Virus record (IMG/VR): IMGVR_UViG_3300028577_000024
Coordinates: 1-39,011 of that record
Reading direction: 5' to 3' (one strand)
DNA from: a virus
Length of the DNA: 39,011 bases
Of this stretch, positions 1 through 39,011 are shown piece after piece (position 1 is the stretch's first letter; each line of letters opens with the position of its first letter). A program made the position numbers and the translations under genes. The notes under the pieces are model-generated. The model was not told the DNA's origin. It did no database searches and saw nothing but the letters and a program-made list of their open reading frames with translations.

Positions 1-55
1 GGCGCCACCGCCACCGCCGCCGGCGCCACCGCCGCCGCCACCGCCGCCGGCGGGG
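1..55. repeat. GCC/ACC triplet repeat at the left contig end
   Basis: The first bases are a run of GCC, ACC and GGC triplets. Read on the minus strand they give Ala/Val/Pro codons of the leftward gene that begins at 566. The same kind of triplet repeat closes the right contig end, and both ends share GGCG. This looks like an assembly break inside a coding triplet repeat, not a true DNA terminus. Confidence 0.8.
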
Positions 56-566
56 CGTCGGCCGGCAGCTTCGCCAGCTCCTCGCGAACGCGGGCGCGGA
101 CGTCGCTTCGAAGAACGGCGAAACGTTCGTCGCGCGTCCGGTAAGCTATATCGCGGATCTCGCGCAGCGCGTCTCGGAGCCCGATCGGGTCCAGCTGTTG
201 CTTCGCGAGCTCGCGCACCCGGCCGGCTTCCGTCGGCAGGCCAGCCAGCTCGAGCCACGTCGGCAGCGCCTCGAGGCAGAGCCACTCGCGCAGCATCGCG
301 CGCCGGCGCGCCGATACCTCCGGCGTCGAGCGAGTGCCGATCACGCGCAAGATGTAGGGCTTCAGCAGCTGCCGATCCTCGTACGGCAGTCGGTCGTTGA
401 GGCGCATCGTGAAGATGCGGATGTCCGGGTCGACACACTCCGGCGCGTCGCTCCAGCGCTCACCCGCGATGAAGGCTGCCGCCTCGTTGAAACAAAACTC
501 CCCACCGCCGGGCGGGTGCGAGCTGGCCTTCAGTACTAGCTTCTCCAGATCCAGAAACCGCTTCAT
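1..566 (-). CDS. N-terminal part of an Ala-repeat protein, cut by the contig end
   Basis: ATG at 566, open to base 1. The first ~110 residues form a folded domain with the motifs HPPGGGEFCFNEAAAFIAG, DAPECVDP and RLNDRLP, followed by a charged helical stretch and then Ala/Pro/Val repeats. I recall this N-terminal layout from uncharacterised bacterial proteins in which an Ala-rich repeat joins the N-terminal domain to a short helical C-terminus, and the frame ending at 38656 supplies just such a C-terminus. Merging the shared GGCG keeps the frame and gives ~305 aa. Function unknown. It sits in the early operon, 20 bases after the stop of the 970-587 gene. Confidence 0.8.
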   Translation of the reverse strand, partial: MKRFLDLEKLVLKASSHPPGGGEFCFNEAAAFIAGERWSDAPECVDPDIRIFTMRLNDRLPYEDRQLLKPYILRVIGTRSTPEVSARRRAMLREWLCLEALPTWLELAGLPTEAGRVRELAKQQLDPIGLRDALREIRDIAYRTRDERFAVLRSDVRARVREELAKLPADAPPAAVAAAVAPAAVAVA

Positions 567-586
567 CTCGTTCGCTTCGATGGGGC

Positions 587-970
587 TCAAACGGTCACCT
601 CAGGGTCGCAGGGTCGGGGTTCGCACCGGTGCGCCATCGCGATCGCCCAGGCCTCGTCGGCGGGCGGCTGCGCGGCGGGGGACTGGCCGGGCGGCGTCAG
701 GTACCGCGCCGGGCAGCCGCGATCGCAGTGGATGTAGGGGGCGCCGTTCTCGTCGGCGCGCTTCGACAGGTGCAGCGGCCACGGGCGCGGCAAGGGTAGC
801 GCCGTGGCGCCCGTGAAGAGCGGCGCGTAGTCGTCGACCGCCGGGACCGGCTCCATGCACGCGCACGGGACGCGCACCGTGCGGCCGTCGCGCGTGCGGT
901 AGGGGACGAACCCGCGGCCGCGGCAGCCTGCGCAGCGCGCGGCGCGCGGCATCAGGAGGATCGGGCTCAT
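587..970 (-). CDS. Small cysteine-rich protein, zinc-ribbon type
   Basis: 127 aa. CAGCRGRG near residue 13 followed by CAC near residue 36 resembles a DnaJ-like or ribbon CxxC arrangement, and a second Cys group (HCDRGC) lies near residue 82. A metal-binding role is likely; the partner is unknown. The start overlaps the stop of the upstream gene (ATGA at 967-970), so the two are probably translationally coupled. One of several small Cys-rich proteins in the early operon. No recognised family. Confidence 0.75.
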   Translation of the reverse strand: MSPILLMPRAARCAGCRGRGFVPYRTRDGRTVRVPCACMEPVPAVDDYAPLFTGATALPLPRPWPLHLSKRADENGAPYIHCDRGCPARYLTPPGQSPAAQPPADEAWAIAMAHRCEPRPCDPEVTV

Positions 971-1182
971 GCCAGGGCCCCCTTCGGGCCGCCGGCGGGC
1001 TGGTCGATGTTCGATGTGAGGGAAGCCGCGATCGCGACCTCGAGGCGCCGCTGGTCAGCGAGGAACGACAGGCATGCGATGCAGTTCACCAGCTCGCGGA
1101 TGTTGGAGGAGTTGCCCCGCGCGCCGCACGGCGTCACGAACGGGTACACGGCAGGCGAGTAGCACATTGCGATGCGCCTCAC
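967..1182 (-). CDS. Hypothetical early protein (71 aa)
   Basis: The GTG at 1182 overlaps the stop of the 1412-1179 gene as GTGA, the arrangement used throughout this operon, so I prefer it to the upstream in-frame starts; ATG at 1167 is an alternative. The protein begins MRRIAMCYSPAVYPF and has a central helix (NIRELVNCIACLSFLADQ) with two cysteines. No family recognised. Confidence 0.65.
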   Translation of the reverse strand: MRRIAMCYSPAVYPFVTPCGARGNSSNIRELVNCIACLSFLADQRRLEVAIAASLTSNIDQPAGGPKGALA

Positions 1183-1412
1183 GGGCGCGCTCCCGCGTTG
1201 CGCAGCGCGGTCAGGGCCGCGTCCATGCACTCGGTCGGCATCCGCACGCCGTCGGCAGTGATGGCGATGGCGTACAGGGCGTCGCGCAGCTCCGGCGCGG
1301 CCGCGGCGAGGTCGGCATCCGCGCGATCCCAGAGCACCGCGACCTCGACGTCGCCCTCGCGCACCGCGTAGCAGGTAGTGCGCGGTTCGACGGTCCAGCG
1401 CGGCGCGCTCAC
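1179..1412 (-). CDS. Hypothetical early protein (77 aa)
   Basis: GTG at 1412 overlaps the preceding stop as GTGA. The sequence reads as a short beta region (VREGDVEVAVLWDR) followed by an acidic helical stretch (AAAAPELRDALYAIAI) and a final helix. Compact, acidic and without cysteine pairs, unlike its neighbours. Function unknown. Confidence 0.65.
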   Translation of the reverse strand: MSAPRWTVEPRTTCYAVREGDVEVAVLWDRADADLAAAAPELRDALYAIAITADGVRMPTECMDAALTALRNAGARP

Positions 1413-1699
1413 AGAGCGACCTCGCCCGTCGGCTCGAACGTGGCGAGGAACCGCGACATCGTCATCTCCGCCCGCGGCGACAGGCGCCCCGGATCGGCGC
1501 GCGGATGCAGACGGCCCGGCACCGCGCGCTGCTCTTCGAAGTACTCGACGATACTCGGGCCGATGGGGCAGGTGCGGATGCGGTTGATGACGACCCTGAG
1601 ACCCGTGTGCCGGTGCCGGTAGATGTCGAGCGTGATCGGGAAGTCGATCAGGGCCCTCAGCTGGTGGCGATCGAGGGCGCGCGCCGGAGCTGCGCTCAC
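1409..1699 (-). CDS. Hypothetical early protein, paralogue of the next gene upstream
   Basis: 96 aa. Shares an N-terminal pattern (FPITLDIYRHRHTG) and a C-terminal signature (FEPTGEVA) with the product of 1905-1696, which has FPLPMDIVRHRRER and FEPTGVVA. The two genes lie head to tail with a 4-base overlap, so they probably arose by duplication. The central part has many Arg residues and a CPIGPSIVEYF segment. No recognised family; nucleic-acid binding is possible from the charge but unproven. Confidence 0.65.
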   Translation of the reverse strand: MSAAPARALDRHQLRALIDFPITLDIYRHRHTGLRVVINRIRTCPIGPSIVEYFEEQRAVPGRLHPRADPGRLSPRAEMTMSRFLATFEPTGEVAL

Positions 1700-1905
1700 C
1701 GCGCCACCACGCCCGTGGGTTCGAACTCTTGCAGGAACTCCGGCAGCGGGAGCGCGTGGCGCGCGCCGGTGCGGTCGACGCGGAAGGCGACCAGCGGGGC
1801 GCGCCGGCGGATCGGGCGCACCTGCTCGATGGTGGCGGTGAGCGCGCGCTCGCGCCGGTGGCGCACGATGTCCATCGGCAGCGGGAAGGTCAGGCTGGTG
1901 ATCAC
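1696..1905 (-). CDS. Hypothetical early protein, paralogue of the downstream gene
   Basis: 69 aa. GTG at 1905 overlaps the stop at 1902-1904. Contains FPLPMDIVRHRR and ends FEPTGVVAR, matching the neighbouring 96-aa product in both places. Rich in Arg. Probably a shorter copy of the same fold. Function unknown. Confidence 0.65.
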   Translation of the reverse strand: MITSLTFPLPMDIVRHRRERALTATIEQVRPIRRRAPLVAFRVDRTGARHALPLPEFLQEFEPTGVVAR

Positions 1906-2418
1906 GAGTTACCGCTCACCCCCGTGAACGCGATGGCGTCCACCGCGATCGCGCCGTCGCGGTCCAGCGTGAGCGAGAGCTTCACGCGCTTCATGTTCGG
2001 CGCAGCGCCCAGGATCGCGCGAGCGCTGGAGACCAGGTCCGCGAGCTGCGTCACGGCGACGTCCTTGGGCTTGCGGGTGTAGGCCTTCCGCTCGGAAGCG
2101 GATCCCCCCCCCCGCGGCGGGGGCGGCTGGAGCGATCGGTCGAACTTTGGTGGTCATCGAAATACTCCTCTCAGTTGGTGGCTTCGCGGGCGATGCGCCG
2201 GGCGCGCGCTCCATGCTGCTCGCCGCCGGCGGCTCCGGGTCGGCGGCCTGGATCTTGAGCGCCGGCGCCGGCGGGGTCGCGGGCGGCTGGGTCTTCGGTT
2301 TGGCGGCGGGTGGCGGCGCCGGCGGCCGCGGCGAGATCTGGTGCGCGCGGTGGCGCCAGCAGTGCTCGAGCCCGACGTCGGGCTCCACGTCGCACGAGGC
2401 GACCAAGCAAGTTTTCAT
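1902..2418 (-). CDS. Early protein broken by a frameshift in a G10 tract
   Basis: From ATG 2418 the frame encodes a Cys/His N-terminus (CLVASC, then LEHCWRH), a long Pro/Ala linker and, at residue 88, an internal Met (ATG 2157, preceded by GAGAGGAG). About 15 residues later the minus strand has ten G (2104-2113) and the frame turns into Arg-rich nonsense. Shifting by one base restores a clean C-terminal domain with TQLADLVSSARAILG and KRVKLSLTLDRDG, ending at 1902 in a GTGA overlap with the next gene. The coherent gene therefore needs a nine-G tract. This may be a sequencing error, a recent mutation or a slippery contingency tract. ATG 2157 could also be a separate start. Confidence 0.65.
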
Positions 2419-2584
2419 GCGTAACTCCGTTCGGCGCGCGCTCCCCCGGTGCGCGCGCGGTCCTAGATCGATCCCTCTACGCGCGCCAGCGCTCCCCTAT
2501 GCGCCGCGCACTTCGGCCCGAGCATCCAGCACACGAGACAAGCCCCCCTGGCTTCGAACCGCTGGGCCATGCGGTCGAGCCAGG

Positions 2585-2854
2585 CTATCCGTTTGGGCGG
2601 GGCTTCTTCCGACGCTGCAGCCGCAGGTGCTGCGACGTGTGCTCCTGCAGAACGCGCCAGGCGTCCTCGAAGAGCAGATCCTCGGGGATGTCGAGCCAGC
2701 GCGACAGCGCGTGCGACTCGTCCTGCGTGGCCGTGTAGCCACGAGTGCGATTGATCAATTTCGAGATGCGGGTGTAGTCAAACTCCTGCTCTCGACACCA
2801 ATTCTTGAGGCTCTTTTTCGTGTCGACGATGCGAGCCTTGGCGAAGGTCAGCAC
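2585..2854 (-). CDS. Small HTH DNA-binding protein, possible Cro-like regulator
   Basis: 89 aa from GTG 2854, chosen because GGAGGTGG lies at the right spacing upstream and because earlier in-frame starts would put the operators inside the coding region. Residues ~14-45 (KKSLKNWCREQEFDYTRISK, then LINRTRGYTA) look like a helix-turn-helix, followed by an acidic stretch (ALSRWLDIPEDLLFED) and a basic tail (RLQRRKKPRPNG). It is the first gene after the early promoter with three palindromic sites, so autoregulation is plausible. It resembles the HTH protein at 24057 in layout. Clear repressor domains such as a C-terminal peptidase are absent. Confidence 0.7.
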   Translation of the reverse strand: MLTFAKARIVDTKKSLKNWCREQEFDYTRISKLINRTRGYTATQDESHALSRWLDIPEDLLFEDAWRVLQEHTSQHLRLQRRKKPRPNG

Positions 2855-2903
2855 GGGAACCACCTCCGTGCATGACCTTCGGCCAGTCTGGTGGTTCGCT
2901 TTA

Positions 2904-2990
2904 GCAACTGTTGCGCTCATCGAGTCGGATCTTACTGTCGCCGTCCGGCGAACGTCAAGCAACTGTTGCTTGATTGTTCGCAACTGTTAC
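2904..2990. promoter_or_regulatory. Three operator-like palindromes
   Basis: GCAACTGTTGC occurs at 2904-2914 and 2959-2969, and GCAACTGTTAC at 2980-2990. The middle copy extends to CAAGCAACTGTTGCTTG (2956-2972), an 8+1+8 perfect palindrome. The sites lie between divergent genes in the most AT-rich stretch of the window, and two bracket the leftward promoter. This is the usual layout for a phage repressor/Cro operator region. The binding protein is not proven; the 89-aa HTH protein is the nearest candidate. Confidence 0.7.
2929..2958 (-). promoter_or_regulatory. Candidate leftward early promoter
   Basis: On the minus strand TTGACG (2958-2953) and TAAGAT (2934-2929) are separated by 18 bases, a good sigma-70-like pair in an otherwise GC-rich genome. 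Transcription would start near 2922 and feed the HTH gene and the early operon. A palindromic operator overlaps the -35 box and another lies just downstream of the start point. Confidence 0.6.
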
Positions 2991-3098
2991 TTAATTCATA
3001 TTAGATGTCGGAACTATAAATCAAATTTATAGCGAGCGCCTCGTGGCGACCAACCAGCCAAATGAGCTAGTCATGCGAGCGACGAAGGAGGTCCACGA

Positions 3099-3731
3099 GT
3101 GGACGCGAATGCCTGCAAGAAGTGCGGGGTCGACAAGCCAGCTGTGTGCCCAGACTGCAATACGCCGACTCACATTCGAGTCCACGAGCCCGGCGACCCG
3201 TGCCCACTTTGCGCCAAGGTCGCGCCGCCGATGACATTCATGGCGTCGGTCGTCCAGTACGCATTCTTCGCATTCTTGGCGCTCCTGCTGGTCGGAACTG
3301 TGCTGGACTCGCGATTGACCCCCGATGAGCGTGCAGCGAGGGCGAAGGAGCGAGCGAGCCAATCAGCCAGGGACGAACAGGAGCGGAGGGCGTCTGAGTC
3401 CGCGCGCACGGCCGCATCTGCTGCCGCTGAGCAGCGAAGAACTCAGGATGAATCAACGATTTCCGACAGCGAGCTGGTGGCGTTCGGTGTGACAATGGCG
3501 CAGCACTGCGTGTCGGATCATTTGAAGAGTCCTGCTTCAGCTCAGTTTCCCGGGCTGTTCATGCACCGCGAGGATTGGAGCGTCGGCAGGGTGTCCGCGG
3601 ACACTGTTCGCGTCAGCTCCTATGTGGACTCACAGAACGCCTTCGGCGCGATGATCAGGAGCCGCTTCATGGTCGAAGTTCAGAAGATCGACGAGCAGCG
3701 CTATCGCTGCCTCAACGTCGACATCCGCTGA
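3099..3731 (+). CDS. Zinc-ribbon membrane protein, lone rightward gene
   Basis: 210 aa from GTG 3099, with AAGGAGG 7 bases upstream. Residues 7-39 hold three Cys pairs (CKKCG, CPDCN, CPLC), then one membrane segment (ASVVQYAFFAFLALLLVGTV, ~49-68), a highly charged Ala/Arg/Glu coiled-coil-like region (~75-120), and a C-terminal domain with AQHCVSDHLKSPASAQF that resembles small secreted or membrane-tethered domains of unknown function. It is less G+C-rich than its neighbours and lies alone between the early operators and the end of the late operon. That placement fits a lysogeny-expressed moron or exclusion-type gene, but this is inference. Confidence 0.75.
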   Translation: MDANACKKCGVDKPAVCPDCNTPTHIRVHEPGDPCPLCAKVAPPMTFMASVVQYAFFAFLALLLVGTVLDSRLTPDERAARAKERASQSARDEQERRASESARTAASAAAEQRRTQDESTISDSELVAFGVTMAQHCVSDHLKSPASAQFPGLFMHREDWSVGRVSADTVRVSSYVDSQNAFGAMIRSRFMVEVQKIDEQRYRCLNVDIR

Positions 3732-3743
3732 AAGACGACCGGT

Positions 3744-4085
3744 CTACTCGTCCCGCTCGCGGATCACCAGCACGCGGCAGCCCGCGAGGTGCGAGTCCCA
3801 CACGGGATCGAGCGGCGGCCGGCATTGCATCTCGAGCTCGCGCACCTCGAGCTCGTCGTCCCACGCACGCTCGAGCAGTCCGCCGGTGCTCGCGGTCAGC
3901 GCGTCGCCGCGCTGACCCTCGAGATCCTGCTGGAGTTCGAGTCGCGTCATCTGCGTCTCGACCTCCTCGATCGCGGCGCGCTGCGCGAACAGCGCGATCA
4001 CCAGCGCCGCCAGGATGGCCCAGCGGACGTCGTCCAGGTCGAGGACCACCAGCGCGCGCCTTACGGCCTTGAGCAGGCGCCTCAC
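3744..4085 (-). CDS. Membrane-anchored coiled-coil protein, possible inner-membrane spanin
   Basis: 113 aa. A basic N-terminus is followed by a membrane segment (WAILAALVIALFAQRAAI, ~22-39) and an acidic helical stretch (EEVETQMTRLELQQDLEGQ), then a C-terminal part with two cysteines. Short type II membrane protein with a periplasmic helix, last gene of the late operon in the lysis cassette: this is where Rz-like spanins are found. No outer-membrane lipoprotein partner was seen, so the assignment is tentative. GTG overlaps the preceding stop. Confidence 0.6.
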   Translation of the reverse strand: MRRLLKAVRRALVVLDLDDVRWAILAALVIALFAQRAAIEEVETQMTRLELQQDLEGQRGDALTASTGGLLERAWDDELEVRELEMQCRPPLDPVWDSHLAGCRVLVIRERDE

Positions 4086-4519
4086 GGCTGCTCGCCCTGC
4101 CCTTGCGCGGGGTTCGCGTCCGGGCCTGCCGGCGCCGGCTCGACCGCCTGCGACTGCTCGAGCGCGACCAGCTGCGCCACGGCCTCCGCCGGCGCGATCG
4201 CGCCGGTGAGCGCCGACGTCGCCACCAGGTGCATCTGCGTCGCGTGCTCGAGCAGCTGGATCTTCGCGAGCGCGGCCTGCAGGCCCTGCTCGAGCGCGGT
4301 CATCCGGTCCTGCGTGACGTGCGTGGCCGGCGCCGGCGGCGCGGCCGGCGCGGGCTGCTGGCGCGCCAGCTGCGCGAGCGCGGCCGCGGGGCTTGGGTTG
4401 GCGTCCGGCGACGGAGAGGGCTGGCCGATCACGCTGCCGGCGAGCGCTACGATCGGCGCGGCCTCCGGGACGGCGATGGAGAGCATGGTCTCCGCGAGCT
4501 TGAGGATGTCGAGGCTCAT
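4082..4519 (-). CDS. Ala/Pro-rich hypothetical protein in the lysis cassette
   Basis: 145 aa. The N-terminal ~35 residues (LKLAETMLSIAVPEAAPIVA) are hydrophobic and could be a membrane or amphipathic helix. A Pro/Ala-rich linker and a helical region (TALEQGLQAALAKIQLLEHA) follow. ATGA overlap with the upstream membrane protein. Possibly part of the lysis or membrane-associated set; no recognised family. Confidence 0.65.
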   Translation of the reverse strand: MSLDILKLAETMLSIAVPEAAPIVALAGSVIGQPSPSPDANPSPAAALAQLARQQPAPAAPPAPATHVTQDRMTALEQGLQAALAKIQLLEHATQMHLVATSALTGAIAPAEAVAQLVALEQSQAVEPAPAGPDANPAQGQGEQP

Positions 4520-4875
4520 GGTCGGTAGGCTCCCTGCGGCGCGGCCGCGGTGTTCGGGTTGATGGTGGCGGACGCCGCCGTCGAGGCCTGCGCGGCCGCG
4601 ATCTGCGTCGCGGCGGTCGGGACGATCACGTGGCCGGCGGGCGCGACGAAGAGCTGCCGCGCCACCTGTACCGCGTGCTGACACACGGTCATCAGCGCCC
4701 CGACCGCGAGCGCGATCGAGGCGAGGTCGTTGCCGAGCGCCTGGGCCGCCTCCTGGTGGGTGGAGTCCCAGCCGAGGAACATCGCGGCGAAGACGATCAG
4801 CTTCCCCCACGCGGCCGCGAAGCTCGCGCTGGTGAGCGGGTACTCGTGCAGGATGGCGATCAGGCGGGCGAACAT
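4516..4875 (-). CDS. Putative holin-like membrane protein
   Basis: 119 aa from ATG 4875, preceded by an ideal AGGAGGT that overlaps the endolysin stop. Two membrane segments are visible: ~20-37 (AAAWGKLIVFAAMFLGW) and ~51-70 (ASIALAVGALMTVCQHAVQV), then a soluble Ala/Thr-rich tail. Two-segment topology, small size and position right after the endolysin fit a class II holin, which would form the inner-membrane lesion that lets the endolysin reach the wall. No family signature was recognised. Confidence 0.6.
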   Translation of the reverse strand: MFARLIAILHEYPLTSASFAAAWGKLIVFAAMFLGWDSTHQEAAQALGNDLASIALAVGALMTVCQHAVQVARQLFVAPAGHVIVPTAATQIAAAQASTAASATINPNTAAAPQGAYRP

Positions 4876-4886
4876 GACGGACCTCC

Positions 4887-5990
4887 TCAGTCCACGAGCG
4901 CGACGGCGCGCACGATGATGGCGTGGTTCTCGACGAAGACCCCGGGGCCGTGCTCCTGGATCGCGCGGCCCTGGGGGTTGCCGCTCGAGCAGTCGATGAT
5001 CATGGTCGGAACGCCGTCGGCGTCCACCTCCGAGATCAGGCCGGTGTGGCCGTAGTGGCCCGGTCCGGGAGACGGGTACACGTAGGCGTCGCCGGGGCGC
5101 GCTGGCCCCGTCACCAGCGCGTAGTACTTCCGCGGGCCGTGCGCGTCGGCGACCATCGCGTCGGTGTTCTCGCCGGTGCGGTTCCGGTCGATGCCGAAGC
5201 ACCAGTCGACGAAGCCCGAGCAGTCCGACAGCGGCCCGGGCGGCTCCTTCGTGAGCTCGTAGGTGATGGGCTGCCCGACCAGCGATCGCGCGCGCGCGAT
5301 CGCGGCGGCGCGGGTGAGCCCCGCGGATGGCGCGGGCGACGGGGTCGGGGCGGCCGCCGGCGCGGCGGCCGGCGCGTACTGCGTCCCGCCGGAGCTCCGC
5401 AGCGTCCAGCGGCCGGCCGGCACCGTCGCGAGGAAGGTGTCCTGTCCGAGGGCGTCGGTCGGGTCGTAGGTGTCGATCGTGTTGGGGTGCTGGTGGTCGC
5501 CGGTCGTGTCGTCGTAGGTGCCCAGCGGGTAGTCGCGGCTGTCCACCGTCACCGCGATGGTCTCGCCGCCGTGGAGCGCGAGCGCCGCAATGAGGTCCGG
5601 CGAGAGCGCCACGGAGGTCGCGGTGAGACGGTTGCCACGGTTGCCCATGCCGGCCTGCGTGGCGGCGTCCGGGGTGCGGTCCGTGGGGCCGCCGTACTGC
5701 GTGATCACCAGGCGGCCGTCGGCGCCGCGCGCGCCCGGCGCGGCCGCGCCGGCGGCGACCAGGGCGCGCACGTTGGCGACCGCGGAACCGGACGCCGGCG
5801 GCAGCGCGCTGGCAGCCGGGCCGGCAGGCGACGGGCCGGGCGCGGGAGCGGCCGGCGCCGCGGGCTGGCCCAGGGCCTCGTGCTGCGCGCTGTGCCACGC
5901 GCGCAGCTCCGCGGTGAGCGCGGGCACGCGCGCGGAAGCCGACGCCGCGGCGTCGAGGTCGGAGAGGATGTCGATGAGCGAGCGGCTCAC
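4887..5990 (-). CDS. Endolysin with NlpC/P60-like C-terminal domain
   Basis: 367 aa. Residues ~228-367 look like an NlpC/P60 papain-like amidase/endopeptidase: the catalytic Cys is in SDCSGFVDW (C257) and the His in GHTGLIS (H315), with RPGDAYVYP between. A Pro/Ala linker (~205-225) separates this from a middle domain (~93-195: RLVITQYGG, TVDSRDYPLGTY, NTIDTYDP) that resembles a double-psi barrel of the 3D/RlpA type, a possible second cell-wall domain. N-terminal ~40 residues are helical. No signal peptide, so a holin would be needed. GTG overlaps the upstream stop (GTGA). Confidence 0.75.
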   Translation of the reverse strand: MSRSLIDILSDLDAAASASARVPALTAELRAWHSAQHEALGQPAAPAAPAPGPSPAGPAASALPPASGSAVANVRALVAAGAAAPGARGADGRLVITQYGGPTDRTPDAATQAGMGNRGNRLTATSVALSPDLIAALALHGGETIAVTVDSRDYPLGTYDDTTGDHQHPNTIDTYDPTDALGQDTFLATVPAGRWTLRSSGGTQYAPAAAPAAAPTPSPAPSAGLTRAAAIARARSLVGQPITYELTKEPPGPLSDCSGFVDWCFGIDRNRTGENTDAMVADAHGPRKYYALVTGPARPGDAYVYPSPGPGHYGHTGLISEVDADGVPTMIIDCSSGNPQGRAIQEHGPGVFVENHAIIVRAVALVD

Positions 5991-6277
5991 GGCACCCTCG
6001 ATTTCTGGACTTCACGGATCATCTCGGTCTTGGCCTGTTCGACCTTCGTCTGGATGCCCCAGCACACGGCCGCGCCGATCATGCCCCACGCGAACGTGAC
6101 GACCGTGGCGGCGGTGACGACGCGAATGCGGTCGACCCCGAGGCCCTCGATCACCGGAATGTATTTCTGGTCCATTTCCCTCCACCTGCGCTTGCATTCG
6201 CGGACGTGGACGACCAGGTCAACGGGCATGCCGTTCAGGTCGCACACCTCGTCTTCCTCACCGTGTTTCCGCGTCAT
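5987..6277 (-). CDS. Single-pass membrane protein, holin-like
   Basis: 96 aa. The N-terminal half is charged (CDLNGMPVDLVVHVRECKRR), then one membrane segment at ~53-74 (RVVTAATVVTFAWGMIGAAV) and a charged helical C-terminus (QTKVEQAKTEMIREVQKS). AAAGGA lies upstream of ATG 6277. Located immediately before the endolysin with a GTGA overlap, so a role in lysis (holin, antiholin or endolysin regulator) is plausible but unproven. Confidence 0.65.
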   Translation of the reverse strand: MTRKHGEEDEVCDLNGMPVDLVVHVRECKRRWREMDQKYIPVIEGLGVDRIRVVTAATVVTFAWGMIGAAVCWGIQTKVEQAKTEMIREVQKSRVP

Positions 6278-6292
6278 TTGAATCCTTTCGAA

Positions 6293-6658
6293 CTATCCCG
6301 GGATCTCTGCACGGATCGCGGCTTTCGCTGCGGCCCACGCGATCACGAGCGGCCCGCGTTTCGCGTTGATGGCGTCCTTGGCGGCCTGGTCCGTCGCGAG
6401 CTCGAGCTCCAGGTCGTACCCCTGGATGGCGAGCAGCATCGGATCGGTCTCGATCTTGTACAGATCGCTGCGGAGCTGCGCGGGCGTCGGAGCGGGTGGC
6501 GGCGGTATCACGGTCGGCACGCCGCCGGCGGCAATCCACGCTTCGACGGCGATATATTCACGGTTACCCGTGGCCGATGGCACAGAGATTTGCTCTCCAG
6601 TGTCGAGCGTGACCTGGTAGGTGTCCCCGTTCTGCGTGACAGCCGTGATTTGCGCCAT
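6293..6658 (-). CDS. Small fibre-associated or tail-assembly-like protein
   Basis: 121 aa from ATG 6658, directly after the fibre gene. The N-terminus is beta-like (QITAVTQNGDTYQVTLDTGE) and a Pro-rich hinge (VIPPPPAPTPAQLRSDLYKI) leads into an Ala-rich helical half. Position and size recall small proteins that follow tail fibres and assist fibre assembly, but no clear homology is visible to me. Confidence 0.6.
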   Translation of the reverse strand: MAQITAVTQNGDTYQVTLDTGEQISVPSATGNREYIAVEAWIAAGGVPTVIPPPPAPTPAQLRSDLYKIETDPMLLAIQGYDLELELATDQAAKDAINAKRGPLVIAWAAAKAAIRAEIPG

Positions 6659-6660
6659 TT

Positions 6661-7845
6661 CTAGTACCTCGCGTCGAGCTTCAGACGCGCGTTCGTGTTT
6701 GCGGCCATCATGCAGGAGCCCGCACCAGCCGTCAGACCGCTCGCGGTGGTCACCGCGAGCGACGCAGTCTTCTTGGAGGTCTGTCCGCCGGTGAGCGTGA
6801 TTGCCGTACAAGCAATGCCGCTCCCAGTCGCGCTGTACACGCTCCAGTCACTGGCGGCCGAAAGCGAAAGCGAAGGGATTACGCGCATTTCCACGGGCAG
6901 GGGCAAATTGTAGATGCCGTTCGTGGTCGCATACGTGAACCCGGCTGCGGCCTGGTCCGCGGCGGCAGTCCCGCCGTACACCTGAAGGTAGCGCTTGCAC
7001 AGCTCGAGCTCGCGGTGGAAGGTGCGGCGCGCGAAAGGCGTCCCCGTGCCCCCCAGCTCGAGTTGGACGTCTGCCATCCGGTAGGTGACGTTGCCGTTTG
7101 CGGTGGGGAACGAGAACCAGACCTCGAGCCTGTCGTCTCCGCTCGACCCGAGCGTCTTTCCGACAATGTCCGCCAGAGTGACGGTCATCGTTTGATACGC
7201 CCACGAACCAGTGAACGTGAAGGCCGTGGTCGACGAGTCGACACTCGAGCTTGGCGATCCGCCGGTGCCGAAGTTCTGACGAATCCACACATTGACGGTG
7301 GCAGAACCCGTGTTGCAATTACACCAGAAGCCCAGTGTCACCTTTTGCGCGGCCGCGACGCGGACGCTCTCGATCGGCTGATTGATCGTGGTCGCGCCGG
7401 AGCCGGCGACGGCGACCGCCAGCTGCATGAAATATCGCGGCTCGCCATTGCCGCTGCCGAGAGGCTGGCCGATCGTGAACGCCTGCTGAGAGGCCGTCGC
7501 GGTCGCGCCGGAGCCGAGCGTCAGGTACCACTGATCCAGCTCATATCCGGTGGCGGAAAAGGATGTGCCCAGCTGCGCGACGCCGAAGTCCCCATTCAGA
7601 ATGAGATTCTTGTCAGAGCTTCGGTTGGACCAGTTAAGGGTTCGATTCGTGGACAGGTCTCCACCGCCGCCCACGCCCGAGTCGCCCGTGACCGTGCGAG
7701 TTGGCTGAACGGCGGCCGCCGCGGCGGTCGTCGCTCCATCGGCGATCGCCTTCACCGCGATCATGTTGTTTACGACGTTTTGATTCCAGATCGCGGCGGT
7801 GATGATGTCCCCGGAGACCTGCACGACGGGAGCGACGTAGGCCAT
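6661..7845 (-). CDS. Tail fibre / receptor-binding-like structural protein
   Basis: 394 aa. The N-terminus (VSGDIITAAIWNQNVVNNM) is typical of the virion-attachment end of many phage tail proteins. The body is Gly/Ser/Thr-rich and beta-like with a carbohydrate-binding-module feel (NLILNGDFGVAQLG, FTGSWAYQTMTVTLADIVG, RMADVQLELGG). After these, RELELCKRYLQVYGG is a segment I recognise from phage fibre-like proteins. It probably contacts the host surface. TAATG overlap with the upstream gene. Specificity cannot be read from the sequence. Confidence 0.7.
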   Translation of the reverse strand: MAYVAPVVQVSGDIITAAIWNQNVVNNMIAVKAIADGATTAAAAAVQPTRTVTGDSGVGGGGDLSTNRTLNWSNRSSDKNLILNGDFGVAQLGTSFSATGYELDQWYLTLGSGATATASQQAFTIGQPLGSGNGEPRYFMQLAVAVAGSGATTINQPIESVRVAAAQKVTLGFWCNCNTGSATVNVWIRQNFGTGGSPSSSVDSSTTAFTFTGSWAYQTMTVTLADIVGKTLGSSGDDRLEVWFSFPTANGNVTYRMADVQLELGGTGTPFARRTFHRELELCKRYLQVYGGTAAADQAAAGFTYATTNGIYNLPLPVEMRVIPSLSLSAASDWSVYSATGSGIACTAITLTGGQTSKKTASLAVTTASGLTAGAGSCMMAANTNARLKLDARY

Positions 7846-8297
7846 TACGCGGTCACCCCTCCGTCAGAGTCGCCGTGCTCCGCGTTTTCGCGCAGCAGGT
7901 CGGCGATGCTCTCGTTCGTCCAGTTCCGCATCGTTGGCGCGGGACGCTGCATCAGGATGCGCTCGATGCGCGTCACGTCGTTGACCTCCGGCCAGATCAC
8001 CTGTGTCCAGCGGCCGCCGAAGCGGCTCTGCAAGCACGACACGCACCAGAACGCGTGTCGCGTGCGATACGCGGGCTGTGCGCCCGAGCACGTCGGGCAG
8101 CGCACGATCCACCGTCCGGCGTTCACTTCCGCCTGCACCGCGACGGGGGCGAACTCCTGGGCTTCGATGAACGGCAGGCACTGCGCCGCCGTGACTCTGT
8201 CATAGCCCGCGGTAATGAGCGCCACGAGCCACTCTTCGAGACGATGGCCATCGAGCTTGTCCTCGAGTGTGATGATCTTTCCCAGAGGTTGCGTCAT
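7845..8297 (-). CDS. Zinc-ribbon protein in the tail operon
   Basis: 150 aa from ATG 8297, which overlaps the stop of the upstream minor tail gene (ATGA); the longer in-frame start is ignored. A Cys4 ribbon is plain: CPTC, then CVSC about 17 residues later. N-terminal part helical (EDKLDGHRLEEWLVALITAG), C-terminal part RIERILMQRP and NESIADLLRENAEH. Function unknown; it might be a chaperone or bind metal within the tail tip. Confidence 0.7.
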   Translation of the reverse strand: MTQPLGKIITLEDKLDGHRLEEWLVALITAGYDRVTAAQCLPFIEAQEFAPVAVQAEVNAGRWIVRCPTCSGAQPAYRTRHAFWCVSCLQSRFGGRWTQVIWPEVNDVTRIERILMQRPAPTMRNWTNESIADLLRENAEHGDSDGGVTA

Positions 8298-9556
8298 ACG
8301 AGGATCGTCCCTGTGTCGAGCGCCGCGGTGCCCAGTACCCAAAACGGATCCGGCGCGGATGAGAGAATGACTCGCATTTCCCAGCGGTAGGGCTCGATCG
8401 TGTAGTCGTGCTCGAACCCCTGAACGATGTAATCGTGCGAGATGGTCGACCCCTTGTCCGGGCGGCGAACGAGCGTGACGCGCTGCATCAGATCGAGGGC
8501 GATCAGCGTGGCGGTGGCCAAGTTCGGATCGGTCATCTCGAACGCGATCGCGTCCACACGCAGGCGCGGCGATCGGCGGGACAGCATTTCGTACACGGCC
8601 CGGTTCTGGAGCTGCGAAAGTGTCACCGCGTCGGTCGATCCGAAGTCGTACGGCCGCGTCAGATAGTTGGTCTGGCTGGTCGCGTCATTGACCGTGGTGA
8701 TCGGAGTGCCGTCGGCGGTGGCGCCGTCGATCTGGTTCACGATCTGCTGCTCGTCGTAGGAGAGGTGTAGACCGCTGCGCTCCGCGCCCAGGTAGTTCAG
8801 CTCGCCCGGCCCGTCGCCGAGAACCGCCTGCGGCGTCGACCAGGTGCTGCTCGCCATGATCGACTGCAGGCAGTTGAAGATCAGGATTCCGTCCGCGCGC
8901 ACGTACACCGCGCCGCCGTCGAGCGTGGCGACGGCGCGCATGAAGTCCAGCGCGTTACCGGTGTACGTCGTCGCCTGGAGCGTCATCCCGCCGGAGTCGA
9001 CGACGCTGGGGAATGGCGAGCCGATCGCGGACAGGATCGCGGCGATGCGCTGGCCGGCGGTCTGCTGAGGGAAGGTCCGCGCCTTGATCTGCGCCAGCTG
9101 GTAGTAGCGGAACTGGTCGACCGCCGTGAGCGAGAGATCGCCGCCCTGGGCGGTGAGCCAGTTCGGATCCCAGTTCTGGACGACGCCGCGGAAGATGCGG
9201 CTCGATGCCGGAGCGACGCCGTAGAGCGTGCAGTCGGCCGAGTCCAGGTGCGATGCGTCCAGCGTGAACGGCGTGGCCAGACCATCCGAGATCCATTGGA
9301 TGTCGAACGGCATGAATGGAATTACTTTGTTCGCGTACGGCCCCAGCGTGTTCAGGGGCGTGAAGCGCGCATCCGAGTTCTCGAGCACCACCGTCACCGT
9401 GGAGGACTCGATTCGGTTCAGGTCCAGCGAGGCGCCGGAGCGCACGTGGATCTCTTTGACGTATGCGGAAATATCAACCCATTGGGTAAACGACGGCTCG
9501 CCAGCGCCGGGGGCGACGCCGGGAGCGATGCGCACGCGCTGGCCCGGGACGCTCAC
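8294..9556 (-). CDS. Minor tail / tail-tip protein
   Basis: 420 aa from GTG 9556, overlapping the stop of the second tape-measure gene. The sequence is beta-rich, with motifs typical of siphovirus distal-tail or baseplate hub proteins: an early WVDISAYVKEIHVRSG, an SSTVTVVLENSDARFTPLN stretch, FRGVVQNWDP, and a late HDYTIEPYRWEMRVILSSA. The order tape measure, minor tail, fibre is canonical. It probably forms part of the tip ring. No protease or lytic domain was seen. Confidence 0.75.
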   Translation of the reverse strand: MSVPGQRVRIAPGVAPGAGEPSFTQWVDISAYVKEIHVRSGASLDLNRIESSTVTVVLENSDARFTPLNTLGPYANKVIPFMPFDIQWISDGLATPFTLDASHLDSADCTLYGVAPASSRIFRGVVQNWDPNWLTAQGGDLSLTAVDQFRYYQLAQIKARTFPQQTAGQRIAAILSAIGSPFPSVVDSGGMTLQATTYTGNALDFMRAVATLDGGAVYVRADGILIFNCLQSIMASSTWSTPQAVLGDGPGELNYLGAERSGLHLSYDEQQIVNQIDGATADGTPITTVNDATSQTNYLTRPYDFGSTDAVTLSQLQNRAVYEMLSRRSPRLRVDAIAFEMTDPNLATATLIALDLMQRVTLVRRPDKGSTISHDYIVQGFEHDYTIEPYRWEMRVILSSAPDPFWVLGTAALDTGTILV

Positions 9557-12198
9557 GTCTTGATCCCCGTTCCCGAGTTGCGGTTTTGGATGCCGATCAG
9601 GCCGCGCCGAACGATCTGCGTCAGGTCGGTGTTCGAGAGCACGCTCCCGCCCACGTGCAGGTGCACGTGCACGTCGCCGGAGCGGGAGGACGCGGCCGGC
9701 GGCGAGCCGCGACCGCCGCCGCCGCTCATTCCCAGGCGATTGAGCGGGATGATCGCTTCCGGGCCGGCCTCGCCGACGAGGGCCAGCATTCCGCCCGGCT
9801 TGTCGACGATGCCGCCGTTCGCGAAAGCGGGGAAGGAGCCCGGCTGGACGCCGTACCCGCCGCCCGGCGCGAGGCCGGAGCCGCCGGGGTCCCACCACTC
9901 CCGCGTTCCGCCGTTCGGCAGGTCGTTGTAGGGGTTGCCGCCGGCGGTGCCGAGGCCGGAATACCAGTTCGACCCGGCACCGCCCGCGGCCCCTGATGGA
10001 GCCGTCGGCAGCTTGACGGGCGTCTGGCCGCCGGCGGCGGCGGGGATCGCGATCGGCGCCGGCGCTCCGCCGGCGCCGTTCATGACCTGGACGGTGTTGG
10101 GGTCCATCGAGCCGATACTGCCGGCGCCGCCGTCCTTGACGACCTGCACCCCCCAGTTCGTGGCGCTGGATCCGTTCGCGCCTCCAGGAGTCCCCGCGGG
10201 GGCTCCCTTGAGCACCTGCGGAGGCGTGGGATACTGCTGCTGCAGGTCGGCGGGTGACGGGAATGCGGCGTCCACGTTGAAGAAACCACCCGGAGTTGAG
10301 GCCGATTTCTGCATTGCTGCGCTGATCGCCTGCGCCACCTGGCTGGCCCATTGCGGGATCCAGTTCGTGAGGAAGTCCGTCAGCGACGTCTTCATCCGGC
10401 CCAGCGAGTCGGATCCGTACTGAACGGTTTGGTCCCAAAGCGTCTTGGCCTCACCGAAGGCATTGCTCAGCAGGTTCTTGACGTCGTCGTAGTAGGTACC
10501 GAACGCGGCTTTCGCCGCGGCATCCAGCAGCCCCCCGAGGCCCGAAGCGACCTGGGAGACCGACGTGACCGCCGCCTGCACCTTCGCGGAGATCGCGTCC
10601 CAGGCGGTCGACGTCGCCGACTTGATGCTCTCCCACATCGAGGACATCGTGGTCGACAGCGACGTCAGCATGGCAGAGGCCTTCGCGGAGATCGCGTCCC
10701 ACGTCGAGGCCAGGCCGGAGGCCAGCGCGGACGTGACGCTGAGCACCGTGCTCTTGATCGTGGTCCAGTTCGTGGCGATGAGCGCGATGGCGGCGACAGC
10801 CGCGGTAACGGGCCCGGCGAGACCCAGGAAGGCCGCGCCGATCGCGTCGACCGCCGTCAAGACGCCGGCGCCGATGGTGGCGATACTGCCCAGGCCCTCT
10901 GCGCCGGCGACGGCGGCGGCCGCTCCCTCCACTGCAACGGCGTCGGTTGCGAACAGCGCCGCGACGCTGTCCAGCGCAGCCCCCAGCGTGGCCTTCAGGC
11001 CGATCGCGGAGGTCACCACGCTGTTGAAGCCGATGACCAGGCCGCCCAGGGCGATGAGGGCCGGGCCCACCGCGGCCGCGACGCCCGCCATGACCACGAT
11101 CGTGTCCTGGACCGGGGCGGGCAATGCGGCGAAGGCGTTCACCAGATCGGCGAGGACCTGGATCGCCGACTGCGCGATCGGGATCACCTGGTTCACGATC
11201 ACGTTGGTGATCGCGGTGCCGAGCGGGGCGAGCGCTTCCGTGATCTTGTTTCCAAGTATTTGGAAATTATCGGAGAGCGTGCGCGAGGCGTCCGCCGCGC
11301 GGTTGATGCTCCCCGGCGCTCCGTCCAGGACGGACCTGAGCCCCTCGAAGTCGAGCGCTCCGCGGCGAATCGCATCGGCCATCACCGTCGCGTTCTTCCC
11401 GAGCTTTTCCGCCGCGAGCTGCTCCGCCTGCGTGTCGGTCGGCGCGTTCTTGATCTGCTCGAACAGGTCCTTGAGCCCGGTGCTCATGTCGACGCCCGAC
11501 TTCGCGAACTCGGCTTCGGCCTTCTTGAGCGACTGGATCACCGTGTCCGCGCTCACGCCGGCCTTCTCGAGCTGCCCGAGGAGCAGCGCGGAGTCGGTGA
11601 GTGAGAGGTGCATGCCGCGCAGCGCGGCGCCCCCGCTGGTGAGGTCGTCCGCGAGCTGCTGCACCCCGACGCCCGTCTTCTGGGAGATCGCGAACAGATC
11701 GTCCAGCGCGACGCTCTGATCCTGGGTCGCCACGCCCCAGTTCGCGAAGGCCTGCTGCGTGCTCACGATCAGCGGCCCGACGTCGCTGCCCGAGATCTTC
11801 GCGAGGTTGAGCATCTGTTCGGACATGCCCTGCAGTGCATCGCCGGTCAGGCCCGCGCGCTGGTGCAGGTCCGTGATCGCGGTGGCCGCCTCCGAGGCCG
11901 TCACCGGCAGGTCGCCGTAGACCTTCTTGAAGACGTCCCCGAGCTGCACCAGGTCGTCGCCGGTCGCGCCCGTCCCGTTGCGGATCTGGTTCATCGCGCC
12001 GGCCATCGTCTCGGACGCGGCGACCGCCGCGCCGCCCAGCCCGACGAGCGGCGCCGTGATCGCGGCGGAGAGCGACTTGCCGGCGGAGACGCATTCCTTG
12101 CCGAACGCGTCGACCGACTTGGAGGCCTGGAGTACGCCCTTCTCGAAGTCCGACAGGTCGACCCCGAAGCGCAGCAGTAGATTTCGGGCGGACCCCAT
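9553..12198 (-). CDS. Tape measure protein 2 (shorter paralogue)
   Basis: 881 aa from ATG 12198, which overlaps the stop of tape measure 1 (TGATG). The N-terminal ~330 residues have the TP901-type tape-measure core: GVDLSDFEKGVLQASKSVDA, ATAITDLHQRAGLTGDALQ, LSLTDSALLLGQLEKAGVS. Several hydrophobic segments follow (~400-540), then helical Ser/Ala-rich repeats, a Gly/Pro/Ala linker and a C-terminal ALVGEAGPEAIIPLNRLG, a signature often seen at tape-measure ends. The core is clearly related to the upstream protein (GLTGD, SLTD/SLAD, LLGQLEKAGV / LLAQLERAGV). Such proteins set tail length and are ejected ahead of DNA. Having two is unusual. Confidence 0.85.
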   Translation of the reverse strand: MGSARNLLLRFGVDLSDFEKGVLQASKSVDAFGKECVSAGKSLSAAITAPLVGLGGAAVAASETMAGAMNQIRNGTGATGDDLVQLGDVFKKVYGDLPVTASEAATAITDLHQRAGLTGDALQGMSEQMLNLAKISGSDVGPLIVSTQQAFANWGVATQDQSVALDDLFAISQKTGVGVQQLADDLTSGGAALRGMHLSLTDSALLLGQLEKAGVSADTVIQSLKKAEAEFAKSGVDMSTGLKDLFEQIKNAPTDTQAEQLAAEKLGKNATVMADAIRRGALDFEGLRSVLDGAPGSINRAADASRTLSDNFQILGNKITEALAPLGTAITNVIVNQVIPIAQSAIQVLADLVNAFAALPAPVQDTIVVMAGVAAAVGPALIALGGLVIGFNSVVTSAIGLKATLGAALDSVAALFATDAVAVEGAAAAVAGAEGLGSIATIGAGVLTAVDAIGAAFLGLAGPVTAAVAAIALIATNWTTIKSTVLSVTSALASGLASTWDAISAKASAMLTSLSTTMSSMWESIKSATSTAWDAISAKVQAAVTSVSQVASGLGGLLDAAAKAAFGTYYDDVKNLLSNAFGEAKTLWDQTVQYGSDSLGRMKTSLTDFLTNWIPQWASQVAQAISAAMQKSASTPGGFFNVDAAFPSPADLQQQYPTPPQVLKGAPAGTPGGANGSSATNWGVQVVKDGGAGSIGSMDPNTVQVMNGAGGAPAPIAIPAAAGGQTPVKLPTAPSGAAGGAGSNWYSGLGTAGGNPYNDLPNGGTREWWDPGGSGLAPGGGYGVQPGSFPAFANGGIVDKPGGMLALVGEAGPEAIIPLNRLGMSGGGGRGSPPAASSRSGDVHVHLHVGGSVLSNTDLTQIVRRGLIGIQNRNSGTGIKT

Positions 12199-15100
12199 CA
12201 GGATCGGCTCCCTGGCGGCGCTTTCGGAGGTGCGGTGGCGGCGACGAGCGGCCCATAGGGCTGGCTGGGCGGAGGAAGGATCCGAGACGCCCACACCACG
12301 TTGCCCTGAGCCTCGGGTGCGATGTGCGTGCCGACCTGCACGATAGGCGTGCCGTCGGCGGTGAGGGGCGTGCCGGCCGACCAATACCCGCGGTTGTCGT
12401 TGATGTCGCTCGACGCGTAGCTCGCGGCCTGGACAGGGCCCGGCGTACCGCTCGCGGGGCCGGCGACCCAGCCAGGCCCGGAGAGCGCGGCCGTCGACGC
12501 GACGCTGCTCGACCCGCTATCGATATCGGCCGCCTGCTGGGCGGCCGATGTCATGTCATACGTGGCTCCAGTTGCCGGATCGACAAGTTCGCTCCCCGGG
12601 CCGTCGGCGAATTGGAGCGTCGCCAGCCAGTCGTTGCCGGGGTCGCCCGTGCCGGCGGCATCGGGAAACGGAACCGGCCCATAGGGCTGGCTGGGCGGAG
12701 GAAGGATCCGAGACGCCCACACCACGTTGCCCTGAGCCTCGGGTGCGATGTGCGTGCCGACCTGCACGATAGGCGTGCCGTCGGCGGTGAGGGGCGTGCC
12801 GGCCGACCAATACCCGCGGTTGTCGTTGATGTCGCTCGACGCGTAGCTCGCGGCCTGGACAGGGCCCGGCGTACCGCTCGCGGGGCCGGCGACCCAGCCA
12901 GGCCCGGAGAGCGCGGCCGTCGACGCGACGCTGCTCGACCCGCTATCGATATCGGCCGCCTGCTGGGCGGCCGATGTCATGTCATACGTGGCTCCAGTTG
13001 CCGGATCGACAAGTTCGCTCCCCGGGCCGTCGGCGAATTGGAGCGTCGCCAGCCAGTCGTTGCCGGGGTCGCCCGTGCCGGCGGCATCGGGAAACGGAAC
13101 CGGCGCCGGCGAGCCCGCGGAAGCGGGAACGCTGGCGCTTGCGCCGACCGGCGCGACGCGCGCGGGGGACGCCGGCGCCGGAGGCGCGGGCGCTGCCGGA
13201 GAGCTCGTCGGTCGCGCGGATCCCGCACCGCTGGGCGCCGGGGCGGGCGCGGGGGACGCCGGCGCCGGAGGCGCGGGCGCTGCCGGAGAGCTCGTCGGCC
13301 ACGGAGTCCCCGTCCCGCCGGCCTGCTGGTTGATGTGGTTCACCGCGGCTTCCCACCCGGCCTGAGCCGCCTTAATAAGGTCCTCCGGGAGGACCAGCAT
13401 CGAGCCGGCGAAATCGCCGTTCACCAGCTGCTGCTGGCTCTCGAGCTGTATCCAGTACTCGTCCTCGCTCTCCGCTGGGCCGAACTGCGGCGGCGTCCAC
13501 GTGGGGTTCATCCACGAGCCCGCCGTCGGATCCGGCCCGAACTGCGGCGGCGTCCACGTGGGATCCATCCACGTCGGCGCGACCGGCCCGAGGCCCGCGA
13601 ACTGCGGCGGCGTCCACGTGGGGTTCATCCACGAGCCCGCCGTCGGATCCGGCCCGAACTGCGGCGGCGTCCACGTGGGGTTCATCCAGCTGCCGGCGGT
13701 CGGGTCGGGCCCGAACTGCGGCGGCGTCCACGTCGGATTCATCCAGGAGCCGGCGATTGGGGACGGGCCGAACTGCGGCGGCGTCCAGGTCGGATCGATC
13801 CCGCCACCCGCAGGCATCGGTGTGATGTTGGGCATCGGCCCGAATGCCCACCCGGCAGTCGACTGTCCCATCTGTTTCTGTAACTGACTCTGCCAGTCGT
13901 ATCCGCCGCTCCCACCCGCCGGCGGCGCGGGCGACGGCGGAAGAGGCGGCGGGGGCGGAAAGCTCGGCAGCGCCACGCTCAGCGGCGGCACGGGCGGCAG
14001 CGTCGTGACGCCGGCATCGTTCAGCGGGGCGAGCGCCGGCAGGCCCGGTAGCGAAAGCACAGGCAGATCCAGGGTCGGCCATGGCGCGGGGTTCGCCCCG
14101 GGGGGCGCGAGCGCAGCCAGCGCCGGCGCGGCTGTGGCCGGCGCTGCGAGAGCTCCCGCGCGCGCGGAGACCGACTGCGCCGCCTTCGACGCGGCGGCGT
14201 GAGCGCTGGTCAGTGACGATCCCGCGCTGCGGATGACCGCGGGAACGTCGGAGCCGCCGGCGCCCGGCAGGCCGGACTGGAACGCGTGCACCGGCGCGGC
14301 CGCCGCGCCGATCGCCGGGAGCAGGGCGGCGAGCGCGGCGGCGACGACGCCCAGGGCGCCGGCGGCGCGCACTCCCGCGGCGAGCAGCCCGGCGATCGCC
14401 GACGCCACCTCGCCGACGAACAGGAGCCCGGGCCCGACGATCGCGACCACGCCGGCCAGGATCACGGCCGCCGACACGAGCGCGGGCGGCAGGGTGGCGA
14501 TCTGGCGAGTGAGTTGCCCGAACGCGTCCACCATCGAGCCGGCGCTCATCACGACGGCGTTCATCGCGGGAACGAGCACGCGCAGGATCGCGTCGCCCAG
14601 AGGCAGCAGGGCCGCCTGCAGCTGGAGCCACAGGTCCTGCACGGCGCGCGTGAGCGTCGCGACCGGACCCGCGTCCGGCACCGCTCCGCCGGCGACGCCC
14701 GACACCTGCCCGATCGCGAGCGCGCCGCGCCGGATCGCCTCGGCCAGGATCGGCCCGGCGCGCTGACCGAACGTCTCCATCGCGAGCCGCGTGGCTTCCT
14801 GGCCGGGAGCCGCCCGCCGGATCGCGTCGATCTGCGCACGCAGCGCGGCCGCCGCGTCGTGCGCGCCCTCCTTCGAAAGCTTGGTCAGCGCGGTGCGAAG
14901 GCCGGTGATCGCCGTGGCCGTCGGCACGCCGGCGCGCTCGAGCTGCGCGAGGAGTTGCGCGCCGTCGGCGAGGGACAGGCCCGCGAGCCGGAACACGGGG
15001 GCCGCATCGGTCAGGCTCTGCGCGAGCCCCATGATTCCGCCGCTCGCCACGCGAGCCGAGTCGACCAGCCCGGTCATCGCGGCGGAGACGTCGCCGCTGG

Positions 15101-15563
15101 AGACCCCGAAGGCCTTCATCAGCCGGGCGAGCGCTTCCGCGGCGGGCGCGATCTGGGCGCCGCCCGCGCGCGCGACGCGGATCGCGGCGTCCGCCGCTTG
15201 CTGCAGCTGGTCGCCGGTGAGCCCCAGGCGCTGATTCAGGATCGAGACGGCTTCGGCCGCCTCCTGCACGCCCGCGCGCGTGTCCGTTCGTACGAGTTCA
15301 AACGTGTTCGCCAGCCCCGCGAGCGCTTCGCTTGCGGCACCGGTCGACGCGGCGATCAGGCGCGTCGCCTCCTTGTGAGCGCTCGCGGCCTTGACGGCGG
15401 GAACGGCGAGAAGGAGGATCGGGCCAGTGAGGATGCCGGCGAGCGCCGCGCCGAGGTTCGTGAGCGCCCCGCCCAGCGCAGCGATGCGCTCGCGTGCGGC
15501 ATCGATGGGCGCGGAGAAGAGGTCCGAGGCGGCCTTGCCGCGTACAGTCAGCTTGGGCGCCAC
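12198..15563 (-). CDS. Tape measure protein 1 with internal repeats
   Basis: 1121 aa from GTG 15563, chosen for GGAGGT 7 bases upstream; GTG 15587 is an alternative. Order: helical N-terminus (DLFSAPIDAARERIAALGGA), TP901-like core (~60-300; ILNQRLGLTGDQLQQAADA, LAQLERAGVPTATAITGLR), hydrophobic segments (~340-420), a long Pro/Ala region, six copies of a WTPPQF-centred ~20-aa repeat, an Ala/Pro stretch, and two identical 142-aa units at the C-terminus produced by a perfect 426-bp DNA duplication. The frameshifted chaperone upstream is the expected neighbour. The C-terminal half is unlike ordinary tape measures. Confidence 0.85.
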   Translation of the reverse strand: MAPKLTVRGKAASDLFSAPIDAARERIAALGGALTNLGAALAGILTGPILLLAVPAVKAASAHKEATRLIAASTGAASEALAGLANTFELVRTDTRAGVQEAAEAVSILNQRLGLTGDQLQQAADAAIRVARAGGAQIAPAAEALARLMKAFGVSSGDVSAAMTGLVDSARVASGGIMGLAQSLTDAAPVFRLAGLSLADGAQLLAQLERAGVPTATAITGLRTALTKLSKEGAHDAAAALRAQIDAIRRAAPGQEATRLAMETFGQRAGPILAEAIRRGALAIGQVSGVAGGAVPDAGPVATLTRAVQDLWLQLQAALLPLGDAILRVLVPAMNAVVMSAGSMVDAFGQLTRQIATLPPALVSAAVILAGVVAIVGPGLLFVGEVASAIAGLLAAGVRAAGALGVVAAALAALLPAIGAAAAPVHAFQSGLPGAGGSDVPAVIRSAGSSLTSAHAAASKAAQSVSARAGALAAPATAAPALAALAPPGANPAPWPTLDLPVLSLPGLPALAPLNDAGVTTLPPVPPLSVALPSFPPPPPLPPSPAPPAGGSGGYDWQSQLQKQMGQSTAGWAFGPMPNITPMPAGGGIDPTWTPPQFGPSPIAGSWMNPTWTPPQFGPDPTAGSWMNPTWTPPQFGPDPTAGSWMNPTWTPPQFAGLGPVAPTWMDPTWTPPQFGPDPTAGSWMNPTWTPPQFGPAESEDEYWIQLESQQQLVNGDFAGSMLVLPEDLIKAAQAGWEAAVNHINQQAGGTGTPWPTSSPAAPAPPAPASPAPAPAPSGAGSARPTSSPAAPAPPAPASPARVAPVGASASVPASAGSPAPVPFPDAAGTGDPGNDWLATLQFADGPGSELVDPATGATYDMTSAAQQAADIDSGSSSVASTAALSGPGWVAGPASGTPGPVQAASYASSDINDNRGYWSAGTPLTADGTPIVQVGTHIAPEAQGNVVWASRILPPPSQPYGPVPFPDAAGTGDPGNDWLATLQFADGPGSELVDPATGATYDMTSAAQQAADIDSGSSSVASTAALSGPGWVAGPASGTPGPVQAASYASSDINDNRGYWSAGTPLTADGTPIVQVGTHIAPEAQGNVVWASRILPPPSQPYGPLVAATAPPKAPPGSRS
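12249..13100. repeat. Perfect 426-bp tandem duplication inside tape measure 1
   Basis: 12249-12674 and 12675-13100 appear identical base for base, and the unit is 142 codons, so the frame is kept. It encodes two identical copies of a unit that includes VPFPDAAGTGDPGNDW, YDMTSAAQQAADIDSG and SSDINDNRGYWSAG. No divergence means a very recent duplication or an assembly artefact. Confidence 0.85.
13483..13803. repeat. Six degenerate ~60-bp repeats encoding WTPPQF units
   Basis: Six copies of a ~57-60 bp unit containing GAACTGCGGCGGCGTCCA (plus strand) encode NPTWTPPQFGPDPTAGSW-like units, with one shorter variant copy (GLGPVAPTW). The copies vary at synonymous and some non-synonymous positions, so this array is older than the 426-bp duplication beside it. 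Confidence 0.85.
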
Positions 15564-15567
15564 ATCA

Positions 15568-15789
15568 TCACCTCCGCCTTCGCGCACTCCCCGGCGCCGC
15601 GCGGGCCGCGCGCCGCTCCTCGATCTGGCCTTGCAGGGCGCGCGCCTGGTGGAAGGCGGCCCAGCGGGAGATCTCGCTCGCGCTCATCCGCTGCTCGAGC
15701 TCCTCCACCGTCATCCCGCCGAGCTGGAGCGCCAGCATGTGGAGGAAGACCTCCTCAGCTGCCTGGGGGTGTCTCCGGGGGTCCCCCAT
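15568..15789 (-). CDS. Tail assembly chaperone, downstream (GT-like) frame
   Basis: Frame of 73 aa with FLHMLALQLGGMTVEELEQR and SASEISRWAAFHQARALQ, the pattern of the second half of siphovirus tail chaperones (lambda GT-like). It overlaps the end of the 16168-15755 gene and lies +1 (equivalently -2) relative to it. The overlap contains GGGGGACCCCCGG, in which slippage at CCC-CCG onto CCC-CGG, or a -2 slip on the G run, would fuse the frames. It could also start at its own ATG 15789. The stop lies just before the tape-measure start. Confidence 0.75.
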   Translation of the reverse strand: MGDPRRHPQAAEEVFLHMLALQLGGMTVEELEQRMSASEISRWAAFHQARALQGQIEERRAARAAPGSARRRR

Positions 15790-16168
15790 CCCCAGAAGGA
15801 AACGTGGCCTTCGCCTCCTCGCGCGCGGCCGCGGAGAAGCCGTTCACGGTGGAGATCTGCGCGATGAGGTCCCCCCAGGCGATGCCGTCCTCAGCCTCGA
15901 GGTCGTCGACCGCGGCGTCCGTGAGCGGGGGATCCGCGACGCAGAAGCGCACCAGGGTGCGGTTCACGGCGGCTTCGTCGACGGCCTTGCCGTCCGCGTC
16001 CAGGTACTGGCGCACCGCGCGCACGCCGGCGCCGGACAGCTTCACCACGCCGAACTCGAGGAAGTTGCCTTCCGCGTCGGTGTACCGAGACGTGATCGGG
16101 GTCGGCGGCCGGCGTCGGATGTCCGCCAGCAGGGCGCGCTTCACGCGCTTCTCGTTGTCGTTCTTCAT
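15755..16168 (-). CDS. Tail assembly chaperone, upstream (G-like) frame
   Basis: 137 aa, starting in a TGATG overlap with the tube-like gene. Acidic and helical, with NFLEFGVVKLSGAGVRAVRQ and DDLEAEDGIAWGDLIAQI. Position between tube and tape-measure genes, size, and an overlapping second frame identify it as the G-type chaperone that keeps the tape measure soluble during tail assembly. The final residues (SGDGGPPETPPGS) are encoded by the G/C runs where the frameshift would occur. Confidence 0.8.
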   Translation of the reverse strand: MKNDNEKRVKRALLADIRRRPPTPITSRYTDAEGNFLEFGVVKLSGAGVRAVRQYLDADGKAVDEAAVNRTLVRFCVADPPLTDAAVDDLEAEDGIAWGDLIAQISTVNGFSAAAREEAKATFPSGDGGPPETPPGS

Positions 16169-16581
16169 CAGAAGGTGTCCTTCGTGTACGCGCCCGTCAC
16201 GTCGAACTGCGCGGTGAAGGGCACCACGCCCGTGACGTTCGGCTTGAGGTTCCAGGAACGCAGGATCGCGCTGCCGGTGAATCGCTTCTTGCTCGTGGCG
16301 TTGCCTTCCGGACCCACGCGGAACGCGGTTGCGACCCCGCGCGCCCAGTAGAGCGCCTCCGCGAGGCCGCCGGACGACAGGTCCACGAATCCTTCGACGG
16401 TGAACGAAGCGTCGGTCAGTCCCTTCTGGCGCTTCTTCGCCTTCGATCCCAGCGTGGTGGAGTCGGGGTTCGTCGCCGACGGCTTCCAGGTCACCTTGCT
16501 GATGGTGGCCGAGTAGTCGGTGATGCTCCCGGACTTGTTGTTGAGCCAGAACGATGCGTCCTTGCCATGCGGGTTGCTCAT
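16168..16581 (-). CDS. Second tail-tube-like protein
   Basis: 137 aa from ATG 16581 with AAAGGAG upstream. Begins MSNPHGKDASFWLNNKSGSI, has DSTTLGSKAKKRQKGLTDAS and ends TAQFDVTGAYTKDTF; the beta-rich layout and motifs (GKD, TTLGS, GLTD) match the fold of major tail-tube proteins and resemble the first ~80 residues of the adjacent 237-aa protein (GKDS, TTMGSQ, GLKDS). Either protein could be the actual tube, with the other a minor or terminator ring. Confidence 0.7.
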   Translation of the reverse strand: MSNPHGKDASFWLNNKSGSITDYSATISKVTWKPSATNPDSTTLGSKAKKRQKGLTDASFTVEGFVDLSSGGLAEALYWARGVATAFRVGPEGNATSKKRFTGSAILRSWNLKPNVTGVVPFTAQFDVTGAYTKDTF

Positions 16582-16593
16582 CGCCTGCTCCTT

Positions 16594-17307
16594 TTAGCCG
16601 CGGAAGAGAGCCTCAGAGAACGTGGCGCTGGTGAAGGTGCCGGACCAGGACGTGCGCGTGTAGCGGTTGACCGTGCCTGCGAACGCGATCCTCTCGGTCG
16701 TGCCGCCCGCGGTGATCGCGGTATGCGTCGCGAGCGTCGAGAAACTCACACCGTCGGAGCTGTGCTCCACGAGGATCGTGATCGAGGTCCCTGTGAACGC
16801 CGTGCACACGACGTACGCGGCGCCGCCGTTGGACGAGCTCGCGCCGTTGTCGAGCGCGGTGGTGTGGGTGACGGTCGTCTCCGCAGCGAGCGGGTGAAGG
16901 CTCTGGACGAACTCGACGTCGTCGTCGCCTTCGAAACTGCCGTCGATCGTGATGATCTGCGCGACCGGCATGTCGACCGAGAAGTCCTTCTCGCGCGACC
17001 GCATCGCGAACCCGAACGTGCCGATCGCGACCTCGCCCAGCACCCACAGCAGCACGATGCAGTCCGTGGAGAGCGTGAGCGCGGAGTTCAGGAGTTCCAT
17101 GATCGCGTTGGTGCCGCTGTCGTAGTAGCCGCTAGCCGCGAGCGTCGAGTCTTTGAGGCCCCCGATGCGAGTGACCGCCTGGGAGCCCATCGTGGTGTTG
17201 TCCGACACGTCGGCGTTGAGCGCCAGGTCGTAGTCCTTCACGTAGGGCGAGGCGTTGACGCCGTTCACGTAGCACGCGCTGTCCTTGCCGACCCCGAACT
17301 GACTCAC
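16594..17307 (-). CDS. Tail-tube-like protein with C-terminal beta domain
   Basis: 237 aa from GTG 17307, which overlaps the upstream stop (GTGA). The first ~150 residues look like a tail-tube domain (NGVNASPYVKDYDLALNADV, TTMGSQAVTRIGGLKDSTLA, TIDGSFEGDDDVEFV). Residues ~155-237 add a Thr/Ser-rich beta domain (SITILVEHSSDGVSFSTLAT) resembling add-on domains that decorate tail surfaces. Likely the major tail protein. No separate terminator protein is obvious besides the upstream DUF3168-like gene. Confidence 0.75.
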   Translation of the reverse strand: MSQFGVGKDSACYVNGVNASPYVKDYDLALNADVSDNTTMGSQAVTRIGGLKDSTLAASGYYDSGTNAIMELLNSALTLSTDCIVLLWVLGEVAIGTFGFAMRSREKDFSVDMPVAQIITIDGSFEGDDDVEFVQSLHPLAAETTVTHTTALDNGASSSNGGAAYVVCTAFTGTSITILVEHSSDGVSFSTLATHTAITAGGTTERIAFAGTVNRYTRTSWSGTFTSATFSEALFRG

Positions 17308-17747
17308 GGGCTCACCTGCTTCATCACCTGGATCGAGAACTCGGCCATCGCCCACCGCGCGACGGTCGTTCCGTCGTCGTAGCGGCCCACGCGCGTGGCG
17401 TCGTGCATCGCGTGGATGAAATCGAACCCCTCGACGACCAGGTCCTCGTCGTCGAGGAGCGTGATTACCCGGTCAATCAGGCCCTCGACCTCCAGGAACC
17501 CGTTGTAGTCGCGGGTCACCGCGAGGATGCGCGGGCGCACGGTCTTCCCGGAACGCCTCATCGTGTCGAGCTTCATCTCGTCGGCGTCCCCGAGCAGGAT
17601 GTAGCGGGGCAGGTTCTTGGGCGGCCGGTCGTAGATTTTCGGGTCGCCGGGAGGCGCCGCTCCGGCGAGCGCCGCGAGCAGCGGGGCGTCGACCGACAGC
17701 ACGCCGTAGATCGACTGCTGGACGGCGGTCAGGGCGGAGCCACCCAT
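17304..17747 (-). CDS. Tail completion / terminator-like protein
   Basis: 147 aa. LTAVQQSIYGVLSVDAPLLA at the N-terminus and AMAEFSIQVMKQ at the C-terminus match small siphovirus neck proteins of the DUF3168 / tail-terminator type, which cap the tail tube next to the head. Position between the head-closure gene and the tube gene agrees. TGATG overlap upstream, GTGA overlap downstream. Confidence 0.7.
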   Translation of the reverse strand: MGGSALTAVQQSIYGVLSVDAPLLAALAGAAPPGDPKIYDRPPKNLPRYILLGDADEMKLDTMRRSGKTVRPRILAVTRDYNGFLEVEGLIDRVITLLDDEDLVVEGFDFIHAMHDATRVGRYDDGTTVARWAMAEFSIQVMKQVSP

Positions 17748-18103
17748 CAGACCTGCGCCTTCCTCTCGACGCAGAACAGCGACATCTCGACGTGCCGGTT
17801 TCCCCAGTCGAGAACCGATACGACCTGGAAGCGCCGGCCGTCGGCCAGGAGCACCGTGTGCTCGTTGCTCACGCCGGCGAGGTAGCGCGTCTTGATCTCG
17901 TGCGAGACCTCGCCCTGCAGCGCGCCGCCCAGGTAGCGCTCGCGGCCCGCCGACGGGTTGATCGACGCGCGGCAGGCACCCCCGGCGACCGTGGTGAACG
18001 TGGACGGCCCACCGCCGCCAGCGTCGTAGGTCACGGTCTCCGCCTGGATCTGGATCGAGTGGCGGAGATCGCCGGCGCGGATTACCGGGTTACGCATCGT
18101 CAC
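17747..18103 (-). CDS. Head-tail adaptor (head-closure) protein
   Basis: 118 aa. RAGDLRHSIQIQAETVTYDA near the N-terminus and GRRFQVVSVLDWGNRHVEMS near the C-terminus are characteristic of the SPP1 gp16 / HK97 head-closure family (phage head-tail joining). It seals the packaged head below the connector. GTG 18103 overlaps the preceding stop; ATG 18097 is an alternative. It lies after the gp10-like gene, whereas it usually precedes it. Confidence 0.8.
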   Translation of the reverse strand: MTMRNPVIRAGDLRHSIQIQAETVTYDAGGGGPSTFTTVAGGACRASINPSAGRERYLGGALQGEVSHEIKTRYLAGVSNEHTVLLADGRRFQVVSVLDWGNRHVEMSLFCVERKAQV

Positions 18104-18621
18104 GACGCATCACCGCCGCCGTCCGAGCTGCCGCCGGCGTCGCCGGCGGATCCGCCGTCCCACGCGCTCTGCACGTCCACGCCGCAGGTGGACTCCATCG
18201 CATCCAGCGCCGCTTCGGAGGTGGCGTCAACGCCGGGCCAGAAGAAGGGCTCCGGCTGCATCCCGGGGTGAGGGATCACCGGCCGGCCGCCCTGCCGCCA
18301 GGGCTCCATGTGGGGCTGGGTGCCGTACTCGACGAAGTTCCCGTGGTAGCCGACGGCGCGCCCCTTGCCCTTGGTGCGGTTCGGCACCACGATGCCGGAG
18401 GGTTCCCCGCCGATCTGCGTCGCGCGAAACTCGATGGACCGCGCGAGCGCACCGGTGGAGTACTCGCCGAAGTGCGCGCGGTCGCGGATGCCGGCGGCGA
18501 CGAGCGCGCCCGCCTTCGCGATCGCCTCCGCGAGCGACGTGCGGCGGAGGTGATCCGGCAGGCCTTCGAGCGCCCGCTGGATGTCCGGCTGACCGTCGAG
18601 GGTGAAGTCGACATCCGACAT
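18100..18621 (-). CDS. HK97 gp10-like neck/tail protein
   Basis: 173 aa. DIQRALEGLPDHLRRTSLAE, GALARSIEFRATQ, FVEYGTQPHMEP and a PFFWPGVDATSEAALDAM end follow the HK97 gp10-like pattern (phage-tail component of the neck). The C-terminal ~25 residues are a Gly/Asp/Ser-rich tail. TGATG overlap with the connector gene. Confidence 0.75.
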   Translation of the reverse strand: MSDVDFTLDGQPDIQRALEGLPDHLRRTSLAEAIAKAGALVAAGIRDRAHFGEYSTGALARSIEFRATQIGGEPSGIVVPNRTKGKGRAVGYHGNFVEYGTQPHMEPWRQGGRPVIPHPGMQPEPFFWPGVDATSEAALDAMESTCGVDVQSAWDGGSAGDAGGSSDGGGDAS

Positions 18622-19466
18622 CAGAAGACCACCGTGACGCGGTCCTGCTGCACCAGGTAGTCGAACGACTTCGGCAGGTCCTTGAACGGGATGTCGGTGA
18701 GCGCCTCGCGGTTCTGGTAGAAGTGCGCCGCGAGGAACTTGATCGCATGGAGGATCGTGCCGGGGATCGAGCCGGGTGAACGCGCGGTGTGCGTGCCCGA
18801 TCCCGCGCTGGTCGTCCCGACCTCCGGGCCGCCGGGGGTCGTCGAGATGTGGAAGCTACCACTCGCCGCGGAGCTGACGTAGTACGTGATGTCCGCGCTG
18901 ATTCCGGAAGGCAAATCCGCTGAGCTCGAGAACGACACCGGTTGACCGTTGGTCAAGTCGTGCGCGGGCCAGTCCACCACTGCTGGCGACGCGTTCGAGA
19001 TCGTGACGGTCGCGGTCCTGTAGTCCGAGAAACCGGAGACGTAGGTGATCACGATCGCGCCGACGGCTGCCAGGGCGTCGCTGGGCCACACGTCCCCGAC
19101 GTTCAGCACGATGCGGCCCGGCTCGGTCGCGGCGTCGACGACGTAGGTCGCCGGGTCCAGCGTCACCTGCGTCACGCCGTCGGCCAGGGTGTAGACCACG
19201 CTCGTGACCGACTGCAGCGGCGCGCGAGGGAGTTCGATCCACGGGCAGCGACACGGGAAGCGATCGAGCGTGAGCGTGAGCGTCTGCGTGTTGTACGCGC
19301 GCCCCTGCAGTCGCTCGAGCAAGTTCCGCGTCATCGGCAGGAGGCCGCCGATATACGAGTCGTCGCCCGCGTCGAACACCCGCGCGTGCGCCTTGAAGTC
19401 GCCGATCGTCACCGGCTCGCCAGCTGGCGGAACGGTGACGCGCACGCGCGGGACATCGGTGATCAC
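18621..19466 (-). CDS. Head-tail connector protein with inserted beta domain
   Basis: 281 aa. The N-terminus (VTIGDFKAHARV, MTRNLLERLQGRAY) and the C-terminus (TILHAIKFLAAHFYQNREAL, then YLVQQDR) are those of gp6-like connector proteins (HK97 gp6 / DUF3199 type), which form a ring under the portal. Between them, residues ~150-228 form an insert with VVDWPAHDLTNGQPVSFS, ITYYVSSAASGSFHIST and SGTHT. That matches a beta domain common as repeats in phage and bacterial surface proteins (E1-FCCH-like pattern). Plain connectors of this type are about 190-200 aa, so the insert explains the excess length. Confidence 0.75.
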   Translation of the reverse strand: MITDVPRVRVTVPPAGEPVTIGDFKAHARVFDAGDDSYIGGLLPMTRNLLERLQGRAYNTQTLTLTLDRFPCRCPWIELPRAPLQSVTSVVYTLADGVTQVTLDPATYVVDAATEPGRIVLNVGDVWPSDALAAVGAIVITYVSGFSDYRTATVTISNASPAVVDWPAHDLTNGQPVSFSSSADLPSGISADITYYVSSAASGSFHISTTPGGPEVGTTSAGSGTHTARSPGSIPGTILHAIKFLAAHFYQNREALTDIPFKDLPKSFDYLVQQDRVTVVF

Positions 19467-19696
19467 GAGCCGCTCCCTTCGCGGGGCGGCGGGTCGACGG
19501 CGGGGGCCGGCGCGGCCGGCGCCGGCGGCAAGGTGTGGCCGTGCGCGAGGCGCGCGAGGCGCTTATCGATAAGGTCTCGCGCGTGGGACACCGGCACCGT
19601 GTGCGGGTCCCCGACGCGCCAGCTCCCGTCGGGCGCGATGCGATCGGAGAGGCGCTCGATGACAACCGTGGGCTCGCTGGGGTTCGTGTCGCTCAC
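19463..19696 (-). CDS. Small hypothetical protein in the head operon (77 aa)
   Basis: GTG 19696 overlaps the preceding stop and the next start (GTGA on both sides). Central part GSWRVGDPHTVPVSHARDLI followed by DKRLARLAHGH and a Pro/Ala-rich tail. The HARDLIDKRLARL helix recalls the short peripheral motif of small phage head proteins placed before the connector, but the family is not certain. Confidence 0.6.
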   Translation of the reverse strand: MSDTNPSEPTVVIERLSDRIAPDGSWRVGDPHTVPVSHARDLIDKRLARLAHGHTLPPAPAAPAPAVDPPPREGSGS

Positions 19697-20262
19697 GGCG
19701 CCCTCGTCCAGGTTCCGGATACGCCGGCGACCCAGTAGTCCGTGCCGTCGCTCGTGACCTTGAGGAAGTCCCCGTCGCGCGCGGTCGCGTGCGCGAGGAT
19801 CGCCCCTTTGCCGGCCGCCGCGGTGAAGCCGTTGCCGCGCAGCTTTGCGGGCGAGGTGACCGCCAGCGCGAATCCGGTCGATCCCGTGATGTTGCCCACG
19901 TGCACCGTGACGACTGCTCCCGCGACCGGCGGCGGCAGCGTGAGTGTGAAGTCGTCGGCGGTCGTGTAGATGTCCTGGCCGGTCGCGCTCGCGGCCAGCG
20001 TCGCCGTGGTGTTCGCGGTGCCCGACGGCAGCGTGAGCGCGCCCGCGATCGTCGTCGTCGAGCCGGGCTTCGCGTTGAGCGTGCCGCCGGACTCGATGCC
20101 GATCGTGCCGCCGCTGTCCGCGGTGAGCACGTTGCCGCCCGACTCGCGGTACACAGCGCCCCCGGAGTGTCCGGCCTCCGCGCCGAGCGCGACGCGCAGC
20201 GAGACGCCGATGGCCCAGAACAGAACCAGCGCGAGCGCGCTCGTCACCATCCAACGCGTCAT
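19693..20262 (-). CDS. Membrane-anchored or secreted beta-repeat protein in the head operon
   Basis: 189 aa from ATG 20262 (GAGGG 6 bases upstream); GTG 20274 is an alternative. The N-terminus has a signal- or anchor-like segment (VTSALALVLFWAIGVSLRVA). The rest is Gly/Thr/Ala-rich beta repeats (SGGNVLTADSGGTIGIESGG, TLTLPPPVAGAVVTV, YWVAGVSGTW), of a type common in phage fibres and decoration proteins. An export signal on a head-operon protein is odd: it may be a true signal anchor or an N-terminal assembly helix. Confidence 0.6.
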   Translation of the reverse strand: MTRWMVTSALALVLFWAIGVSLRVALGAEAGHSGGAVYRESGGNVLTADSGGTIGIESGGTLNAKPGSTTTIAGALTLPSGTANTTATLAASATGQDIYTTADDFTLTLPPPVAGAVVTVHVGNITGSTGFALAVTSPAKLRGNGFTAAAGKGAILAHATARDGDFLKVTSDGTDYWVAGVSGTWTRAP

Positions 20263-20270
20263 GGCAGCCC

Positions 20271-20705
20271 TCACTGGATCACCATCATCTTCCGGCCCGG
20301 GAGGTCGCCCGGATCGGGCTCGCTGACCACGAGCGTCACCACCGCGGTGGCGGCCGCGGCGTTCGCGATCTTCTTCGCCGCCTCGAGGTGATCGAGCACG
20401 CGCTGCACACGCGCCCCGATCGCGCTGTCCTCGCGCGCGATCGCCTCGAGTAGCTCTTTGACGCCGACGCTCGTGCGCTTGACGTCCTGGCTCTCCTCCG
20501 CGACCAGGACGCGGTTCGTCTCGAGGTGGTAGACCGGGCCCGTGGTCTGGACCGCCTTCGCGAGGCGCTCCTGTTCGATGGCGTCGAGCGCGCCCAGCGT
20601 GCGCAGCTCCGCCTTCAGGCGGGCGATGCGGTCGCGGCGCGCCAGGAATCGCGCGAACGCCTCCCGGATCACGCCGACGGCTTCTTTCACGGCTTGGGCG
20701 AGCAT
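20271..20705 (-). CDS. Helical hypothetical protein in the head operon
   Basis: 144 aa. Almost entirely helical and charged (EAVGVIREAFARFLARRDRI, DAIEQERLAKAVQTTG, ELLEAIAREDSAIGARVQRV), ending in AAATAVVTLVVSEPDPGDLP and VIQ. Overlap TGATG with the upstream gene. The composition suits a coiled-coil structural or assembly protein. No family recognised. Confidence 0.65.
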   Translation of the reverse strand: MLAQAVKEAVGVIREAFARFLARRDRIARLKAELRTLGALDAIEQERLAKAVQTTGPVYHLETNRVLVAEESQDVKRTSVGVKELLEAIAREDSAIGARVQRVLDHLEAAKKIANAAAATAVVTLVVSEPDPGDLPGRKMMVIQ

Positions 20706-21148
20706 CAGGGCGCGCCCTCCGACGGGCTCACCAGCGTGGTGAGGCTCTTGATCGTGACGTCGAGCGTGGGCGGCAGCTTCGAGCCGCGGTAGCGGATCGC
20801 CCAGACGCCGTCGATGACCGCGTTCGCGGTTGCCCGCAGCACGACCACGCGCAGGTACCGCTTCAGGGCGCGATAGACGTCGTGCATCACGGTCTTGTTG
20901 TCGTCCGCGCCGCCCGCGGCGAGAGAGACGCCGGATCCGGCGATGTCCGCCATCGTTCCACCGGCGGGGTCCGTGTCCTCCTGCACCTTCACGCTCGTCA
21001 CAGCAGACGCGGTGATCGCGCCGAAGGCGGTCAGGAAGATCACGCCGTCCCACCCCGCCATGTCCAGGACGGCGGAGTTCTGGTTCGACGTGCCGGCTGC
21101 CACGTCGTTCATCAGCCTCACCGGGCTGAAATCCGTTCCCTTGCTCAT
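20705..21148 (-). CDS. Capsid-associated (decoration-like) protein
   Basis: 147 aa. MAGWDGVIFLTAFGAITASA, TDPAGGTMADIAGSGVSLA, DDNKTVMHDVYRALKRYL and VVVLRATANAVIDGVWAIRY match a family of small beta-rich proteins often found right after the major capsid gene in HK97-type phages, thought to sit on or stabilise the head. The exact role is inferred from position. The upstream 129 bp of the gene are copied in the chimeric ORF next to it. Confidence 0.7.
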   Translation of the reverse strand: MSKGTDFSPVRLMNDVAAGTSNQNSAVLDMAGWDGVIFLTAFGAITASAVTSVKVQEDTDPAGGTMADIAGSGVSLAAGGADDNKTVMHDVYRALKRYLRVVVLRATANAVIDGVWAIRYRGSKLPPTLDVTIKSLTTLVSPSEGAP

Positions 21149-21525
21149 CTCGGTCTCCTGCCCCCGCGGGGCGCCTCTAGATCGTTTGCGCTCCGACGAA
21201 TCAGGCGAGCTTGAGCCGGGCGAAGGCCTCCGCGAGCACCGGCTGGCCGTCGATTTCCATCCGGCCGATGTAGCCGAAGGCGGTCAGGAAGATCACGCCG
21301 TCCCACCCCGCCATGTCCAGGACGGCGGAGTTCTGGTTCGACGTGCCGGCTGCCACGTCGTTCATCAGCCTCACCGGGCTGAAATCCGTTCCCTTGCTCA
21401 TCTCGGTCTCCTGCCCCCGCGGGGCGCCTCTAGATCGTTTGCGCTCCGACGAATCAGGCGAGCTTGAGCCGGGCGAAGGCCTCCGCGAGCACCGGCTGGC
21501 CGTCGATTTCCATCCGGCCGATGTA
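21020..21525. repeat. Perfect 253-bp tandem duplication between capsid and decoration genes
   Basis: 21020-21272 and 21273-21525 are identical. The unit holds the 5' part of the decoration-like gene, the spacer and the last ~24 codons of the capsid gene. GCCGA is present at all three junctions, as expected for duplication at a 5-bp microhomology. Both flanking genes stay whole because each keeps one intact copy. Artefact of assembly is possible because the copies are identical. Confidence 0.85.
21201..21401 (-). CDS. Chimeric small ORF made by the 253-bp duplication
   Basis: 66 aa. The first ~43 residues (MSKGTDFSPVRLMNDVAAGT onward) equal the N-terminus of the decoration-like protein. The rest, through FGYIGRMEIDGQPVLAEAFA, equals the C-terminus of the major capsid protein. 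It has the original start region, so it would be translated, but it is a junction product and probably has no evolved function. If real, it could poison or dilute assembly of either parent. Confidence 0.6.
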   Translation of the reverse strand: MSKGTDFSPVRLMNDVAAGTSNQNSAVLDMAGWDGVIFLTAFGYIGRMEIDGQPVLAEAFARLKLA

Positions 21526-22782
21526 GCCGACCTGGTTGTTGATGGCGTAGAGCTCCATCAGCCGCTGCAGCTGCATGCTCAGCGACTCGGCGATCCAGTA
21601 GAACGACAGGTCGCCGAAGAGCATCACGTACTTCCCGGTGGTGAACGTGTTGGGCGCGTACTCCGACATGCAGAGCGGGCGACCCATGATCGTGTCGGCC
21701 TGCTTGCCGGAGAGCGACGGGAACCCGGCACCCATCCCGGCGGGCGCCCAGATGTAGTTCGAGTTGCCGTCCTTGAGCTTCCGGAGCCGCTGCACCGTGT
21801 CGCGGTGCATGATCCAGACGCCGGAGTCCTGGTACTGGGCCTTGACGCTGTAGTACGTGGCGATGATGTCGTCGCCCGTGAACGCGGTGGACGCGCTGGC
21901 GGTCGTGTCGCGGTTGTTCGCGCCGGAACCCGGGATGCCGTCGGCCGACGGCGTGAAGAGCCCGAGCGGGCCCTGCTTGGTGCCGGGGCCCGTCAGGAAG
22001 CCCTTCTCCTGCGCGATGGCGAACTTGTAGGCGAGGCGCTGCGCGACCAGCTGCTCGACGTTGATCGCGCTGATGCGGATCAGGCGGTTCGAGATCTTCA
22101 CGAGTTTGGACAGCGGCGTGGGTTTGAGCGCCCGCTTGCCCACCGTCATCGCGGTGTCTTCCGCCGCCGGCTGGATCTCCTCCGTCCAGTCGGGGTCCGA
22201 GAGGTCGTTGTCCAGCGAGGGCGCGCCCAGCGAATCGGCGCTCACCAGCGGCATCACCGTCGCCATCCGGCGGACGAACACGTAGTCGTCCACGAACTTG
22301 ATCAGCGTCGCGACGAACTGCTCGACCGGCGCCAGGTACCCGGCCGACGTCGCGTTGTCCGCGACCAGCGCGCGCGACTCGCGCGAGCGCTTCGCGTAGA
22401 GCGGCGCGATATCGACCTTCTCCGGATCCGGCGGCTCGAAGCGCCACGTGTGCGGATCCGCGTTGCCCGCGTTCTTGCCGCGGATGAAGTTCCGCACGGC
22501 GAGCGCCTTCTTGGCGAACTCCGGGTCGTACTGCGGCGCTGCCCCGCGCGCGCCGGGCTCGTGGACCGGCGTCATCGGCGCCGCGAACTCGGCATCAAGC
22601 CGGGCGCTGCGCTCCTCGTGCTCGACCTCCTTGCCGAGGCGGTCGATGTCCCCGCACAGGGCCTGATACTGACCCTCTTCTTCGCCGCGCAGCGCGCGCT
22701 TCTCCCCGTCGGCCTTCGCCATCAGGGCCTTGGCCTGAGTCCACAGCTCGCAGCGCTTCTGGCGCTTCTCCAGCGTGTTCAC
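21454..22782 (-). CDS. Major capsid protein, HK97 fold
   Basis: 442 aa from GTG 22782 with GAGGAGGA upstream. The N-terminal ~110 residues are a charged helical scaffold-like delta domain (GDIDRLGKEVEHEERSARLD). HK97-type features follow: TSAGYLAPVEQFVATLI, VKISNRLIRIS, QEKGFLTGPGTKQGPLGLF, SGVWIMHRDTVQRLRKLKDG, GRPLCMSEYAP, YVMLFGDLSFYWIAESLS. The protease directly upstream would remove the delta domain. Its end matches the duplicated segment. Confidence 0.93.
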   Translation of the reverse strand: MNTLEKRQKRCELWTQAKALMAKADGEKRALRGEEEGQYQALCGDIDRLGKEVEHEERSARLDAEFAAPMTPVHEPGARGAAPQYDPEFAKKALAVRNFIRGKNAGNADPHTWRFEPPDPEKVDIAPLYAKRSRESRALVADNATSAGYLAPVEQFVATLIKFVDDYVFVRRMATVMPLVSADSLGAPSLDNDLSDPDWTEEIQPAAEDTAMTVGKRALKPTPLSKLVKISNRLIRISAINVEQLVAQRLAYKFAIAQEKGFLTGPGTKQGPLGLFTPSADGIPGSGANNRDTTASASTAFTGDDIIATYYSVKAQYQDSGVWIMHRDTVQRLRKLKDGNSNYIWAPAGMGAGFPSLSGKQADTIMGRPLCMSEYAPNTFTTGKYVMLFGDLSFYWIAESLSMQLQRLMELYAINNQVGYIGRMEIDGQPVLAEAFARLKLA

Positions 22783-22792
22783 GAGATCCTCC

Positions 22793-23923
22793 TCAGAGAG
22801 AGAGCCGGAGCAGCTCCAGCTTCTGGCGGTAGAGCGTCATGCGGTCGTTCGAGATCGGCGGGTCGGCCACCTCGGCCAGGCCGCGCATCACGGAGCGCAC
22901 CAGGGCGCGGTCCTCGTCGCGGCCGGCGCCGGCATTCAGCCGGTCGTAGGCCCGGAGGAGCGAGCGGTAGGAGACGCCGGACAGCCGCGCCGCGCGGGCG
23001 CCGACGTCGGTCTGGGTGTACTGGGGCTCGGTGACCGGGCCTGCGTCCCACAGCCGTGCGCGCACGAGGGTGCGCATCACGACGCGATCGCCGGCGGCGA
23101 GCGAACGCTCGAAGCGGTCGTCGAGCGTGTCGAAGCCGAAGCTCGCGCCCCACACGTCGCGGCGGTCGATCGAGATGAGGAGGTCCTTTTCGTAGGAGCG
23201 CTCCGCGCTCTCGAAGCGGAACAAGAGGCCGCGCGTGTCCTCTGCCAGCTCGAGCGTGGAAGGCTGGCCCGGGTGGCTGGCCGCGAGTGGATAGTTGCGG
23301 TCGTGGTTGAAGAGGCAGGACACGCGGTCGGTGCGAATGGAGTCCTTGAAGCATCCGCGCTGGACCTGCTCGAGCAGGCCTGGCATCAGCTCGGTGGCCT
23401 GATCGAAGACCGCCGCGTGCCCCTCGACGACGCGCTTGCCGCCCTTCGCCGCGCGGTGCTCGATCTGCGTCACGGGGTAGCTGCGCCGCGAGAACTCCCC
23501 GATCTCCTCGACGCCGGCCGGGCGGTCGCACGGCTCGTGCGTCATGGGCGCGTCATTGCGGGTCGCGCTCTTGAGCTCGGGGGCTTCCTTGCCCCCGTCC
23601 CGCAGGTGCTCTGCGAGGTGGCGGTACACGCCCTGGCGGTCGTCGTCGGGAACGCTCGCCCCGTCGCGCCCCCCGTTCAGCGCGGCGATGCCGGCCGAAC
23701 ACGCGGCGAGGTTGGCGGCCCCGACCTTTCCGTCCGAACTGACTTCGTGGTGCGGGAACTTGTAGCTGGACTTCGAGTCCGGATCGCCGTCCGAGTCCGA
23801 CCAGGCGCACAAGGCGCGGAGCGCCTTGCGCTCGTCGGGGCAGCGTTTCAGCGCCTCCCCGGCGTCCCACGCGTGATCCACGGTGGCGGTCTTGTGCGGC
23901 TTGATGGGCCCGCGCTTCTCCAC
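22793..23923 (-). CDS. HK97-type prohead protease with N-terminal extra domain
   Basis: 376 aa, GTG start without a strong ribosome-binding site. Residues ~140-300 are the serine protease of the herpesvirus/HK97 type: RVVEGHAAVFDQ, catalytic His in CLFNHDRNYPL (H207), catalytic Ser in WGASFGFD (S261). The first ~120 residues are a separate domain (HAWDAGEALKRCPDERKAL, YKFPHHEV, GVYRHLAEHLRD) that I recall as an accessory N-terminus on some prohead proteases. The gene precedes the capsid gene by 10 bases. It is the first late gene on this strand, since TerL and portal are on the other strand. Confidence 0.88.
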   Translation of the reverse strand: MEKRGPIKPHKTATVDHAWDAGEALKRCPDERKALRALCAWSDSDGDPDSKSSYKFPHHEVSSDGKVGAANLAACSAGIAALNGGRDGASVPDDDRQGVYRHLAEHLRDGGKEAPELKSATRNDAPMTHEPCDRPAGVEEIGEFSRRSYPVTQIEHRAAKGGKRVVEGHAAVFDQATELMPGLLEQVQRGCFKDSIRTDRVSCLFNHDRNYPLAASHPGQPSTLELAEDTRGLLFRFESAERSYEKDLLISIDRRDVWGASFGFDTLDDRFERSLAAGDRVVMRTLVRARLWDAGPVTEPQYTQTDVGARAARLSGVSYRSLLRAYDRLNAGAGRDEDRALVRSVMRGLAEVADPPISNDRMTLYRQKLELLRLSL

Positions 23924-24056
23924 ATCGCTGACGGTAACCGGCTCTCCGACGCCTTCGGCATGGGGTCACCGGCAGCAACGCTTGATTGCCGCTGCCGGTC
24001 GGGACAGCCGGTGGTTGGGGTGCGATAATTGATCCGGGTGGGGGAGGAGTGTGGGC
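23924..24056. promoter_or_regulatory. Divergent control region between late operon and TerL unit
   Basis: The region holds a perfect 9-bp inverted repeat, ACCGGCAGC at 23968-23976 and GCTGCCGGT at 23991-23999, with TTGATT in the loop, and an extended -10-like TGCGATAAT at 24021-24029 that could start rightward transcription near 24036. GGAGGAG at 24043-24049 is the ribosome-binding site for 24057. No equally good leftward promoter was found for the late operon. Confidence 0.5.
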
Positions 24057-24308
24057 GTGCTGAAGTGCGTGGAGGGCGCGTTTCGCAGGGAAAAGGACAG
24101 GGCTCTGACCGATGTGTGGAAGCTCGCCCGGAGGACCGGGATCCCGGCATGGCGCCTGTACCGGGTAATCAACGGACAGAGGAAGGACGTCACCGACGGC
24201 GAGATCCGCGCGATCTCCGCCGAACTCGGGGTGGATGAGGAGCGGTTCCGCAAAGAACTGGACGAGGCCTCTCAGGAGCAGCGCGCGCGTGACGCACGTG
24301 CGTCATAA
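24057..24308 (+). CDS. Small HTH protein upstream of TerL: regulator or small terminase
   Basis: 83 aa from GTG 24057, chosen over GTG 24051 for spacing to GGAGGAG. A helix-turn-helix is clear at ~20-55 (TDVWKLARRTGIPAWRLYRV, then INGQRKDVTDGEIRAI), followed by SAELGVDEERFRKELDEASQ and a charged tail. XRE-like repressors look like this. Its place right before TerL and the flanking pair of similar 28-bp repeats would equally suit a small terminase that recognises the packaging site. No other TerS candidate lies next to TerL. Confidence 0.65.
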   Translation: MLKCVEGAFRREKDRALTDVWKLARRTGIPAWRLYRVINGQRKDVTDGEIRAISAELGVDEERFRKELDEASQEQRARDARAS

Positions 24309-24312
24309 GAGC

Positions 24313-24340
24313 TGCAGCAGCGATTGATTGCGGCTGCCGA
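24313..24340. promoter_or_regulatory. Second copy of the 28-bp dyad element
   Basis: 24313-24340 matches 23971-23998 at 23 of 28 positions in direct orientation. Both have GCAGC/GCTGC arms around a TTGATTGC core. The two copies flank the small HTH gene, one before it and one between it and TerL. They may be its binding sites, either as transcription operators or as cos/pac recognition sites. Confidence 0.55.
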
Positions 24341-24384
24341 TGTCGCGGTAGGGCGACCGCCGGCGCCCCCTTACGCTCTGGGGT

Positions 24385-26364
24385 GTGACCGCGCGCGGCA
24401 TCGGCAGGAAGCCACGAGCGGCGGCGCCGGGCAAACGCGGCGGCCGCCGCGACGTGCCGCGCTCCTCGCTCGCGAAACGCCCGCGGCGATCCCAGAACAA
24501 GGCCGGCCGTTACCAGGGAAAGCGCGGCGATCGCCGCGAGGCCCGACCCGCGCAAACGAAGACGCCGGCGCCCCCCGCCAAGCGCTCGGCCTCGCGCCGC
24601 ATCTCTACCCGCAAGCGGCCTGACGCGCCGGAGAAACGCCGGCGACTGCCCGACCCGGAGCCTGAAGAGAAGGTCGAGCTCGCGGACGCGTCGCTTCGAC
24701 AGCCGCGGCCGCCTTCGCCCGCGATGCTCGCGCTGATGAAGGGCTGGCCAGCGGAGTGGCGCGAGCGCGCTCAGCACGTCGTCGACTTCTTCGAGACCAA
24801 ACTATCGCTGCAGAAAGGCGACGCTGCCGGCCAGCCGTTCCTTCTCTCGCCTTGGCAGGAAGAGGTCCTCCGCCTGGCCTACGGCCCCCGGCATCCCGAT
24901 GGCCGGCGGATCTGCAAGGTGATTTGGCTCGAGGTCGCGTCGAAGAACGCGAAGAGCACCCTGGCGGGCGGCGTGGGGCTCTACGAGCTGCTGCATTCCG
25001 GATCCGGCGGCGCGGAAGTGTACAGCGTCGCTCGAAATCGCAAGCAAGCGCGCTTGGTCTTTCTGAGCGGCCGCGCGATGGCGATCGACAGCGCGCCGGT
25101 CGCGGAGCGCCTCCACATCTTCCGGCACTCGATCGAGGTCGAAGGGGACGAGCTCGCGAAGTTCGAGCCGCTCGTATCCGACGAGGACACGATCGACGGC
25201 GTCGACCCGCAGGCCGTGATCTTCGACGAGGTCCATCGCTTCGGACACGCCGGCGCCGGCGTCGTGCGGACGCTGCAGGCTAAGCAGGCCAGCCGGCGCG
25301 ACCCGATCATGATGTTCATCTCGACCGCGGGAGAGTTCGACACCGACACGATCGCGTGGGAGCTGCACAGCTATGCCAAGGGCGTGATCGACGGATCGAA
25401 CCCGGACCCGACGTGGGTCGCGCGCATCTTCACGGTGCCGCAGGAGCTCGACCCGTGGGACGAGAAGCATTGGCCCCTCGCGAACCCGAACCTGGGCGTC
25501 TCGGTCTCGATCGACTTCCTCCGCGACCGCGCGCGCGCCGCGAAGAAGTCGAAGGCCGCGGAGGCGGCTTTCCGGCGCTTCCATTTGAACCAGTGGGTCG
25601 CGATCGAGACGAAGTTCGTCGACATCCAGCTCTGGGACGCGTGCCCGAAGGGGGATCTGCGGGACGTCCTGCGCGAGCTCGCGGGCCAGCCGTGCTGCTC
25701 GGGGCTGGATCTTGGGTCGACCCGCGACCTCTCTGCGCACGCTCTACTGTTCCCGCGCCCCGGTGAGACGTTCGACGTGATCGTGCGGTGTTTCATGCCG
25801 GTCGAGCGCTTGGCGGAGCACATCGAGAACGACGAGCGCCCGTACGATGTCTGGGCGCGCGAGGGATGGCTCACGTTGACGCCGGGCAACGTGATCGACT
25901 TCCGGGCAATCAGACTGTCGATCGAGGACGACTTCCGCGCGTTCAAATTGCGCGACCTCGCCTTCGACCGCGCCGGCGCGGCGAACATGACTCAGGAGCT
26001 CGACCTCACCCTGGGCGAGCAGTCCGGGCTCCCGGAGCAGGACCGGCTGAACGTGATCGCCTTCGGACAGGGCTTCCTGTCCATGTCCGAGCCGACGAAG
26101 GATCTGCTCGACCTGGTGCGCGCCGGCCGCATCCGGCACTTCGGCAACCCGATCCTGCGCTGGATGATGGACTGCTGCACCACCGTCCAGGACCCCGCCG
26201 GCAACATCAAGCCGGTGAAGCCGGACCGCCGGAAGCACAAGAAGAGGATCGACGCGGTGGTCGCGCTGATCATGGGCTTGGCGCGCGCGCGGCTCCTCAA
26301 GGCGAAGGTCGAGGCTGGCGCCGGCGTGTCTGTCTACGAGCAGCGAGGAGTGCTGGTGTTCTGA
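24385..26364 (+). CDS. Terminase large subunit
   Basis: 659 aa from GTG 24385. The ATPase part has a Walker-A-like VASKNAKST (184-192), Walker B VIFDE (278-282) and the following HRFG. The nuclease part has acidic residues at GLDLGSTRD (D442), AFDRAG (D528) and KRIDAVVALI (D623), as in Terminase_1/HK97-type packaging motors. The first ~110 residues are strikingly Arg/Lys/Pro-rich with no fold visible; ATG 24724 (residue 114) would give a protein of ordinary length. Rightward, overlapping the portal (TGATG). On the opposite strand from protease and capsid, which is unusual. Confidence 0.93.
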   Translation: MTARGIGRKPRAAAPGKRGGRRDVPRSSLAKRPRRSQNKAGRYQGKRGDRREARPAQTKTPAPPAKRSASRRISTRKRPDAPEKRRRLPDPEPEEKVELADASLRQPRPPSPAMLALMKGWPAEWRERAQHVVDFFETKLSLQKGDAAGQPFLLSPWQEEVLRLAYGPRHPDGRRICKVIWLEVASKNAKSTLAGGVGLYELLHSGSGGAEVYSVARNRKQARLVFLSGRAMAIDSAPVAERLHIFRHSIEVEGDELAKFEPLVSDEDTIDGVDPQAVIFDEVHRFGHAGAGVVRTLQAKQASRRDPIMMFISTAGEFDTDTIAWELHSYAKGVIDGSNPDPTWVARIFTVPQELDPWDEKHWPLANPNLGVSVSIDFLRDRARAAKKSKAAEAAFRRFHLNQWVAIETKFVDIQLWDACPKGDLRDVLRELAGQPCCSGLDLGSTRDLSAHALLFPRPGETFDVIVRCFMPVERLAEHIENDERPYDVWAREGWLTLTPGNVIDFRAIRLSIEDDFRAFKLRDLAFDRAGAANMTQELDLTLGEQSGLPEQDRLNVIAFGQGFLSMSEPTKDLLDLVRAGRIRHFGNPILRWMMDCCTTVQDPAGNIKPVKPDRRKHKKRIDAVVALIMGLARARLLKAKVEAGAGVSVYEQRGVLVF

Positions 26365-27788
26365 TGATCAGCTGGATGCGGCAGAAGATCGGGCGGCTGT
26401 TCGAACGCCGCTCTCGCGTGACGGGCGGCCACCCGAGCGATCCCGGACTGGCGGAAATCTTCGGCGGCGGCACCGCGAACTCGGGCACCCGCGTCGACGA
26501 GACGACCGCGATGAACGTCACCGCGGTCTACGCGTGCGTCCGCGTGCTGGCGGAAGGGCTCGCGATGATGCCGTGGGGGATGTACGAGCTCCTCCCCGGC
26601 GGCGGCAAGACGCCGGCGCCCCAGCATCGCCTGAACCAGGTCCTCTCGCGCCTGCCGAATCCGGAGATGACGGCCTACACCTTCATCGAGACCCTGATGG
26701 GACACCTCGCGATTCGCGGGAACGCGCTGGCCTACATCCATCGTGACGGCGGCGGACGCCCGCTCGAGCTCTGGCCCATCCGGCCAGACCGCGTGATACC
26801 GATGCGCGTGAACGGGCGCCTGCTCTACAGCGTGTTCTTCCCTCCGGCCAACTCGAGCGGGTGGGGCGCCTGGCTCGACGCGTGGCCGTGGTGGGAGACC
26901 CACACGCCGATCACGCTGCCAGCCGAGTCGGTGTTGCACGTGAAGAGCCTGTCCGCGGAGGGAATCCTGGGCCTTTCGCCGATCTCGATGATCCGCGAGG
27001 CTGTAGGCCTGGCGCTTGCCACCGAGGAGTACGGCGCGCGCAACTTCTCGAACAACGTGCGCCCGGGCGGCGTGCTCGAGCACCCAGGGCGACTCTCCGA
27101 CGACGCCGCCAAGAAGCTGAAGGCCTCCATCGAGAAGGTGCACATGGGCCTGGCCAGCTCCCACAAGCTGATGCTCCTCGAGGAGGGCATGAGCTGGAAG
27201 GCTGTGAGCTTCTCGCCGGAGGACGCGCAGTACCTCGCGACCCGCGTCTTCCAACTCGAGGAGATCGCCCGCGCGTTCCTCGTCCCGCTGCATCGCCTGG
27301 GGCACCTCAAGAATGCGAGCTATGCCTCGATCGAACAGACCGGGATCGACTTCGCGACCTACACCATGACCCCGTGGGCTGTGCGTTTCGAGCAGGAGGC
27401 CTACCGTCAGCTCTTCCTGCCTTCGGATCGCGGCCGCTTCGTCGCGGAGTTCGACATGTCGATCCTGCTGCGGGCGGACATCAAGAGCCGCTACACCGCG
27501 CACCAGCTCGCACGGAACTCCGGCTTCAAGTCGGTCAACGAGATCCGGCGCGACGAGGGCCTCCCGCCCATCGGTGCGCGCGGCGACATCTACCTGCAGC
27601 CGGTGAACATGGTCCCCGCGGGCGAAGTGCTCCTCCCGCGACCCGGCGCGGAGCTCGAGCCGGACAAGTCGGCCGCGGACGGCGGAGAGACCGTGGCGAA
27701 CGACGAAGAGGCAGACCCGGCGGACGCGAAGTCCGCGCCGGCGCCCGCCGGCGACGACAACGAAGCGCCGAAGCCTTCCGAAGAGTAG
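26364..27788 (+). CDS. Portal protein, HK97 family
   Basis: 474 aa from ATG 26364, overlapping the TerL stop by one base. Typical portal features: VTAVYACVRVLAEGLAMMPW, HRLNQVLSRLPNPEMT, IRGNALAYIHRDGGGRPLEL, AEGILGLSPISMIREAVGLA, LHRLGHLKNASYASIEQTGI, EFDMSILLRADIKSRYTAHQ, NEIRRDEGLPPI. It forms the dodecameric ring at the unique vertex. The C-terminus is an acidic Ala/Glu/Pro tail. A copy of the HNH gene 3' end begins immediately at its stop. Confidence 0.93.
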   Translation: MISWMRQKIGRLFERRSRVTGGHPSDPGLAEIFGGGTANSGTRVDETTAMNVTAVYACVRVLAEGLAMMPWGMYELLPGGGKTPAPQHRLNQVLSRLPNPEMTAYTFIETLMGHLAIRGNALAYIHRDGGGRPLELWPIRPDRVIPMRVNGRLLYSVFFPPANSSGWGAWLDAWPWWETHTPITLPAESVLHVKSLSAEGILGLSPISMIREAVGLALATEEYGARNFSNNVRPGGVLEHPGRLSDDAAKKLKASIEKVHMGLASSHKLMLLEEGMSWKAVSFSPEDAQYLATRVFQLEEIARAFLVPLHRLGHLKNASYASIEQTGIDFATYTMTPWAVRFEQEAYRQLFLPSDRGRFVAEFDMSILLRADIKSRYTAHQLARNSGFKSVNEIRRDEGLPPIGARGDIYLQPVNMVPAGEVLLPRPGAELEPDKSAADGGETVANDEEADPADAKSAPAPAGDDNEAPKPSEE

Positions 27789-27907
27789 CCACTCCCGCAA
27801 GAACCGTCGAGGAGGATGGCGGCCTGGGTCATTCGCCCCTGCGGCGGCACCAGGCCAGCGGTGGGTAGGGGTGAAAAATCTGGTGGACCGTCGTCCCCCT
27901 GGACCGC
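27788..27907. repeat. Left arm of a 120-bp inverted repeat
   Basis: 27788-27907 equals the reverse complement of 28855-28974, apart from about one substitution and two compensating single-base indels. The right arm contains the last ~26 codons and stop of the HNH gene, and the left arm is thus a displaced, inverted copy of that 3' end placed directly after the portal stop. The arms enclose ~950 bp with two leftward small genes. Confidence 0.9.
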
Positions 27908-27909
27908 CG

Positions 27910-28038
27910 CGCGCGCCGATCACCTCGCGCACGCTGCCGAAGATCAAGATCCCGGAGCCGCAGGTGCGCATGTTCACGGACTCGGAGCTCGCCGCCGTCC
28001 TCGAGGTCGCTGACGAGGCGATGCGCCCGCTGTTCCAT
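27910..28038 (+). pseudogene. Remnant of a second tyrosine integrase
   Basis: Following the inverted-repeat arm in the same frame, ~43 codons read like the linker and start of the catalytic domain of a tyrosine recombinase: LPKIKIPEPQVRMFTDSELA then AVLEVADEAMRPLF. Integrases often have R(F/M)LT.EE(L)..LL......RPLV at this place, just before the first catalytic Arg. Here the similarity ends before any catalytic residue, so this is a fragment. It differs from the intact integrase at 33679-32318, which implies another element once recombined here. Confidence 0.45.
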
Positions 28039-28116
28039 CGGCGAGCACCGCGACACGAAGCCTTAGAACTGCGGCAAGTTCGATGGCCACACCCCAGGAA
28101 CCGAGCGCGCTGCGCC

Positions 28117-28344
28117 CTAAAGTGCGCCCTTGGATGCGCGACCAAGATTCGTCGCCTCGCGCTTGAGCAACGCCCGGAGCGCCCGGCGCAGGATCGACGC
28201 CTCGGTCTCGCCGGTGCGCTGCGAGAGCCCGGCGAGCTGCTCGCGGTCGTCGGGCAGCAACCCGAATTTGAGCATGATCCAGTCCTGCGCGCCGCCGGCG
28301 GGCCGGCCGGGCCCGCGCTTCGCGGTCTTGCTACTCGTCGCCAC
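28117..28344 (-). CDS. Small RHH-like DNA-binding protein
   Basis: 75 aa from GTG 28344, overlapping the upstream gene by 14 bases. The N-terminus has an AT-hook-like KRGPGRPAG; the rest fits a short strand and two helices (MLKFGLLPDDREQLAGLSQR, EASILRRALRALLKRE), the ribbon-helix-helix layout. A DNA-binding regulator or packaging accessory is likely. It lies inside the inverted-repeat interval. Confidence 0.7.
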   Translation of the reverse strand: MATSSKTAKRGPGRPAGGAQDWIMLKFGLLPDDREQLAGLSQRTGETEASILRRALRALLKREATNLGRASKGAL

Positions 28345-28624
28345 GGCACGCCTCGCAGTATGCGCCCGACTCGGCGCAGCCTGCGCACAGCCGGACCTGG
28401 CCGCACTGGCGGCACGAGCCGACTGCGGACCCGACGTGCCACGAGCACGTCACCTCGGTGACGTCGAGGTGGGAGCCGTCGTCCCCAGTGACCTCTGCCG
28501 CGTGCGTCTGATCGCGGTAGCCCGCGTCCCGCGCCATCACGTCGAGCGCCTCCCGCTCTGATCCCGCAGCGTACTCGCCCAGCACCGCTCCGCTCGTCCG
28601 GCTCTCGATCCTGTACAGGGCCAT
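28331..28624 (-). CDS. Cysteine-rich zinc-binding protein
   Basis: 97 aa. The N-terminal half is a mixed fold (MALYRIESRTSGAVLGEYAA, EREALDVMARDAGYRD) and the C-terminal ~40 residues are a Cys/His cluster (CSWHVGSAVGSCRQCGQVRL, CAGC, CEAC) resembling B-box or zinc-knuckle folds. First of two genes read leftward between the inverted-repeat arms. Function unknown. Confidence 0.7.
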   Translation of the reverse strand: MALYRIESRTSGAVLGEYAAGSEREALDVMARDAGYRDQTHAAEVTGDDGSHLDVTEVTCSWHVGSAVGSCRQCGQVRLCAGCAESGAYCEACRGDE

Positions 28625-28854
28625 CTCACGCCTCCTCGCCTCGTCGGCCCTCGCATCGGGGCCTCACATCCACAGTATCGTCGACGGGCGCGCGGGAGTC
28701 AAGAGTTTAGCGGTGATTATTTTTCACCACATAATCCGGCCACGGCGATCACCGGGCGGTAGGCTCCACACAGTTCGACATCTAGCGAAACAGCTAGAAA
28801 AACGTTTTTTTGGGTCGTTCGGAGCGTTTGGGTAAATGCGTGTTCGTGAGCAAT
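28625..28854. other. AT-rich non-coding stretch with two dyads
   Basis: No gene was seen. GGTGATTATTTTTCACC at 28715-28731 has 5-bp arms, and TCTAGC-N6-GCTAGA at 28782-28799 has 6-bp arms followed by AAAAACGTTTTTTT. The region lies downstream of HNH and upstream of the 28624 gene, so it may contain that gene's promoter, a terminator for HNH, or the cohesive-end region, which in many HK97-type phages lies beside the HNH gene. Sequence alone does not decide. Confidence 0.4.
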
Positions 28855-28974
28855 GCGGTCCAGGGGGACGACGGTCCACCAGATTTTTCACCCCCTACCC
28901 ACCGCTGGCCTGGTGCCGCCGCAGGGGCGGATGACCCAGGCCGCCATCCTCCTCGACGGTCTTGCGGGAGTGGC
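28855..28974. repeat. Right arm of the 120-bp inverted repeat
   Basis: Partner of 27788-27907. Contains the codons for the HNH C-terminus (KTVEEDGGLGHPPLRRHQAS) and the sequence after its stop, which in both arms continues GTGAAAAATCTGGTGGACCG. Because the arm spans a gene end in its natural place, the right arm is the likely original and the left arm the copy. Confidence 0.9.
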
Positions 28975-29263
28975 ACGGCGCGCAGAGGCCTTGGAGGTTG
29001 CCCTCGCTGTCATCCCCGCCGCGCTCGCGGGCCACGACGTGGTCGACCTCCGTCGACAGAGCGTCACGGCAGGCCCGGCAGACCGGGTCCCTGGCGAGGA
29101 TGATCAGACGGAGCTTCCGCCAGCGGTGTCCATATCCGCGCGACGCAGCGCTTCCGCGTTCACGATCCCGCTTCGCGGCATGGCGTTCACACCGAGCCTG
29201 ACCTGCAGGCGCGAGCTCCGGGCATCCGGGGGTCGGGCACGCGTGTCGAAGGGAGTGCGGCAT
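28895..29263 (-). CDS. HNH endonuclease
   Basis: 122 aa from ATG 29263 with GGAGAG upstream. HNH core: CRACRDALSTEVDHVVARER (D74-H75), GNLQGLCAPCHSRK (N89, H98), with zinc Cys pairs C62/C65 and C94/C97. The N-terminus has a further Cys/His group (CPTPGCPEL, CERH). In HK97-type phages such HNH proteins sit next to the terminase genes and aid DNA packaging by cutting at cos with TerL. Here TerL is on the other strand ~2.5 kb away, across the inverted repeat. Confidence 0.9.
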   Translation of the reverse strand: MPHSLRHACPTPGCPELAPAGQARCERHAAKRDRERGSAASRGYGHRWRKLRLIILARDPVCRACRDALSTEVDHVVARERGGDDSEGNLQGLCAPCHSRKTVEEDGGLGHPPLRRHQASGG

Positions 29264-29315
29264 CTTGGTGCTCTCCGGTGCGCTCCGGCGGCGCTCGGGT
29301 TGATTTCCTTGTTGT

Positions 29316-29342
29316 CTTGATGTCACGATAGTTGACGTCAAG
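29316..29342. promoter_or_regulatory. Palindromic operator-like site between divergent operons
   Basis: CTTGATGTCA (29316-29325) and TGACGTCAAG (29333-29342) pair at 9 of 10 positions around a 7-base centre, with CCTTG and CAAGG further out. It sits between the leftward HNH gene and the rightward small-gene operon, immediately upstream of an AAGGAG ribosome-binding site. Likely an operator for one or both. It is unrelated to the GCAAC-N-GTTGC operators near 2.9 kb. Confidence 0.55.
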
Positions 29343-29354
29343 CAAGGAGCGATC

Positions 29355-29423
29355 GTGAGCAAGCTGCTGGCACGTAGTCGCCAATCCAGGCCACCGGGTG
29401 CCACCCGCGGGGCTCGCGAATGA
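29355..29423 (+). CDS. Possible 22-aa leader peptide
   Basis: GTG 29355 lies 5 bases after AAGGAG and opens a 22-codon frame (begins MSKLLARSRQSRPPG) that stops at 29421-29423, one base before the ATG of the next gene. It may be a short coupled leader for the downstream gene, whose own ribosome-binding site is poor. Confidence 0.4.
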   Translation: MSKLLARSRQSRPPGATRGARE

Positions 29424-29424
29424 G

Positions 29425-29772
29425 ATGAACCCCGCCGTGATTCGACCACCGCTCCTCTCGGATTTGCTCGAATACCTGGACAGGACCGCGAAAGGCTGCG
29501 GCGCGCAGCAGACCGGCGAAGATGCGCACGAGAACCCGGCCGATCGCTCTGGCGGAACCTGTTACGGATGCTGGGCGGCTGAACTCGCCGATCGCCTTCG
29601 CTCCGACGAAGCTGCTGCAGCTCGGGACGAGCTCCTCCTCCGGGAGGAGCCGCACGGGCTATGTGTCGAGTGCGGCATGGAGAGCTACAAGCGCAGCGGC
29701 CAGGTGATGGAGGCCCACTCCGGGCCGGTGGACTACTGCTCGGGCAGCGGTCGTACCACAAGGTCGCCGTGA
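29425..29772 (+). CDS. Cysteine-containing hypothetical protein
   Basis: 115 aa from ATG 29425. Contains CYGCWAAELADRLRSDE and, later, EEPHGLCVECGMESYKRSG with a final DYCSGS, a probable zinc site of CxxC...CxxC type. The reverse strand has a rival frame over part of this region, but it lacks domain-like sequence. First full gene of the rightward operon that runs to attP. Confidence 0.6.
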   Translation: MNPAVIRPPLLSDLLEYLDRTAKGCGAQQTGEDAHENPADRSGGTCYGCWAAELADRLRSDEAAAARDELLLREEPHGLCVECGMESYKRSGQVMEAHSGPVDYCSGSGRTTRSP

Positions 29773-29782
29773 GTCGCGCATC

Positions 29783-30010
29783 ATGATCCTCGACGCCCTG
29801 CGCGCCTTCGCGCGCCGTGTGCTCGAGCTCGCGGCAGACCGCGCGGCTGGCCGCCTGGTCGACGCCGCGGAGCGCGCAATCGCGCCGGCGCCGGCCAGCT
29901 GCTCGAGCTCCGGCGAGATCACCGCGGTGCTCTGTGCGGAGTGCGGGCGCGCAATGACGCGCGCCGCGCGGCGGCTGGTATGCGCGTGCGGGAGGTGGGA
30001 GCACTCGTGA
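29783..30010 (+). CDS. Small helical protein with C-terminal Cys pairs
   Basis: 75 aa. Helical N-terminus (MILDALRAFARRVLELAADR), then VLCAECGRAM and VCACGRWEHS, a four-Cys/His zinc site at the C-terminus. The stop overlaps the next gene's GTG. Unknown function. Confidence 0.65.
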   Translation: MILDALRAFARRVLELAADRAAGRLVDAAERAIAPAPASCSSSGEITAVLCAECGRAMTRAARRLVCACGRWEHS

Positions 30011-30300
30011 CTCGCTGGATGGAGTGGAATGACGACCAGGTGCGCTCCTGGGATTCCTGGGTCGCCACGTTGCCTGAGGCTGTGCAGCTTGTCGCACGAA
30101 AGTACCCGCCCCATACGCTCCTTGTCTGGCGGGACTGGAATCGCATCCCACCCCAGCCGGGTGCGACCGCCAGGTTCGCGGGCAAGGTGCTCACGTTCTG
30201 GCGCTGGCCCGATGGCCTCTGGGCCTGGGGATCGCTCGATGGATTGTGGGCGGCACGGTTCGCGGACGGCTTCAGCTGCCGCCTCGAGGACATGCCGTGA
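30007..30300 (+). CDS. Trp-rich hypothetical protein
   Basis: 97 aa from GTG 30007 (GTGA overlap). Unusually rich in Trp: WMEWNDDQVRSWDSWVA, LLVWRDWNRIPPQPG, VLTFWRWPDGLWAWGSLDGL. That repeated aromatic pattern suggests a small beta-rich fold built around aromatics. No family recognised. Part of an operon with tight overlaps. Confidence 0.65.
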   Translation: MTRWMEWNDDQVRSWDSWVATLPEAVQLVARKYPPHTLLVWRDWNRIPPQPGATARFAGKVLTFWRWPDGLWAWGSLDGLWAARFADGFSCRLEDMP

Positions 30301-30560
30301 GCCGTCGCGGCTTCTTCTCTCTCGCCACCCCAGAGCGCTGCCGTCGCGATCGCGAGGTCGCCCCGCTCTGCGTTGGCGTCGACCTGGGCAGCGGCCCCTC
30401 GCTGACTGCGGAGGCGATCTGGGACGCCGGCGCGATCGCGCGCGCCCGCGAGCATGTGCGCACGTGCCGGGGCTGCGTGATTGCCAGGGAGCTTCTACTG
30501 CTGTGCCCCGTCGGAGAGCAACTCTGGGATGACGCGAACCCGCAGATCACCTGGCGATGA
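30297..30560 (+). CDS. Small protein with CxxC motif
   Basis: 87 aa from GTG 30297 (GTGA overlap). Contains CVGVDLGSGPSLTAEAIWDA and HVRTCRGCVIARELLLLC. The His/Cys spacing near HVRTCRGC is like anti-sigma-type zinc helices, but the protein is too short to be one in the usual sense. Function unknown. Confidence 0.6.
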   Translation: MSRRGFFSLATPERCRRDREVAPLCVGVDLGSGPSLTAEAIWDAGAIARAREHVRTCRGCVIARELLLLCPVGEQLWDDANPQITWR

Positions 30561-30901
30561 CCTGGTGCGAGCTGCGCATCAACGTCCTGCGCTTCGGCGA
30601 CCTGGTCGACACGAACGTGATGCTCCGCGCCACGTCCACCGACGTGTGCCGATCCAACGGCGCGTGGCTCGCCTCCCACATCCAGCGGCACGGTGGGCTG
30701 ACGGGCTGGCAATTCGACCTTCGGACCGCCCATCCGGAGGTCGAAAGCCTGTTGGGAGATGCGCCCGAACTTGTCCGATCGCGCGCGGCGCCGGCGCCTC
30801 ACCCTGCCACCATTTCCCCACCATTTGCGGAAAAACCCGGCAAAATCCGGAAAAAGGTGGCAAAACCAACGACGTTGCCAGTCTTCGGAAAGCCGCTCTA
30901 G
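30557..30901 (+). CDS. Hypothetical protein, last of the rightward operon
   Basis: 114 aa from ATG 30557 (ATGA overlap). N-terminal part WCELRINVLRFGDLVDTNVM, then NGAWLASHIQRHGGLTGWQF; the C-terminus is Pro/Lys-rich (PFAEKPGKIRKKVAKP). Ends ~45 bases before the tRNA-like sequence. No family recognised. Confidence 0.6.
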   Translation: MTWCELRINVLRFGDLVDTNVMLRATSTDVCRSNGAWLASHIQRHGGLTGWQFDLRTAHPEVESLLGDAPELVRSRAAPAPHPATISPPFAEKPGKIRKKVAKPTTLPVFGKPL

Positions 30902-30947
30902 ATCAGGGTCTGAGCCGCTGTCGGCCGGCTGCGACCCGGCGTGAGAT

Positions 30948-30997
30948 CTGGATTGCGGATCCGAAGGTCAGAAGTTCGAATCTTCCCGGGCGCGCAC
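30948..30997 (+). other. tRNA 3'-half, candidate attP core
   Basis: CTGGA-TTGCGGA-TCCGA reads as an anticodon arm (loop U33, GCG, A38; Arg if intact, with one mismatch in the stem). AGGTC follows, then a T arm with the invariant TTCGAAT loop (30975-30981), then CGGGCGC as the 3' acceptor strand and a G. No matching 5' half (GCGCCCG) lies upstream. A 3' half tRNA in a temperate phage next to the integrase operon is the classic attP arrangement: integration would rebuild the host tRNA gene. Confidence 0.75.
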
Positions 30998-31003
30998 CCC
31001 ATC

Positions 31004-31040
31004 AAGAGGCTCTGGATGCGGATTCCAGAGCCTCTTGTCC
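31004..31040 (+). terminator. Long hairpin after the tRNA half
   Basis: Perfect 13-bp stem, AAGAGGCTCTGGA (31004-31016) with TCCAGAGCCTCTT (31024-31036), 7-base loop, then GTCCTTTCC. It resembles the terminator hairpin that follows host tRNA genes, and may also stop the rightward small-gene operon. The T tract is weak. Part of it may belong to the attP identity block. Confidence 0.65.
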
Positions 31041-31145
31041 TTTCCGCGGCAATCCTGCCGCGCGCACAATCCCCACCATTTCCCCACCATTTGGCGGAAC
31101 GCGACTTGCATGCCCGCATTGCTGGCCTGATGCGGGTTTCCGGAC

Positions 31146-31175
31146 AAAAAGAAAACCCGCCGGCAGCCGGCGGGT
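31146..31175 (-). terminator. Rho-independent terminator of the integrase/early operon
   Basis: On the minus strand a 10-bp perfect GC stem (arms 31175-31166 and 31164-31155; ACCCGCCGGC) is followed by TTTTCTTTTTG. It lies 14 bases beyond the stop at 31189 and is the best terminator in the window. Confidence 0.9.
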
Positions 31176-31188
31176 CTCGGGGGTAGCC

Positions 31189-31539
31189 TCAGCGCTTCGA
31201 CGTTCGGCCGGTGGGCAACGTCTCTTCGAAAGACGTCCTCTGTTCACCGAAAAGCACCGGGCGGCCGACGTCGCCGCGGGCGACCCGCAGCCTCATGCCG
31301 ATGTCGTTGCCCTCGCCCACAGCGTGGGCGATGCAGCCCGCACACAAGCGCTCGCTTCCGACCGCCGACTCGTGGCAGGCCATCACCGCGCCGCCCTGCA
31401 AACTCTGAATCCCGCTCCGAATCGTCCGGGCCAGCGAGCGGTGTTTCGCCTCGCAGTAGCCTCCGGGGATGTCGCGGTCCGCGCGCGTCGACTTCTTCCA
31501 GGGGCACGCCTTGCACTGCACCAGCGGCGCGGCCTTCAT
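31189..31539 (-). CDS. DUF6283-like Cys-rich protein
   Basis: 116 aa. QCKACPWKKSTRADRDIPGG, YCEAKHRSLARTI, VMACHES, then LCAGCIAHAVGEGNDIGMRL: the CPW motif, the central CHES and the later CxGC match a phage-encoded family I know as DUF6283-like, presumably metal-binding. Last gene of the operon, before the terminator. Confidence 0.75.
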   Translation of the reverse strand: MKAAPLVQCKACPWKKSTRADRDIPGGYCEAKHRSLARTIRSGIQSLQGGAVMACHESAVGSERLCAGCIAHAVGEGNDIGMRLRVARGDVGRPVLFGEQRTSFEETLPTGRTSKR

Positions 31540-31769
31540 GCCGAAGCAGCGGGATTCGCGGGAGGAAGCTTGGGCATCCTGTGCCTCTTCAGAGCCAGCT
31601 GCGCTTCCTGCTGGATGTTCTCGTAGGACATCTCGAGCGCCTCGACGTACTGCAAGCCGTAGTCGCCACCGGCGCTGCGCTTCAGGCGCGCCGGGCTTGC
31701 ATAGGCGCGAGCGATTCGAGTAAGGGCCGCGTGGTAGGCCTTCAGCGTCTTGACCTGTTTCTCGGTCAT
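31536..31769 (-). CDS. Small helical hypothetical protein (77 aa)
   Basis: ATG 31769 is preferred to upstream in-frame starts because the protein then begins with a normal MTEKQVKTLKAYHAALTRIA. Helical and basic, with EALEMSYENIQQEAQLALKR. Overlaps the following gene (ATGA). No family recognised. Confidence 0.65.
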   Translation of the reverse strand: MTEKQVKTLKAYHAALTRIARAYASPARLKRSAGGDYGLQYVEALEMSYENIQQEAQLALKRHRMPKLPPANPAASA

Positions 31770-31785
31770 CGTCAGTCTCTCGAGC

Positions 31786-32307
31786 TCAGTTCGCCGAAGC
31801 CATCGGGATGATGTCGAAGCGGATGTCGCCATCAATCGTGCGGCCGATGCGGGAGACCTGACGCTTGCCCGCGCCCAGGTCCTGGATCTCGTAGGCGGTC
31901 ACATAGCGGCGGTGCGGCATCTGATGGACGACCATCAGCGCCTCCGTCCGACCCGGTACATCCGCCAGGCTCGCCGGCGCTTGACCGCGATCCTCCATGC
32001 TCGGGAACCGCGCGCACCAGATCTCGGAGACGAGCAGGAACTCGGTGGCGTCGATTTCGCGGCACGCGGAACGCAGGACCTCCACCAGCGCGTCCTTCGA
32101 CTCGCCGGTCTGCATGAAGTCATTCACGTCGGGGAACACGATCGCTTGGTCTGCGTTCGCCACCACCGCGATCGGGGGCAGTGGAGCCTTCTCGGCGTAC
32201 TCGCGTGACTTGTGGATTACGTGATCAATCACGTCGACCGGCTCCCCTTCGCCGCCCAGCACCGACTTGCGTCGGATCTTCAACGTCTCGCTCTGGATGA
32301 TATCCAA
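31786..32307 (-). CDS. Hypothetical protein with TTG start
   Basis: 173 aa. TTG 32307 follows GAGGAG by a normal spacing, and no ATG/GTG precedes it in frame closely. Mixed alpha/beta: VIDHVIHKSREYAEKAPLPP, VLRSACREIDATEFLLVSEI, MVVHQMPHRRYVTAYEIQDL. Soluble, with no Cys cluster. It lies just after the integrase. Function unknown. Confidence 0.7.
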   Translation of the reverse strand: MDIIQSETLKIRRKSVLGGEGEPVDVIDHVIHKSREYAEKAPLPPIAVVANADQAIVFPDVNDFMQTGESKDALVEVLRSACREIDATEFLLVSEIWCARFPSMEDRGQAPASLADVPGRTEALMVVHQMPHRRYVTAYEIQDLGAGKRQVSRIGRTIDGDIRFDIIPMASAN

Positions 32308-32317
32308 GATCTTCTCC

Positions 32318-33679
32318 TCACCCGGCCGTGGCCGGCTTGTTGATCGGAACTACGGTGGCGAGCGGCGCGAACACCGCGCGCTCGAGCAGCAACAGCGCCT
32401 GGCGCTGGTCCTCCACCTCGGCGTGCGTGTAGCGCGCCGTCATCGTCCCGGCGGTGTGCCGCATCAGCTGGGCGATGACGTGGGGCTGTACGCCGCACTT
32501 CGCGAGGAGGCTCGAGAACGAGTGGCGGAACGTGTGGAGCGAGACGCCGGCGCCGTCGATCTCCGCCAGATCGAGTAACCGGCGGAGCGGGCGCTCCATC
32601 GAGGTAAGCGGCTGCTCTTCCTTGCGCGTGCCGCGCGCGCCCCCGCCCTGCCCCGACCGCTTCCATCCGGGGAACACGAGTCGCGCGGTCGCGCGCGGGC
32701 CCAGCTCCTGCAGCGCGGCGAGCGCGCGCGGAGAGATCGGAACCTCCTGGCTCAGGAGGTCGGTGCCGATCTTCGCCGCGCGCACCCAGAGCATCCCGTC
32801 CTCGTCGTCGACCCAGCTCCACCGCATCCGCGCGATCTCCGACTTCCTCATCCCGGTGAGCGCGATCACCGTGAAGTACGCGAGGTCGCGCCTGGCGTCC
32901 ACGGCGGCCAGCTCGAGCAGGCGCCGGGGCTTGCCGGGTCCCCGGGCGGCCACCGCCGCGGCGGTCTCCTGCTGGCGGGCCAGCGCCGCCTGCAGCAGCG
33001 CGAGGATCTCGCGCGCGCGCAGGATGCGCTTCGCGGCGCGCGCCCCGCGCTGCACGTGCGTGCGCTCGACCGCCTGCATCGGGGAGACGGCGAGCCAGGG
33101 CTCGAGCCCGCGGCCCGGGTTGACCGCGAACGAGAAGATCATGGAGAGCGCGCGTTCGTAGTGCTTGAGCGTCGACGCGCTCACCACGCGCCCCGTTGGT
33201 TTCCCGCGGAGCGCGCCGTGCCGGTGCAGGATCGGGCGCCCCATCTGCTGGGTGAGCCAGGCCGCGATGCGCGAGCTCGTGATCGCGCTGACCGGCTGGT
33301 CGCCGAACGCCGGCGCCAGCGAGGTGTTGACGTGCCCCAGGAACCACCTCTTCGTCCCGTCCGACCATTTTCGCCGGCGCGGGTCAGCCTTCTCGGTTCG
33401 AGCGAGCACCAGCGTGGCAGCTAGGTCGGCGAAGGTGATCTCGGGGCGCGGCGGCGGCGGCGCGGGCTCCGTGATCCCGAGCTCCTCGAGCTGCTGGCGC
33501 TGCCGCGCGCGCGTGATCTCTGCGGCGACCCAGTCGCGCGCCTTGCGCTCGCTCTCGCAGCTCTTGTAGAGCGTCTCGCCCTCGAGCCGAAGGCGGACCT
33601 CCCAGCGGCCCCCGCGGTGTCGGATCGTGCCCTGACCGTTCCCCTTGCGCGTCTTGTGCTGCGTCATCGGCTGCGTCAC
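32318..33679 (-). CDS. int: Tyrosine integrase
   Basis: 453 aa from GTG 33679 (GTGA overlap); ATG 33667 is an alternative. The N-terminus has an arm-binding-like GQGTIRHRGGRWEVRLRLEG, a core-binding domain follows, and the catalytic residues are complete: R278 in TGMRKSE, a Lys near 303, H382/R385 in LHTFRHSF, H408 in RHTAG and Y417 in ARYTH. It would integrate the phage at the tRNA matched by the 3' half at 30948. About 1.3 kb and three small genes separate int from attP. Confidence 0.93.
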   Translation of the reverse strand: MTQPMTQHKTRKGNGQGTIRHRGGRWEVRLRLEGETLYKSCESERKARDWVAAEITRARQRQQLEELGITEPAPPPPRPEITFADLAATLVLARTEKADPRRRKWSDGTKRWFLGHVNTSLAPAFGDQPVSAITSSRIAAWLTQQMGRPILHRHGALRGKPTGRVVSASTLKHYERALSMIFSFAVNPGRGLEPWLAVSPMQAVERTHVQRGARAAKRILRAREILALLQAALARQQETAAAVAARGPGKPRRLLELAAVDARRDLAYFTVIALTGMRKSEIARMRWSWVDDEDGMLWVRAAKIGTDLLSQEVPISPRALAALQELGPRATARLVFPGWKRSGQGGGARGTRKEEQPLTSMERPLRRLLDLAEIDGAGVSLHTFRHSFSSLLAKCGVQPHVIAQLMRHTAGTMTARYTHAEVEDQRQALLLLERAVFAPLATVVPINKPATAG

Positions 33680-34035
33680 CTGCTGCGGATGCCGGCGCGG
33701 CGCTGGAGCTCCTCGCTCGGGAGCCCGTACGCGACCGGCTGCTGGCCGTCCGGGCATGCAGGGCGCGTGCCAGGCTTCACGCGGCGACCGGTGGAGGCCT
33801 CCGCGGACGCGGCGCTGTCCCCGGCCTCCCTTCGATGCTTCTCGATCCATAACAACAGGTCGTCGCGACGAAACAGCAGCCCCATGCCCGGTGGCTTGTG
33901 CGATGGGATTCGGCCGCCCGCGGCGAGCTTGTACAGCGTGCTCACCGAGATGCGCAGCCCCGCGGCCGCGAACTCGCCGGCGGCAGCCGCCGGCGAGACG
34001 TAGTCGGCGAGTATGCTGGTGGGGCGGCGGAGCAT
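33676..34035 (-). CDS. Excisionase-like HTH protein
   Basis: 119 aa from ATG 34035. DYVSPAAAAGEFAAAGLRIS then VSTLYKLAAGGRIPSHKPPG and MGLLFRRDDLLLWIEKH form a MerR/excisionase-type winged helix. Such domains bend DNA at att sites and set the direction of recombination. The C-terminal ~50 residues are a low-complexity Arg/Pro tail. Overlaps int by GTGA, consistent with co-expression of xis and int. Confidence 0.8.
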   Translation of the reverse strand: MLRRPTSILADYVSPAAAAGEFAAAGLRISVSTLYKLAAGGRIPSHKPPGMGLLFRRDDLLLWIEKHRREAGDSAASAEASTGRRVKPGTRPACPDGQQPVAYGLPSEELQRRAGIRSR

Positions 34036-34040
34036 GAGGG

Positions 34041-34370
34041 TCAGGCGCCCTGACCGGCCTCGACGAGCTGGGAGAGCGCTTTTTCCCACGCTCCGCACGC
34101 GGTGGGGAGGCGGCAGTCGCAACGCAGGCCGGAGATGCCGCCATCGGGACAGCCAGGCTCGTGCTGGCAGAGAGCCAGCAGATCATCGCCGGCGTCCGCC
34201 AGATTGGCCGCGGCCGCGAGGACCCGATCCAGTAGCGCAAGGAGTTGCTCGCGGTCCTGCATCGCGCGCGCGACTTCGTCAGGGGACGCCGCCAGATGCG
34301 GGCTTGCTAGCCTCTTTGCAGGCTCCGCCCTCTTGTCACGCTCGCGCGCCTCGAGCAGCGACCAGCTCAC
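34041..34370 (-). CDS. Hypothetical early protein with C-terminal Cys cluster
   Basis: 109 aa from GTG 34370 (GTGA overlap). Helical charged N-terminus (EARERDKRAEPAKRLASPHL, EQLLALLDRVLAAAANLADA), then CQHEPGCPDGGISGLRCDCR and a final helix AWEKALSQLVE. Metal binding likely; function unknown. Confidence 0.65.
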   Translation of the reverse strand: MSWSLLEARERDKRAEPAKRLASPHLAASPDEVARAMQDREQLLALLDRVLAAAANLADAGDDLLALCQHEPGCPDGGISGLRCDCRLPTACGAWEKALSQLVEAGQGA

Positions 34371-34558
34371 GGGACCTCGCCGGTGAAGTCGCGGCACTCG
34401 TGGCAGAGTAGCTCCTGGTCGTCGACGACGTCGGCGTGTTCGGCGCACACCGGCGCGAGGCAGTCGGCGCAGGAGTGCTCGGTCAGCGCTCCGCAGTCGG
34501 GAGCTTCGCAAGGCTGGCGGTCTCTGGAAGGGCGCGGGAGCTTCGCCATCGTCCTCAT
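34367..34558 (-). CDS. Small B-box-like zinc protein
   Basis: 63 aa from ATG 34558 (ATGA overlap). CEAPDCGALTEHSCADCLAP then VCAEH and LLCHECRDF: eight Cys/His in a cross-brace-like order over 45 residues. Resembles short B-box/zinc-finger domains. One of several such proteins here. Confidence 0.7.
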   Translation of the reverse strand: MRTMAKLPRPSRDRQPCEAPDCGALTEHSCADCLAPVCAEHADVVDDQELLCHECRDFTGEVP

Positions 34559-34836
34559 GACTCCAGCCCCGTTGAGGCCCCGGCGTGAGCCGGGCACAGG
34601 TCGCGATCGGGTCCGACGCTGACCGCGCAACCGTCGCACAGCGGCGCGTCGCAGGTCAGCTTCACGTGCCGATCGCGCGTGCCGATGTCGACGACGTTCT
34701 TGCGGGCCAGGGCCAGAGAGAAGTCACAGAGTTTGACCTGCGGCCGGCCGCACGCGCACGGCGGCAGCTTGCGCCGGCGCCCGCGCGTGCACAGGATCGC
34801 GGTACCGAATGGGGTCGGCTCCACTTTGCACCCCAC
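34555..34836 (-). CDS. Cys-rich hypothetical early protein (93 aa)
   Basis: GTG 34836. KLPPCACGRPQVKLCDFSLA, then LTCDAPLCDGCAVSVGPDRD and LCPAH; two Cys groups suggest two zinc sites. Basic N-terminus. Overlaps the next gene (ATGA). Confidence 0.65.
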   Translation of the reverse strand: MGCKVEPTPFGTAILCTRGRRRKLPPCACGRPQVKLCDFSLALARKNVVDIGTRDRHVKLTCDAPLCDGCAVSVGPDRDLCPAHAGASTGLES

Positions 34837-34839
34837 GGA

Positions 34840-35067
34840 TCAGGCCTTCGCCAAGCCAGCGCGCGCGGCTTGGTCGTCCACGGCGTCGATCGCCGCCTGG
34901 CGCGCCTTCAAGTACTCGAGGGAGATGCCACGCGCCCAGGTCGCATTGACCGCCGCCCGGATTTGTCGCGGAACCTGTACCAGTGCGGCCGGCACATCAG
35001 GATGTCGCGGCAGGCGCGCGCTATTGCAATCCTTCACCGGGCAATCGTGCTTTCCATCATCGTGCAT
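34840..35067 (-). CDS. Hypothetical early protein (75 aa)
   Basis: ATG 35067. Begins MHDDGKHDCPVKDCNSARLP, a small Cys/His group, then a helical part (VPRQIRAAVNATWARGISLE, YLKARQAAIDAVDDQAAR). No recognised family. Confidence 0.65.
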   Translation of the reverse strand: MHDDGKHDCPVKDCNSARLPRHPDVPAALVQVPRQIRAAVNATWARGISLEYLKARQAAIDAVDDQAARAGLAKA

Positions 35068-35078
35068 CGGTGTGCTCC

Positions 35079-35387
35079 TCAGAGGTTTTCCTTGGGCGCC
35101 GCGTCAGGCGGCGGGGTCGAACGAAGCCGGTCGAGCTCCGCCAGTGCGTCCGCCTGGCTGTGTTCCGTGCAGCAAGTGCGGATGTGGCCCTGGCGTGCGG
35201 GGGGGGGGGGCAGGAATCCGGAGACGAGACCCCGGACCGCGTCCCTGATCGCCACCAGCTTCGCCTGGCCGATGGGCAGACCCTCGCTCTGCGAGATGCC
35301 CAGAGCCTTCCGCAGATGGATGACCTCGACGACCAGCAGCGGCCAGGTCTCGAGCATTCGGCCCGCCGCCGCGGGCACGCCTTGCAC
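35079..35387 (-). CDS. Hypothetical early protein spanning a G12 tract
   Basis: 102 aa from GTG 35387 (ATG 35354 possible). VVEVIHLRKALGISQSEGLP and QAKLVAIRDAVRGLVSGF precede a Pro run read from a 12-base homopolymer (35199-35210). The frame stays coherent after it (HIRTCCTEHSQADALAELDR), so the present length seems correct here. The tract is a likely place for indels. Confidence 0.6.
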   Translation of the reverse strand: MQGVPAAAGRMLETWPLLVVEVIHLRKALGISQSEGLPIGQAKLVAIRDAVRGLVSGFLPPPPARQGHIRTCCTEHSQADALAELDRLRSTPPPDAAPKENL

Positions 35388-35405
35388 GGCAGCGTCATTC
35401 CTCGC

Positions 35406-36503
35406 TTAGCCGGTCGATCCGGCGGCCGCATTTCCGTTGGATCCCGCTGATGCCGAGCCAGGCGCAGGCCCCGCGCGGGCGCGCCACTGCCCTTCGGCCT
35501 GCGCAAGAATCTCGCGCGACCGCTCGGCCGTGACGGGGTGTCCGGATCGAACGAGCTCGAGCTCGAGCTCGTCCCGGCGCGCGCTCACCCACGCGAATTC
35601 CTCCCCGGCACGGCTGGCGGGTCGATCCGCGGCCACCGGGAACTTGACGAGCAGCTCCGCCAGGTGCTCGACGAGCTGGGCCGGCGTCGCGATGACGAAG
35701 CGCTTGTCGGCTCCGTTGGCGCGGCCGTACTTCGAATGAGCCACCGCGAGCATGAGCGAGAGCAGGCGCTGCACCCAGGCGCCCCACTCCGGCCGCGGGC
35801 GTCTTTGCACCACGTCGCGCCAGAGGTCGAGCTCCGGGTCGTCGGGTACGGTCGCGAGCGCGCCGCGGGGCGCCAGGTTGGTCCGGACGCCGGCGACGAG
35901 CATCGCGACGTGCGCCTCGAGCCCCGGGTCGCGCGCGCCCGCGCCCGCGTCTCCGGCAGAAGAATGCGAAGCAGGGGGGGGATAGAACGTCTCGGAATCC
36001 GTCTCCGTGTCGCGACTCCGAGCGACGTCGAGCGACGCGGCGCGACATCCTGCGACGTCGAGCGACGCGGGCGGGTTGCCGGCGCCGGCCTGGCGCGACC
36101 CGTCGGCTTCCTCTACCTTGCGCGCTTCCTCCTCGGCGATGCGGCGCTGCTCTTCCCTCTTCGCCTGGATGCGCTTGCGGTCCGCCTCCTTCTTGAGCTC
36201 GTGCTTCTCCTGGATGAGCGCGAGCACGAGGCCGCTGCGGTCCATCCAGCCGTGCACCGAGCCGTCGGCGTCGTACATCTTGGAGTCGCGCAGCGCCTGC
36301 AGGAAGGCGCCGGGCTGTCCGCGCCAGCGCGCGGCGTCCTCGATCATGTCCTCGGGGATCTTCCCGTTCTGGTAGTGGGCGCCGAGCGCGTTGTAGAGCC
36401 GGCACAGGTGGCCGTAGGGGTCGACAGGATCGAGTAGACGCTCCAGTCGCTTGTACTTCGGATGGCTCTCGATGGTGACGTCGACGGTGTAGAACTCGTT
36501 CAC
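35406..36503 (-). CDS. Phage replication protein (initiator-like)
   Basis: 365 aa from GTG 36503 (GTGA overlap). N-terminal ~90 residues look like a winged-helix replisome-organiser domain (YTVDVTIESHPKYKRLERLL, YGHLCRLYNALGAHYQNGKI, MIEDAARWRGQPGAFLQALR), then a highly charged helical stretch (~98-140, coiled coil), a Ser/Ala linker read partly from a G8 tract, and a C-terminal region (LLSLMLAVAHSKYGRANGAD). Order matches phage DnaD/O-type initiators, which recruit host helicase; no ATPase is present. Confidence 0.6.
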   Translation of the reverse strand: MNEFYTVDVTIESHPKYKRLERLLDPVDPYGHLCRLYNALGAHYQNGKIPEDMIEDAARWRGQPGAFLQALRDSKMYDADGSVHGWMDRSGLVLALIQEKHELKKEADRKRIQAKREEQRRIAEEEARKVEEADGSRQAGAGNPPASLDVAGCRAASLDVARSRDTETDSETFYPPPASHSSAGDAGAGARDPGLEAHVAMLVAGVRTNLAPRGALATVPDDPELDLWRDVVQRRPRPEWGAWVQRLLSLMLAVAHSKYGRANGADKRFVIATPAQLVEHLAELLVKFPVAADRPASRAGEEFAWVSARRDELELELVRSGHPVTAERSREILAQAEGQWRARAGPAPGSASAGSNGNAAAGSTG

Positions 36504-37414
36504 CGGGCAATCTCCGGGAACTCGTCCCACGTGCGGCCAGCGAGCTCGCGCCCGGTCTGCTTCTTCCCGGCGCGTATCATATACTCGTCGCCGACATAAG
36601 CGTGGTGCGCGACCCAATGCTCGGACGGGAACTCCTCCGGCGGTGCCCAATCGCCCCACTGCTTGAAGAAGAACGGCACGCGAGCGACCACGCACTGGTC
36701 GCGCAGCGAGCGCACCCAGCCGGGATGCATCGGGCGCGCGCCCGCGCCCGACTCGCCCCCGACGATTACCCAGTGGATGCCGCGCAGGTCGACCTCGCCC
36801 AGGTCTTCGAGCAAGGGCTCGAGCGAGAGGAAGCGCACCGCGGCCGGCGTCTGCCTGAGCATGTCGACGCGGTGCAGCGTTGCGCGGTCCTCGACGCTGA
36901 CGCCCAGCCAGAGACGATCAAGAACCGAGGTCCAGGTGTAGGCGCGGCCGACGTCGCCCAGGTACAGCCGCCCGTGGCCGGACGCGTCGAAGCGGAGGCG
37001 CGAGCAGAACTCCAGCATGCGGTTTGCGCGCTTGGTGAGAAGCTGGAAGGTATGGCGCGGACCGCCGGAGAGTGCGCGCGCGTGGCTGGCCCGGATGACC
37101 TCGAACACGCGCAGCACCTCGCGATCGGAGAGCTCGTGGTGGAAAAGGTCGGACATCGAGTTGACGAAGATGCGCCGCGGACGAGTCCACCGGAGCGGGT
37201 CCTCGAGATGCTCCTCGACCAGGCGCACCTCCCCGGTCCAGCGCGGCCCCTCGTCCGTCATCCGCGCTAGTCCCTCGTACGCCTGGCCGGCGCCGGAGAA
37301 TCGCGCAGCCACGCGCTCCGCATAGCAATTCCGGCAGCCGTCCGACACGCGTGAGCACCCGCGGATCGGATTCCACGTCGCATCCGTCCATTCGATACTC
37401 GTCGAAGCGCTCAT
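36500..37414 (-). CDS. Gp37/Gp68-family (DUF5131) protein
   Basis: 304 aa from ATG 37414 (ATGA overlap). SIEWTDATWNPIRGCSRVSD then GCRNCYAERVA gives the three-Cys signature C20/C27/C30 of this family, with IFVNSMSDLFH, FQLLTKRANRM, WLGVSVED, RFLSLEPLLEDLG and HWVIVGGESGAGARPMHPGW all characteristic. The layout is like radical-SAM proteins with an Fe-S cluster. The biological function of the family in phages is not established. It lies between the replication gene and the methyltransferase. Confidence 0.9.
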   Translation of the reverse strand: MSASTSIEWTDATWNPIRGCSRVSDGCRNCYAERVAARFSGAGQAYEGLARMTDEGPRWTGEVRLVEEHLEDPLRWTRPRRIFVNSMSDLFHHELSDREVLRVFEVIRASHARALSGGPRHTFQLLTKRANRMLEFCSRLRFDASGHGRLYLGDVGRAYTWTSVLDRLWLGVSVEDRATLHRVDMLRQTPAAVRFLSLEPLLEDLGEVDLRGIHWVIVGGESGAGARPMHPGWVRSLRDQCVVARVPFFFKQWGDWAPPEEFPSEHWVAHHAYVGDEYMIRAGKKQTGRELAGRTWDEFPEIAR

Positions 37415-37596
37415 GCCGTTGGCTCCTCTCCGGTACCGCCGCAGCGGCGACAGGTCCAGCGCACGGGCTGCTGGGGCTCCGTCGGGCGCTCCGATGGCAT
37501 CGCGCTGATCCGCATCCGCTCGCGGACCATCAGCACCACGCACACGATCGCGAGGATGTAGGTCACGCCCATCGCATAGTCCCAACGGTTCAGCAC
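37411..37596 (-). CDS. Small membrane protein with CxxC tail
   Basis: 61 aa from GTG 37596, which overlaps the methyltransferase stop. One membrane segment (YAMGVTYILAIVCVVLMVRE, ~8-27) and a C-terminal WTCRRCGGTGEE that resembles the DnaJ-type CxxCxGxG knuckle. Unknown role. Confidence 0.6.
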   Translation of the reverse strand: MLNRWDYAMGVTYILAIVCVVLMVRERMRISAMPSERPTEPQQPVRWTCRRCGGTGEEPTA

Positions 37597-38408
37597 GTCG
37601 CCCTCCGCGCCACCACGAACCACTCCCAGCGGATCCACGGCGTGCGCGGGTCGCGCGCCACCTTCATTGCCTGATAGGCAGTGGGGCGCACGAGGTCGCG
37701 CGGGTGGACCCCGACGACCTGGAAGCCGGTCGCGCGCAGCAGCTGCAAGTGTTCGCCGACCTCGTCGACCTCGAGGCCGCCGCGGATGCGATTGCGCAGC
37801 ACGATGACCACCACGCCGGCGGCGTACGTGTGCACGCGCTCGTAGACGCGCTCCATCGCGCCCCAGAACGCGGGACCGCGTAGCGGGCCGATGTTGTCCG
37901 GGTGATCGCCGAACTGCTGCATCGCGTGCAGCCGCTTCGCATCGCGCAGCTCGCGCTGGTGATCGTTCTTGCCCGCGGCGTGGTTCTGCGCGAACGGCGG
38001 GGAGAAGTGCACCAGGTCCGCGAACCGCGGCGGTGTCCAGGTGCGCGCGTCGGCGCGCTGCACATCCGCCCACGAGAGCGCGCGGCTCGCGAGCTTCGCG
38101 CCAGCGGGCTCGACCTCGCAGCCGAAGAGCTGGACGCGCGGCGCGCGCAGCCACAACCCGCCCACGCCGATCATCGGGTCGGCGCACACGGCATCGAGCG
38201 CCGCATAGCGGTTGACGATGTAGGCGCCGGCGGGCGGCAGGTTGCGGCCCGGCCAGCGCTTCGCCGCTTCCTGCACGCCAGCCCAGTCCGCTGACGTCGC
38301 GTGCCCCGGCGCCGGGATCTCCTCGAGCAGCGGCGCGCACCAGGCGCGCGCGAACTCCGCGGGCGACGACGGCTGCGGGAACAGCAGCAGTTGTGAGCGG
38401 GCGGTCAT
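37590..38408 (-). CDS. DNA methyltransferase
   Basis: 272 aa from ATG 38408 (ATGA overlap). Motif I-like DPMIGVGG (77-84) with GCEVEP after it, and motif IV-like FADLVHFSPPF (SPPF 136-139), the pattern of amino-methyltransferases that modify N4-cytosine or N6-adenine. A target-recognition region probably lies at ~140-210. No restriction enzyme partner is seen, so an orphan phage methylase that evades host restriction or marks phage DNA is the simplest view. Confidence 0.75.
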   Translation of the reverse strand: MTARSQLLLFPQPSSPAEFARAWCAPLLEEIPAPGHATSADWAGVQEAAKRWPGRNLPPAGAYIVNRYAALDAVCADPMIGVGGLWLRAPRVQLFGCEVEPAGAKLASRALSWADVQRADARTWTPPRFADLVHFSPPFAQNHAAGKNDHQRELRDAKRLHAMQQFGDHPDNIGPLRGPAFWGAMERVYERVHTYAAGVVVIVLRNRIRGGLEVDEVGEHLQLLRATGFQVVGVHPRDLVRPTAYQAMKVARDPRTPWIRWEWFVVARRATC

Positions 38409-38659
38409 CGGCCCGTGACCTCGCGCCACACGCGCTCGAAACCCTCGAGCGACAGCCGGCGCTCGAGCAGGTCCAGCGCGGCGCGGTCGAGGACCTGGAA
38501 CTTCGCTTCCAGCTCGCCAAGCTCGTGGTTGCGCAGCAGCTCGTCGCGTTCCGAGCGAATCGCCGCGCGCTGCAGGAGCGCGACCGCGTCACGGAGGCGG
38601 CGCGAGGGTAGCTCCGCGCGACGCGGGCCGGCCGCAGACGGGATCGGCTGCGGCCTCAC
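38405..38659 (-). CDS. Small helical early protein (84 aa)
   Basis: GTG 38659 overlaps the stop at 38656-38658. Helical throughout (LRDAVALLQRAAIRSERDEL, NHELGELEAKFQVLDRAALD, LLERRLSLEGFERVWREV). No family recognised. Confidence 0.65.
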   Translation of the reverse strand: MRPQPIPSAAGPRRAELPSRRLRDAVALLQRAAIRSERDELLRNHELGELEAKFQVLDRAALDLLERRLSLEGFERVWREVTGR

Positions 38660-39011
38660 GCGTTCTCACCCGCCACGATGAGGCGGTCGAGCAGGTCGAA
38701 GGCGCCGCGTAGAAGCTTCTCGCGGACCGGCGCGACGGCGGCGAGCGCGAGCGGCCTCACCCTGTCAAAAACGCAGGAGCGAAGCGACTGCATCCGATCG
38801 AAGTAGCGCCACGCCTCCGCCGCCGCCACCGCCGCCGCCACCGCCTCCGCCGCCGCCGCCGCCGCCACCGCCTCCGCCGCCGCCACCGCCTCCGCCGCCA
38901 CCGCCTCCGCCACCGCCTCCGCCGCCTCCGCCACCGCCACCGCCTCCGCCGCCGCCGCCACCGCCTCCGCCGCCGCCACCGCCACCGCCTCCGCCGCCGC
39001 CGCCGCCGGCG
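38656..39011 (-). CDS. C-terminal part of the Ala-repeat protein, cut by the contig end
   Basis: The frame is open to the contig end; ATG 38985 is only an internal Met-encoding codon and not the likely start. It encodes an imperfect Ala/Glu/Val repeat (units like AAEAVAEAV) and then a helical C-terminus (WRYFDRMQSLRSCVFDRVRP, LRGAFDLLDRLIVAG). That C-terminus is of the kind I expect at the end of the family whose N-terminus is encoded at 566-1. With the shared GGCG counted once, the frames join. Function unknown. Confidence 0.8.
   Translation of the reverse strand, partial: PAAAAAEAVAVAAAEAVAAAAEAVAVAEAAEAVAEAVAAEAVAAAEAVAAAAAAEAVAAAVAAAEAWRYFDRMQSLRSCVFDRVRPLALAAVAPVREKLLRGAFDLLDRLIVAGENA
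38818..39011. repeat. GCC/TCC/ACC triplet array at the right contig end
   Basis: About 190 bp made almost wholly of GCC, ACC and TCC triplets, coding Ala, Val and Glu on the minus strand. The array can expand or contract without changing the frame. It is the likely reason the assembly was cut here, and its true length in the phage may differ from what is shown. Confidence 0.85.

Follow-up and report, generated by a model that had tools for sequence, protein, structure and literature searches.

The window, i.e. the whole stretch of DNA that was analysed, comprises the entire 39,011-base virus record IMGVR_UViG_3300028577_000024 (GC content 69.5%) and encodes a terminase, a portal, connectors, a head protease, a major capsid protein, tail genes and an integrase. 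The major capsid protein aligns over its full length with its counterparts in other phages. The genes examined did not include a tail sheath, so that the phage is most likely a temperate siphovirus. Its tail genes form a run on the minus strand, in the order terminator-like gene, tube 1, tube 2, two chaperone-like ORFs, two genes of the tape-measure protein (TMP) family, termed TMP1 and TMP2, and hub (Table 1).

Table 1. Features of the tail gene run, positions in the window
Feature	Position	Strand	Basis or remark
Tail terminator-like gene	17304-17747	minus	
Tail tube-like protein 1, 237 aa	16594..17307	minus	phrog_9522
Tail tube-like protein 2, 137 aa	16168..16581	minus	phrog_10528
Probable tail assembly chaperone, G-like ORF	15755..16168	minus	position; phrog_344 match very weak
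Tail assembly chaperone, T-like ORF	15568..15789	minus	phrog_337 (E 6e-13); weak Phage_tail_T
TMP1, TMP-family protein, 1121 aa, GTG start	12198..15563	minus	ORF, PF10145, PHROG TMP families, in-frame codon usage
TMP1 N-terminal TMP core and hydrophobic segments, residues 1-425	14289..15563	minus	BLASTP, block order, model
TMP1 C-terminal region, residues ~480-1121, Pro/Gly/Ala/Ser-rich, predicted disordered	12198..14124	minus	pLDDT, composition
Six 19-aa repeats, (N/D)PTWTPPQFGPDPTAGSWM, in TMP1	13480..13801	minus	pS 0.24, pN 0.025 in repeat cores
Exact in-frame 426-bp tandem duplication (142 codons, 2.0 copies) near TMP1 C-terminus	12249..13104	minus	
TGATG stop/start overlap of TMP1 and TMP2	12196..12200	minus	overlap of one base in the context ...CCTGATGGGG
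TMP2, canonical tape-measure protein, 881 aa, ATG start	9553..12198	minus	ORF, PF10145, best PHROG family phrog_991 (E 2.3e-57)
TMP2 N-terminal TMP core and first hydrophobic segment, residues 1-425	10924..12198	minus	block order, model
TMP2 C-terminal domain (AFANGGIVDKPGGMLALVGEAGPEAIIPL...)	9625..9831	minus	profile; absent from TMP1
Tail hub/distal tail protein, 420 aa	8294..9556	minus	directly after TMP2

Several further features of the record were recorded. The terminase large subunit (24724-26364) and portal (26418-27788) lie on the plus strand and the protease, capsid and tail genes on the minus strand, and this strand switch at 22793-27788 breaks the usual terminase-portal-protease-capsid order. 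Past the major capsid gene, an exact 253-bp tandem duplication (2.0 copies, 21020-21530) creates a hybrid 66-aa ORF (21201-21401) which joins the start of the gene at 20705-21148 to the capsid C-terminus; like the 426-bp duplication in TMP1, it could be either a recent event or an artefact of the assembly. At both of its ends (1-52 and 38812-39008) the record consists of G+C-rich simple repeats, which may be the points where assembly stopped. In the tail run, the two tube genes (16168-17307) are adjacent paralogues, and their counterparts in Microcystis phage Mae-JY09 are 49% identical to each other. The reading frame of the T-like chaperone ORF is +1 with respect to that of the G-like ORF, so that a fusion of the two would require a +1 or -2 shift instead of the usual -1; the T-like ORF also has an ATG of its own at 15789.

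Two adjacent genes with a shared tape-measure core

The initial annotation had described two adjacent, intact and homologous TMP-family genes, and both ORFs are indeed present at full length (1121 and 881 aa), overlapping by the single base of the TGATG motif. The annotated frame is favoured by codon usage through almost all of TMP1 and TMP2, with weak support in a few Pro/Ala-rich TMP1 windows. The overlap suggests that TMP1 is translationally coupled to TMP2, and the sequence AGGGAG at 12208-12213, about 9 nt upstream of the TMP2 ATG, is a plausible ribosome-binding site.

Profile searches bear out the TP901-type core that had been proposed for both products. TMP1 (65.3 bits, E 9.1e-18) and TMP2 (51.6 bits, E 1.4e-13) each match PF10145 (PhageMin_Tail) above its curated cut-off of 33.2 bits, and both match many PHROG tape-measure families. 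The sequence blocks noted earlier, GLTGD, SLTD/SLAD and LLGQLEKAGV/LLAQLERAGV, occur in the same order in the two proteins. In the pairwise alignment that had been proposed as a check, the N-terminal regions share 119 of 363 residues (BLASTP, 33% identity, 137 bits, E 7e-37), indicating significantly similar cores. This similarity is limited to the N-terminal ~360-425 residues, and BLAST detects none between the C-terminal parts. A single TMP split in two was ruled out, as the N-terminal core is complete in both ORFs. Thus, TMP1 and TMP2 both carry the core of the TP901-type/PhageMin_Tail TMPs (PHROG 991/1272/1533), and both lie between the chaperones and the hub.

Conservation and origin of the gene pair

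A matching layout was found in the metagenomic phage contig L128 (IMGVR_UViG_3300009104_000441), which has the same order of tail terminator, tube 1, tube 2, TMP and hub. In contrast to our phage, it encodes a single TMP of 745 aa, and this protein is closer to TMP2 (158 bits) than to TMP1 (85 bits). TMP2 also outscores TMP1 against every relative listed. Moreover, TMP2 lies downstream of the chaperones and directly before the hub, as does the single TMP in L128 and L127, where homologues of the hub adjoin its 3' side. Based on the synteny with L128 and the higher scores of TMP2 with L128 and the relatives listed, the pair is best read as an ancestral tape measure, TMP2, to which TMP1 was added, either by duplication or by acquisition.

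Phylogenetic analysis gave different placements for the two proteins. In one tree they are sisters (support 90/70); in a broader tree they are not, and their union is not rejected (AU p = 0.126). By BLAST, the best match of TMP2 is a protein other than TMP1. TMP1 has a long branch and an unusual composition, and the long branch also fits relaxed constraint.

The same tube pair, followed by a chaperone and then a TMP, is found in the Arthrobacter phages Salgado, Ottawa and Kovu and in Mae-JY09, all of which differ from our phage in having a single TMP. Downstream of this gene, the Arthrobacter phages encode minor tail proteins rather than further TMPs (684 and 389 aa in Salgado). A check of Salgado gp68 for a hidden second TMP identified a minor tail protein (phrog_14138) without a match to the TMP profile. 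The initial annotation had further raised the possibility of a doubling of the whole tail module. This does not hold, since the chaperones and the hub are single here, and the tube pair is a conserved unit of its own, accompanied by a single TMP in all five of these relatives (Salgado, Ottawa, Kovu, Mae-JY09 and the contig L128).

Conservation analysis in larger collections likewise revealed single genes. Whereas several single-protein scans of IMG/VR and a first genome scan gave no relatives, a three-sequence alignment did. One TMP-core ORF per locus was found at 26 IMG/VR loci, at 79 further IMG/VR loci (47 of them flanked by 2 kb or more on each side), and at 17 loci in bacterial or archaeal genomes as well as the phage loci fetched. 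A second TMP-core gene was thus not found in any of these ~120 related loci, a few of whose records recur between scans and many of which are cut by contig ends. In tblastn searches of INPHARED, TMP2 (326 places in 326 records), TMP1 (33 in 33) and the L128 TMP (232 in 232) found no second place in any record. With the Mae-JY09 TMP as query, 972 places in 968 records were detected at 1e-5, a second, weak place occurring in at most 4 of the 968, and at E 1e-22 no second places were left (322 in 322).

Among bacterial genomes, PF10145 matches above the cut-off numbered 57 in 395 genomes of the class of a Gordonia genome and about 106 in 398 genomes of the phylum of a Dethiobacter genome. In none of these 793 genomes was a second TMP-core gene found beside a match, in a search that is blind to partners outside PF10145. 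The only close pairs of PF10145 matches, in two genomes (G087 and G698), represent fragments of a single broken domain. Phrase searches of the literature available did not reveal any description of neighbouring TMP paralogues; the matches to 'two tape measure' that were checked concerned chaperones, comparisons of TMPs between phages, or proteomics of a Mu-like phage. The adjacent TMP pair is apparently unique in our sample.

Contrasting C-terminal regions of TMP1 and TMP2

TMP2 has the layout of an orthodox tape measure, with a core, a hydrophobic segment, helices and a C-terminal domain. A profile seeded with the last 96 residues of TMP2 found this domain in 60 of the 105 TMPs that have their 3' end within the contig, with a median distance of 61 residues to the C-terminus. 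Hence, TMP2 carries a domain which is common among its PhageMin_Tail relatives. The same profile gave no match to TMP1 at E values up to 10. The missing domain alone does not preclude a ruler function of TMP1, since it is undetectable in 45 of the 105 relatives as well.

AlphaFold2 models of the two proteins, which were built on 16 sequences and are of low confidence everywhere outside the cores, both show a helical core (pLDDT about 75-93) followed by long helices. In TMP1, residues 60-280 are all helical (pLDDT about 77-89), and the helical core and long helices extend to about residue 476. Beyond this point, residues ~480-1121 have almost no predicted secondary structure and a pLDDT mostly below 45, and residues 426-1121 consist of 17.5% Pro, 17% Ala and 11% Gly. 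The low pLDDT from the 16-sequence alignment, together with this composition, predicts that the C-terminal region of ~640 residues is disordered. A helical rod through most of the protein length is not predicted for TMP1. In the TMP2 model, further long helices at residues 440-633 (low pLDDT) are followed by C-terminal strands and a helix, and the C-terminal half is also mostly of low confidence. The contrast between the two C-termini is therefore one of prediction and not of structure. We also considered a frameshift in TMP1 which might hide the usual rod, and in nearly all windows the other frames score below the annotated one.

Two unusual repeat regions had been pointed out in the first gene; they correspond to the six 19-aa units and the exact 426-bp duplication. 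In the cores of the 19-aa repeats, silent differences exceed replacements (pN/pS about 0.1-0.2). The amino acids are held while silent sites vary, which suggests that the TMP1 C-terminus is, or recently was, a protein under selection. No sign of purifying selection was found in the 87-bp Pro/Ala repeats beside them. For the TMP1 C-terminus, neither Pfam nor PHROG gave a match, tblastn detected nothing similar in phages, and searches for solved structures yielded no relative by sequence and no significant match by fold. BLAST finds no relatives of it, whereas the C-terminal part of TMP2 finds some. Internal repeats and duplications are known from TMP genes, with units of 11 aa (Belcaid et al. 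2011, PMC3271669). Those units represent gains and losses within one ruler, in contrast to the second gene with 19-aa Pro/Trp repeats found here. TMP1 also differs from its PhageMin_Tail relatives, which are encoded by one gene, in that a repetitive C-terminus, predicted to be disordered, replaces the rod and the C-terminal domain.

A probable ruler and a candidate accessory protein

Tape measure proteins combine two jobs, which are difficult to tell apart because they reside in one essential chain: they set tail length and they aid passage of the DNA across the host envelope. For lambda, the TMP contacts the inner-membrane ManYZ machinery and a defence nuclease during genome entry (PMC13190303). 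We tentatively favour a model in which TMP2 is the ruler and TMP1 an extra, neofunctionalised TMP-family protein that would enter the tail and accompany the DNA on ejection as an accessory factor. TMP2 would act as an ordinary tape measure and set tail length alone. TMP1, which lies upstream of the original tape measure and next to the tail chaperones, would keep the N-terminal helical domain and the hydrophobic helices and carry a repetitive, predicted-disordered tail in place of the rod and the C-terminal domain. Its TMP core could bring it into the tail lumen or tip, and it would then be delivered as an ejection or membrane-passage factor rather than as a second ruler. An ejection role is suggested by the retained core and hydrophobic helices and by the role of TMPs in genome entry. 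TMP1 is probably an accessory protein and not a second ruler. A full division of labour, with one ruler and, lacking rod and C-terminal domain, a disordered-tailed protein acting in the lumen or in ejection, is possible, if somewhat doubtful.

The main rival to this ruler-plus-accessory reading is a transitional relic: a TMP was recently acquired or duplicated, the work is done entirely by TMP2, and TMP1 drifts as a redundant copy whose C-terminal repeat expansion is tolerated since nothing depends on it. The long branch and unusual composition of TMP1, its exact and recent 426-bp duplication, the 87-bp repeats without constraint and the lack of a retained pair in any relative examined are all in line with such a relic. 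It nevertheless appears unlikely in view of 1121 codons without a stop or frame break, with neighbour-like codon usage in most windows, the low pN/pS of the 19-aa repeats, and a TMP2 start that is tied to the end of TMP1 by the stop/start overlap. The two proteins could also form a composite ruler, lying in the tube end to end or in mixed bundles and jointly setting the length, as both have a TMP core and hydrophobic helices and their genes are adjacent and probably coupled. At the 0.15 nm per residue used in the initial annotation, tail lengths would be ~132 nm for TMP2 alone (881 aa), ~168 nm for TMP1 (1121 aa) and ~300 nm for the two in series (2002 aa). We consider joint measurement improbable because the extra length of TMP1 is predicted to be non-helical: its ~640 C-terminal residues are Pro-rich with almost no predicted helix, unlike a helical rod, and TMP1 lacks the C-terminal domain.

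An assembly artefact, in which the contig merges TMP alleles from a pair of related phages, or in which at least the 426-bp duplication is spurious, has less probability again. The metagenomic IMG/VR source, the two exact 2.0-copy tandem duplications (426 and 253 bp) and the lack of the pair in a second record would fit such an origin. However, the precise stop/start overlap makes a misjoined contig unlikely, as a false join would have to hit TGATG exactly, next to a plausible ribosome-binding site, and 33% protein identity leaves little to mis-join on; the 426-bp duplication is internal to TMP1 and leaves the pair untouched. Finally, two intact TMP-family genes might be used alternatively and yield two kinds of particles with different tail lengths. 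This is highly improbable, since the one-base overlap within a single operon-like run leaves no room for a switch between the genes, and TMP1 has neither the C-terminal domain nor the predicted rod.

Two tape measures, as initially annotated, are thus present as two homologous cores and not as proteins of equal standing, because only TMP2 has the C-terminal domain and, at low model confidence, a predicted helical rod region. Among the options raised at that stage, one copy adapted to another job fits best, the job being the putative ejection function proposed above.

If true, the ruler function would here be separated from the ejection function of tape measure proteins. A phage with a second TMP-family protein that no longer resembles a ruler would represent a natural case in which the two jobs are separated, and would show that TMP genes can be added, and not just lengthened or swapped.
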